NCBI GenBank assembly: GCA_949752745.1
Contig: CATKHT010000140.1
Coordinates: 16,973-80,972, forward strand
Source of the DNA: Protula sp. h YS-2021
Taxonomy: Eukaryota; Annelida; Polychaeta; Sabellida; Serpulidae
Length of the DNA stretch: 64,000 nt
Direction: 5' to 3'
Position numbers and translations under genes: made by a program. The notes below the pieces were generated by a model, which saw only the letters and a program-made list of their open reading frames with translations, was not told the DNA's origin and ran no database searches. Of this stretch, positions 1-64,000 are shown piece after piece (within the stretch, counting starts at the first letter, position 1; each line of letters starts with the position of its first letter).

Positions 1-429
1 ACTAATTTGTTGACTATCTCTCGGATTTTTAAACAGAATGATATAATGTGTATTCAAACTAATATTTCGCATCTCTTTCCCATGATGAAATAAATTATGC
101 ACAATAAAAATAATGCTTAGATTTTGATGACTGCTGCTAACACTAAAGAGACGTGTCATACGCTCATCACTATGACATTTCGTCATTAAGTCATCAATGA
201 TAAGTAAGTTTGGTTTTTTCGGGTTAAAACGCTCTTCAATGTCATCTGGAATGCCTTGGTAAAATTCCACGCCTTTCATTCCCTTGTACAAAGGCTGATC
301 TGCTGCATAAAGCCATAAAATGCTTTTTGGAGAGGGTTGAATCAACTTTTGTTCTAGAATTTCCTTCACCAGAGACGTTTTACCACTGCCTGTAGGTCCA
401 GAGACCAAACATGTAAATGGATGCTTCAT
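1..429 (-). CDS. Polinton packaging ATPase (FtsK/HerA-like), partial
   Basis: The reading frame is open from ATG at 429 to the window edge (143 residues, C-terminus missing). It has a Walker A motif GPTGSGKT at residues 11-18 and a Walker B motif NLLIIDDLM at 74-82. A segment near residues 104-125 (IIFIVHNLF, then LNTHYIILFKNPRD) is characteristic of the Polinton/adintovirus genome-packaging ATPases related to poxvirus A32. The family translocates DNA into capsids using ATP. Its start overlaps the integrase stop by four bases (ATGA), the compact spacing typical of viral genomes. The preserved motifs argue that it is, or recently was, under selection. Confidence 0.9.
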   Translation of the reverse strand, partial: MKHPFTCLVSGPTGSGKTSLVKEILEQKLIQPSPKSILWLYAADQPLYKGMKGVEFYQGIPDDIEERFNPKKPNLLIIDDLMTKCHSDERMTRLFSVSSSHQNLSIIFIVHNLFHHGKEMRNISLNTHYIILFKNPRDSQQIS

Positions 430-1526
430 TGTTGAATGTCTGTTTCTTTCACCCAACTGTTAAACTTGTTTGGCCAACCTAACCACTTGACAAATAATTC
501 TCTCACACCTCCTCGTCTTTTACGTGTTTTCAAGACTTTTTCAATTCTATACACAGATTCAATATCTTTGGTCACTTTCTGCAGTTCTTCTTCATAGAAA
601 TGGCCATCAATATCTTCGTCTAAAAAGTCTTTCACACGATACAAATGTATTCCTTGCTTCTTACAACGATGTGTGACAATGAAGACTTCTTGCGTCCATT
701 TGATGTGATAATCGCGTTGAAACACATATTTAATGTGGGAAATGCGAACATGATCGCCAATGTTAAATTTATACTTCTTCTTCTTCGGTTTCAATTTCAG
801 TTTGTCGACATACATATACTTCCATACTTTTGATTCGTTGTCTTTACGAATCTCGGCTGGAGCATATTTATTAGAAAGAGAACCATGAGGTCTATGGTTG
901 TAATTGTACACCAAGTCTGGAAGAATGTCTAAGTAACGGTAAGTTTGATTATGTAGAAAATACCGATACATCATTCCCTTCAGAGTACGAATGACTCTTT
1001 CAGCAAAGTTGGCTTTGGTTTCATTCTTTGTGGTATAAGCATGAATGCCTTCTTTCTTCAAAAATGCTTTTACCCATCTGATTTTAAATTCTGTTCCTTT
1101 ATCAGACCTTAGAGTTCGCGGTCTTCGTCGTGTGTCATGAAAAATCTTTTGGAAAGCTTGTATGACGCTGGTATGTGATTTATTAGGTATTGGCTGTACC
1201 CAGACATATTTGGAAAACACATCAATGACAATGAGTAAAAAGCGTATGTCATCATTATAGGGGGCTATGTTTCCCATATCAGCCAAATCAATATCCCACA
1301 TGTCATCAATACCACGTGTAATGACACGTTGTCTTTTGAACCTGTATTTGACAGGTTGGAGTAAACTGAAAGCATCTTGATCCTGTAGCCATTTCTTCAC
1401 TTGTGAATGTGTGACTGGTTGATTATGTTTTCGTAAGATGTGATACAGTTTGTAAGGACCAGCAAATGCTCCAGGCTGTCCAGGTTTGAAGTAAATATTG
1501 GTCAAGTAGTCTTTCCACGTCGACAT
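426..1526 (-). CDS. Polinton integrase with chromodomain
   Basis: A 366-residue rve-family integrase, which joins element ends to target DNA. The start is taken at ATG 1526 (MSTWKDYL); the open frame runs further upstream but without an ATG. An N-terminal region reading FKPGQPGAFAG is typical of Polinton integrases. The DDE triad is placed at D80 (WDIDLADM), D142 (RSDKGTEF) and E176 (NFAERVIRTLK). Residues 325-366 form a chromodomain (YRIEKVL..., FVKWLGWP...W). The length and domain order match Polinton c-integrases. No internal stop or frameshift is present, so it may be functional and could act on the non-autonomous relatives in this window, which share AG/CT ends (inference). Confidence 0.93.
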   Translation of the reverse strand: MSTWKDYLTNIYFKPGQPGAFAGPYKLYHILRKHNQPVTHSQVKKWLQDQDAFSLLQPVKYRFKRQRVITRGIDDMWDIDLADMGNIAPYNDDIRFLLIVIDVFSKYVWVQPIPNKSHTSVIQAFQKIFHDTRRRPRTLRSDKGTEFKIRWVKAFLKKEGIHAYTTKNETKANFAERVIRTLKGMMYRYFLHNQTYRYLDILPDLVYNYNHRPHGSLSNKYAPAEIRKDNESKVWKYMYVDKLKLKPKKKKYKFNIGDHVRISHIKYVFQRDYHIKWTQEVFIVTHRCKKQGIHLYRVKDFLDEDIDGHFYEEELQKVTKDIESVYRIEKVLKTRKRRGGVRELFVKWLGWPNKFNSWVKETDIQQ

Positions 1527-1653
1527 GATGAATGAAAACCACCTTCTCAACAGAACAGCTTTTATTTTATAACTCAACCAACATCACTTAACTAACATAG
1601 TAACTTAACTAACATGTATTTATAACTAACATGTATTTATAACTAACATATAT

Positions 1654-1986
1654 TTACAGATCAAGTATGGATACAATGGTATGAATCACTGGAGACCATT
1701 GGTCTTCAATGAACATTAACCAATGACTGAGTTCATCCAATGTAATAGCATCTACACCATATTTCTCACAGCGTTGATTTGCATTATCTAACACTTTATC
1801 TAAATGAATGTAATATTTAGCTTCATTCCAATATGTATAAACACATGCAGTATGACAAGTATGTTCTGAACACTCTTCATGTTGACAAGCAGGACAGACT
1901 AAATAGGCAAACTTTTTTACAGCGGATAACATTTCTTCACAATAAGCTTTTTGCACAATATATTGTCTCAGTGTCATGTCCGCCAT
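1654..1986 (-). CDS. Small cysteine-rich ORF of the Polinton, function unknown
   Basis: 110 residues from ATG 1986; the frame extends nine codons upstream without an ATG. A central cluster CPACQHEECSEHTCHTAC looks like a metal-binding knuckle. The rest is predicted mostly helical with acidic patches. I do not recognise the family. It lies 128 bases upstream of the integrase on the same strand, and the block-wise arrangement suggests it is an element gene. No copy is visible in the two decayed relatives at 5-11 kb. Confidence 0.6.
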   Translation of the reverse strand: MADMTLRQYIVQKAYCEEMLSAVKKFAYLVCPACQHEECSEHTCHTACVYTYWNEAKYYIHLDKVLDNANQRCEKYGVDAITLDELSHWLMFIEDQWSPVIHTIVSILDL

Positions 1987-2358
1987 TATGCAGTCTTGTG
2001 AGTCTTGAATCAATGCAGCACAAGTCTGTCAGGTTTAGCAAGTTATGCTGCTCCGGCAATGTAGCACAAGTCTGTCAAATTCAGCAAGTTTTTTCCAGTT
2101 GCTGTTCACTTAACACACTTCTCCATGTTCACACGTCTGCACATCAAGTCTCACACAACAAGATTCTCCATGTTGACTTTGTTTCTGTTGTTTTATTCTG
2201 ACATGTCGGTTTCTTCCTGTAATAAAATATCTTTTAATATATTTGCTGCCTCTTCTATCATGTTCTTTCTTTGTTTACGTTGAAAACACTCACATAAAAC
2301 TAAATTTGCTAGTAAGAAAAACATTGTTATCAATTCACTATGTTGTCATAAACATGTT

Positions 2359-2691
2359 TTAAAAGGTTTTTATATAACTTACTTGATAAAGCTGCTCGGT
2401 TTCCTCTTCTTCTTTACAACAATCTCTCAAATGATCCACTACGGTGAAATATACTTCAACATCAGTACGAGCAGAATAAAGTGCAGAATCAAAGTCAAAG
2501 TCAGGATCTTCTTCTATTCCAATTTTATGACATTCTCCAAGAAATCTTGAATGCAGTTCAATCACATCAAGACTATGATGTACAACATCCCAAAAAGCAT
2601 CCAAATGATAAAGTTGATAGTCTGGAGTGCCACAGCAAGCAAGTTTAGCAATCATCAAGTCAATATAAGCATTTTTAAAACATGCATCCAT
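2359..2691 (-). CDS. Small acidic ORF of the Polinton (110 aa), function unknown
   Basis: 110 residues beginning at ATG 2691. It is acidic, with an EEEE stretch near the C-terminus and a core IELHSRFLGECHKIGIEEDPDF. A decayed plus-strand homologue exists at 10674-10907 (IELHSRFIEQRYETGIEDAEDF). Conservation of this core between two diverged elements shows it is a real protein rather than a chance frame. It sits 27 bases downstream of the PC4-like gene, in the same orientation. No known domain is recognised. Confidence 0.7.
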   Translation of the reverse strand: MDACFKNAYIDLMIAKLACCGTPDYQLYHLDAFWDVVHHSLDVIELHSRFLGECHKIGIEEDPDFDFDSALYSARTDVEVYFTVVDHLRDCCKEEEETEQLYQVSYIKTF

Positions 2692-2718
2692 CTTGATTCA
2701 GTGTGTCTTGTGAGCTTT

Positions 2719-3366
2719 TTACTTTGCTTCACTGACTTTAAGTACTCCACACTTGCCGCAGAAGTTGTTTGGTTCACACAACTTGCAATTATACTTGTGG
2801 CAGTTGCAATGATAATCTTCCACATATCCACAAGCACCACAATAGTCGCAGGTAAGTCCAAGTTGATTTTGTACGTTCATGTTCTCCAACTGAACTTCAG
2901 TCAGCCTTTTCTTGGATAGCTTTGACACCTTCATCCGACCATCCTTTTGCAGCTTGATGATCGTTTTCTTGTCATGACATTCCTCACATGGTGATAGGGC
3001 TGAGTTGATGTTGTCCATCTCCTGAAGCAGTGTCTCCCATTCACCATCATTCATGTTGATGTGATGTGTGTATTCTTTCCCTTCAAACCGTGACGTGCGC
3101 ACAAAACTCACATAACGCATATCCAAGTATGAAATGACTTCAAGCCACTTCGTTTGCGTTAAGTATAGTTTGAAGCCAATGTCGCGTAAATTTTTCAAGC
3201 TCTGGCACACAATCTTCCACAAAGATGGTGAATAAGCACACCATCTCTCTCCACGTGTGATGCGTAGAAATGGCCCATATTTTCCATACTCCACAGTAAT
3301 GGTTAAGTTAGCACTAATTTTAAAGCTGCTGCTGCGCTGCGTTGTGTTGCTTGTCTTGTTTTCCAT
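2719..3366 (-). CDS. PC4-like / zinc-ribbon protein of the Polinton
   Basis: 215 residues from ATG 3366, chosen because a TATA box (TATAAAAGGG, 3442-3451) lies about 80 bases upstream. The frame itself runs further, into the TATA. Residues 24-60 and 83-118 each resemble the strand-strand-helix pattern of PC4/Sub1 single-stranded-DNA-binding domains (YGPFLRITRGERW...SPSLWKIVCQSL and RYVSFVRTSRFEG...MNDGEWETLLQEM). The C-terminus (173-206) is a cysteine/histidine-rich ribbon, CDYCGACGYVED..CNCH..CKLC..FCGKC. A decayed homologue lies at 9914-10554 on the other strand. The PC4 assignment is by eye and needs a profile search. A transcription or DNA-binding role is inferred. Confidence 0.7.
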   Translation of the reverse strand: MENKTSNTTQRSSSFKISANLTITVEYGKYGPFLRITRGERWCAYSPSLWKIVCQSLKNLRDIGFKLYLTQTKWLEVISYLDMRYVSFVRTSRFEGKEYTHHINMNDGEWETLLQEMDNINSALSPCEECHDKKTIIKLQKDGRMKVSKLSKKRLTEVQLENMNVQNQLGLTCDYCGACGYVEDYHCNCHKYNCKLCEPNNFCGKCGVLKVSEAK

Positions 3367-3441
3367 GGCTGCAACAATGTATTGATGATCCACTCCCTCA
3401 AACTGTCTGCTGAGAAATGACTTCACTCTGCTGAGTTCACT

Positions 3442-3451
3442 CCCTTTTATA
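3442..3451 (-). promoter_or_regulatory. TATA box of the PC4-like/zinc-ribbon gene
   Basis: TATAAAAGGG on the minus strand, about 75 bases before the chosen ATG at 3366. It overlaps the 3' end of the upstream ORF. The decayed homologue at 9914 has TATATAAG at a similar distance (9807-9814), which supports real promoter function. Confidence 0.65.
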
Positions 3452-3965
3452 CCCAACTGGTTGCTGAGTCAAGCTTTTCAAACTTCTTGCAAACGTTTGA
3501 ATTCACTTCAACTCGTCCATGGTTGAATCGAACAAGGTCTGATACATTCGTCGTCAATGGAACATCATCATCATAAAGTAAAATGATTCTTGCAGCTACA
3601 ACTAACATGAGCTCAACTGCCCAAATTGTATTCGCGTTGATAAATGCTGAATCAATGTCATAAGTTGATATGATAAATGTTAAATCAATGTTATAAGTTG
3701 ATAGTATATGTAGATCTTCACAGTCACGTAGAAACGAGTCGATGAAATCACTTGGAATAGTCTTTCCGACAGCTTCCCAATGCAGATGTAAATTCTTCAC
3801 TTGCTGCATCCAATCCCATTCAAAAGTAGGAAGCTTTGAAAACACATAGTTAGTATAATTCACTTTGAAGACGTCGTCCATAGTCATACATCTGTCAAGA
3901 AGTAATGCTGATATTGTGAAGTCTTTTCTCGTCACACAATGTATTACTAGTTGACTAGTTGACAT
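3447..3965 (-). CDS. Polinton ORF (172 aa), function unknown
   Basis: 172 residues from ATG 3965. An internal ATG at 3887 (MTMDDVFKVNY) is an alternative start. A TATA box at 3978-3985 lies so close to 3965 that transcription may begin downstream of the first ATG, which favours the internal start. A decayed homologue at 10938-11087 aligns across the motif DDVFxVNYTxxVFSKLPxFE. The C-terminal half is rich in Ser, Asn and hydrophobic residues. No domain is recognised. It is the outermost gene before the terminal repeat. Confidence 0.65.
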   Translation of the reverse strand: MSTSQLVIHCVTRKDFTISALLLDRCMTMDDVFKVNYTNYVFSKLPTFEWDWMQQVKNLHLHWEAVGKTIPSDFIDSFLRDCEDLHILSTYNIDLTFIISTYDIDSAFINANTIWAVELMLVVAARIILLYDDDVPLTTNVSDLVRFNHGRVEVNSNVCKKFEKLDSATSWV

Positions 3966-3977
3966 GTTTCACTCATG

Positions 3978-3985
3978 CTTTTATA
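3978..3985 (-). promoter_or_regulatory. TATA box upstream of the 172-aa Polinton ORF
   Basis: TATAAAAG on the minus strand, 13 bases before the first ATG at 3965 and about 90 before the internal ATG at 3887. The short first spacing suggests the internal start is used. Confidence 0.6.
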
Positions 3986-4093
3986 CTACTTCCATGTAAT
4001 CAAAATATGGTGTGTAACTTTGTTCAAAAATTGCTGACTCAGCAGAATTTTACTTATGTATATGAATGTCTCACTTACAGTTGTACTGCTGAG

Positions 4094-4240
4094 TTCAGAA
4101 TCGTCTGAAACGGATAAATATGCAAAAATCACAATTTCGAGGGGGGGGGGGTGGTCGACCGAAAAAATGAAAAATGTTCAGAATCGTCTGAAACGGATAA
4201 ATATTCAAAAATCACAATTTCGAGGGGGGGGGGGTCATCA
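4094..4240 (+). repeat. Two 83-bp direct repeats, each led by the 16-bp palindrome
   Basis: The palindrome TTCAGAATCGTCTGAA at 4094-4109 and 4177-4192 is followed each time by cggataaatat, a short A-rich stretch, caatttcgag and a poly-G run of about ten. The same palindrome occurs at 8497, 9570 (imperfect), 9758 and, in the complete element, near 56064 and 59287. Its position upstream of outward-facing genes suggests a regulator-binding site. Confidence 0.75.
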
Positions 4241-4319
4241 CTTTTTAGGGTCTGTTGCCATGGTTACACTGATTGACAGGTGGAGTTCGTTGACTTCATG
4301 ATGATTGACTCGGCCAACA

Positions 4320-4574
4320 CTATCAAGCAACTTTCGCTCCAGACTTTCGCTCCAGACAGTATGACCTCATTATGACGTCATCATGACGTCATTATCACGT
4401 CATGGATGGTCGCGCCTATCCTAACGCTTATCATGACTTCCGCTCCAGACAACACTTCCGCTCCAGACAACACTTCCGGTCCAGACGCTATGACGTCACT
4501 TCCAGACATGATGACGTCACTTCCAGACAGTATGACGTCACAAAGTGAGCTGAAAACGGCATTTCTACCCTACT
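4320..4574. repeat. Terminal-repeat region of the Polinton: TGACGTCA sites and cttccgctccagac repeats
   Basis: Alternating copies of a roughly 16-bp unit (acttccgctccagac and variants, about eight copies) and perfect or near-perfect TGACGTCA palindromes fill 4335-4548. The sequence then ends in TACCCTACT at 4566-4574, taken as the element terminus. Confidence 0.65.
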
Positions 4575-5331
4575 AGTCGTTGTTTGGAAACTCTTGTCAT
4601 AGGAGCAAAGAAGAAAAACATAGACATCAGAGATTCAAAGCCCCCAGCCAACGCCATTTTTGGTCGATCACACTCCAACTTTGACGTTGCACATTCTAAA
4701 TGAACATTCTTCCAAAATGTTAAATTTGAAAACGAGCCGACCACAAAAACTTATCGTTTTGGTACGTACAAAATATAGCAACCCAAATGTTAACGGACGA
4801 ATGGACAGACGGACGGACGGACTAACCTATAGCAATAGCCCTCAGCCAAAATTTGGCTGGTCGCTATAAGGAAAGGGAAATTGACAAGTTAAAAAAATTC
4901 AATATCACTGGGAATGTGCAAGACTCTCCTTTGTCAAGTACTTAAAAACATTCAACAACATAGGTGTCTTTTTTTTAGAGATGAATCTGTGTTGTTGCGC
5001 TTTGTCGTCTTTGCAATAAAAAATGAAGCAAATGTATGTAGAGTTTAAGGCATCGTAGTATATGACCCAAAACGAATATTGACATTGTTATTATCTTGAA
5101 AGTTGACCAGGCCACAGTGTAGATTGAAAGTAGGGGAAAAAAGACAGTTCTGGATAAACTGACGTCATAATGAAGTCAGATCCCCCTTGGAAACTTTTAC
5201 AATATCTATTTTAAGATGAGAAATTTTACAACATCTATTTTTAGAAATCTCCTGGAAACTTGGAAATCACAATTTTGGCGGGAAATCGAAAACCTGGATG
5301 TATAAATGGACCAGCGATAACAAATAGCAGT
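4575..5331. other. Spacer without genes, repeat-derived
   Basis: No plausible coding frame. 4790-4870 carries (gacg)n repeats followed by ctatagcaatagccc, resembling the tail of a dispersed repeat. The remainder is AT-rich with no recognisable feature. Confidence 0.4.
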
Positions 5332-5741
5332 AGTAGGGAAACGAGAGTTTTGTTTCAATCAATCATCGTGGCGCCATCAATCACGTGATCAATTAAGACA
5401 ATTAAGTAAAAAAAGCAAATTAAGCCCTACCCAATAATACTTTCTGTCTATCATCTGTCATCAATCACGTGACATCCGCCCCCTGAGTAAGGAAAAACGA
5501 AAGTTCTGGACCAATCAATCATCGTGACGTCATGAATCAAGCCCAAGTTGTAGACAGGAAGTGACAATGGTGGTAGTTGTTGTTATTGGAAGTGAAAATT
5601 TGGGTAGGTGAAATTGTTTGTTCTGTGTATTTGCTATGTCAATTTATTTTTGGTTGGTGATGTGGGAAGAGCACGCCATTCAAAGATGTGCTCGAATTGA
5701 AAGCCCATTCACAGATGTGTTCGACGTTTAGTCAGATAAGT

Positions 5742-6310
5742 CTATTTTTTTTCATCTGTTTCACTCTTTTCCACTTCACTGTCCATATCGCTTTCTTCGT
5801 GGCTATTTTCATCTTCTTCCTCCTCATCTAGAAGCTCTTCAAAGAATGCATCGTTTCTTCTTATAGCCGCCTTTAGTGCCTTAGACTACTCGCAATGTTT
5901 TTCATCAACAAAGTAATTAAAGTCTTCTAAAATGTTTTGATAATGTTTGCTTTGTTATAGACGTTGGGTATATTTGAATAGTCTCATGAACAGTTGTTTT
6001 GGTCCACGCTTATAAACGGGTCGAAAGTCATCGCTTGCTATTCCACGCCCATCTTCAAGCCCTTGTTCTTCATATTCTGAAACCTTTTCTTGACATTTGT
6101 TATCATGGTCGTCATATACTTCCTTATCTCTAACTCACTGTCAGAACTGCTGTCATCGTCACTCTCGCCACACTGCTTCATATGCGTGGATAAAGCTTCT
6201 TCGCTGTTGTATAACGCATCATTCTATACAAGCATGTGCATTAATTTCAGCCATGTTGACTCTTTGACGTTTAATAGAAGACTCATCTAACATTTCCATG
6301 AAAGGCATTT
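5742..6310 (-). pseudogene. C2H2/acidic-protein relic, minus-strand copy
   Basis: Read on the minus strand it matches most of the 244-residue protein at 56462-57196: second zinc-finger region (HAC..), acidic Ser/Glu tract, FRPVYKRG-type segment and the C-terminal AFFEELLDEEEEDEN acidic tail ending at the TAG at 5742. Several in-frame stops and frameshifts break it. Confidence 0.8.
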
Positions 6311-6339
6311 TTATGAGCTTTTTAGATCTATCTTCCATT

Positions 6340-6540
6340 CTCTCAAAACGTTTTAGAAGACTTCAATTACTTTGTTGATAAAAACATTGCGAGTATTCTT
6401 AGGCACTAAAGGCGGCTATAGCAAAAAACAATGCATTCCTTGAAGTGCTTCTAGATAAGGAGGAGGAAGATGACAGCAATGACGAAAAAACAGATACGGA
6501 CAGTGAGGTGGAACAGAGTGTAATAGATGAAGAACACTAG
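6340..6540 (+). pseudogene. C2H2/acidic-protein relic, plus-strand C-terminal fragment
   Basis: Matches only the last 55 or so residues of the 56462-57196 protein (FVDxKH..KALKAAI..NNAF, acidic tail, terminal TAG at 6540), with stops. With the preceding minus-strand copy it forms an inverted duplication centred near 6320. Confidence 0.75.
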
Positions 6541-6732
6541 ACTTATTTGACTGAGCTTTATAATATTGTTATTAATTTAAGCGAATTAAGTGCATCAATA
6601 AAACTATTAAATATATGTCTTGCTTTTTTATGCTTAAACGCAGTTTCAACGTTCTTCACATATGAAATCGCAGGAAGCTAAGGTCCTTGGCTCGGTTTTA
6701 ATTCATCCGTAAACCATAAATCATACATCATA

Positions 6733-6774
<42 letters not shown>

Positions 6775-6782
6775 TATTATAG
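6733..6782. repeat. (ATT)n microsatellite
   Basis: About 16 ATT units in the intergenic spacer between the convergent relics. The spacer up to 7500 resembles the spacer at 57500-57830 and has no gene. Confidence 0.9.
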
Positions 6783-7526
6783 ACAATTATTGTTTGAAAA
6801 AAATAGAAAGTTGAAAAGGATCATAAATTTTTTTTATTTTATTGAATATCTCAAATATTAACACTTAATGCGAACTACAATTATCATAAACACCATAGTA
6901 AAATACTGACATTTATTGAGAATAAAAGCAAAACTATTTCAAATACATATTAGCCAACTCACAAGAACTTAAACTGATATAAGTATTAAAAATGTTATCA
7001 GCCCCTTTGCAAATGTTATGAAAACTGACATAACATTGATCCAGTCCAATCAATTCCACATCAACATGGTTTGATAATATGAATTCATTTAGACTTTTCA
7101 TAGTTCACATGTTAGCAGTAAAGACAATGTTATTTGAACCACGCATCAATTGTACATGGTTATTTGGTTCAAAGCTAACTTTCAAGTTCCTGCCAAGCAT
7201 CAAAAACTTGACTCCAATATTTTGCACTGAGAGTGATGGAATCGATGTATTCGCTAAGCTCATCACACTTTTGAAACTGTATACAGTGTTCATCGTCGGG
7301 TTCAAAGACTCTCACATTAAGATGTTCTGACACTTGTAGAAGAAATCCTAATATTGATCAGAAATCAAAGCAATCCCTCACCAAGGCTTAATCTTCAGGA
7401 GATAGGATATGTGAGTTTCACAATAAGAGATTGTCAGTTCACGCAAGTGATTCAGAGATAGTTTACGTTTGAATTCATGATGATAAATGAGTTCTACTGA
7501 GCCATCCTATAACTGTTACTGCATTT

Positions 7527-8082
7527 TTACACATCTACCTGCTGAAGCACGAGATCTACTGACGTCATTTGCTGCTTCAGCATTTGCAAGTCTTTCAATG
7601 ACAACAAAATTCCCTTCCTGGTAGGATATAACCTTCCAGATGTATGATCCGTAATATATTCACGAATGTTAACCATCACTTTCAAATGATATTTGACCAA
7701 TTTAATATATGTTTTTCCATTAATGGGTATCATAACCGGTAAATCATCTACACTCATCTTCTTCTTCATGGGCTTTGTAGTGACAGCTTTACACTTAGGT
7801 TCTGGTTTGACTTTAGGCTCTACCTTACTTTTTTCGCTTTTTACACGGTGGAACGGTAGCTGGTAACTCATCTCTTTTTATCTTTCCAAATTGTGGTCGC
7901 CTTCGAAGCTGTTGTTGTGGTAGTGACTTCAATTCAGACTTTGCCATGAGCATTGCCTTACACGTTGCTGTAGGTATTGTCTCAGGCTTTGCTATAGAAT
8001 TTTCTGTAGGCATTGTCTCAGACTTTCCTGTAGGCATTACCATAGATGGTAGTTGTTGTTCAAACACTGCAGAGATGTTCAC
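7527..8082 (-). pseudogene. PC4-like protein relic (start lost, one frameshift)
   Basis: Homologous end to end to the intact 188-residue protein at 57834-58400, including SVDDLPVMIPING, the PC4-like VMVNIREYITDHTSGRLYPTRKGILLSL block and the basic PPCKKRK stretch. The initiating ATG of the intact copy is ATC here (GTG-AAC-ATC against GTG-AAC-ATG), and one frameshift near 7840-7870 separates N- and C-terminal halves. The PC4 domain half is otherwise open. Confidence 0.85.
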
Positions 8083-8379
8083 TCTTCAATTCATTAGCTA
8101 TAGATATAGAATGTTTGATATGTCTGAGGAGGGGCGCCTTTTATGTTCTATAAGTTGTGTAATGCCCAAGTGACAAGAGTTTCCAAACAACCAGACTGTC
8201 GGTAAATTTCTATTACCGAAAATAAGCAGACAAGCGAAACACCCCTTTTTTCTTAATCTATATTACATATTACGGATGCACACATGTTAGCCTGATTCAG
8301 GTTTACTTATTCTATAATGGGATGAGAAATGATTGATATGACTAAATATCATATGCCTGCTCATGAATCGAAAGAAGGG

Positions 8380-8712
8380 GAGGCCAGGTGGCCCAGTTAT
8401 CTCGTCCTTTACTTTAGGCTTGGCTCAGTTCTCTCGTCCTATGAAGTTTCCCACCAGGGGGGGAGGGGGATGGCAGGTGGTCAAAAACCAAAAATGTTCA
8501 GAATCGTCTGAAACGGAAAAAATGCAAAATTACAAAAAAAAATCCACGGGGTGAGGTGGCCAAGTTGTCTGGTCTTATACTTTATGCTTGGCTGAGTTCT
8601 CTCGTGCCAACTTCTCTCGTCCTATACTTTATGCTTGGCTAAGTTTTCTCGTGGCCCAGTGGTCTCGCCCTATACTTTATGCTTGGTTTAGTTCTCTCCT
8701 TTATTCCCTACT
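8380..8712. repeat. Terminal-repeat array: ctctcgtcctatactttatgcttggct units
   Basis: Roughly 45-bp units containing ctctcgtcctatactttatgc recur about five times. The 16-bp palindrome TTCAGAATCGTCTGAA is at 8497-8512. An inverted version of the same array lies at 9493-9720, so these are facing ends of two related elements. Confidence 0.7.
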
Positions 8713-9492
8713 ATTACATTTGCATTTGGACTGATCTTAAAACCCTTCCTTATGTTCGAGCATTGTTCACGCTCGTCTGACATTCTTGCGCTCCTTGTGC
8801 AAATTCAGGAGGAATTTATTTTGAGAAATTTAGACACTTAATTTGGTGTTATCGTTATATTAAATTTGAAATTTAAAAACCTTGTAAAATATCAAAATTT
8901 TTATAATGGGGTTATAAATGTAATGCATTTTCCGTTATTTCTAATATAAATATTTTAAAAGTTTCTCCGATTAAAATTTACGTTGCTTTGTAGAATCAAC
9001 CTTATCTGTCCCAGAAATGCTTTGTTATTTAAATAAGTAGACCAAATATAGTATAGCTTTAATATATCAAAGCTGTCTATATATTTATATTTATAAATGT
9101 TAAATATAAGTCATTTGAGAAATCTTATATTATATTTTCGGACCAAAAAGTTTGAGGATTGGCCGGTACCTCTCTTCAGGTATTTGTTTTATATTGCTTT
9201 ATTTAAGTTATATAGAAGCGAATTAGTTTTTAGAGTTATATGCTTCGTAAATAGAAAAATGATTTAGTTGCCTAATTTAATTTATGTCATCATTTACAAG
9301 CTCGACAATCACTACCCAGATGCACTCTTTCACCGTACTGGGCAGAAGGAAATATTTCGTTTGAAGCTGAGCATTTTCCTTTAATGTTTTTTTTTTCAGA
9401 TTCAGTGATCATTATCTGTTATGGGGAATGTAATTTATAGTTGAGGGCAGGCTTACATAGTTTAAATCCAATAGCACCAACTTAATTTTAAC
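8713..9492. other. AT-rich spacer, nothing recognised
   Basis: No supported coding region or repeat between the two Polinton-type remnants. Confidence 0.5.
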
Positions 9493-9806
9493 AGTAGGTT
9501 CTAAACTGGGAACTGGGCCACCTGACCCCCCTTCGCGATGGAAAATTTTTGATATTTTATGTTTACACGTCTCAGACGATTCTAAACAACTTTGGTTTTT
9601 TACCCCTTCTCGTCAGAAATTTAATAAACGAAAGAACTGAGCGAAACATAAAGTATAGGACAAGAGGACTCTGCCAAGCATACAGTATAGGACGAGAGAA
9701 CTGGGTCACCTGACTCCCCCTTCGTAGAATATTTTTTATTTTTGCATATTTATCCATTTCAGACGATTCTGAGCAACTTTGTTATTTTCTTTGTCTGGAC
9801 ATTGAG

Positions 9807-9814
9807 TATATAAG
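9807..9814 (+). promoter_or_regulatory. TATA box upstream of the PC4-like relic
   Basis: TATATAAG, 100 bases before the ATG at 9914 and about 35 bases after the palindrome at 9758-9772. This is the same palindrome, TATA, gene order as at 56064-56462. Confidence 0.6.
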
Positions 9815-9913
9815 ACCTGCTGCTTTGAAGAGCACATAACTTCTCCGGCACTTGAACGAGTACAAGCATTCCTTGAACAGATTTCTCAGCAACAATTTAT
9901 CGTTGTAACTAAA

Positions 9914-10554
9914 ATGGAGGAACAAACGGTGATAGCTAATTTCAAGATCTATGCTCCCTCAAGCGTAGCAGTTGAAGATGTTCGATATGGTCGATTCATC
10001 AGAATCAAACGAGGTGAAAATTGGATGGGATTTTCTGCTCCTTTCTGGAAGAGAGCGAATGATAAATTAAAGATGATGCACATGATTAATTTCAAAATGT
10101 ATTTAACAAAATCAAAGAGTTTATAAGTTATTATATTCAACAACAATCGGTATATCAGCTTTATGCAGCTCTCAATTTGAAGCGAAAGATTACACTTACT
10201 ACTTTAACTTCATTGATGAGGAATAGGCCACGCTGCTCAACGTAATGCTGATGCAACAAATAAACAGTGTGTTACATGAGGAGCCATTATCAACATCCAA
10301 TCTTCTGCTTGATGAGACGTGTATGGAATGTCATGGTTGGGTGACAGCAGTCCAGTTAATGGAGCAGAAACAGAAGAAAACAACTAATTTGACCAAAGAA
10401 ACTGGCTGAAGCGTAGTTGAGTAATAAGAACCAGCTTGGATTATTATGTACATATTGCGGTGCTGAAGGATATGTCGAAGATGATGATTGCCACTGCCAC
10501 AGAATTGACAAATTATGTGGACCTGAAAAATTTTGTGGTAAATGTGAAGCTTGA
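9914..10554 (+). pseudogene. PC4-like / zinc-ribbon protein relic
   Basis: The first 70 codons are open (VEDVRYGRFIRIKRGENW...FSAPFWKRAN...FKMYLTKSKS) and align with residues 1-75 of the protein at 2719-3366. A TAA follows, then further homology in other frames, ending in the ribbon LCTYCGAEGYVEDDDCHCH...FCGKCEA before TGA at 10552-10554. Confidence 0.8.
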
Positions 10555-10673
10555 AAGGTTGACGAGATGCATATAGAGGAATGGCTAATGTACTGAAAAG
10601 AGTGACACTATAAGAGAACTTTTCAATAAGGTGCATAATCATATATATTCTGTAGAGACTAAGCAGTAAAGAC

Positions 10674-10907
10674 ATGTCTCTTGTGAAGGCCGATGTTATT
10701 TTCATACGGATATATATAGACTTTATGATTGATGAATTAACTCGCTTTGGATTCGAGAAAGAACAACTTTGGCACTCAGATATCTGTTTTGACTTTACTC
10801 ACTACAACTTTAGCAGAATTGAATTACACAGCAGGTTTATTGAGCAGCGTTATGAAACTGGAATTGAAGACGCAGAGGATTTTTATTTTGATTTTGCATT
10901 TGACTGA
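10674..10907 (+). pseudogene. Truncated homologue of the 110-aa Polinton ORF
   Basis: 77 codons from ATG 10674, matching the 2359-2691 protein through IELHSRFIEQRYETGIEDAEDFYFDFA. It then ends early, lacking the C-terminal third. Confidence 0.75.
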
Positions 10908-10937
10908 GATTGTTTTGCAGAAGATGAAAACTGAACC

Positions 10938-11087
10938 ATGTCAGCATTTCAATCTCTTCTTCACAGATATATAGAAACATTGGATGATGTATTCCAAGTG
11001 AACTATACTGACTTTGTGTTTTCAAAGCTTCCTTATTTTGAATCTGATTGGATTCTAGAAGTAAAGAATATGCATAAATATGCATAA
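10938..11087 (+). pseudogene. Truncated homologue of the 172-aa Polinton ORF
   Basis: 49 codons with DDVFQVNYTDFVFSKLPYFESDW, matching the N-terminal part of the 3447-3965 protein before a TAA. It is last in this block, whereas its homologue is first in the element at 1-4574. Confidence 0.75.
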
Positions 11088-11095
11088 ATAACACT

Positions 11096-11693
11096 ATCCT
11101 ATTGCTATTTCTAGCCTGAGCGATAAACTCAAAGAAACAAGGCGCAGAAAATTTTTAACTATATTTAGCATCAAGTTATTGTTACATCAAATTATATACC
11201 ATTCAATTCGGATTATAGTATCTTGTATGAAAAACAGATTGATATAATCTGCAAACAAATAAGAGCAGTTTTGCACGCAGAACAAACGTTTCAAAAGAGA
11301 AAATTCCTAAAGCAATTTTTGGTGTAGAATATTCATACGGATGCAGCACTGAAGTAAAGAATTTGAAAAAGTAAAATATTACCTGATATTTATTGAAACC
11401 CTTGAAAGTCAATACAATCTACTGAGATTTGTTAGAGACTTTGACGAATCAAACCTCGTCAGTGCCGTCTTTCTGACGGGTTCAGAGGGTTAAATGAATC
11501 TCAAATGAATATTTAAATGTATTTTTTCGATTGTGTTCCCGTACGTGTTCGTATAATTAAATGATCCAGTTCTGCACGGAAGTGTGAAAAGTAAAAAAAA
11601 AACCTCTTCGATTTTCATTGACTTTTAAATCCCGCTTCTATTTGATTTCAATGTCAACAACGTGAGCACTTTATCACAACAGACCAAACTACC
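11096..11693. other. Non-coding spacer
   Basis: No supported gene or repeat. Confidence 0.4.
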
Positions 11694-13439
11694 GATTCAG
11701 ATTCAGATTCAGGTTTATTCAGTGCTCATTCTGGACAATAAAAATAACAAATATCTGAACAATAGTATATGAAAAATCGATAATGCAATACACTAGTACA
11801 GCGGATTTTTTTTTTCAATTTAGCATGCGAAATACAAAATACAATAGTCACCTTTACACATTGCACCTTTACACCTTTTTTGGGCGAATCCCATCACATT
11901 TCGCTCAATTTTTCGGCATTACCTACACGTTTTCGGTACGGTCAGGGTTCGGTTCGGAGGAGGTTACCCTTATACATAGCTTTTCATACTCTCTTTCACA
12001 AATTTAGCCAAATTTAACATAACCATATATTGTTTGCTGTTCAGGTGGTTCATGAATTTCGTACAGCTTACTTGTTTTGGTATATTTTGGCTCAATATAT
12101 TTTTCTCTTAGGTCGCTGAATTTCGGACACACCAAAATGTTATTGTATTCGTTTCCCGTCTCCCTGAGTGAACATTTTATACATTTCCTTTTACATTGGT
12201 TTACAAACGGCCTGCAATATCGCATTTATGACCTCCAGTTTATGATTACTGTTACGATATTTGCAAAGCGAAATGGCAAGGTTATTTGGTAACATACTTT
12301 GATACTTTTCTGTTTCAGATACTTGTTTGAACAACATACACGCTTCACATTTACTAAGACTCCCTATTTTCCCTCCCCAATCCCCTACAAACATGTCTCT
12401 CAGCATGGATTTGAAAGCTTTGCTAGTAAATCTTAGCTCAAGCAACTCTTTTTTTGTATAAAGCGTGTTATTTCATGTATTTGCTTGGCAAGTGTAGGGT
12501 TGTCGTCATCATTTAACTTGCAGTAATATTTCATAGTTCTGCATTTAATAAGTATGGATATTGATATTTCCCCACTAAGCAGGGATATTGGTATTTCTCC
12601 AGTTTCTCCATAGATCATGGGAATCGGTGTATTTCTTTTTAATTGCAATATGTATCTTAAATACTTAAGATGGGTTTTATCAATTATTTTAAGGTATTCA
12701 AGCCCCCATACTTCGCAGCCATAAGAAATAATTGGGCAAATACTTTTATGGAATCTTGAGAGCTACTTTTTTGTGTTCAAAAATCGTAATCTTTGTCTTT
12801 TTTCATTAACCTTTAGCTTCCATTTACAGCAGTAATCGCACAATAAATTCAATCCCTTTTGTAAGCTTTTAGCAATATCTGCTAATAACACGGTGTCATC
12901 TGCGTATATGATAAGAAATAGTTGTAGATAGTGGTCGATGTATAATTTATTCATGACGTTTAGTTTGAATCCGTTTACTTTCAAGTAGTCCTCCAAATCG
13001 TTGATATATAGTGCAAACAAAAAGGGTGATAGGTTTTCTCCTTATCTGAGTCCGGTAAGAAGGGCTCAGACATCTCCCCATTGGTGAATACCTTACTTTT
13101 AATTTTACTGTACATGTTTTTGATAACCACGATCAAATTTGATGAGATACCGTTTTAGACATCTTATACCACAGTCCTTCCCTCCACACCTTATCAAATG
13201 CTTTCTCATAATCTACCTATGCAGCGTACAATTTTCTCTTTTCAGCAAGGAATATTTCCATTAAGTTTTGGATTGCGAAGATATGGTCTATAGTTGAGTG
13301 ACCCTTACGGAAGCCAGATTGGTTTCTTTTTAGTATGTTAAAACTCGGTGAGAAGGTTTTTAATCTATCATTCAATAGTTTTGTGAATACTTTACCCAGA
13401 CTTGAGACCAGTATGATGCCTCTGTAATTACCTGTGGCC
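11694..13439 (-). mobile_element. LINE A, 3' part (reverse transcriptase relic)
   Basis: The minus strand encodes degenerate non-LTR reverse transcriptase: TGNYRGIILVSSLGKVFTKLLNDRL, NQSGFRKGHSTIDHIFAIQNL, LYAA(Y)VDYEKAFD, then IIYADDTVLLA (12790-13000) and a C-terminal ETGNEYNNILVCPKFSDLREKY near 12050-12160. Stops and frameshifts are frequent. The 3' end has a (TGAATC)n tail at 11694-11715. The 5' part continues at 18795-19600 beyond the nested insertions. The clade is not resolved. Confidence 0.8.
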
Positions 13440-13534
13440 GTATTCACGAAAGTGTAAGTTTAAACTTAGAGACAATCTAAGTGCAAAAATGTAAGAGTAA
13501 ACTTAGATTCCCTTTGGTTAAACTTAGCAGTATT
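13440..13534. mobile_element. MITE-like repeat, left part
   Basis: Begins gtattcacgaaagtg and contains taagtttaaacttag palindromes. It is interrupted by the Gypsy element at 13535 and resumes at 18703. The LINE target triplet GCC is duplicated at 13437-13439 and 18795-18797. Confidence 0.6.
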
Positions 13535-13710
13535 TGAAGATTAGTTGAGTGGTAGTGTTAATAGGTGTGTAGGCAGCAAGCAGGAAGGATGAACAACGGG
13601 TTTAAACGTATATTTATTAAGTTCTTACTCAAGCTGGCGTCGCTTGTGTTTACACCGGAAGTGAAGCCACAGTGGAGTTATTCACAGGATATTCATACAC
13701 ATAATCTACA
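13535..13710 (-). repeat. Gypsy 3' LTR
   Basis: 176 bp, identical to 18522-18697. The 5' flank on the plus strand is the target duplication GTATT. Confidence 0.95.
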
Positions 13711-13722
13711 TCTTTCCTTTTA
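13711..13722 (-). promoter_or_regulatory. Polypurine tract of the Gypsy element
   Basis: Minus-strand AAAAGGAAAGA lies directly upstream of the 3' LTR, where plus-strand DNA synthesis is primed in LTR elements. The remaining 13723-14384 is 3' untranslated internal sequence. Confidence 0.7.
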
Positions 13723-14384
13723 ACAAAATAAGACAGTGTCACATAATCTTAAATTATCGATCACGATTTAAGTTATTTTGAAATATACTATAAAAGCATT
13801 TATGTATATGAACTGTACTCGTGTAGAACATTAGCAATAATAAAGCACTGCTTACATATGATAACAAAATCAACTTAGATGCAATATCAAACGACTTTTA
13901 AACGAAATTAAATATTTTGCAACTTATGAAACAGGAAGTTGACATTATAATCAAAATATTTACATAAGTATTACCATTTACTTTGATGACTGTTGTAAAC
14001 TAACTTATGAACTGCTATTGTCTCTCATCATATATCACTGAAACATACATGTGAAATTATTTGTTATTTATTGTATTTCAGCATATAAATAGTCTATATT
14101 TTGCACACGGCTCTAAAGTCTTTGTGTTCTTTCGGTATAAACTAGTAGATCACTGTTATTTCTGTAGTTTTTTTCGCTCGCTGAAAAATAAATTAAATAA
14201 ATAACATACTTAACAACTAAGATACACATGAATTCTAAATTCTACGAAGACACATATAAAGTATCAATACATGAGAAACATGTACTAACATTATATCATT
14301 GTTAAGCACATATATGAGCACATAATGTAGATCTATCTTTTTTTTTTTTATCTTTTAATCACTTCAATATCGCTCTGAAAATAA

Positions 14385-17300
14385 TCAACAGTACTTTGGG
14401 TTAGGTTTTGAGATACGACCACTACGCATAACATTTTGCCTAACATTTTGGTCTGTTTTGGTAATTGTAGGGAGGTTGACAATCATTTTTTCTGCTACAG
14501 GTTCAGAAATTTTAACACTTTTTGGAACATTTACCATACTCTTTTCCGTACTTTTATTTTGAGCAATGACTGGATTTGAATTCACAATATTTTGAGGAAC
14601 ACTTGATACGCCCTTTTTAGATGGCGGATTGTACTTTTCAGAAACTGGCAATAGATGGCGTCTGTTACGTCTATACTCTTTATTACCTGACTGTACAATG
14701 TATGAACGAGGTGTTTGAGCGAAACCAGTCACAATACCTTGTTTATCGAAACCTTTATCAGTTTGCAACCTTACAGTTTGATTGGGTGAAAGCACAGACA
14801 AGGGTTTAGCAGTTTTATCATAATATTTCTTCTTCTGTGAACGACTTTTGTAGAGCAAATTAGGAACACCGGAGATGAGATGTGGTTTCAGGGTGTTTGT
14901 TGTTGTCGGAAGTGGAATGTTTGTTTTTCTAGAAAACAAACGTTCAGCTGGTGACTTCAAGTGATTATCCCTTGGAGTATTTCGGAGCATAAGTAATCCA
15001 TAATAAACATCGGAATTGTCTTTCTCAGCTCGAGTGAGCAACGATTTTGCTCTCTTTACAGCTTCTTCTGCGAAATTTGCTTGAGGGTATCTCGGAGAAG
15101 AGGTAACATGCTCGAAATTCCAGACTTGAGAGAATTCTTGGAATTCTTGCGAGGTGTATTGACGAGCATTGTCAGTTATAAGCACTTGGGGAGTTCCATG
15201 GGTTGCGAAGTGGCGCTTCAGGAGGGTAATTACAGACTTACTGGTCATGTCCTTCAGGGTATTGAACTCAAACCATCCAGAATAAGAGTCAACTAAAATC
15301 AAATACACAATGGAGTTCCATTCGAACAAATCAGATGCTAAAATTTGCCAAGGTAAATTTGGTACCGGATGTTGATTTATTGGTTCTTTTTGATTGTGCG
15401 CTTTTGTTGCATTACAGGCAGAACACTGATCGACATGGAAGTGAACATCTTCTTCCATTTTTGGCCAATAAAAATAATCTCTAGCTAGCCTTGTTGTTGA
15501 ATCTGCACCTAGATGGTGTTTGTGCAGTTGTGTTATGTACTCTGTGCGTAGTGCTGATGGAACTACAATTTTGGTGCTTCTCATAATGATGTCATTGTCT
15601 ATTGATAACTCATCTCTAAATGGGTAGAAGGGTTTTAGCCATGTAGGTGCACTTTGAAACTTGGTGGGCCAGTTACCTTGAATTATGAGTTGAGCTAATT
15701 TTGAAAGAGTCTCATCTGACTTTGTAGCTGCTATTAATTCTTCTGTCTTCTTTGGAGAAATGGGAATGTCGACGTCCATTACTTCGAATTTTGTTTGTTC
15801 TTGTTTTGATGGTCCATTTTTGAGATAAGCACGGGAGAGGGTATCGGCAAGATACATTTGACTACCTTTTCTGAAAACAATATGGAGACTGTACTTTTGC
15901 AGTTTGAGTAACATATTTTGAAGACGGGCAGGAGCTTTTGAAATCGGCTTTTTGAAAATACTTTCGAGAGGTTTATGGTCAGTTTCGACTGTCACACTTT
16001 TCCCATAGATGTAGTCATGGAATTTTGTACACGCGAAGACGATGCTGGCCATTTCTTTTTCTATTTGTGCCCATTTGATTTCATTTTCGGTTAATGCACG
16101 AGAGGCATAAGCGATCGGCTTATCATCTTGTAGGATAGCTGCACCTAATCCAGATTTGGATGCGTCACAAGTGAGAGTTACTGGCTTTTTTACATCGTAG
16201 TACGAAAGCACTGGAGGACTGCACAGATAGTTTTTGAGTGAATCGTAGGCATTTTGGTGTCTTTGTTCCCAATGCCAGGCGACGTTGTCATGGAGTAATT
16301 CTCGGAGCACAGATGTTTTGTCACTGTAGTTTTCTACGAATCTCGTGAGGTAGTTCGTCATTCCGAGAAATCGTTGAAGTGCTGTTTTGTCTTCAGGAGC
16401 GGCCATGTTGTTGATGGCTGTAACTTTATTTGGATCCGGAAGTAGACCTTTGGAAGTAAATATGTTGCCGACATATTTGACTTCACTGATTCGAAATCGA
16501 CATTTGTTGACATTTAGGCGGAGGTTTATTTTGTGTAGCCTTTCGAGGACGATTTTCAAATTGGCATCATGGTCAGCCATATTGGTACCGTAAACGAGAA
16601 TATCGTCGACAATCACTTTGCAGGGTGTATCTTTCATCAACGTTTCAATGGATTGTTGGTAGACTTCAGAACCAGATGAAATACCATATGGCATTCTTAA
16701 ATACCTATAGCGACCAAACACGGAGTTGAAGGTGGTGTAATAACTAGATTTCTCATCTAGCTTGATATGCCAAAAAGCACTCTTGGCATCTAAAACTGAG
16801 AATACAGTTGCACCAGGTATTGAAGATGCTACTTCGTCGAGTGTCTTCAAAGGGTGGTGAGGTCTCATGAGTGCTTTGTTGAGGTCTCGAGGATCAATGC
16901 AGATCCGTAATTCATCTGTGTTCTTTTTTCTTGCTGCTACCATTGATGAAACCCATTCGGTAGGCTCAGTGACTTTTGCTATGATGCCATTTTTCTCCAT
17001 TTTGTCGAGGGATTCTTTGATTTTATCTTTCATGGCGTGTGGCACATTACGAGGAGGCTTGATGACAGGGGTCACATCCGGGTTTAGCTTCATTTTGTAT
17101 GTAATTGGCAGACATCCAGGTTCTTCGCTGAAGAGATCACTGTGGTGTCTCCAAATATCGCTCGGGATATTTTGGGGATTTTGAAGCTTCTCACACGGGG
17201 TTTTACTAATTTCATGCACATCAGGATGTAACGAAATGAGATTTAGCTTAAGAGCGTCTTTCAAACCTAGAATTGTTTTCGAGTTCTGTTGTACCACTTG

Positions 17301-18494
17301 AAACACGAGAGGTTCAATGGAGTTAAAAATTCTGCAGTTAAGCGAAATGGTTCCTACCGTTTCGATTGTGTCCTTACTGTAAGTCACCAACCTCACTTTG
17401 TTTCTGGTGTTGATCTGAGGGTGTGTAATGAGAGATAACGATGCGAGTGTTTCACTTGAGATCACATTACATTTGGCACCCGAGTCCACTTTTAACTCAA
17501 ATGGCGAGTTATCCACGTAGGCTGTAACATGGATTTCATCTTTCACGTTGTTTTGGTTGATGTCTACAGTTTCGATCACAAAATTTTCTAATTGTGCAGA
17601 TGCGATATCCGGTTCGGATTCTTCGTCATAAGTGTCATCTGTGTAATCAATCTCATGGAGATTGCTACGTCGGCCATATTGCGAAAATCTTCTACGTCCT
17701 CTGCCTCTGTATGATCTTTGTTGCGATTGATTGGTGTTTTGCGATTGCGAAGTTGATTGCTTCTGACCAGAAGACATGCATTTTACAGCAAAATGGTTAT
17801 ATTTACCACAGAGAGAACATTGTGTTCCGTATGCAGGACATTTTCTGACCGGATGTGTAGTACCACAATTAAAACAGTTCTTTCTAACTTGTTCTGACTG
17901 GGGTTTTCTTTTGTTTTGAATCTTCTTTTGTTTAATAGAGTTAACATCTGGATCTTGGTTAACAGTTTTGTTATCAGTCTCAGCTAACTCATGAAGTTGG
18001 CATATTTCTATTGCTTTATCAAGCGTTAGATCAGCTTCTTTTAATAAAAGCTTACGTACCGTGTCACTTGAAATACCAACAACAATTCGATCGCGAATAA
18101 ATTCTTCTTTCTTGTTGCCCAGTTCACATGCATCCGCTTTATTTCGTAGATCGACGAGGAATGTCTGGAAATTCTCATTCGTCTTCTGATTGCGGGTGTT
18201 GAATTTATGACGAAGCATGGTGATGTTTTTCTTCGGTTCACATAGCGCTTTGAACTTTGCTTTTAGATCCACTGGATTTTCGGCAGATTCGTTTTCACCG
18301 TACACGAAAGATCTTGCTCTTTCTATTGCGTCCTTCCCTGCGAGGTTGAGTAGTATGTAGGCACGTGTTTTAGCGTCTGCGGTTGGATGAGCTGCATTAA
18401 CGTATATGTCATACTCCAATTCGAACACTCTCCAGTTTTCAGCGCAGTTGCCTTCAAAGCTGAGGATCTCAGGTTTTCTCAATGCCGTTGCCAT
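14385..18494 (-). CDS. Gypsy Gag-Pol polyprotein
   Basis: 1369 residues in one frame from ATG 18494. Gag occupies about 1-205. Two CCHC knuckles follow (CFNCGTTHPVRKC, CSLCGKYNHFAVKC; about 207-240). The aspartic protease is near residue 335 (VDSGAKCNVIS). The reverse transcriptase spans about 470-680, with VIVDDILVYG near 630. RNase H is at about 740-860 (TCDASKSGLGAA, ETDHKPLE). The integrase HHCC finger is near 990-1040 (HKHHLGAD...CSACNATK). The integrase core has SDLFEW, ITDNARQYTS and NFAEEAVKRAK as the DDE triad. Fused Gag-Pol without a frameshift and the short LTRs fit the Mag-like group. No stop is present, so it may be functional. Confidence 0.95.
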   Translation of the reverse strand: MATALRKPEILSFEGNCAENWRVFELEYDIYVNAAHPTADAKTRAYILLNLAGKDAIERARSFVYGENESAENPVDLKAKFKALCEPKKNITMLRHKFNTRNQKTNENFQTFLVDLRNKADACELGNKKEEFIRDRIVVGISSDTVRKLLLKEADLTLDKAIEICQLHELAETDNKTVNQDPDVNSIKQKKIQNKRKPQSEQVRKNCFNCGTTHPVRKCPAYGTQCSLCGKYNHFAVKCMSSGQKQSTSQSQNTNQSQQRSYRGRGRRRFSQYGRRSNLHEIDYTDDTYDEESEPDIASAQLENFVIETVDINQNNVKDEIHVTAYVDNSPFELKVDSGAKCNVISSETLASLSLITHPQINTRNKVRLVTYSKDTIETVGTISLNCRIFNSIEPLVFQVVQQNSKTILGLKDALKLNLISLHPDVHEISKTPCEKLQNPQNIPSDIWRHHSDLFSEEPGCLPITYKMKLNPDVTPVIKPPRNVPHAMKDKIKESLDKMEKNGIIAKVTEPTEWVSSMVAARKKNTDELRICIDPRDLNKALMRPHHPLKTLDEVASSIPGATVFSVLDAKSAFWHIKLDEKSSYYTTFNSVFGRYRYLRMPYGISSGSEVYQQSIETLMKDTPCKVIVDDILVYGTNMADHDANLKIVLERLHKINLRLNVNKCRFRISEVKYVGNIFTSKGLLPDPNKVTAINNMAAPEDKTALQRFLGMTNYLTRFVENYSDKTSVLRELLHDNVAWHWEQRHQNAYDSLKNYLCSPPVLSYYDVKKPVTLTCDASKSGLGAAILQDDKPIAYASRALTENEIKWAQIEKEMASIVFACTKFHDYIYGKSVTVETDHKPLESIFKKPISKAPARLQNMLLKLQKYSLHIVFRKGSQMYLADTLSRAYLKNGPSKQEQTKFEVMDVDIPISPKKTEELIAATKSDETLSKLAQLIIQGNWPTKFQSAPTWLKPFYPFRDELSIDNDIIMRSTKIVVPSALRTEYITQLHKHHLGADSTTRLARDYFYWPKMEEDVHFHVDQCSACNATKAHNQKEPINQHPVPNLPWQILASDLFEWNSIVYLILVDSYSGWFEFNTLKDMTSKSVITLLKRHFATHGTPQVLITDNARQYTSQEFQEFSQVWNFEHVTSSPRYPQANFAEEAVKRAKSLLTRAEKDNSDVYYGLLMLRNTPRDNHLKSPAERLFSRKTNIPLPTTTNTLKPHLISGVPNLLYKSRSQKKKYYDKTAKPLSVLSPNQTVRLQTDKGFDKQGIVTGFAQTPRSYIVQSGNKEYRRNRRHLLPVSEKYNPPSKKGVSSVPQNIVNSNPVIAQNKSTEKSMVNVPKSVKISEPVAEKMIVNLPTITKTDQNVRQNVMRSGRISKPNPKYC

Positions 18495-18503
18495 GTTCGA
18501 AAC

Positions 18504-18521
18504 TCAAAACATCTGACACCA
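18504..18521 (-). promoter_or_regulatory. Primer-binding site of the Gypsy element
   Basis: TGGTGTCAGATGTTTTGA immediately follows the 5' LTR on the minus strand. The first ten bases are complementary to a tRNA 3' end of the TCTGACACCA type, as in tRNA-Leu. The tRNA identity is inferred. Confidence 0.65.
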
Positions 18522-18697
18522 TGAAGATTAGTTGAGTGGTAGTGTTAATAGGTGTGTAGGCAGCAAGCAGGAAGGATGAACAACGGGTTTAAACGTATAT
18601 TTATTAAGTTCTTACTCAAGCTGGCGTCGCTTGTGTTTACACCGGAAGTGAAGCCACAGTGGAGTTATTCACAGGATATTCATACACATAATCTACA
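18522..18697 (-). repeat. Gypsy 5' LTR
   Basis: 176 bp, TG...CA, identical to the other LTR. The target duplication GTATT follows at 18698-18702. Confidence 0.95.
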
Positions 18698-18702
18698 GTA
18701 TT

Positions 18703-18794
18703 CACAAAATGTAAGTTTAAACTTACTCTCAAAGCTAAGCTTACTACGGACTACGCTTAGATTTCTAAGTTCAACCCAATGCCATATTTAAATA
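18703..18794. mobile_element. MITE-like repeat, right part
   Basis: Continues the repeat broken at 13534 (cacaaaatgtaagtttaaact, then a decayed mirror of the left end) and stops at 18794, just before the duplicated GCC of the LINE target. Confidence 0.6.
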
Positions 18795-19600
18795 GCCGGA
18801 GTGTTTAAAGGGTCCCCTTTCTTCTTATAAATCGGTATCTTAATTCCTGTTATCCACGTCTTCGGAATTCCCCCTCTCTCAAACACTACGGTAAATAAAC
18901 AAACATAACGGGTACCAGATCAACCAGTGTTAGTTTTAGAATTTCGTTTAGCATAAGGTCTTCCCCGGGAGATTTGTCATTTTCAGGCCTGAAAAGTTTT
19001 TTTTTTCACTTCGTCTTCCGTAAATTCTCTATCAAGGATTTCAGTCCAATTCCCCATTTCAGCAGGTTCTTCCAAATTTAAGTCCGTTTCACTGTCTTCA
19101 TTTGAATTTAACTTTCTGAAATGCTTTGTTAAGTCGTGAAGTCTGGTTTTTATTTGGTCGTTATTTTTTTTTTTTGAAGTCCAAAATTTTCCAAAATTCT
19201 TTGGATGCTTTTTGCGCTGCTTTCAGCTCATTTCTTTTCTTTCGTGTGTAACGAAATTTAGCGGCCCTCAATGCTTTTTTACATTGGGCACCAGCGTTGG
19301 CGAGGGTATCATAATCATCCCTATCATTCCCAACTTTGATTCTTCTCTTTGCTTTCCTGTATTGGGTGAGGGAGTTGGCTTTTCGAACAAAAACGGTGCA
19401 CAGCAGCTGCACAAATAGCTTGATTCCAAAATCTGTCAACCAGTTTTTTGTGGTAAGTTTAAAGGCAGCATTGGTGTTTACGCCATGTAAACACAAATTA
19501 AGGCATTTGCAAGAAATGGAGTGTAATTTCCGGCTATTTATGTCTGTAACGGGAAAATTGGCATACCGGGCGATAATAGGCTTAAATACTAATGTGAACG
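18795..19600 (-). mobile_element. LINE A, 5' part
   Basis: Minus-strand reading gives the region upstream of the reverse transcriptase core: KANSLTQYRKAKRRIK...AKFRYTRKKRNELKAA...SKEFWK near 19170-19400. It then continues to a frame reading GDPLNTP, which joins the TGNYRG of the distal part once the nested insertions are removed. Confidence 0.7.
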
Positions 19601-20180
19601 ACTAAGCCCATTCGCACTTTCAGGTCTTTCCGGTGGAGGTGTTGTTTCGACTGCAAATATTTTGGGATAAATTGTAAAGAAATGATAGGAAAAAACATCA
19701 AAATTCTAATTTCCTTTCAACATGCACACTTGCAAATTTATAAAGCCATCATGTGATCTTTTAAAAGCTATTTTACATATTACTCAGTAGTCCCAGCGGA
19801 CCCTTTCTATCTTCCTAGGACAGAAAGGGTCACAGTTAGTGCAGTAGAAATGGCCGTTGATCTCAATTTTCGAGGCTTTGGATCTGTAAAGAGACAAATA
19901 GGAAAAAACACTAGAAGATGATTTTCTCTGCCATGGCGTATCTATATTTGTCAAAACCTTGTTTGGCGTGTGGGAAATTTTGTTCGCAAAAAAAGAACGC
20001 ATCTCGTATATCTATTTCAAAGTGGTTTTGATGTATTTTTTCATCGACTTCTGTGTTCCTCTGTTCCGTGTTTATCCCCTATAACAAAAGCCACGTTTTT
20101 CTTAACTGTCGTAGACATAACTGAATCCGCTTATCATATGCTTTTTCAAAGGCTTTTACATATTACTGAGTCCTTATAAC
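19601..20180. other. Non-coding; degenerate direct-repeat units
   Basis: Segments ending ...gcttttacatattactgagtcc (near 20165) and ...ttttacatattactcagtagtcc (near 19790) resemble the sequence at 23930-24050. These suggest old tandem units of a few hundred bases split by the hAT insertion. Confidence 0.4.
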
Positions 20181-23100
20181 CAGGGCTGGTATGAAATATT
20201 TCGAATGAAATATTTCATGAAATATTTCACTGTAAAAATTTCAAAGAATTCACATGTTTTGAAATTTTTAAATAAGAAATAAGTTGTACAACAAGAATAC
20301 CAAAATCTGACAGATACCTATCAACGGACATTCATCTTAAGTTGTCAGTTAACACACTGCGTTGGCATAACTCTACCAGTAACCAATACAGCCACAGAAT
20401 TCCTACGCAGTCTGTGACTTCTATCTATCTATCCATAATGTGCATCCCTCAGAAGATGAGTATTTTCGCACGTGGTGCTTAACGTGCGTCTGAATGTACA
20501 ACTCACTAAAAAAAAACAGCTTGTAAAATCGTGCATGGGTGCAAATTATAAACCACTAAAAAGATGAAGGATGCTTAGGTACTGAGATTGCAGCCCGCAA
20601 GGGTGAGCTTGAAGCAGTTCAAGGTGGGCTTCCTGATTACGGCTCGTGGGAGACCATTCCATAGTCGTATCGCTGTGGGAAAAAATAAGTACTTGTGAGC
20701 GAGAATCCTCGTATGGGGTGGGAGGAAACGCTCGTCGTAACCTCTGGTACACGCAGGCTTTCGAACGAGGTGTTGTTCCTGCGGAATTGCAACGAGATTA
20801 TTCACTATTTGGTACATCATAACCGCTTTGGCTTGCTGTCGACGGAGTTGGAGGGAATCCCATTTTAGGCGATCAAGCATGGCAGTTACACTATGGGTAC
20901 GGTCGTAGCCTGAATAGACATAACGCGCCGAACGACGTTGCACTGCTTCTAGTTTAGCGATGTTCTTCGCGGTGTGTTGGTCCCACACAGTTGACGCGTA
21001 CTCCAGAGCTGGGCGAACGTATGTTGTGTAACACCTGGACTTGATGTGCACTGGGCAGGCTCCAGTATTCCGCTCTAGGAAAGCGCGAGTTGAATTTGCT
21101 TTTTTAATGATATTGTCAATATGTGAATTCCACGAAAGCTTCCGGTCTATTGTGACACTGAGATACTTGGCACTGGATACATTTTTTAGGGTTTGGCCGT
21201 GGATTTTATACTCTGTTTTGATTGGATTTCTTTTATTTGAGACTGTGATGGCTTCGCACTTTTCCGGATTGAAATGCATCATCCACTTCTTTTCCCACTC
21301 TTGTAGACTGTCGAGATCTTCCTGTAGAAGTGTGGAATCACTTTGGCTACGGATGGTGCGACCGACCATGCTGTCGTCGGCAAAGAGGCTTGTAGATGAA
21401 TGCTTAACATAGTCGGGTAGATCGTTGATATACAAGAAAGAGGAGGGGATCTATCACGCTGCCTTGTGGGACCCCGGATGACACCTGGGCCGTATTGGAT
21501 GTTTGACCTTCCACGACAACTTTTTGTACACGATTTCGTAGGAAGGCTCTTATCCACGCCAACGTACTTCTCCTAACACCGTAAAAGGCTAATTTATGAC
21601 TGAGTCTTCCGTGGGGTACTTTGTCAAAGGCTTTAGAGAAATCTAGTAGTATTGAGTCCCTTTGTTCATTACTATTAAGGGCATGTGCCTGTTCACTTAT
21701 GGTAAGGATCAGTTGTGATTCTGTAGATCTGAATTTGCGGAAGCCGTGTTGTGCGTTTGTTAAGATGTTGTGGTCTAGATAGCGAATGACATGACTGTGA
21801 ATTATGTGTTCAAGCATTTTGCAACATATGCAGGTTAGTGAAATTGGTCAGTAGTTGGCTGGTGAGCACCTGTCTCCTTTCTTAAATAGCGGTGTTACAA
21901 GACCTTCCCGCCAATCATTGGGAATTTCGCCTTGAGCTACACATGCTTGAAATATCTTAGTAAGAGGTGCTGAGAGCTGGGAAGCATAGTCGCGAAGCAG
22001 CCTGGCAGGTATGTTATCGGGTCCTTGGGCTTTATTGGGGTTTTGGGACGACATCAGCTTTTCTACGCCGTTTCGATCAATAATAATTTCAGGAATATCG
22101 GCATGTGGACTTTGGCCCAGTTTAGGAAGTTCTTGACCTTCTTCAGCTGGTAAATACCGAGGAGAACTGATCATTCAAAATATTAGCTTTGGCCTTTGGA
22201 TTTATGTGGTTCACGCCGTTGAGCTTTAATGGAGATACACCCGAGGATTCGCGTCGTTTTCCTTTTACGTAACTCAAAAACTTTTTGGGATTGTTTTTAA
22301 ACTCATCACAAAACATTTCATTCACAAAGCTGTTGTATGTTTTTCGTGATTCTTTCTGGCATAATTTTTTCAGTTCTTGGTATTTGGCCGACTTCTTCCC
22401 TTTATTGTAGGCACGTTTTTTGCAATTTGAAACAATGCGTTTCAATCGGCTTGTTATTCATGGTTGAGAAAAGCGTGTTGATGTGAGTTTTGTTGGGACA
22501 TGTAGTTTCATAGAACTTTAAATTTGATTTTTTAAAAATGTTCCATAAGATATCAACCGGTGTGTTAGGTGAAAGATTGTGACCAAATTTTTTGCCGAAA
22601 TTATCTAGTTCATCGCGAAGGCATTTTTGATTTGCTTTTTTTCCATAATTTGATCTCGCGTCTTGCCAGTTTGTTTCGCCTGGCAACTACATTTGAATCT
22701 ACGAGTAACATCTCATGATCACTTATTCCAGGTAGGCATTGAACACGGTTGACTAGCGAAGGCCGGTTTGTCAAAAATATATCTAATACTTTGCCTCCTC
22801 GAGTTGGGAAGTCAACAATTTGTTCGAGACCACTATCGTTTACGTAATTCAGAAGGTCATCATTTAGACGGACTGGGTACTGATTTGACTCAACAGACAT
22901 CATGCCCCAGTTTATATCCGGCAGGTTTGTGTCGCCCGTGATCCAGAATGCACAGTTTGGATTTTGAATAACTAAGCTGTTTATTGCACTGCACAAATTT
23001 TGATTGTACACATTGTCGCTTTTGGGGGGGGGGGGCGATAAACGGAACACACGATAAGTGGGCTTATGAGTAACAAAGCTTGCAATTGCTGGCCTATAGC

Positions 23101-23693
23101 ACCGTTGACACATCGACTTCGGGTATTTGAGCGGGTGCCTCTAAGGGGTGGGGAGGGAGGCAGGAGGGTTTATTGTGAATGCTGAAAGGAGGCCCACTGT
23201 TTACGGCACATGGGAAAGAGATCCGATATGTACATAATACAGGTAGGTCAGAAATATAGCAGACAATATATTAGTTAAACAAACAATGAGCAACTCGCGC
23301 CCGTGAGTGAGTTTGCTTCAAGTTTAGTACTGTTTGAATAGTCATTCCTAATTCTGCAAATAAGCGGTGTTTCCCATTTGAACGAGAAAAAGTTTTGCCC
23401 CTATCCGGTTTTATGATAAAGCGGTATGCAATTATCCGGTTAAAATACATAATTTTATGCACTCAACCGACTTATGAGTTTAATCGGTATGCGATCAGTC
23501 ATTTTATCTGTCTATGCATTTTTGGCGGTGGTATTTGTTAAATTAAACGAACAGATATTACACACAGCCTGGAAATGTGTGTTTTTTTTCTAAGTGCTTT
23601 GAAAGATTTCAAAAATTTCATTATTTCTGAAATATTTCAAAAATTTCAAATTTCATGAAATTTTTAAAAATTTCGAAATTTTTACCAGCCCTG
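20181..23693. mobile_element. hAT-type element (3.5 kb) with LINE inside
   Basis: Terminal inverted repeat CAGGGCTGGTA...TACCAGCCCTG, the classical hAT terminus. A perfect 8-bp target duplication CTTATAAC lies at 20173-20180 and 23694-23701. Sub-terminal clusters of gaaatatttc palindromes occupy both ends. No transposase sequence is visible; the interior is a LINE. Confidence 0.9.
20424..23113 (-). mobile_element. LINE B (CR1/jockey-like) inside the hAT
   Basis: Minus strand, 5' to 3'. The endonuclease C-terminus (about 23113-22690) has FWITGDTNLPDINW, FLTNRPSLV and PGISDHEMLLV. A linker rich in KK/RK follows. The reverse transcriptase runs from about 22100 to 20575: NDWREGLVTPLFKKGDR, HGFRKFRSTESQL, LLDFSKAFDKVPH, VSSGVPQGSVIDPLLFLVY, then SLFADDSMV. 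The maturase-like tail has STVWDQHTAKNIAKLEAVQRRSARYV. At least four frameshifts break the frame. A (GATA)n-like 3' tail lies at 20424-20440. The family is common in aquatic invertebrates. Confidence 0.88.
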
Positions 23694-23701
23694 CTTATAA
23701 C

Positions 23702-24470
23702 TTGTGTCATATATTTCTGGCAAGGTGGATTTTGTTGGTTTTGTCAGTTTTCTTTATACCTCGCTGAAACTCATTACTATTAAGAAAAAGTCTTTGCCGA
23801 GTGAAGAAGTTCTGACCAATATGATGTGTCATATAGCCATGTAAATCAATTACTCAACACTCGAATTCACTGTTTCAAACTGAGTTTGATTTATTGTCCA
23901 TTGACTTCTTAGTTTCTAAGTTTCTATGTTTATTCCCCAAAAACTGAAGCCCTGTTTTTTACGTTTATCTCGTGGACGAAACTGTGAACCCGCTTATTAT
24001 AGGATCTTAAAATTTATTTTATATATTTTTCAGCCCCTGTAATAACCAACTGAAATATCTGTTTAATACGCACTTTAAAAGGTTCTCCACAAAAGGATTT
24101 GCTTTTTCATTTTTTTAGATAAAATCTCAGAAATTGAGAAATTTCTCCAAAATGTGAAAATCTGGAGCGGTTGAAAATTTAATTAAGTTAAAATATGTCA
24201 TTTTTCGTATGGTTAAAAATAAATTGTCAGCTCTCAAAATACGTTTACGTTGTTTTAAGCCTTGTCAACAAAACCACAGTACTTTTACTGGACGGTTCAC
24301 GTTTTTTATTAACAATTTAAAAGCTGAGTTTTACTATGTTTATATAGGGTTTAAAAAAATAAAAATTTACAGAGAAGCTTTTTCCATGGAAAAGCCTTCA
24401 AAGTGTTGACGCGATACTGAGGATTCGGTATTTGTTCCCTGCGGGCTGCCTGCTTGCAATTTAGCTTCTT
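23702..24470. other. Non-coding AT-rich stretch upstream of the glycosyltransferase gene
   Basis: No gene. 23930-24050 resembles 20030-20180 on the other side of the hAT. A GC-richer zone with a TGACGTCA site near 24508 begins about 100 bases before the first coding exon. Confidence 0.4.
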
Positions 24471-24594
24471 TAATTGAAGTCTGTAATATTGGTTGCTGGA
24501 AAGGAAATGACGTCACTGCTGACGTGGCACTGACGCCGGCGTGGATATCTGGTGCCTCGCTGGGTAAGAGATGTTCTTCGGGTCGCAAGTCGCC

Positions 24595-26898
24595 ATGACT
24601 CGTCAACTACAGAGACCTGGGGTCCGCTACAGGTGTAACACCAGCCATGTTGTTTTGGTAAGCGTTTCTGCTTCCCACCCCCTCCTCCTCCCAGCCGATT
24701 CCCATGAGATTTATTGAAGGGCGCTGTTTTTTGGTTGAAAACAATACGTAGACAGTAATGTCGTTTTAATTGGCTACGCGTTTTAATGCTTGTGTGTGTA
24801 TCGGTAGATGGGGTGGAAGGAGGGAGATGGGGGGACTGAAGGTGTTGAATATTCCGTCACATGATTATTCCCAAGTGAAACGCAGCTATATACTTATGAG
24901 CTTGTTCGTTTGTCTGTGTACATGCTGTCCGGGCCATATGTCTGAACTTATAGGTTGGCTTGTTTTGAAATTTCTGACAAGAATACAGCACATGTTAAAG
25001 GTGTGCAATGTTGTATTTTTGTTCGAGTTCATAAAAAAATGTCAAAATGACAGTATTTGAAATTTTGTAAATTGCGTTTTGACATGATTTTGTCTGCATA
25101 ATGGAGCGTTTCGACCAGGCTGTGTCTCCAAACGGATTTTTGAAAATTTCACACACGGATAAAACAAATGTTCGAAATTGCCGGAATATTTTATTTTAAT
25201 ATAAAACTTACCTTTTGGCGAAATGTAAAACTGTTAGAACTGTAAAAAAAAAAAAAAACGTGATGAAAGTGGCAGTAGTATGACGCTTTGCAAGCCGCCT
25301 TGATTTCAGAGGTCATTGGCACTGCACGGGGAATCGTGTCTCGCTGAGGTCTCTAGTTTTTGCTTCTCTTTCAGTTCCTGCTGCTGCTGCCCACCCTGTA
25401 CTTTGCTCACGTGTACAACATCTGGGAGTACATGCGCACCAAGCCGTTCGCGTCCTTCACCTACCCGCTCGACGTTGACCTTGAGGAGATCGTGGAGCGG
25501 GTGCTGCACGGCGAGCGTGCCGGATACGACCCCGTCAACAACCGGAAGTACCCCTTCATCATCAACAACGACCGAAAGTGCAAAGGTCCCGACGGCGAAG
25601 ATGAGGATGTCTTCCTCGTGTTCGTCATCAAGTCGAAGCTGGAGAATTTCGACCAGCGGAAGATGATTCGCAGGACGTGGGCGCGCGAGTGGCTCATCCC
25701 TTACGTCAAAGTGCGGCGCGTTTTTTTACTCGGCACGAATGTCGTGGATCGGAACCTGCAGCACCGCATCGGTCTGGAGGCACAAGAATTCGACGATATA
25801 GTGCAGCAGTACTTTGAGGACGATTATTTCAACAACACAGTCAAGCTCATGATGGGATTCCAGTGGGCCGTCAATTACTGTCGTACGACACGATTCCTGG
25901 CGTTCGTCGACGACGATTATTACGTCAACACGTACGCCTTAGTGACGCTACTGCAGAAGGTACGCCCCACCGACGTGTACAATAGCATCATTGGGTATAT
26001 CTGGCAGAATGCCATGCCGTATCGTGTGAAGGACAGCAAGTGGTACATCTCGCTCGAGGAGTATCCCTACAGGCTGTGGCCGCCCTACCCAACGGCAGGC
26101 TCCTTCTTTGTACCATTCGAAACGGCCGAGAGGTTGTATGCCGCCATGCCGTACATCAAATATCTCCGATTTGATGACGTGTTCATCGGCATTGCTGCCT
26201 GGAAGCTAAAGGTATGTACGAGAGTGACTGCTGAAATAAAAAAAAATACTACAAATAAAAATACTGAGATACTGTGGAGCATTTAATACTCTCTGAGATT
26301 CAGTCTCCCGACTGGTCGAGTTTGTGTATCAGTTTGAATTCTTTAAGTAGTTGGGTCTTTGTTTTGATGCTGCTACAACAAAAAGAACCCCCTTCCCCCC
26401 ACCAAAAAAAAAAAAAATGAAAGTGAAATGTAATAGAAATATTGGTAGCTATCAGTAAGTTATCGATGTGTACACTAAATATCATGTAATCAAGGGTAGA
26501 CCCTGGGCAACTACGCCCTACCCTATGTCGTTATAACCCATGCTGGCATATCCAGTCACAACTGTATCTAAAAACTTTCCTTAAACACTAAAATGATCAC
26601 GTTTTTTATTTTTTTTATTCATCTATGTATTAAATTTTTGTTTTTTTTTTGCGTCGCTTCGAAACGATTTTTGGGGTCTTTTTTGCAGATAAACCTCAAA
26701 CACAACAAAGATCTGCATTTCTACGAGGTGCCATTTCACGACCGCAACCAATTTCGGCAAGTCATTGCGGCGCATGGATTTAAAGACGTGGAACTACTTT
26801 ACAAAGTGTGGAAAGAACTAGAAGAGGATCGCAAAGTACAGGTACAGGGCGCTGACCGTGTAGAGCGAAGGGGTACTCGCAGACAGTACTTGTTTATG

Positions 26899-26993
<95 letters not shown>

Positions 26994-27249
26994 GAGGGGG
27001 GGGGGGGGAGTTGCATAGCCAGCCATTGTCAACATGGTGAAGAAAAATTGTTCGTTGATGTAAAAAGAATGGTTTTAAAATCTGCGTACCTAAAATACGA
27101 ATAAAATGAAGAGCAAAGCACTATCTGTTTAGATGAAGTTGCGTGAACGCCACCTTTCAACGAGTGCTGTGTCTGCAAAGAATTTGAAATACTTCATTTA
27201 TATTAAACATTGCTTTGGGTTTCAGGAAGAACTGAAGAAAATCCACTAG
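24595..27249 (+). CDS. brn: Beta-1,3-galactosyltransferase, brainiac-like (GT31), four coding exons
   Basis: Exons 24595-24657, 25375-26211, 26689-26841 and 27226-27249, all phase 0 with GT/AG introns, give 358 residues. The N-terminus has a short basic cytoplasmic part then a signal anchor, HVVLFLLLLPTLYF, created across the exon 1/2 junction. The GT31 blocks are FLVFVIKSKLENFDQRKMIRRTW, VFLLGTN, DDIVQQYFEDDYFNNTVKLMMGFQW, the DXD-type LAFVDDDYYVN (metal and UDP-sugar binding), AGSFFVPFETAERLY and YLRFDDVFIGIAA. It is expected to be a type II Golgi membrane enzyme adding Gal or GlcNAc in beta-1,3 linkage to glycolipids. Exon 1 is inferred from the frame-preserving splice; exons 2-4 are clear. 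The short last exon encodes EELKKIH. Confidence 0.85.
26891..26995. repeat. (ATT)n microsatellite in intron 3, followed by poly-G
   Basis: About 34 ATT units, then a run of G. Chance frames of poly-Leu or poly-Asn across it are not genes. Confidence 0.95.
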
Positions 27250-27654
27250 TCATTCGAAACTACCAGTATTTCCTCTTGCGGAACTAGTCAGGTAAATATT
27301 TGTAACTATAGTCAGGTGTTTTTCTTTTTCTCGAATTTTTAGCGATAAGTATAAGGGCAAGACTGTAGGTCTTATTTTATGGTCCGCGAGACTGATTTTG
27401 GTTTGTATTTTATGAAACGAAATAAGAAGAACTAAAATTAAGAAGCCAAATAAGAAAGGATAAAACAGAACATATATTGTTTGTTTTAATGTTGAATAGT
27501 TCATCATAATTCAGTGGCAGCGATCTTGTGAAGTGGTTTGATGATGTGATATACGTTCTTGACAGACGATGGATGTGTGCCAAGGGTGTGCATCTGTACG
27601 ATATCTGTGTCTCATCAAACCGGCTCACGTATGTGTGGTTGACGTCACTGAGCG

Positions 27655-28060
27655 AGGATTTCCCTCGCGATGACGAGGGTTTCCCTGATGGGGACGAGAA
27701 TTTCCCCCACGAGGGCGGGGATTTCCGTCATCAGGACGAGGATTTTCTTCACGTGGACTGGGATTTCCCTCATCAGGGATAGGGTTTCCCTCATGAAGAC
27801 GAGGATTTCCTTCACGAGGGCGGGGATTTCCCCACCAGGACGAAGATTTCCCTCGTGAAGACGAGGACTTCCTTCACCAGGGCGGGAATTTCCCTCACGA
27901 GGATGGGGATTTTAGTTACCAGGACGAGGATTTCCCTCCTGAAGACAAGGATTTACTTCACGAGGACGGGGGTTTTCCTCACCAGGACGAGGATTTCCCT
28001 CATAAGGACGAGGGTTTCCATCACGAGGGCAGGGATTTCCCTCACGGTCACAAGGCATTT
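27655..28060. repeat. 24-bp minisatellite (gatttccctcacgaggacgag type)
   Basis: About 17 imperfect units of 24 bp. Because the unit is a multiple of three, several frames stay open across it; these are not supported as genes. Confidence 0.9.
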
Positions 28061-28370
28061 CATGACAATAGGATCTCCCCGAGGTAGGGGGAGGGGGGGG
28101 GGGGGCGGGCGGGTGCATTCACGCACCAACTGGTTATGCATGCCTTTTTAACACAACCCCAAAATGCGAGGAGGAAATTCCGGAATAATCCCACTTTTTG
28201 TAGGAAACGCGGATTACTGAATGAAAAATACCTTCTTTTTTAACGGAATTGGCAGTCCGCGCCTACCGTATCTGGCCTGAAAATGACCCTCCTTCTCCGC
28301 GTTATTTTAGACACGCATGGTAACACTTAAGGTGCCGAATGGTCTCCCCCCCCCACCACCCTCACCACCC

Positions 28371-28448
28371 TTTACACAAACCGCTTTGATGTTTTCCTGC
28401 CTGGAGATCTCCCTCCAGGCAGGAAAACATCAAAGCGGTTTGTGTAAA
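28371..28448. repeat. Perfect 36-bp inverted repeat with 6-nt loop
   Basis: Arms 28371-28406 and 28413-28448 are exact reverse complements, starting TTTACACAAACCGC and closing on CTGGAG/CTCCAG around the loop ATCTCC. This is a strong cruciform or RNA hairpin. Confidence 0.95.
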
Positions 28449-28726
28449 CATCTCCACAACATGTCCTTCAATGATTGCGGTTTGTTGTTACATAACAGCT
28501 GACCTCTGGGGCATCTATCTTTTATGTATAAACACAGAACGAATGGATATTTTAAAAAAGTAGTTCCACTCTTTTAGGAATAGAATTTTCGCGGCATCTC
28601 CATTGGGTCTGCGGAGTGAAAAAGGTGTTATACGTAACAAACCGAATCGGCGTAGAGGTTGGCTGTTGGACAACAACTGATTGTGACGCGATTTACTGCT
28701 ATAATTAATCAAAGACTGCAATGATT

Positions 28727-28756
28727 TTACATATATATATATATATATATATATAT
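28727..28756. repeat. (AT)n microsatellite
   Basis: About 15 AT units. The surrounding 28450-29300 has no supported gene. Confidence 0.9.
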
Positions 28757-29319
28757 GTAGAAATGTATAGAAATGCGTTCAGAGGAAACTTGACACCTTG
28801 TGTTCATTTCAAGATAAGAAACGTCACGCACTTCGTAGATTTTTTATAGAGTTTTAAAACGTTAAGATCGCTCGAAGCGTTCACTTAATATGCATGCGAT
28901 GAAAGTATTGCGTTCAATACATTGATGTGATAGATAACGTGATCGATAAATCGGTGTTGGATTGATAAAGGGCACAATCAATTGAACTGAAGTGATAATG
29001 TTAAAAAATAAAGAAATTAATTATTAGAACCTGTGGCACATGTTTCATGTTTAATATCACGGTACTACTTGGTACTACTGGGCGAGAATCATTTGAACAC
29101 AGTATAATATAACATATATGTATCTTCGATATAAGTAGGTCGTGTGACACACAGGGTGTGCTCATCCCGCCGCAGCAATTGTTATGCCGTCGTTCTGCTT
29201 CCATCATATCAGGGCGTACCTGTTCAAAATTCAGGCCAAGCTCATAGAAAATGATACTAAAAATAATACCTTAAATTGTGTGCGTATCGTATTTGTTGCT
29301 TCAGGCGAAACTGTCGCTA

Positions 29320-29775
29320 CGTCACGTACGAACAAGGTCATCTGCGTCGTTAGTGTCAGGTACGAACAAGGTCATCTGCGTCGTTACGTCACGTAGGAAC
29401 AAGGTCATCTGCGTCGTTAGTGTCACGTACAATCAAGGTCATTACGCTGTTAGTGTCACGTACGAACAAGGTCATCTGCGTCGTTACGTCACGTACGAAC
29501 AAGGTCATCTGCATCGTTAGTGTCACGTACAAACAAGGTCATCTGCGTCGTTACGTCACGTACGAACAAGGTCATCTGCGTCGTTAGTGTCAGGTACAAA
29601 CAAGGTCATCTGCGTCGTTAGTGTCACGTACGAACAAGGTCATCTGCATCGTTAGTGTCAGGTACAAACAAGGTCATCTGTGTCGTTACGTCACGTACGA
29701 ACAAGGTCATCTGCATCGTTAGTGTCACGTACAAACAAGGTCATCTGTGTCGTTACGTCACGTACAAACAAGGTA
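29320..29775. repeat. 33/34-bp minisatellite (gtcacgtacgaacaaggtcatctgcgtcgtta type)
   Basis: About 13.5 units in which the spacer alternates between ...gttac and ...gttagt, giving an alternating 33/34-bp period. Each unit carries TACGTCACGTA-like or GTGTCACGTA junctions. 29780-30700 is otherwise low-complexity (poly-C, poly-G) without genes. Confidence 0.95.
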
Positions 29776-31638
29776 CAAAACGTATAGTCTCGCTATACTG
29801 AGCGTTATCTGGTATAAAAAAGTACCTCACACCATTGTCGTTGTCTGTTGGCAACGTCATAACGTCACAACGTGACAGGTGACGGTGACTGTGCGTGTCG
29901 TGTGTAATTCCCCCATCCCCTAGTCCCCCCCCCCCCCCACACACACACACCATCCCTTAGCACTTGTACAGTCCTGTACAGAGATTTACACGCGCATTTC
30001 TCTTATTTCATTAATACCACCATTTTGTATCTTACGTAATTTGTTGGTTTTTTTATTTTTTTAATTTATTTTGCGTCATTGTGCAATTGTTGTCGATGTT
30101 GTGTAGAAGCTGTGTAGTTTTGTCATGGATCTTGCGTAATAACTCGATATTTTTATTGGGCTTTGTACAAACATGGAGGGGGGGGGGGAGGCAGTGATAA
30201 GTTGAGCAGGGGGTGGGGAGGGAAACTGATCCACCTCCGTGTGACAAAGCAAGATGTTAAGGATGTAAATGCATATCGGGTGAGGTTTGGTGTGACCATC
30301 ACTTTGTGTGATCTTTATAGTGGTGTTTAGAAGTAAATGGTATTTATTTATTTGTTTTTTTTTCTCTAAAGTGACACATTTTCTGAAAATCGTATACTCT
30401 CATCATTCTCCTTAGTGACTGTAACCACCAATGTCACAAAATTTTATAAATAATGGCTAAGGTATTTGTTACGAAGGAGTCAAATTTATTTCTCCGCAGC
30501 AGGGGGGGGGGGGGGGGGGCTGGGGGGGGGGATGGCAGTGTGGCAGGTGGTAGTACATTGTTGTGACGTTTGTAATAGCAGTTTGCCTTGATACACACCG
30601 AGACACAACACATCACGACTACTCACTCACTTTCTGAAAAGTCAGTAAACAAGTTACCTGTGCTACGGAGAAAAACAGGTTTTTGGGAAAAAAATGAACT
30701 TATGGTTAACTTACCGGCAGGGTTGCCACAGTCAGGAAAAAGTCAGGAAAGAAAATTTAGTCGGGAAAAGTCAGGAAAATCTGTTCGGAGTCAGGAAAAG
30801 TCAGGAAAAAATTCTGAAAAGTCAGAAAAAGTCAGGAAACTCATGTTATTTTTTATTTTCTTAATTTTCTCAAGTAATAGTCAGATGTGGATTGTTTCGT
30901 CCTCCCAACTATGATTTTTTTCAAATCAAACACATTGGTTTTCTGCATCACACTTTCTAGACATCTGCATTGATTCTGTAGCTTATACCAGCACGAAAAC
31001 ATATCATGCGGTAATGCCTTAGGTAAACGAAGCACTAGGGCTGAGTTGGCGTGTTGTCCGTAGCTTGCTAGTAAGGGGCACATAGACTCTAAAGCCTTGT
31101 TTGAAATTGCGGTATTTCATCCTAGCAGGGATGTATTATTTAATTAGTGATGTACATCCTCTGTGTCTGTTCGTTCACAAAGAGGTTTCACAAGTTTGAA
31201 CTTGAAAAAAGTAAAGATTTGAAGTCGGGATGAGGGACGGTGTGGAAGAGTGGTCTAAAGCGCCCGTCAAGCATACATAAGCAGTGCGCTGCGAAAGGCC
31301 GTATCCCATGAAACATTTTAAAAGAATACCTGTATCTGTTCAGTAACCTGCGCTGGTGTTTACAGTATTAGTGAATGTCTCGCATTGTGACATTCACTAA
31401 GCAATAAGGTGAGGGAGAAGACCATCTGATGGAGTAGCACCTGCAAAGTTGCTGTTTTATCGCATGTTGACTATTTCTGTACATTTAGAGAAAGGTTTTC
31501 TTTTGTTGCTGCTGAACGTTTATCTTTTAGGACGAGTGTTTGTGTCATTGAAGATAGTCGTTAAGCAGCGAAATAACTATTTTTCAGACTGAAGAAAAAG
31601 AGAGGTTGAAGTAAATTTGTGAACTGAAAAATATCGAA

Positions 31639-32190
31639 ATGTCAAGCGAAGAAACGTATTTTTCGAGAGGATGGTTAAAAGACAGTAAATTTGAATCATG
31701 GGTCGCCGAAGTACCAGGTGACAGGAACAAGGCGCGTTGTAAACTTTGCCATGTTTCCTTTCGTCTTGGCAATATGGAAAAGGGAGCATTGACGAACCAT
31801 TGTAAAGGGGTAAAACATGTAAATGCAGAGCATGCACGCCACAATTTGAAAATATCTTCAGCCCTAAAACAGCTGTATCACAATCAACAGACAATACACG
31901 TAACGAAAAAGCTTCTGAAGAATTTAACCCATCCACTTCTGGACAAGTACAATCTGCCACAGATACCTCATCGTTGTCTCAGTTTTTAAGCGGCGATTAG
32001 GTACTTCGTGCCGAGATTATATGGTCTTTGAAAAAAGTAGAGAAGTTTTAATTCGTCAACCGATGTTGGAGACATATTCCGCAAAATGTTCCCAGATAGT
32101 GACATAGCCGCATAATTCAATATGCAACGTACAAAATCCTCCTATGTCGTTGTCCATGGGCTCGCCCCATATTTCAAGGACAAGTTAATT
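31639..32190 (+). pseudogene. hAT transposase relic, N-terminal BED-finger part
   Basis: 117 open codons from ATG 31639. They contain FSRGWLKDSKFESWV, then a BED-like finger CKLCHVSF...GALTNHCKGVKH (Cys-x2-Cys...His-x4-His). Homology continues in other frames after the TAA at 31989, to RTKSSYVVVHGLAPYFKDKL near 32170. The family is the KRBA2/ZBED-like hAT transposases. Confidence 0.8.
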
Positions 32191-32194
32191 AAAA

Positions 32195-34415
32195 TTATTA
32201 TTATTATTATTATTGTAACTTTTTTATATAGCGCTCTTTTAGTTTACCATAAAAGCGCTTTACAATGTGGGCATAAAACAAGATTGTTCAGGGCACGAAT
32301 ATTTTCAGGAAGTCTGTTCCATATTCTAGGGGACGCCACTTGGAAGGAATGATACCCTGCACTCTGAAGGTTGTATGGGGATTCAACTAGCAGATACTTT
32401 GAAGATGAGCGCGTTTGGCGTTGGGGCTCGTGATATCGCACTAGCTCGCTCAAATTCGAGGGCGAAAGGCCGTTCAAGGCCTTAAAAGTTATTACCAAAA
32501 CTTTAAACTGAATTCTCTCCTTAATGGGTAGCCAGTGAAGGTGTATGAATGCATCGGTGATGTGGTCATGTCGCGGGGTGAGGGTAATGAGTCGTGCAGC
32601 TTCGTTCATCACCTTTTGTAGTCGATGTAGCAGCTTTGCTGGTAGGTTTATGTAAAATGTGTTGCAGTAATCCAAGCGGGAAATGATGATTGAGTGAACT
32701 ATTGTTTTAGCTGTGCTTTCAGATAGATATTTGCGAATTTTCCAGATCCTGTGTATGTGAAATCTACACATTTTGACTACTTGCTGTATGTGGTCTTGAA
32801 GGGATAGTTGTTCATCAATTAGGACACCTAGGTTTCGAGCGGCTGTTGATTTCTGAATTGTTTTTCCACCGGCATTTATCTGATTCTCTGTGACTTTTGC
32901 TAGGTTGACTTTACTTGCGATCACTAAAAACTCCGTTTTGTTCTCGTTCAGTTTGAGCTTGTTGGCGTTCATCCAATGAAATACCGATTTTATGGCGAGT
33001 TCAAGGGTGTGGAGAGCTGAGCTTATATCGGATTGTGATCGTGGGTTAGCTGCCTTCCACAGCTGGGAATCGTCGGCGTAAAAGTGGTACCTTATCACGA
33101 GGAGAAGAACCAATTTTTCGAGGGGTTCCGTGTACTTATACATTTCGGGTCCAAACAGGGAGCCTTGGGGGAGTCTGCAGGTGAGAGTGACAGGCTCAGA
33201 TGTTTCGCCGTGGGCACACACTCGTTGAGATCGACTGGACAAATATGAGCGTACCCAGTCCAATGCTTTACCGCTAATAGCTTGTGATTTCTTGATACGG
33301 TTGATCAATATCTCGTGGTCAACCGTATCAAAGGCAGCTGACAAGTCCAGTAGTGACAGAAAAACAACTTTCCGGTTATCCATATCTTGTAGCATGTCGT
33401 TCATTATTCGGATCAGAGCAGTTTCCGTACTATGTAAAGGTTTGTACGCTGATTGAAAGGGTTCATGTAGATTATTTAGTTCAAAGTGCTGATGTAGTTG
33501 TTCCAAGGCTGCTTTTTCGAGGAGCTTAGCCAAGTATGGCAGACTAGAAACAGGTCTGTAGTTCTTTGGAATTTTTTCAAGGGTAGGCTTCTTTAATAGG
33601 GGTGTGGCAATCGCTTGTTTCAGACATGGTGGAACGCTAGCTTCGCTAAGTGAGCGGTTTATGATCAGTTGAATGACGGGGAAAAGCTCAGGACATAGTT
33701 TTAGGATTTTTGTCGGTAAAGGGTCCAGATCGCATGTTTTCGAGGAAGACGTTTTGATGAGAATGGTAGTTTTTTCTAGAGATATTGGGCGAAAATCGGT
33801 AAAATAATTATCAACAGAGCAAGGGTCGTAATTATAGCACTCTGAACTTTCACTAAAATTGCTGCGAATATTGTCTATTTTCGATACAAAGTAGCCGTTG
33901 AGACTGTCACAGAAACCTTTAGGTGATTGGTTATCAGGAAGTCTGGGTGGTTTGTTGATGAAGCAGGCTCTTGACCCGTTTGAATAAAGCTGATTTGTCA
34001 TGTTCGACCTCATTTATTTGGTTCCTGTAGAACTCAGTTTTTGCGCTTGCGATGTTGTGCTTCAAACTGTCTCTTTCATTTAGAAGATTTTTAAGATCTG
34101 CAGGGCGGCGGGAATTTTTCTATCTTCTTTGGAGTGCACGTTTGCGCTGCCTTTGTTTGTGTAGTTCATCACTATACCATCTATTGTTGGAAGCGGGGCG
34201 CACCATACGCTTTCTCAATGGGGCGTGTTTGTTTATAATCTCGACAATATTAGAGTTGTATTGCATAACTAGATTACTGAGAAAGTCTTGAGGAGATACT
34301 ACAGCGCTGCAGCTTGTTAAATCAGAACGAAAAGCTTCCAAATCAAAATTTCTAAAATCTCGCTTAGCTACTTTCTTTCTTCCATGTTTCAGTTCCGTTA
34401 CACAAATGCGTTTGT
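32195..34415 (-). mobile_element. LINE C (L2-like), inserted in the hAT
   Basis: A 589-codon minus-strand frame (34013-32244) covers the reverse transcriptase: PLLKKPTLEKIPKNYRPVSSLPYLAKLLEK, FQSAYKPLHSTETALIRIMND, LLDLSAAFDTVDHEIL, CRLPQGSLFGPEMYKY, YHFYADDSQLW, NLGVLIDEQLSLQDHI, LDYCNTFYINLPAKLLHRLQKVMNEAARLI and a C-terminal HWLPIKERIQFKVLVITFKAL. The LLDLSAAFDTVDH and YADDSQLW blocks fit L2/CR1 elements. The 3' end carries ATT repeats at 32197-32215. The endonuclease region is truncated and part of the remaining linker is at 34120-34415. Confidence 0.9.
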
Positions 34416-34715
34416 TCAAGTGATGCTTATGTGCTACTGTTTGATGAATCAAGAAACAGGGTTACAAAAGACGAGCAAATGGATGTAATGGTCAGACAAT
34501 AGGAGAATTCTGAAGTTGTCATACAATATCTTAAGTTCTTGGGTCATACAACAGCCGAAGACCTCCTCAATAACTTCAACCATGCAGCAAAAGCCTTGTC
34601 ATCACACTTGCTCTTACAGGTCGGCAGTGTTTGACCAAACGTTACTAAAAAGATTTTCTCCGATCTGCTGCGTCATTGATGGAAATTTTACCTCAATCAG
34701 TATTTGGTTAAATTA
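34415..34715 (+). pseudogene. hAT transposase relic, middle part
   Basis: Plus-strand reading gives AYVLLFDESRNRVTKDEQMDVMVRQ, then EVVIQYLKFLGHTTAEDLLNNF, blocks typical of hAT transposases (the LLFDESlN and MDvhVR motifs), with a stop between. The catalytic C-terminal half is missing. Confidence 0.75.
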
Positions 34716-36118
34716 AGATTGTGAACAGTACCCACATGCCATATGTATAGTTGTTATTGGTTACCAGTTTGCTTTTACTTTATATTGTATTTATAGTATA
34801 TGTTTTGTTGTATCAAGATTCGTTTGAAAACTGCCATGTTAGATATTACAATCACTTGTTAGTGATTGTTTACCTGATGCTTTAAGGGAACTACCTTCTT
34901 CGTTTTACACCTAGTCTGTTTCCAGGGTGAGCTAAAATGGTGAAAGAAAACATTTCAAAACAAAATTGTATTCCGTATGAAAGGGTTTCAGACATCTTCC
35001 TTTTTACCTTACTAGTCTTATTCAAAGCGGCATTTGTGACTAAATGTGATCGAAACTTGACTTTTGTGTTGGGTTCCTATACGTAATTCATTTTCGTTCA
35101 GTAGAATCGTTGCAATGTTTTTTTTTCTAAAAGTATACACGGTTGAACCTAAGCTGGCTGGGAACATAAGTCGGCCAACTTGCCAATACATTCTGGTGCT
35201 AGTTTCTTATACCCAACGCTATGCGTAGCCTAATGGTTAAACTATGATTTGCTTGTGATTATAGCATGAAGTTGAGTATCTTTTTGATAAAAATAACCTA
35301 GGCTATCCAGCAAACTTAAGTTCACCCGTGTAGGTAGGAATCATATTTTAGCTTAAGAATTGTTTACACAGAGTCAAGCAAAAAAGGAAAAAATGCTGAT
35401 AGAAAATAATAATAATAATAAAAGCAACAACAGTTAGCTTTCTGTTGTTCGAACGTTAATTGATTGGAAGATTATCTTATGATTATAGGAACTCTGATAG
35501 GCAATATTAAGATGTTCAGACATATCTCACGCAATTATATTAAAATATGTAGATTTATTATATGTATCTATTTGAGTATAAGCCTGGAATACGATAGAAA
35601 GAAAAAAATATATGTAGAAAAACGTCAGGAAAAAGTCATGAAAAGGGTCAGGAAAAAGTCAGGAAAATGGTTTGTAAAATTGTGTGGCAACCCTGTTAAG
35701 TAACTTACCTCAATAACTGGAACAATTACCCCAGTCACTGGAAAAACTTACCCCAGTCATTGGAACCATTTACCACACGGGTAGGGCAAGTTAAGCCACT
35801 TGAAATTGAAATTAAATGCTTTCAAACTCCAACAACTAAATAACAGCAAACAAGTGTGAAAACTTGTAATGTAAAGTTATCGCGACACACAACCCAGCTG
35901 CGCACTCATTATCTGAACAGCCATCACAGAAAAACATACCACTGCTTTACTTACTTAAGTCTGACGTAATGCCAACGTGTGTGACGCGCAGTACTGTACT
36001 GACGTGTATGGCAAGTAGTGCAGCCAAAAAAGTTGATCAACACACCCCTGATGCAAACGGTTGCTCAATCTGTCTACCTGCCGTAAGTGATTGTTTACTG
36101 TTGGGATAGATCATAGAA
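34716..36118. other. hAT interior/3' flank and non-coding sequence
   Basis: AT-rich without a supported gene up to the element end at 35695. After that, short repeats of the acttaccccagtcactgga type occur at 35700-35790. Confidence 0.4.
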
Positions 36119-36442
36119 CCAGGTGCTTTGCATTGGTATCGGACACGCTTGGAAAGCTTGTGAACGAGCCGCACATCATGGGGCTGGGTGCTTTGTTTTG
36201 GATTCGAACACGCGTGGAAGGCCTGTGAACGAGCCACGCAGATCATGGGGCTGTGTGCTTTGTTTTGGATTCGGACACGCGTGGAAGACCTGTCAACGCA
36301 CCTCGCAGATCATAGGGCTGGGTGCTTTGTTTTGGATTCGGACACGCGTGGAGGGCCTGTGAACGAACCGCGCAGATCATGGGACTGGGTGCTTTGTTTT
36401 GGATTCGGACACGCGTGGAGGGCCTTTGAACGAACCGCGCAG
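36119..36442. repeat. 67-bp tandem repeat, five copies
   Basis: Five units containing gtgctttgttttggattcgg, each ending near cagatcatgggg. A single outlying copy is at 36822-36870. No gene. Confidence 0.95.
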
Positions 36443-37264
36443 TACACCAGTCACTTGATCTATTGCTATTATAACAAATACACATATTCCTGCCTTAGAA
36501 AGCCGAAGAGAGCAGAAATAAACTCCATTTTTGCTCTCAGATAAAATCCTGCCGTGACACCGCCTGTGTGTTACTTGGCAACTTTCTTTAACAACAAGGG
36601 TTTCGTCACAAAGCCTTTGTCAGCGTCGGGAAGGAACGTAAGAGAGATTCCTTTTGATCCCATCATTCCAAGTATATTGTGTTAAGAATTGTGACGAGGG
36701 GAGGGAGGAGGGGTGGGGAAGGAGGAATGGAGGGGGATTCCTTTTGATCCGATCATTCCAGACATGTTGTGACTTTATTGGAATGGGCAACTGGGAAAAT
36801 TTGTCGTGAGTCAGGATTGGGACTGGGTGCTTTGGTTTGGATTCGAACACGGGTGGAAGGCTTGTAAAAGGGAATCTTGTCATCTTTTTCCCAATTTTAT
36901 TTTGTCTGATGATATTGGAGAGTGAAAAATATTCAAATTATCGCTAATTTTCCAAAATTTCCGCTTTCGGCGTAGAGAAAAATGATAAAAATATGAAAAT
37001 TTGAAAGCCCACAGCCTTAGCATTTACCTAACTTTGAAATGCGTAGAAATACTTTGAAATACTTTGAAATACGTAGAGAGGAAATACGTAGCTTGTATTT
37101 TCTGTGAGGGTGTGTGTGGAGGTGGGATTGTGATCAGTGTGCCTCAAGCTGGACGCAGAATTTTAAGACTTTGACATGAACATATTTATATGTCTCCTGT
37201 AGAGGTAAAACATTTTGTTTTTGTACTGTCTGTGTGTGTGAGCATACGTATGTGATGTGTATGT

Positions 37265-38300
37265 GTGTGTGTGTTGTAGACACTTGATTTTGTTAACACG
37301 ATAACTACTGAACGAGATGCCGGATTAGCTCCAAACTTTGTGGGATTTTGCCTTGGGTTGGTTCGCCGGTTGGGATCGTATTTGACTTTATCTGGACAAC
37401 GCGTGACGTGATAGCACGCCAAAAACGTGACAGTTGCAACATTACGGTAACTGCAGAAGCAAACGTCGAATTAGCTTCAAACTTGATAGGATAATGCCTT
37501 AGGTGGGTACGACAGTTCATAATGTATTTGTTGTATGTAGCAGAGGGTTTGACGTCATTACGTGTTTTATTCACTAGACTTCGTTAACAGGATAATGTCG
37601 AACGACAAGTCCGATCGGCTTTAAACATAGTGGGATTATACTTTAGGTGGGTCCGCCGGTTATTATAGTTGACGCATATTCGACAACGTGCGACGTATAT
37701 GACGCCAAAACGTGACAAATGCCACCACCATAACATCGGATCAGTTTCAAACTTTGGAAGAATATGCCCGGTCTGTGTCGGACGGTTCATGAGGTATTTG
37801 GCTTATATAGCGCAACGTATGGCGTCACAATGAGTTTTAGGCAAGAGGCATTGTCAACCGGACAACTCTCGAACAACAAATCGAATCAGCTTCAAATTTG
37901 AGCCTTGGATTGTTCCGCCAGTGGTTGTTTTGTGCGCATATTGGACGTGTTACGTCATGTAACGCTACAACGTGGAAAACCTGTCATTGACGCATATTCG
38001 ACAACGTGCGGAACGGAAAGGCAGATCAGCTTCAAACTTGGTAAGATAATGCTTTGGGTGGAACTGACGGTTCGTATTGTAACTGGCATATATAGCCCAA
38101 CGCATGACGTCATACAACGTCAAACGTGTTGTGGACACTTGACTTTGTTAACGCGATAACTTTCGAGCGACAAATCAGAACCACTTCAAATCTGATGGGA
38201 TTATGTCGTATATGGGACTACCTGATGCTGTTGTAGTCTATGCATATTGGATCACTCTTAACGCCATATGATGTCAAAACGCTTTTGCAAATTTGCGCCT
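37265..38300. repeat. Degenerate tandem array, about seven units of 120-160 bp
   Basis: Each unit has gttaacacgataac, then cgaacgacaaatccgatcagc, cttcaaacttggtgggat, gtgggtccgccggtt and ending cgacaacgtgcgacg, all imperfect. No frame persists. Related short segments (ttcgagccccaaatcagaag) recur at 38480-38660. Confidence 0.75.
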
Positions 38301-38879
38301 CGTCCGCTTCTATGAATTTTGGGGAAGGGAAATTCGATAGCAACTAGTCTGATGATGGGTTGGGGAGGAGGGAGGAGGATAACGTTGCAGAGCCGTTTCT
38401 AAGTGAGCGGACGAGCGAGTGCTGTTTGGGTGTGTTTGGTGAGCGGCCGGGGGGGAGGGAGGGGTGTCCTTGAACTCCAGGTCACTTTCGAGCCCCAAAT
38501 CAGAAGTTGGCCTTAATCTCGAAAACGGTAAGAGATGAAACAATTTTGACCTCATTTTCGACTTCCACCCACTATACGACGATTCGTAAGGTATAACTTC
38601 CGGTGTCCTTGACCTCCAGGTCACTTTCGAGCCCCAAACCGGAAGTTGGCTTTTATCTCGAAAAGGGTAAGTGATAGAGCAGTCGGTTTCCAGACATCTT
38701 CTCCAAGACTGTTGAAGCTAGACCAACCAAACTTGGCACATGTTTGGAGGGTCATCTTAAGTGGCGCACTTGATAAAAAGTTTTGACCTTGATATCATTG
38801 GTGTACTTGGTAGTATTTAGGGGGATATTCTATATTCAGACATGTGAAAATTGTTAATAAATAGCAATATCATCTAACT

Positions 38880-39445
38880 TCCGTTTTAAGTTGTCCCTTA
38901 ATTCTCACTGCATAGTATTCAGTTTCACACTGATATCACGTCATCTGTGGCTTGAACCTGACGACTATCCCTTACTTTACACCATACATGGCGTGGAGTT
39001 TCATATTGATATCACGTCACCTATAGTTTGAAATTCAAGGTCACAACTCGGTGGGTACCCCTTAATTCACACCGCACGTGGTATGGAGTTTCATACTGAA
39101 ATCATCACTTATTCCTTAATTCACAGCGCACTTGGGATGTATAATTATGCAGTTATACAAATTAACCTTTATCAGTATTTCTAGTGGCTATGCTTACATT
39201 ATAATTTTAAAATATACACGATTTTAGCTAAACTTGATTTCAAATGTGATAATATTGTTTTCGAGACAGTAATTGATCTGTATTGACACAATGTAACACG
39301 CTAAAAGTCGATCATGTCGCTAAAGAAATCGTATAACTAACCGTATAACTGATATCACATCACCTATGGCTTTAAATTCAAGACACGACTAAGAAACTAC
39401 CCCTTTATTCATACTGTACATGGCGCGGAGTTTCATATTGAGATT
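38880..39445. repeat. Degenerate repeat around gtttcatattgatatcacgtca
   Basis: Three to four imperfect units combining attcacaccgcac, gtatggagtttcatac and gatatcacgtcacctatggtt. Nothing else is recognised from 39446 to 40455. Confidence 0.6.
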
Positions 39446-40455
39446 TTATGTGTTCTACACAGTCGTCGTCCGGAGACTAGTAAGCAACGGATGTGATATC
39501 AAGTGATTCAGTATTTAGTGCAGATGTGCCATGAATTTGCCATTTACTTACCTTTCACTTATAAATGTGTTGAGGATGTTGCCATCTGTTTACTCGTGTA
39601 TGTTCGCGTATTTCTATTACCACAACGTAAACTAACATGACTGTTAGTATTATGCGTGGTAATTTAAAACTGGTAAGTACAGAATAAGTTCACATAATAT
39701 TAAAATCAAATGTTAAAATCATGTTATCATAATAAAGGTAAAATATGTGTTCTCAAGGTATTATTTCCGTTATTTGCATGAATTTATATCAACCACCTAT
39801 TTAACAATACACTGTCTGAAGTATCTAAACCTAATTGAGATTTTCCTGAGAACTGAGCATTAGGGCATATCCAAACATGCAGATGTACAAACGAGTGCTT
39901 AAAAACCAAAGAATTGGACAATTAATTGGACTGTTCATCAAGACGCCTTTTCTTAAGACGTATGATGTATTCAGTGGAATAATCACTGTTTTCGTCTTAA
40001 TACTTTTTTAACTTACGTTTACGCTGTGTTGTGCACGAATAAAATAATTTTTTCATAATTTTTTATACATTTTGGGACGGCCTAAGGATCATTGGTCATT
40101 AAACTGTAATAAACATATATGGTTAAAAGTGCAGCTGTACCCTCAAGTATTGTATTGTCTAATTGTTATAAATCGACCTTTCGTACATGATTCCCATAAT
40201 CAACTGTTATTGTCAGTCCAAAGAATAATTAAATCTTTAAACGATCCTTAAACTTTACAAGTGCTAAATGGTAAGATCTGTACTTAAACGATCTGACATA
40301 TACATAAAAGTAAATTTTCAAAATATTGAAAAGTCGATGTAAATCTGTATGGTTCCCTATACTTACAAACTTCTGCACAAATTTTAAGTATAATTTTTAA
40401 AACAATTAAGGACGAATTTCTGCGAAAAGGGGTGACAATTAGTTTTAAGGATTGA

Positions 40456-40545
40456 TAGTTAGCTCGGTTGGATTGAACTTGGTCACAGTGCCCCATCAAA
40501 GTGTCACTGGGTTTGAATCCGCCCCAGAAGGGTAAGCAGCCAGCT
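40456..40545 (+). repeat. tRNA-derived SINE head
   Basis: An A-box-like TTAGCTCGGTTGG (40459-40471) and a B-box-like GGGTTTGAATCC (40509-40520) are spaced as in a Pol III promoter. No cloverleaf is complete, so a SINE or tRNA relic is likeliest. Confidence 0.5.
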
Positions 40546-41802
40546 GTAGTTATATATAAGCGACTATTTCATATTTTGCTTAGTCTAAATCAAGTGCTAT
40601 TTTGCGAAAATTATGTTTTTTTATTAATGGTTTAGTGATGTGAACTTCAAAATTTAAAAAAAAAACCCTTTCATATATTAAACTTAAGAAGCACAATATT
40701 ATTCATTAATTTTTCCCTATATTGTTAAATAACACTTTCACATTGTACATAATATATCTAATAGTTAAGCATGACCGCCTATGCCGACTCCCCACCTCGT
40801 GAAATGATTTCATTCTTCTGCTGAAATGGTTTTATTATGTTCATATGACCTTAATCATAACTACATAATACATTATAAAACAGTTTTGTGCAAATTCTTG
40901 GCTATCTGCTATCTAGTACATTGTGAATCATGACTTGGCTGTACCCAGCCTGGCCTGGAAGTCTGTATTGATTGCACTCATAACGGCATAAACAGTATTT
41001 GAATACATGTTTCCTTTGTCATGATCAACTTGTCAATGCTATGTTTACTGTGCTAGTGTAATACTGAGAAGCGTCTTTGTTGTAAATGAAATGCGAACAT
41101 TGTAGATTATCAAAAATGGTATAAAAATATTGTTCTTATACAAGAAGATTCTGATGATATGTAATAGGGAAGGGCTTTTATTTAATGCCATATAGCACAA
41201 CTCATATATTATACCAAAACATAAAGGAATGAAGTGAATAGACGTTTATTTATAGCCAAAACGTGTGAGAGCATAAAGTAATGGATATGTTAGAAAGGTC
41301 GATAGTGCCGTGTCTTTTAGCTAATCTGCAACTTTTTATGCAGCTTGACACAACTTTTAGGAGGTATGCAGATAAAATGAGACTTTATTCTGATCTTTTA
41401 CGATATACTGACAAATCCAAGAGCTTTCTCGCTGGAAGCGTGGGAGATGGTTCTTCATTTGCCAAATTTTTCCATCCCGATGAATCAACACATGAACTTG
41501 AATACGATGTACAATTTACTTTACACGAATCTCCAGTAGATGAAGACATAGAAACAGTAACTGGAAAGGATGAATTTGCCATAATTTGGGACGGTTTTCA
41601 GGAGTATGGTTTTTATGGTACAAAGAAATTCAATGGTTGTAGTGTTGATGAAATTCTTCAAAGAAAAGTAAATGACATAATATTACCGACACCAAAAAAT
41701 TATCGGTTCAGGGTGAAGCTTTTTGAATTATTTCAAACCGCAGAAAATTTGGCACAGACAACAAAATGCACGATAGAGTATAAACGCCACGGTCAGAAAA
41801 GC

Positions 41803-43586
<1,784 letters not shown>

Positions 43587-46500
43587 CTTTAGTACCAAAC
43601 CACTATCGCCAACACCTCTCATATGACAAATCTGCACACAAGCGTACCTTTTCTAACTTACCAGCATGTTAGTTTTATAGTTATTCTATTAAAAAAGTTG
43701 GTTTCTCCGTTACGCAGTTCCTATTTTAGTACTGTGCATTATATCCACCCACATATGGAATACAAATACTGTAGTGTGATCCAGAACGCTATCTGTCAAA
43801 ATGTAAAAAGGTATACAGTTTAAATGTTAGGGGACTACGAAACAAAGACAAACGTAGGGACATCTTTGCTTTCATTAAACGTAAGCACTGCGATATATTG
43901 CTTATACAGGAAAGTCATGGTACATTGGACCTAGAGGCCACAATAGAAAGGGAATCGGGAGGACCGTGTATATTTAGCCATTATGATTCAAAAAGCAGGG
44001 GAGTCATAATAATGTGCAAGCCAGAAGCTAGATTAAAATCCCATTGGAACGACACAAACGGACGTCTTATTGTAGCTGAAATAGAGATTAATAATGTTAT
44101 AGGGAATATGGTAAATGTTTATGCCCCAAATGATGAAAAGGATCGACTAAAATTTTTCCAAAGCTTAAATGCATATCTATCAATCCGCCTCTCAAATGAC
44201 AACGTAATCGTAGGGGGTGACTGGAACACCACATTTGATAACATAGATAGAAAGCCGTATAAGAAAGTTTCATTTAAAGCAAAAGAAGGAATTGATCTTA
44301 TCATTAAAACACACAATCTATTAGATATCTGGCGTAAACGCAATCCTAGAAAACAAAAGTATACATGGATTGGCCCACAGAAAAAATCATTATCACGAAT
44401 CGACTACTTTCTCGTTAAATTAGGTTTATCTGATAATTGTGCAAGCTGTAAAATTTTTGAGAGCATACGCTCGGACCATAAACTCATATTTTTAGATGTA
44501 AACCCAAAAGAAGATAAATTAAGAGGCCCGGGGTACTGGAAATTTAACAATAGCCTTTTAGATGATACAGAATATATTGACTTTATAACGCAAAAATTCA
44601 ATCAAGCTAAATGCACTTACGATCATATCAGTGACAAAAGATTATTATGGGACCTCCTTAAACATGAAATACAAGTGCACACAATCGAATACTCAAAATT
44701 CAAAGCTAAACAAAGACGTGAATTAGAACGTAAAACGATTAAAAATTGTGAACAACTCTACACTAAAATATGCGAAGGACGAATCACTGAAGAAGAATTA
44801 CTAGAATATGACAAAAACAAAGAAATCCTTGAAGACATAAATAACTTTTACGAACGGGGCGCGCAGGTAAGATCCAGAATAAAACAGATAGAGAAAGATG
44901 AAAAAAGCAACAATTTTTTTTCAGAAAAGCAAAAGAAAGCTATGAAAAAAAACTATAGAAAAATTGTGCATAAACGGTAGGGAAGTATCTGATGAATCTG
45001 AAATAAGAATTCATTTAAGAAATTTCTTCAACAATTTATACAATTCCAAAGAACCAAATGTTGATTCGGAACCTTTCGAGCAAATGTTAAATTCTTCAAA
45101 TCTTCCACAAATCACAGAATATGACGCCAAGAAATGTGACCAAGACATAACACTACACGAAATGAATAAAACGCTTAACACCATGAACATCGGCTCAAGT
45201 CCTGGGAGCGACGGCTTAACTGTTGAATTCTACAAAAAACTCTGGGAAATTGTAGGTCAAAGTCTACACGACTGTTTCAAACATGCCTTTATCAAAGGCG
45301 AACTATCACCGTCACAAAAACTGGGAATAATAACGCTCCTCCATAAAAAAGGAAAAGACTCTACGCCCATAAAGAATTTACGCCCAATTACGTTAACAAA
45401 CGTCGATTACAAGATCTTAACCAAAACTCTAGCATTACGAACAAAAGACGTTTTACCCAAAATAATTCACCCGAATCAGACAGGTTTTGTAAAAGGCCGA
45501 GTCATCTCTGAAAATATACGCCTCACCGACGATATTATCGAAAACCTTACAAAATCTAAGCGTACCGGCCTGTTGCTCATGCTGGATTTCGAAAAAGCCT
45601 TCGACAGTATAGAGTGGGAATACATGTATAAACTTTTGCATAAACTTGAGCTTGGTACAGCTTTTCGGAATTGGATAAAAATCTGTTACACAAATATTTA
45701 CAGCACGATAATAAACAACGGTTTTTCTAGCGACTGGTTTGCCATTAAACGTGGCGTTAGACAAGGATGTCCTCTCTCCACAGTACTGTTCGTGATCTGT
45801 GTAGAGCTTATGGCACAAATTATACGAAGAAATAAAAATATACGGGGTTTGACTTTTGGGCACAATGAGACAAAGATCTCTTTGTTCGCCGATGACACTA
45901 CTTGCTACGTCGAAGACATGCAGTCCATTGACAGAATTTTTGAATTAATGGCCGAATTTTCGGGGTATTCAGGTTTAAAAATAAACATTGAGAAATGAAT
46001 GCTTGTTTATATAGGACTCTGGCGCATCAAACCAAGACCGAACTATGAAGTAAAAATAGGAAATTCAAGCTTCAACGTTTTAGGCATCATGGTGGGTACA
46101 AATATGGAAGCCAGCATAGAACACAACTTTGAAAATAAAATAAATAAGATGGACTCCCAATTGAACATCTGGTCTCAAAGAGGCCTTACAATAAACGGTA
46201 AAATACTTATAGCAAAAAGTATAGGGTTATCCAATCTAGTATACTCTCTTAGCTGTGCTACTTGCCCCGAATATATCATCAAGAAATCACAAACAACAAT
46301 CAATAATTTTATTTGGAAAAACGGCTCACACAAAGTAAAGCATAATGTCCTAATTCGACCTCTCGAAGAAGGTGGATTAAAAGCCCCGGATGTTGATGCT
46401 ATGTCCAAAGCCTTGAGACTATCATGGCTTAGAATACTTTGGGAAGAAACACCAACAAACTACCTACCGCATAAAGAATTTAAAAAATACGGTGGCTTAC

Positions 46501-48102
46501 GTCTACTATTAAATTCAAACTTTGATATAAAATCTCTCGAAATGCCAAGATTTTACAAAGAAATGTTTCTCTACTTACACGAAATAAGAGACAGTGATTA
46601 TTACTCGGGGGTTCTCTGGAACAATAAACATGTAAAAATTGGTGGAAAGTCAGTTTTCATAAAGCCTTGGTTTGACAAAGGAATAGTTTAAATCGACCCA
46701 CTTTTATATAATGCTTTTAAAATAATACTAACTCGATTGATTTCAAAAGAAAACTTTCATATTTATACAAACAGGGAGTATAAAGTTGACGTGACAAACC
46801 CATTCCAAAGAATTAAAGACACCTTCGTAAATGTAAAAACTGCAAAAAGCAGAGAATACTTACCTTTTTTCATCAGTCTTAAGAAAGAAGAACCAATATG
46901 TGTTCAGTACTGGGCAAGTAAGCATATCACACCTGAAAAAGCACTGGGCAGCATTATTACACTAAAACAAGCAACCAAAGAAACTTGGCTCCTTTCACTG
47001 CAATTTAAGATTACGCACAATATCGTAGCAACAAATAAAAAATTATATGACTGGCGAATAAGACAATCCCCACAGTGTGATTACTGCGAGTTTGAAGATA
47101 CCATTGAACACTATATGTGGGAATGTCCACTCTCACAGTCAATAATATCCCACTGTCTAAGATGGCTGAGGCTTATAAACGCTGATAAGATCGCATTTAA
47201 TAAAGAAACCTTCCTATTTGGCTTCCAAAACATCAGATTTGACAACTTATCAATGATTATCAAGCATTACATACACATGTGTAAGAAAAACAAAAAAGCT
47301 CACAACGAAACAAATTTTATGAAAGAATTAGGAATAAGGTTTTTATCTGATAAATTACACCTAAAACAAAGCCACTTTGAATTTAAATGGCTAAACATTT
47401 ATGTTGTATTGCCAGTATATTTCAAATCAATACTAGGCTGCTAAGGAATCCCTGCCTCCCTCTCTCTTTCCCTTTCCCTCCTCCCTACTGCCCCCTTAGC
47501 TCAACTATTGACAATAAACGTGTTTATTTCCATCTCCTTTTGAAGTGCTTAAAATATTCAAATCATTCTGTTGATTGATACTGATGTAAACTTTTGAAAC
47601 TTGATAAAACTGATTGATCAATTTTGTTTCTGAATGTATCTGTTGAATCTGCAACCTGTTCTCTGGACGGATTTTCCCTACGCAAATTTCTATGTCATTC
47701 TTTAAATAGTTAAAATCCCTTCAATTATGTGTATAAAATTGATTAAAATGTAATAAATCTGGTTAACTAGTGATTGCTATTAGCACAGTCTAAAGCGATT
47801 CTGTAATATTGCTTTAAATAGTCAAAATCCCTTAAATTATATTATAAAATTGATTAAAACGTAATAAATCTGGTTAACTAGTGATTGCTGTTAGCACAGT
47901 CTAAAGCGATTCTGTAATATTATTTGAATTAACGTTTAAACCTTAGTAATGAACACTTGCATATTATATTTTTGAATTTCCACAACCGAACGCTTGTACT
48001 CGTGGGTGAAGCATGATTTCAAAATAAGTGGTTGAACGTGAATGCTGTAATATTCTCTTTATGTGATGTGATGAAACCAATAAAATTATTAAAAACAAAA
48101 AA
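43587..48102 (+). mobile_element. LINE D (Tx1/L1-like), exactly between the two direct repeats
   Basis: 4516 bp. Its 5' boundary abuts the end of the first 1.78-kb copy. Its A-rich 3' tail (AATAAA at about 48079, then aaaaacaaaaaaa) abuts the start of the second copy. ORF2 encodes an endonuclease, reverse transcriptase and C-terminal domain. Two 110-bp direct repeats lie in the 3' UTR (47701-47811, 47813-47922). ORF1 is absent, so the copy is 5'-truncated. Confidence 0.9.
43800..47444 (+). pseudogene. LINE ORF2 (endonuclease-reverse transcriptase), broken
   Basis: The endonuclease begins KVYSLNVRGLRNKDKRRDIF and has LLIQESHG, NVYAPNDEKDR, VIVGGDWNTTFD and a C-terminal SIRSDHKLIFLD. A frameshift near 44960 leads into the reverse transcriptase: SSPGSDGLTVEFYKK, LRPITLTNVDYKILTKTLA, NQTGFVKGRVISENIR, LMLDFEKAFDSIEWEY, GVRQGCPLSTVLF, SLFADDTTCYV. 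In-frame stops follow at about 45996 (TGA) and 46689 (TAA). The C-terminus has a zinc-knuckle-like CDYCEFEDTIEHYMWECP. Motifs fit L1/Tx1-type ORF2. Only three disabling changes are seen, so it is a fairly young copy. Confidence 0.92.
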
Positions 48103-48108
48103 AAGTGC

Positions 48109-49227
48109 TTGAGAATAAGTCGCGATGAAGTTATTGCACTGAAAACAGAATCTTGGCCATTGCCCTCGTCAAACTTCACAACTCGTGCATCACGGTTTAA
48201 TCAAGGCAAAATAGTTGAATGGCCCACAACAGATCAAAGGCAACAGCTAATTAATGAGGGAGCAGATTTGGTGCCTAAACCATCGAAAGATGGCGCATTT
48301 GATCGAGAATGGCGCTGGCCTTTTGCAACAGCTGAAAAGCAGCTCATGCAATGGCTAAGCCCACAACAGAAGAGAGCTTATCTTCTTATCAAAATAGTCT
48401 TCTATCGTCATGTTAAACCAGTGGATAATGACAATATTCGTTCATACTGGTTGAAAACGTGCATGTTTTGGTTTGCGGAAGAATACACTTTAGATGATAA
48501 GATTTGGGATGAGCAAAGCTTAATCCACTGTATTAAGTAATTCTATGCGTTCTTTCTGAGCATGGTTAGAGAGTGGATACTACCTCACTTTATTATTCCA
48601 ACAGTTTCTTTGCTACCAACAACGTTCTACAACTTACATATTGTAAAACCAGACATGATAGAAATCATTAACAATATAATAGGCAATATCAACGCATTTC
48701 TTCCAACTCAAGCGGATTTCGAGAAAGTTTATAGACAAGTTACTGAACATTTGAACTTTGTAGAAAGTTCAATAAACACAGATTCCGAAATTTACGAATT
48801 GCTGAATATATCTGAATTTAAACTGCAAGACATTCTATCTCACATAGTGGCTTATAAATTGTCTGAATTAGATAAAAATGATCTTTCAAACGTATTATTT
48901 GAAAAAGTAATTCCTATATTAGCAACTTTTTATGATCATGAAGGAGATAAAATTTGTGTGGTGAAAGCAAAACTGCGAAAAATTGACGCAAGCAAGTCTT
49001 TGATCACTTTATTTCGTTTAATGACAAAATTTTATAGAGAAGATAGCGATCTGCATCACACAGCTATTTGGTTGAACGAAAATATGGGTTTGGGAGACTT
49101 GTCCCGGAAACTGGTTTTAGAGAAGACCATGTACAAGGCATTTGTCCATATGCTTACTCACTGGCGTGAAGTAAATAAAAAAAGGGAATTCGAAGAGAAG
49201 GTGTATGAATTCCTTAATGAGATTTAA
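48109..49227 (+). pseudogene. Mab-21/cGLR duplicate, 5'-truncated with nonsense codon
   Basis: Matches codons 177-548 of the 41281 gene with four base changes. The CAA codon for Q320 is TAA at 48538-48540. The catalytic N-lobe (GS and ExD motifs) is absent, so it cannot encode an active synthase. Confidence 0.93.
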
Positions 49228-49250
49228 AATTACTGAGATATCAAGACGAA

Positions 49251-49373
<123 letters not shown>

Positions 49374-49979
49374 TTTTCCTCTTGTTCATATCTGGATGGC
49401 AGTCAATTTAGAAGACTTTCTGTCAAATTCTAGAACACCCAGTGGTTATCGTTTTGTATCTTTTAGATGTTTTATAACAGCTTTGTATGACAGTTTGCCC
49501 TTTCTTCTAAACAAAGTATCATTTTGGAGAATCGAGGTTTAATTTCGCCCAATTTACATGGTAATGTGGTATTTCTCATCAAACTTTTGCTTATGGCATT
49601 TGCACATTGAAGTAAATCACGTAACGCCAGTTGTTAATTGTAGATCCCTATCCGTGCTATCGAAAGTTTTTCCGAAAAAAGTAGTTATAATTCGAAAAAC
49701 TGTATGCAGTTAATAGTATGTGTTGTTATGTGTGAGATCCCAAATTTGGACAGAGTTTTCCAAGCCTAACTCTTACTATAACAGGAAGTTGCAAGATGTG
49801 AAATTTAATCATGTGTTTTGCACATTTTCCGCGGGTTGTCTTCAGTTGAAATGGGATCAAGATATAAAAGTTTTCGTTTTATTTCTAAACTGTTGATTTG
49901 TCGTTATTCTGTCATGTACTATGTGGAGGATTTTTATCATGGTATCATACCTTATCCCTATACAAGAAGATCATTTCCA

Positions 49980-50760
49980 CTTCGGAGCCGAAAGCAATCC
50001 CAAAAGGCATTCTTATATCCTGTGTCGTCCAAATCTAACTTTGAATGTGGTGTAGGAATTGGATTTATATTCCATCTTGGCATGCCAAAAAGCACTTTTG
50101 TGTTCACAGTACTGAACACTACTGCGCTGGAATGTTTGATACTACTTCGTCAACAGTTTTAAGAGGAGCATGGGGCTGAGGAGGGATTGATTTAAATCTC
50201 ATTGCTCGATCTAAATCTGCAGTTCTTTTTCACCTTTTATCTTGGGTGTTACCTTAGACAACTATTCTATGGGTTTATTAACTTTTATTTTGATTCCTTA
50301 ATATTGTTAATGAGCTTAAGGTCTTGTCTTTCATAGCAAGTGGGACTTACTGAGGTGCCCTAATAACAGCTTGTGTTTGGGTCGCACTTCGTTTTGGAAG
50401 GAAGCCATATTATTATAAGTGTTTAAAATACCTTGCATGTTGTTGTCAGGGTACAGGGTACGTCAACGTATTAATTTTGGTTTTGATATTAACTTTACTT
50501 TTTTCTCTGAATATAACACCCTGTTGTTACACAGACCTAAGGTACTGATATTATCTTGTGAAATAGTATTACCCTTTGTACCTGAGACATTTTTAGATAG
50601 CAGGAACTATTTTCTGCATACGTCAAAATACGTGTTTAATTTCTTAATACTTATTCTTATGAATAAAATAATTTGCCGACTTAGAAGGCATCACTTTGGG
50701 CTTTTCCAATGTGTTAACATTCGTTATGGCGATTAATAATTAATTTTGCAGGATATTCAC
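49980..50760 (-). mobile_element. Degenerate Gypsy pol relic
   Basis: Nucleotide similarity to the Gypsy element at 16650-17300. Shared stretches include catgccaaaaagcac (the FWHIK region), ctacttcgtc, and the cttgtctttcatagcaagtggga and ggtgccctaataacagcttg regions. Only scattered frames remain. Confidence 0.6.
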
Positions 50761-51364
50761 AAATGTAGATGTTGAACGGGTTCCCCTGTTACTGTGTTTA
50801 CAGCACGTTGTCAACCAACCAGTCAATCAGCGTCGATGCAGTATCAGTCACCTGACAGCACCATACTCAACTTATCGAGTACCACGATCCCAGTTGAAGG
50901 GGGTGGGCTGGTATAATTGGAGTGATGGTTTCTTTGTCTACAAGATATTTTATTCTTAAAAATTAGTAAGAAATTTAACATTACGGTTTTAATTCGAAAA
51001 TGTCAGCTTGTAGACTACGAAGCCGTTACTTTGGAAGATTAGAACCGGTGATGGGAATCGTACACGAATTGGTTAACTACCGTCTGCAGACATTTTGTCG
51101 GAAACGCAGAAATAAAAGAAATAAGCTGAGTGAAAGCTTTTAATTCAGCGGGTCTCAACACAAAATTCCCTTTTGATAACAACAGCGTAGATAAGATGCG
51201 TTTTAAAGCGAACCTTCAATTAATTAGAAAGACACTGAAGGCTGGAACACAATTAACAAACAAACTGGTACGATCTCATGTCCCCACACAAAAGGAACGA
51301 CATATCACAAGCTGATATGGTTTAAAAATGTGTGCCGACCCGTCACAGTATATCCGAAAATATG
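50761..51364. other. Non-coding spacer
   Basis: No supported gene between the Gypsy relic and the DIRS-like relic. Confidence 0.4.
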
Positions 51365-52960
51365 TCACATGCAGCCAAATTTATAGCCAGACGGGCGCTT
51401 AAGAATAAACGTAAGAACTAAAGAATATATTAAGATGGACATAGAGGATGGACATAGAGGAAACCTTCCTGACCTCAAAGAGGTAAACAAAAAATCGACG
51501 ACTTCCACCGCTGTAGTCCCTACAGCATGGATGCAATTTACTGACGCATCTATGTGTAGATAATAGACTTTTTTTGTGGATACCCTGTGAACTGACCCCA
51601 TCCGACGAAGAAACCTTTCAGAACAACCCTTGTTCTTCATGGGAGAAAAATAATGCAGCAAAGTTTGAGTTGAAACGACCGAGGATTTCACGTTTCGGGA
51701 ATTCGGAGATTTTTGACTCCCTGTAACCTCATCACAAGCAACTCCCTGTAACCTGATCAAAGCAACAAATTTTCATGGGAACATTCAGATTATCGACGAC
51801 AGTGGAAATGTAAACAATATCACTGGAGTCCAACGGCACACTAACGTATCGATCGGTAACCCTGCTACGACTGGACACATACAAATGTACGCTGCAAGAC
51901 CGGACAGACAAATGTACACCTGCGATATGAGATACTTGAATGACAAAAGCATTGTCACGAGCATTAAGAGAACCTGCTTGGTGAGTCGATGCAACATCGA
52001 TGAACTCGCACCCATCACCATTTGAACAAATAAAACATAACCGTGTGATTTTCCACCAGGAATTAAACCACACGATCTTTGAGAACCGCGGAGAGATGCA
52101 ATTAAAATTAAAACAGCCTTCATTTCCAACACGTTGACAAAATTGTGACAAGGGCACTGACCATTCAAAGTGCGCCCTTGGAACATCAAACCCGCTGCAT
52201 CCGTCTAAACCTGCCTTCAAAAGAATAAAAGAGAGAAAGACTCATCCTTTAGGAGACTAACCTGACGTGACCACCAGTCGAAATCTCTGAGCGCTAACAG
52301 GGACAGCCATAGTCGCTGATGTGGTGACCTGCCAAGTTGATACTCACGAAAGTGATACCTGCCCAACTCGAGAGTTTTGTCAGTGGTAACTAACGAACCC
52401 AGGAGGGACTCCAACAGAAAAGGCCGAATATTAAGATACGACGCGAACAATCAAAGTCGACAACTTATGAATGCGTGGTGCCGATAAATTTTATGCACTG
52501 AACCGAAACCAACTCTGGCTTCTTAAAATTGACCATAAGGCCGAACACAACACTTCTTTGTCAAGCCGACCATCTGACATAGCAGGACATGTTTATTCCT
52601 GTTTACCAGCAGCCAATCGTCGAGCTATTTGAAAATGATCAATCGAGCCTTCATAACTCGAGTGAAGACGAATGGTGTCGCCGACCACCCAAATGGGAGC
52701 GCGGGAAACGATGACGTCAAATCATTCCAATCATCTTCTCTAGTGTCAACATCTGACGGCATGGGTGTGCATTCGGGACATAGAATTCTGTACTCCTAGG
52801 GCCCCGGTGACGCGTGGCGAAGCTTGGTGGGCAAATGTGACGTGTGCGGCGGTTGACGCAACATGTGAAGCAGGTGGCGGTGCTGAAGTCGTAACTGGCG
52901 AAGGCATCGGCACTGACAGTTGATGTTCAGCACCAGATAACTGTGGGGGCACCTTGAGTT
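51365..52960 (-). mobile_element. DIRS-like (tyrosine recombinase) retrotransposon relic
   Basis: Minus-strand frames, in order. A Pro/Ser-rich segment at about 52950-52750. The reverse transcriptase box LDDWLLVNRNKHVLL at 52607-52624 and onward, followed by GLMVNFKKPELVSVQ. Then LLGSLVTTDKTLELGRYHFREYQL...WWSRQ at about 52440-52230. RNase-H-like pieces GFDVPRAHFEWSV and NVLEMKAVLILIASL (about 52190-52090), with HIAGVHL-type sequence near 51900. A segment TTAVEVVDFLFTSLRSG (about 51500) resembles the start of DIRS tyrosine recombinases. The LDDWLL box is a hallmark of DIRS elements. It is riddled with frameshifts. Confidence 0.65.
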
Positions 52961-53248
52961 TACTCAGTTTCGCCAGAGGACGAGTGTTCGGTGAATGAAA
53001 ATATGAAGATCCGTAGACTAAGTCATCGTTGGATTGCTATTTCTCCTTCATCAAAGGCTGTATAGGGGCAAACAACGGTAGAGAAGGCAGTTGTATCTCA
53101 GTTGGCGATTTTGGTTTCGTTGTGACAATTGTTGTTGGGGCAGCAGTAAGACGCTGCGGTCCCCTTCTTTGACGCAAGTAAATTTCTCTGGACGCACAAA
53201 GCAACGTATCCAGATGCAAATTCCAACTTATAGCGAACCTCTTTAAAG

Positions 53249-53254
53249 GTGCGA
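53249..53254. repeat. 6-bp target site duplication, left (GTGCGA)
   Basis: GTGCGA directly precedes AGTAGGGAG. The identical hexamer follows the right end at 62119-62124. Six-bp duplications are diagnostic for Polintons. Confidence 0.93.
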
Positions 53255-53369
53255 AGTAGGGAGAAAACGGGGGTTTGAAAACAGGAAGTGACGTCATAGT
53301 GACGTCACGTGGTGTTTTCAAACCCCCACGGGGGTTTGAAAACAGTGACGTCATAATGACGTCACTATG

Positions 53370-53640
53370 GGGAAAACCCGATCGATAAATTTTAGAGTGC
53401 ACTCGTACAGAGTGTGGGGAAAACCCGATCGATAAATTTCAGAGTGCACTCGTACAGAGTGTGGGGGAAAACCCGATCGATAAATTTCAGAGTGCACTCG
53501 TACAGAGTGTGGGGAAAACCCGATCGATAAATTTCAGAGTGCACTCGTACAGAGTGTGGGGGAAAACCCGATCGATAAATTTCAGAGTGCACTCGTACAG
53601 AGTGTGGGGGAAAACCGATCGATAAATGTTAGAGTGCACT
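53370..53640. repeat. 46-bp tandem array (aacccgatcgataaattt / gagtgcactcgtacagagtg)
   Basis: About six units. More diverged units recur at 54940-55180. The mirror array is at 61720-62010. Chance frames over it are not genes. Confidence 0.95.
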
Positions 53641-53847
53641 CGTTCAGAGCGGTGGAACGATCAATAAATTTGAGAAGGAATGGGATTTTCAGCAGGATAA
53701 AAGTGTGGCTCCGAAAACAGGAAGTGACGTCATAATGACGTCACGAGGTGTTTTCGGAGCCCCATGGGGCTCCGAAAACAGTGACGTGATTGTTTTCGAA
53801 TTCGCATGGGTATTTTGAAACAGGTAATCGAAAAAGCGCGCGCCCGT

Positions 53848-54040
53848 TCAATGACGTCATAATGACGTCATCATGCCGTTATAATGACGTCATCATGATG
53901 ACGTTATGACGTCATCATAACGTTATAATGACGTCATCATCATGACGTCATAATGACGTCATCATGACGTTATAATGACGTCATCATCATGACGTTATAA
54001 TGACGTCATCATGACGTTATCATGACGTCATCATGATGTT
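53848..54040. promoter_or_regulatory. Array of consensus CRE sites (TGACGTCA), left arm
   Basis: About ten perfect TGACGTCA palindromes in under 200 bp, alternating with TGACGTTA variants at a spacing of about 10-20 bp. TGACGTCA is the high-affinity site of CREB/ATF bZIP factors. The mirror array is at about 61335-61530. Confidence 0.85.
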
Positions 54041-54210
54041 ATGGCATATTAAGACAGTTCTAAGCAGGATAACCCTAAGTCGCCTGTCAATCATCATGAC
54101 GTCATTAGTCACGTGACCTGTCAATTATCATTGGTCACATGACCTGTCAATCATGTGTGATGTGATTCCAACCGCATATGAGGAATATTTTCCTGCTGAT
54201 TAACCTTCTG

Positions 54211-54295
54211 GCCTGAATGGCTCAGTTGGTAGAGCAGAGTACCCGTAAGCGGACCCATGATCTGAAGGTCGGTGGATCGAACCCGCCCTCGGGCA
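54211..54295 (+). ncRNA. tRNA-like module 1 (left arm)
   Basis: 85 bp. Acceptor stem GCCTGAA/CTCGGGC (one mismatch plus a G-T pair), D arm GCTC...GAGC perfect, A-box TGGCTCAGTTGG, T arm GGTGG-ATCGAAC-CCGCC, B-box-like GGATCGAACCC. The region between the D and T arms is about 12 nt longer than canonical and forms no clear anticodon stem. It is therefore a tRNA pseudogene, an intron-bearing tRNA, or a structural mimic. A mirror copy lies at 61078-61162. Confidence 0.65.
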
Positions 54296-54301
54296 TAACT
54301 T

Positions 54302-54530
54302 TCATATCATGGGTCCTCCCCCCAGGATCAAGACATGACATGAATCGAACCCCCCCCCCCGGACCAAGACATGACATGTATCGGACCCCCCCCCCCGGAC
54401 CAAGACATGACATGTATCGGACCCCCCCCCCGGACCAAGACATGACATGTATCGGCCCCCCCCCCAGGACCAAGACATGACATGTATCGGACCCCCCCCC
54501 CCCGGACCAAGACATGGCATGTATCGGACA
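54302..54530. repeat. C-rich tandem array (accaagacatgacatgtatcgg + poly-C)
   Basis: Six units of about 40 bp, each with accaagacatgacatg and a C run of 8-12. The mirror array is at 60843-61070, with different C-run lengths. Confidence 0.95.
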
Positions 54531-54619
54531 TAGTCATATAGCTCTATGACTATGTAATTGCTATGTGAACATAATTAGTTTCAAGTATGTATGTCATTAT
54601 CAGATCGTTCAACAGTCAA

Positions 54620-54692
54620 GCCGCGATAGCTCACTTGGCAGAACAAACGGCTAGCAACCTGAGAGTCCCGGGATCGATACCACATCGGGGCA
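54620..54692 (+). ncRNA. tRNA-like module 2 (left arm)
   Basis: 73 bp, the canonical tRNA length. Acceptor GCCGCGA/TCGGGGC (6 of 7 pairs), A-box TAGCTCACTTGG, anticodon-loop position CTAGCAA (would read AGC), B-box-like GGGATCGATACC. A T-run shortly downstream (54697 onward) suits Pol III termination. The anticodon and T stems are poorly paired, so it is probably a decayed or mimic tRNA. The mirror copy is at 60681-60753. Confidence 0.6.
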
Positions 54693-54797
54693 AACTTTTT
54701 TTTGGTTTTTTTTGTTCACTTTTATGACTCTGTGACATTATGTGACAACATGTGACTGTGACATCATGTGACTCTGTGACATTATGTGACTGTGACT

Positions 54798-54799
<2 letters not shown>

Positions 54800-54834
<35 letters not shown>
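54800..54834. repeat. Poly-T tract of about 34 bases
   Basis: Preceded by short tgtgactgtgacat repeats. It is mirrored by the poly-A tract at about 60531-60570. Confidence 0.95.
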
Positions 54835-54838
<4 letters not shown>

Positions 54839-55239
54839 ATAATGGCTATATTTCTATGTCTATTTTCACTATTATTATGATAATATTTAATTAGTCATAT
54901 TTCAATGGTTCTAACCACACAGCATAGGAATAAGTACATGTGTACAGAGTGTGGGGAAACCGATCAATAAATTTTAGAGTGCACTCGTTCAGAGTGTGGA
55001 GGAAACCGATCGATAAAATTTCAGAGTGCACTCGTTCAGACCGTGGGAACGATCGATAAATTTGAAAACATCAAAGGCCTAGACCGTGGGAACGATCGAT
55101 AAATTTGAAAACATCAAAGGCCTAGACCGTGGGAACGATCACTAAATTTCAGAGTGCACTAATTCAGAGCGTGGGAACGATCAATAAATTTGAGAAGGAA
55201 TGGGATTTTCCACAACTCTATGTTTTATGTTATAGTAGT

Positions 55240-56050
55240 TGGAAAATGACACTTCTAAAGCACATTTAACAAATGTGGGTTTTTATAACATATAATATAT
55301 AAAATAAGTTTGAACATTTTAGCATGCTACTTATTTAAATGTTCTAAAGTTATAGTAGTGGAAAAATGATGGTTCTAGACCAACTTTAACAAATTTAGTT
55401 TTTAACACCATATGATATATAAAATAAGTTTGAACATTTTAGCATGCTACTTATTTGAATATTCTAAAGTCATAGTAGTGGAAAAATGATGGTTCTAGAC
55501 CAACTTTAACAAATTTTGTTTTTTGACAAAATATGATGCATAAAATAAGTTTGAACATTTTACCATGGTGTAGTAGGGTAAAAATAAGGGTTCTAGACCA
55601 ACTTTAACAAATTTAGTTTTTAACATCATATGATATATAAAATAAGTTTGAACATTTTAGCATGCTACTTATTTGAATGTTCTAAAGTCATAGTAGTGGA
55701 AAAATGATGGTTCTAGACCAACTTTAACAAATTTTGTTTTTTGACAAAATATGATGCATAAAATAAGTTTGAACATTTTACCATGGTGTAGTAGGGTAAA
55801 AATAAGGGTTCTAGACCAACTTTAACAAATTTAGTTTTTAACACCATATGATATATAAAATAAGTTTGAACATTTTAGCATGCTACTTATTTGAATGTTA
55901 TAAAGTCATAGTAGTGGAAAATGGTGGTTCTAGACCAATTTTAACAAATTTTGTTTTTTGACAAAATATGATGTATAAAATAAGTTTGAACATTTTACCA
56001 TGGTGTAGTAGGGTAAAAATCAGGGTTCTAAACCAACTTTAACAAATTTT
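55240..56050. repeat. About 115-bp tandem array
   Basis: Seven to eight units containing ttctagaccaactttaacaa, aaaataagtttgaacatttt and either gcatgctacttattt or ccatggtgtagtagggtaaa, so two subtypes alternate. Mirrored at about 59310-60140. Confidence 0.93.
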
Positions 56051-56063
56051 GTTTTTGACACGT

Positions 56064-56078
56064 TTCAGACGATTCTAC
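56064..56078. promoter_or_regulatory. 16-bp palindrome, left arm copy
   Basis: TTCAGACGATTCT..., the reverse complement of AGAATCGTCTGAA, with the outermost bases changed in this copy. It is shared with the Polinton elements at 4094, 4177, 8497, 9570 and 9758. The mirror copy is at about 59287-59302. Confidence 0.7.
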
Positions 56079-56254
56079 CACTTGGTTGGTTGTTGGAAAA
56101 TGGGAAGTGAAAATGTGGATAGTTATGTAGGAAAACTGCGCCCATTCAAAAGACGTGTTCGAATGGCAAGCCCATTCAAAACACGTGTTCGAATGGCAAG
56201 CCCATTCAAAACACGTGTTCGAATAATTTTTTGCAAGATATTACGTCGTGGTAT

Positions 56255-56400
56255 TGTTCATCAAATTGTTCAACATGTTCAACAACATGTTCAACATGTT
56301 CAACAACATGTTCAACATGTTCAACAACATGTTCAACATGTTCAACAAGTTGTTCAACATGTTGTTGTTCAACATGTTGTTCAACATGTTCAACATGTTG
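56255..56400. repeat. caacatgttcaa tandem array, left arm
   Basis: 9- and 12-bp units with the palindrome AACATGTT, ending directly at the TATA box. The right arm has the same array expanded to about 480 bp (58617-59098). It is a variable region of the terminal repeat. Confidence 0.95.
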
Positions 56401-56409
56401 TATATAAAG
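56401..56409 (+). promoter_or_regulatory. TATA box of the two-finger gene
   Basis: TATATAAAG, 53 bases before the ATG at 56462. A mirrored copy is at 58608-58616 in the right arm. Confidence 0.75.
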
Positions 56410-56461
56410 CTATGTTTAAAGACTTTCTCATCATTTGAATAGTGTAGGTTGAACCGAAAGG

Positions 56462-57196
56462 ATGTATACATGCAACATTTGTTCGAAATCTTACAATTGG
56501 CCGCAAAGTCTTAAAAGACACTTAAAGGTTGCTCACGCTTCAGAAATGGATGAAGAATCGGATATGGAAAACTCTGTAAAACTACCTTTCACGGAAACTT
56601 TAGATGAGTCTTCTATGGAAAGTCAAAGCGTCAACATAGCTGAAAAGAATGCACATGCTTGTACAGAATGTGGTGCATTGTACAACAGCGAAGAAGCTTT
56701 GCTCAAACATATGGAGCAGTGTGGTGAGGATGCTGATGACAGGAGTTCTGAAAGTGAGTCAGAAACAGACTCTGAAAGTGAGTCAGAAATAGACTCTGTT
56801 TGGCATGATATGGTTCAAGACGTCTACGATGACTATGATAACATATTTCAAGAAAAGGTTTCAGAATATGAAGAACAAGGACTTGAAGATGCGCATGAAA
56901 TAGCAAGTTATAACCTTCGACCCATTTATAAGCATGGACTAAAACAACTGTTTATGAGACTGTTCAACTATACCCAGCGTCTACAACAGAGCAAACATTA
57001 TCAAAAGATTTTAGAGGACTTTAATTACTTTGTTGATGAAAAACATTATAAGTATTCAAAGGCATTAAAGGCGGCTATAAGGAAAAACAATGCATTCTTT
57101 GAAGAGCTACTAGAAATGGAGGAGGAGGAGGATGGTAGCAGTGATGAAGAAAGTGGCATGGACAGTGAACAAAGTGAAACAGATGCAGAAAAATAG
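56462..57196 (+). CDS. Two-finger acidic protein of the non-autonomous Polinton
   Basis: 244 residues. Finger 1 is a classical C2H2 (C4, C7, H20, H25). Finger 2 is C2HC (C67, C70, H83, C87). A Ser/Glu/Asp-rich linker (about 88-110) leads to a helical region (about 115-205: DVYDDYDNIFQEKVSEYEEQG, YNLRPIYKHGLKQLFMRLFNY, KILEDFNYFVDEKHYKYSKALKAAI) and an acidic tail. It is probably a nuclear DNA-binding or transcription-related protein. The helical C-terminus with FQEKV...LRPIY...LK recalls a widespread but uncharacterised invertebrate C2H2 family. Decayed homologues lie at 5742-6310 and 6340-6540. The first 15 codons belong to the terminal inverted repeat. Confidence 0.85.
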   Translation: MYTCNICSKSYNWPQSLKRHLKVAHASEMDEESDMENSVKLPFTETLDESSMESQSVNIAEKNAHACTECGALYNSEEALLKHMEQCGEDADDRSSESESETDSESESEIDSVWHDMVQDVYDDYDNIFQEKVSEYEEQGLEDAHEIASYNLRPIYKHGLKQLFMRLFNYTQRLQQSKHYQKILEDFNYFVDEKHYKYSKALKAAIRKNNAFFEELLEMEEEEDGSSDEESGMDSEQSETDAEK

Positions 57197-57833
57197 ACTT
57201 ATTTGACTAAACTTTATAATAAAGACTTTATAAATGTAATATTTTATTAACTTAAGCGTTGTGTAATATATGTCTTGCTTTGCAACATATAAAGTTGTAA
57301 GGTTCCTGACACGGTTTTAATTGACCCGTAAACCATATATCATATATTGGGTATTATAGTTAATTTTGTATTATTATGTATTATATTCAAGAATTGTATT
57401 ATTATGTATTATATTCAAGTATTGTTTTATTATGTATTATATCCAAGTATTGTTTTATTATGTATTATATCCAAGTATTGTATGAGAAAAATAAAAAGTT
57501 GAAAAGCATCATATGTGTTTTTATTGAACATTACAAATATGTACAATTATAATAAAAACAAGACTATTTCAAATACATATTATGTTAATACATGTGCAGA
57601 AGAACTTAACTTAATATTTTATAACAACTGACTTCACATGAACATAGATAAAGTTAATTTCATAGTCTACATATGAAGACAATTTAATTTGAACTACATA
57701 TCAAATGTACATGTCCATATGAGTCAAAGCTAAGTTCTTGTCAAGCTTCAAAACCATCGCACTGAGGGTGATGAAATCATAGCATCCACTACGCTCGTCA
57801 TGCTGTTAAAACTGTATACAGTCATCTCGCTGT
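57197..57833. other. Intergenic spacer between convergent genes
   Basis: Contains a roughly 28-bp repeat (gtattgttttattatgtattatatccaa type, 57350-57485). AATAAA-like signals near both gene ends. No other gene is recognised. Confidence 0.6.
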
Positions 57834-58400
57834 CTACTCATCCACCTTCTGACAGTCACTGCATTTATACAGATCCATTTTCTGAAGCATGAGATCCACT
57901 GACGTCATTTGCTTCTTCAACATGTACCAGTCGTTCAATGACAACAAAATTCCCTTCTTGGTAGGATGTAACCTCCCAGATGTATGATCCGTAATATATT
58001 CACGAATGTTAACCATCACTTTCTGTTGATATTTCGCCAATTTAATATATATGTCTCCATTAATAGGTATCATAACCGGTAAATCATCTACACTCTTCTT
58101 CTTCATGGTGGTAGCAGCTTTACGCTCTGGTTTTCGCTTCATTTTAGGCTCTGTCTTAATTTTTCGCTTTTTACACGGCGGCGTCATAGCTGGTAGCTCA
58201 TCTTTTTTTATCTTTCTAAGATGTGGTCGCTTTTGACGCTGCTGACGTGACTTCGCCTTAGACTTTACCATGGGCATTGCCTTAGACTTTGCTGTAGGTA
58301 TTGTCTCAGGCTTTACTATAAAATTTTCTGCAGGCATTGTCTCATAATGTTCTACAGGCGTTGTCATAGATCGTAGCTGTTGTTCGCTCACTAGAGACAT
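57834..58400 (-). CDS. PC4/Sub1-like ssDNA-binding protein of the non-autonomous Polinton
   Basis: 188 residues from ATG 58400. Residues about 113-170 match the PC4 (Sub1, p15) C-terminal domain: a strand segment (MIPINGDIYIKL), the core VMVNIREYITDHTSGRLHPTKKGI and the closing helix LLSLNDWYMLKKQM. Compare the PC4 pattern of hhDIREYW...G...P..KGISL..eqW..L. The N-terminal half is Met/Pro/Lys repeats (MP.E, KPETIPTAKSKAMPM) and strongly basic with PPCKKRKIK, a likely nuclear signal. The C-terminus has a CSDC pair. PC4 proteins bind melted DNA and act in transcription, replication and repair. A TATA box lies at 58454-58462. A decayed homologue is at 7527-8082. Confidence 0.85.
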   Translation of the reverse strand: MSLVSEQQLRSMTTPVEHYETMPAENFIVKPETIPTAKSKAMPMVKSKAKSRQQRQKRPHLRKIKKDELPAMTPPCKKRKIKTEPKMKRKPERKAATTMKKKSVDDLPVMIPINGDIYIKLAKYQQKVMVNIREYITDHTSGRLHPTKKGILLSLNDWYMLKKQMTSVDLMLQKMDLYKCSDCQKVDE

Positions 58401-58453
58401 GTTCACTCTTCAGTATCTTGATACAGAATGTGTGTTATGTCTGAGGGTGGCAG

Positions 58454-58462
58454 CCTTTTATA
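58454..58462 (-). promoter_or_regulatory. TATA box of the PC4-like gene
   Basis: TATAAAAGG on the minus strand, 54 bases before the ATG at 58400. The decayed element has CATAAAAGG at the same place. Confidence 0.75.
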
Positions 58463-58517
58463 CTTTATAGTTGTCTTAACATGTTTAGAAATAGCTTTAC
58501 CGCATGTAACTTTGAGC

Positions 58518-58556
58518 CTAGTTGTAAGATTTCGAACAAATGTTGCACTTATACAT
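58518..58556 (-). pseudogene. Start fragment of the two-finger gene in the right arm
   Basis: Minus-strand MYKCNICSKSYN then TAG: the first 12 codons of the 56462 gene, with one change and a stop. It is driven by a mirrored TATA box (58608-58616). It marks the inner end of the inverted repeat. Confidence 0.9.
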
Positions 58557-58616
58557 CCTTTCGGTTCAACCTACACTATTCAAATGACGAGAAAGTCTTT
58601 AAACATAGCTTTATAT

Positions 58617-59098
58617 ACAACTTGTTGAACAACAACATGTTGAACTTGTTGAACATGTTGAACATGTTGTTGAACATGTTGAACATGTTGTTGAACATGT
58701 TGTTGAACATGTTGAACATGTTGTTGAACATGTTGTTGAACATGTTGTTGAACATGTTGAGCCTGTTGAACATGTTGAACATGTTGTTGAACATGTTGTT
58801 GAACATGTTGAACATGTTGTTGAACATGTTGAACATGTTGTTGAACATGTTGTTGAACATGTTGAACATGTTGTTGAACATGTTGTTGAACATGTTGTTG
58901 AACATGTTGAGCCTGTTGAACATGTTGAACATGTTGTTGAACATGTTGTTGAACATGTTGAACATGTTGAACATGTTGAACATGTTGTTGAACATGTTGT
59001 TAAACATGTTGAACATGTTGAACATGATGAACATGTTGAACATGTTGTTGAACATGTTGAACATGTTGTTGAACATGTTGTTGAACATGTTGAACAAT
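58617..59098. repeat. Expanded ttgaacatg / ttgttgaacatg array, right arm
   Basis: About 45 copies of 9- and 12-bp units with a higher-order repeat marked by gagcctgttgaac (near 58756 and 58909). Long chance frames exist in three frames on both strands because the units are multiples of three. Confidence 0.97.
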
Positions 59099-60524
59099 TT
59101 GATGAACAATACCACGACGTAATATCTTGCAAAAAATTATTCGAACACGTGTTTTGAATGGGCTTGCCATTCGAACACGTGTTTTGAATGGGCTTGCCAT
59201 TCGAACACGTCTTTTGAATGGGCGCAGTTTTCCTACATAACTATCCACATTTTCACTTCCCATTTTCCAACAACCAACCAAGTGGTAGAATCGTCTGAAA
59301 CGTGTCAAAAACAAAATTTGTTAAAGTTGGTTTAGAACCCTGATTTTTACCCTACTACACCATGGTAAAATGTTCAAACTTATTTTATACATCATATTTT
59401 GTCAAAAAACAAAATTTGTTAAAATTGGTCTAGAACCACCATTTTCCACTACTATGACTTTATAACATTCAAATAAGTAGCATGCTAAAATGTTCAAACT
59501 TATTTTATATATCATATGGTGTTAAAAACTAAATTTGTTAAAGTTGGTCTAGAACCCTTATTTTTACCCTACTACACCATGGTAAAATGTTCAAACTTAT
59601 TTTATGCATCATATTTTGTCAAAAAACAAAATTTGTTAAAGTTGGTCTAGAACCATCATTTTTCCACTACTATGACTTTAGAACATTCAAATAAGTAGCA
59701 TGCTAAAATGTTCAAACTTATTTTATATATCATATGATGTTAAAAACTAAATTTGTTAAAGTTGGTCTAGAACCCTTATTTTTACCCTACTACACCATGG
59801 TAAAATGTTCAAACTTATTTTATGCATCATATTTTGTCAAAAAACAAAATTTGTTAAAGTTGGTCTAGAACCATCATTTTTCCACTACTATGACTTTAGA
59901 ATATTCAAATAAGTAGCATGCTAAAATGTTCAAACTTATTTTATATATCATATGGTGTTAAAAACTAAATTTGTTAAAGTTGGTCTAGAACCATCATTTT
60001 TCCACTACTATAACTTTAGAACATTTAAATAAGTAGCATGCTAAAATGTTCAAACTTATTTTATATATTATATGTTATAAAAACCCACATTTGTTAAATG
60101 TGCTTTAGAAGTGTCATTTTCCAACTACTATAACATAAAACATAGAGTTGTGGAAAATCCCATTCCTTCTCAAATTTATTGATCGTTCCCACGCTCTGAA
60201 TTAGTGCACTCTGAAATTTAGTGATCGTTCCCACGGTCTAGGCCTTTGATGTTTTCAAATTTATCGATCGTTCCCACGGTCTAGGCCTTTGATGTTTTCA
60301 AATTTATCGATCGTTCCCACGGTCTGAACGAGTGCACTCTGAAATTTTATCGATCGGTTTCCTCCACACTCTGAACGAGTGCACTCTAAAATTTATTGAT
60401 CGGTTTCCCCACACTCTGTACACATGTACTTATTCCTATGCTGTGTGGTTAGAACCATTGAAATATGACTAATTAAATATTATCATAATAATAGTGAAAA
60501 TAGACATAGAAATATAGCCATTAT

Positions 60525-60572
<48 letters not shown>

Positions 60573-60680
60573 AGTCACAGTCACATAATGTCACAGAGTC
60601 ACATGATGTCACAGTCACATGTTGTCACATAATGTCACAGAGTCATAAAAGTGAACAAAAAAAACCAAAAAAAAGTTTGC

Positions 60681-60753
60681 CCCGATGTGGTATCGATCCC
60701 GGGACTCTCAGGTTGCTAGCCGTTTGTTCTGCCAAGTGAGCTATCGCGGCTTG
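60681..60753 (-). ncRNA. tRNA-like module 2 (right arm)
   Basis: Mirror copy of 54620-54692 on the minus strand, apparently identical, with its T-run downstream. Confidence 0.6.
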
Positions 60754-61077
60754 ACTGTTGAACGATCTGATAATGACATACATACTTGAAACTAATTATG
60801 TTCACATAGCAATTACATAGTCATAGAGCTATATGACTATGTCCGATACATGCCATGTCTTGGTCCGGGGGGGGGGGGGTCCGATACATGTCATGTCTTG
60901 GTCCTGGGGGGGGGCCGATACATGTCATGTCTTGGTCCGGGGGGGGGGGTCCGATACATGTCATGTCTTGGTCCGGGGGGGGGGGTCCGATACATGTCAT
61001 GTCTTGGTCCGGGGGGGGGGGGGGTTCGATTCATGTCATGTCTTGATCCTGGGGGGAGGACCCATGATATGAAAGTT

Positions 61078-61162
61078 ATGCCCGAGGGCGGGTTCGATCC
61101 ACCGACCTTCAGATCATGGGTCCGCTTACGGGTACTCTGCTCTACCAACTGAGCCATTCAGG
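61078..61162 (-). ncRNA. tRNA-like module 1 (right arm)
   Basis: Mirror copy of 54211-54295 on the minus strand, apparently identical. Confidence 0.65.
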
Positions 61163-61334
61163 CCAGAAGGTTAATCAGCAGGAAAATATTTCTCATATGC
61201 GGTTGGAATCACATCACACATGATTGACAGGTCATGTGACCAATGATGATTGACAGGTCACGTGACTAATGACGTCATGATGATTGACAGGCGACTTAGG
61301 GTTATCCTGCTTAGAACTGTCTTAATATGCCATA

Positions 61335-61530
61335 ACATCATGATGACGTCATGATAACGTCATGATGACGTCATTATAACGTCATGATGATGACGTCATT
61401 ATAACGTCATGATGACGTCATTATGACGTCATGATGATGACGTCATTATAACGTTATGATGACGTCATAACGTCATCATGATGACGTCATTATAACGGCA
61501 TGATGACGTCATTATGACGTCATTGAACGG
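61335..61530. promoter_or_regulatory. Array of consensus CRE sites (TGACGTCA), right arm
   Basis: Mirror of the left-arm array, again about ten perfect TGACGTCA palindromes. Confidence 0.85.
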
Positions 61531-62118
61531 GCGCGCGCTTTTTCGATTACCTGTTTCAAAATACCCATGCGAATTCGAAAACAATCACGTCACTGTTTTC
61601 GGAGCCCCATGGGGCTCCGAAAACACCTCGTGACGTCATTATGACGTCACTTCCTGTTTTCGGAGCCACACTTTTATCCTGCTGAAAATCCCATTCCTTC
61701 TCAAATTTATTGATCGTTCCACCGCTCTGAACGAGTGCACTCTAACATTTATCGATCGGTTTTCCCCCCACACTCTGTACGAGTGCACTCTGAAATTTAT
61801 CGATCGGGTTTTCCCCCCACACTCTGTACGAGTGCACTCTGAAATTTATCGATCGGGTTTTCCCCACACTCTGTACGAGTGCACTCTGAAATTTATCGAT
61901 CGGGTTTTCCCCCACACTCTGTACGAGTGCACTCTGAAATTTATCGATCGGGTTTTCCCCACACTCTGTACGAGTGCACTCTAAAATTTATCGATCGGGT
62001 TTTCCCCACAGTGACGTCATTATGACGTCACTGTTTTCAAACCCCCGTGGGGGTTTGAAAACACCACGTGACGTCACTATGTCACTTCCTGTTTTCAAAC
62101 CCCCGTTTTCTCCCTACT

Positions 62119-62124
62119 GTGCGA
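62119..62124. repeat. 6-bp target site duplication, right (GTGCGA)
   Basis: Directly follows ...TCCCTACT; identical to 53249-53254. Confidence 0.93.
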
Positions 62125-63690
<1,566 letters not shown>

Positions 63691-64000
63691 TCATATATCA
63701 GTCATGGTAAACAATATCAATAATTAAATAGTAACAAACTCTCCATAGACATATATATATATTTAGTAAACATACGTTTAGGAGAGAAAACATTTTAGGC
63801 TAAATATCATGCAAATAAAAGGCAATCAAATGGCGTTTTACAACTGCCTTAAACTGATAAATCGGCTTTACTTGTAGCTAAAGGGTTGGGTGCTGCCATC
63901 AAAACAAGCATGGTAGAATTTATATTCCGGCGCAGGCAGAATGATTCAATTAAAACAGTGTTTCGTCACCTGTTCACACCAACCCCGCGTAAAAGACATA

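Follow-up and report, generated by a model that had tools for sequence, protein, structure and literature searches.

The 8.9-kb element at positions 53255-62118 of the window, by which we mean the whole stretch of 64,000 nucleotides of Protula sp. DNA that was analysed, is probably a member of a Polinton satellite family, carrying the cis signals of a Polinton together with two genes of its own and being replicated and inserted by a helper. The family is multi-copy, with about two dozen known copies in this genome, mostly young.

Structure of the element

The earlier note had described a complete 8.9-kb element with a GTGCGA duplication, giant inverted arms and a convergent core of two genes, encoding a two-finger acidic protein and a PC4-like protein, and all of these features were recovered at the positions given below.

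53249-53254, no strand: left target-site duplication GTGCGA
53255-56508, plus strand: left arm of the giant inverted repeat, by gapped arm comparison
53255-53296, plus strand: left end syntax, AGTAGGG at base 1 and the first TGACGTCA at bases 35-42
53289-54104, no strand: array of 17 copies of TGACGTCA, a CRE-like palindrome
54211-54295, plus strand: tRNA-like segment of the left arm (RF00005, 31.6 bits, cut-off 29)
56061-56076, plus strand: CGTTTCAGACGATTCT, a motif common to the integrase Polinton, upstream of ZnF
56462-57196, plus strand: ZnF gene, 244 aa, two C2H2 fingers and an acidic helical domain (Pfam zf-C2H2, E 2.5e-7)
57834-58400, minus strand: PC4-domain gene, 188 aa (PF02229, E 3.9e-11, above cut-off)
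58510-62118, minus strand: right arm of the giant inverted repeat, by gapped arm comparison
59287-59302, minus strand: right-arm copy of CGTTTCAGACGATTCT, upstream of PC4
61079-61163, minus strand: tRNA-like segment of the right arm
62119-62124, no strand: right target-site duplication GTGCGA

The two flanking hexamers are identical, the termini read AGTAGGG...CCCTACT and the arms measure 3.25 and 3.61 kb. When 53255-56508 is paired with 62118-58510 in a gapped comparison, the arms differ by 3 substitutions and by indels up to position 56291, with just 93% agreement over the innermost 122 bp (56387-56508 against 58631-58510); the inner end of the right arm includes a second ZnF promoter together with the first ~16 ZnF codons. 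At the right end of this copy the first TGACGTCA stands at base 43. The chance level of TGACGTCA, estimated from 300 dinucleotide shuffles of 53255-54120, is at most one copy per shuffle.

Among the 13 open reading frames of at least 80 aa in 53000-62400, the unique core holds ZnF and PC4 only, and the rest map to arms or flanks. The first protein carries C2H2 fingers, and the second carries the PC4 C-terminal domain of the PC4/Sub1 family and also matches solved PC4 structures in the PDB (E 9e-7). As ZnF is one of only two genes, the protein might itself be a recombinase and the element autonomous, and a very weak match to the Pfam integrase core rva_4 was obtained for residues 103-162 (E 0.14, 12.2 bits). 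However, this match is far under the cut-off of 26 bits, the region is predicted to be all-helical, and no further recombinase or nuclease match stood out with Pfam, Foldseek or VIA-align, the fold results for the helical domain being equivocal, so that we regard such an activity as highly improbable.

Copies across the genome

A genome search for further copies had been proposed in the earlier note, and we fetched 24 loci from the same genome, chosen by their similarity to the end of the window element. Complete insertions were found at 21 of them, each with a perfect 6-bp duplication and all 21 duplications different; for the remaining three, the fetched stretch gave no clear duplication. 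Twenty of the complete copies measure 7.6-8.9 kb, and one, interrupted by a LINE, reaches 14.3 kb. Both genes are present at all 24 loci, some of them broken: 22 carry an open ZnF of 244 aa and 21 a full-length PC4, and the broken genes include those of L029 and L033, where the genes are most diverged.

Giant near-identical inverted arms could in principle come from an assembly fold-back or a collapsed palindrome, which the earlier note had named as a possible refutation. This artefact is excluded because the element is found as 21 independent insertions with distinct 6-bp duplications, and the arms moreover bear differences particular to each copy.

Thirteen helper proteins searched with tblastn against the 24 loci gave no match at E 1e-3, while in the control all 13 recovered their own source. 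At this threshold the integrase (rve) of the neighbouring Polinton, three pieces of the helper PolB of protein-primed type, the helper protease and the helper ATPase fragment were each without a match in the 24 loci. A loss of integrase or capsid genes confined to the window copy was accordingly not seen: the two-gene core is common to all 24 loci, and none of them matches any of the 13 helper proteins, among which no capsid was recognised.

A relic with the same gene pair

5332-8712, no strand: old relic with inverted-duplicated ZnF and with PC4, AGTAGGG/CCCTACT ends, duplication not matching

In this relic the ZnF DNA is 77% identical to that of the element, part of its second copy 69%, and PC4 81%. 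The presence of both genes shows that the gene pair is old. The earlier suggestion that the relic repeats the whole design holds for the gene pair and the ends only: ZnF is duplicated in inverted orientation, no long inverted arms were found within 5332-8712, and the flanking hexamers differ (AGCAGT against ATTACA), so that the giant-arm design is not shown by the relic.

A candidate helper and its shared ends

An integrase-bearing Polinton occurs on the same contig as the satellite, with its right end at window position 4574.

1-4574, minus strand: right part of the integrase-bearing Polinton (full element C149:5380-21546, 16,167 bp, AGTCGT on both sides)
1-459, minus strand: helper ATPase (P-loop), extending past the window (PHROG ATPase, E 3e-5)
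426-1577, minus strand: helper integrase (rve E 7e-10, chromodomain E 8e-8)
4575-4580, no strand: right target-site duplication of the helper, AGTCGT

The helper also encodes PolB (PF03175, E 4e-13), a probable protease, as judged from a Peptidase_C5 match slightly below cut-off (E 3.5e-4, 20.7 bits against 21.3), and a PC4 gene whose product is 41% identical over 86 aa to the satellite PC4 (PF02229, E 3e-6). No capsid gene was recognised in this Polinton, and ZnF was not found in its 16,167 bp. The copy that was read closely may be dead, since it has a stop within PolB and its PC4 reading frame terminates inside the domain. The integrase family is abundant and open in the same genome; candidates at first look numbered 9,016, and the 107 copies that were scored are all 97-100% identical, 106 of them without stops.

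A search for integrase elements sharing the satellite termini, as had been recommended, was successful. AGTAG followed by the first TGACGTCA at base 35 is found at 44 of 45 satellite ends and at all five helper ends, and a comparison of four helper with six satellite ends gives agreement at 14 to 19 of the first 24 positions. The 16-base motif CGTTTCAGACGATTCT is likewise common to both, and in both it is directed at the first gene. As expected of a non-autonomous Polinton, the satellite thus has termini in common with an autonomous element present in this genome. Because similarity to the element's end was the criterion for choosing the satellite loci, the spacing common to them reflects common descent, and independent support for the end syntax comes only from the helper comparison. 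The claim that the element is a non-autonomous Polinton moving in trans is well supported by these ends and by the lack of helper gene matches at the 24 loci, movement itself being deduced from sequence.

Apart from short repeats and motifs, no match was seen between the satellite arms and the helper end region, so that the satellite does not descend recently from this helper family. An unseen autonomous Polinton carrying ZnF and PC4 could be the true source, with all 24 loci as its deletion products; the differing arm sequence, the failure to find ZnF in the observed helper and the ZnF relatives on other contigs are consistent with such a parent. However, the ends follow the syntax of the abundant helper, and the same two-gene core at all loci implies that the deletion would be ancestral. 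We consider this origin rather unlikely.

Tests of constraint on the two genes

The earlier note assumed that both genes are kept for their function, and the proposed dN/dS analysis bears this out for ZnF but not clearly for PC4. ZnF is under constraint, with omega 0.33 against the relic copy (Fisher p 1e-6), and it belongs to a conserved family of 25 proteins that are 32-38% identical to the window protein. PC4 gives a mixed picture: its comparison with the relic yields omega 0.89 (p 0.67) and comparisons between types I and II yield 0.64 to 1.25, whereas two pairs within type II, with few changes, gave 0.16 and 0.32.

Both genes could be hitch-hiking leftovers in an ordinary non-autonomous derivative in which the cis ends alone matter. 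The PC4 values against the relic and between types are in agreement with this, as are the ZnF values among young copies (omega 0.48-0.96 where defined, with few changes) and the broken genes of L029 and L033. On the other hand, the constraint on ZnF against the relic, the conserved ZnF family, the low omega within type II PC4 and the persistence of the pair both in a relic ~20% diverged and at all 24 loci speak against it, and we find it doubtful that neither gene contributes.

Arm homogenisation and a possible mechanism

The arms are homogenised within copies. In the diverged copies L022, L031, L032 and L033, a copy's own outer arms are 2-9 substitutions apart, as against at least 18 to any other copy compared; L029 is an exception, with 33 differences in 402 aligned positions. 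L012 and L013 are two-sided chimaeras, in which both outer arms are of type I and the inner arms and core of type II; as read from these arm types, ends have been exchanged between subfamilies.

For the satellite proposed here, the element would contribute, beside its own two genes, only Polinton cis signals, namely the end sequence, the TGACGTCA array at fixed spacing and the promoter-proximal motif. The helper terminal protein and PolB would replicate the linear satellite starting at its ends, and in the process one arm may be copied onto the other by panhandle or snap-back repair. Such copying would keep the 3-kb arms identical and allow an end acquired by exchange to reach the other side as well; the helper integrase would then insert the product. 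Binding sites for ZnF may lie in the arm repeats or in the promoter motifs, and PC4 may serve as a single-strand-binding protein and transcription cofactor, actions by which the satellite would favour its own expression or replication.

Relation to known systems and significance

Polintons (Mavericks) are self-synthesising transposons; they are characterised by AG...CT ends and are thought to be virus-like in animals. MITEs and other non-autonomous DNA transposons offer only cis ends for mobility and depend on a helper in trans; the satellite resembles them in this, but it retains two whole genes and has 3-kb arms whose sequences stay matched within each copy. In defective-interfering or satellite genomes of linear protein-primed viruses of the adenovirus type, which are helper-dependent, terminal repeats are enlarged by end-to-end copying. 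The satellite would share with them both the copying of one end onto the other and the helper dependence, but it is a genome-inserted multi-copy family, and no virion is known. Transpovirons and virophages are small DNA elements reliant on a larger DNA virus; here also a small element would have a larger helper, but that helper would be a Polinton, and the likeness is drawn without a comparison of gene content. Terminal repeats and duplications of 5-6 bp are given as Polinton/Maverick hallmarks in the literature (PMC12220804). The satellite agrees with Polintons in its 6-bp target duplication, inverted repeats and AG...CT ends and in an end syntax common to the integrase- and PolB-bearing Polinton of the same genome. 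It differs in that only ZnF and PC4 genes were found, with no integrase, PolB, ATPase or protease, and in that roughly three quarters of it consists of the arms.

A bolder and distinctly tentative proposal, which we think unlikely, is that the element is a genuine satellite virus with an animal Polinton as its helper, which would replicate, package and perhaps spread it between individuals. The finger and PC4 proteins would then redirect helper replication or transcription to the satellite arms, PC4 being a diverged relative of a helper regulator and in conflict with it.

To our knowledge, the replication and integration of animal Polintons have hardly been observed so far. Here a helper and its putative satellite occur in one genome, in which open integrase genes number more than 100 and complete two-gene insertions at least 21, and the homogenised arms and two-sided chimaeras may be read as traces of terminal copying during replication. 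The satellite offers a small natural substrate and a precise end rule, AGTAG with TGACGTCA at base 35, for testing recognition by Polinton proteins, and its PC4 and new C2H2 family provide a lead to regulatory genes in such elements.

The window copy of the satellite

The earlier note's picture of a complete, non-autonomous Polinton built largely of inverted terminal repeats around two genes stands, and a candidate helper, recognised by its ends, is now added to it. The window corresponds to positions 16973-80972 of the contig C149, in a genome of 863 Mb and 218 contigs whose genes look animal. The two-gene Polinton-like element (hereafter the satellite) is complete, is flanked by GTGCGA on both sides and has the ends AGTAGGG...CCCTACT. 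Its core consists of two convergent genes, each with a TATA-like box ahead of its start codon (read by eye).

Features of the window copy
53255-62118, satellite
53255-56508, left arm
56462-57196 (+), ZnF gene, 244 aa; two C2H2 fingers, the rest acidic and helical
57834-58400 (-), PC4 gene, 188 aa; the PC4 domain forms the terminal part of the protein
62118-58510, right arm

Units of 9 and 12 bp (GTTCAACAT type) are repeated at 56265-56400 and 58616-59100, and the strongly unequal length of this repeat is the main length difference between the arms. Each arm also carries a tRNA-like segment (54211-54295 and 61079-61163), just over the Rfam cut-off and not called by ARAGORN; a further tRNA-like stretch was seen by eye at 54620-54695. 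Elsewhere in the window, two similar Mab-21-type genes, at 41281-42927 (Pfam) and, interrupted, at 48109-49227 (by eye), enclose LINE-like ORFs.

A family that keeps its genes

Searching with the first 346 bases of the satellite (40 of 1,687 candidates scored) gave at least 177 matches among those listed. Every listed match above 100 bits was fetched, giving 24 loci with the window included. Complete copies with perfect 6-bp duplications were found at 21 of these, and all 21 duplications differ. A single end each was seen in the fetched stretches L027 and L028, and L034 showed one end together with a second, broken ZnF copy (L034:6630-7357), which may be a composite or nested insertion. An open ZnF frame of 244 aa is present at 22 of the 24 loci, and a full-length PC4 at 21. 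The three without a full-length PC4 are one satellite copy, L019/L020, in whose PC4 gene a LINE with endonuclease- and reverse-transcriptase-like ORFs has inserted, plus L029 and L033, where the genes have diverged furthest. Thirteen helper proteins or pieces, including integrase, an ATPase fragment, PolB and protease, had no match at E 1e-3 in the 24 loci, while each recovered its own source (13/13).

A candidate helper and a shared end rule

Bases 1-4574 of the window belong to the candidate helper and form the right portion of this Polinton, which is 16,167 bp long (C149:5380-21546) and has AGTCGT at both sides. Its proteins include an rve integrase with a chromodomain, a P-loop ATPase and PolB, together with one whose adenovirus-type protease match is just under the cut-off; no capsid gene was recognised. 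This copy may be inactive, because a stop interrupts its PolB, with the same frame on either side. Across the genome, all 107 integrase matches scored are 97-100% identical and 106 are without stops; therefore, an abundant, recently multiplied integrase source is present. At 9806-11090 the window holds the relic of a second helper-type Polinton, whose broken ORFs look by eye like the oppositely oriented ones at 2359-3965; the CAGACGATTCT motif occurs there at 9573 and 9760.

Each of the 45 satellite ends inspected starts with AGTAG, and in 44 the first TGACGTCA begins at base 35; only the window copy's right end departs from this (base 43). Since these ends were gathered by similarity, their agreement among themselves shows descent only, and the comparison with the helper is the informative one. 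The AGTAG start and the first TGACGTCA at base 35 were found in 5/5 helper ends, namely both of the C149 copy and one each upstream of the integrase copies L035, L036 and L037 (L038, a further such stretch, stops short of the end). The sequence between these anchors varies, with 14-19 of the first 24 bases alike between four helper and six satellite ends. The TGACGTCA array is far above chance (17 in 866 bp versus at most one in 300 shuffles). All five occurrences in the window of a 16-base motif, CGTTTCAGACGATTCT, lie in DNA of Polinton type, and in the helper as in the satellite its 11-base core is directed toward the first gene. Beyond such repeats, the satellite arms showed no longer homology to the left end region of the helper.

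Probable copying between arms

The outer arms of the same copy differ by 0-4 substitutions per ~1000 bases (15 copies). Even the diverged copies L022, L031, L032 and L033 have few differences between their own outer arms (4 in 989, 9 in 953, 2 in 893 and 3 in 914, respectively), with the nearest other copy 18 to 25 differences away; in L029, exceptionally, 33 of 402 aligned bases differ. On both sides, the outer arms of L012 and L013 are of type I, the subfamily of the window copy (98-100% like it), together with inner arms (90-93%) and core of the second subfamily, type II. The switch falls in a region of 218-bp repeats, and L012 is the more mosaic of the two, with a tRNA-like segment that resembles type II. 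It seems that an end was exchanged once and then copied onto the other side. The right arm includes the ZnF promoter and first ~16 codons (88% alike to ZnF in type I, ~98% in type II), and therefore in the founding event the ZnF-side end was probably copied to the PC4 side. These arm traces would be accounted for by a snap-back or panhandle mechanism acting as a linear, protein-primed genome replicates.

Relatives and selection of the two genes

The helper, too, carries a PC4 gene (41% identity over 86 aa; PF02229, E 3e-6). This gene and several small ORFs beside it occupy L026:2534-3902, and one of the ORFs (L026:3501-3902) is a relative of window 2722-3456 (E 8e-10); these ORFs and window 2722-3456 look PC4-like by eye and are unrecognised by Pfam. 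No ZnF turned up in the helper, whether by blastn of the element, by tblastn of L025 and L026 or by comparing ORF products (best E 0.03). The window ZnF protein alone as query gave one match, and a two-row alignment gave 24, of which 23 came from ENA, where their contigs are no longer than 3,022 bases and show no surrounding context. These 24 relatives share 32-38% identity with the window protein and conserve the helical part; the first finger is partly or wholly missing in six.

Against the relic, an old copy of the gene pair at window 5332-8712, ZnF has an omega of 0.33 (38 synonymous, 63 non-synonymous; Fisher p 1e-6). Among young copies, with few changes, omega is 0.48-0.96 where defined, and 0 in one pair. 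These substitutions support ZnF having been in use for a long time. In the case of PC4, omega is 0.89 against the relic (p 0.67) and 0.64 to 1.25 by pair between types (for example, 7 synonymous and 27 non-synonymous); its domain, in the one between-type pair tested, has 1 synonymous versus 12 non-synonymous changes (p 0.47). Among pairs of type II copies, omega is 0.16 in one and 0.32 in another, further pairs being without synonymous change. The PC4 data fit relaxed constraint and conflict-driven change alike.

The satellite is probably mobilised in trans and may be packaged, and the roles of the ZnF and PC4 proteins are likewise putative. The new element here is a family of Polinton satellites that has kept genes, follows an end rule that can be read from the sequence and bears traces of how it replicates.
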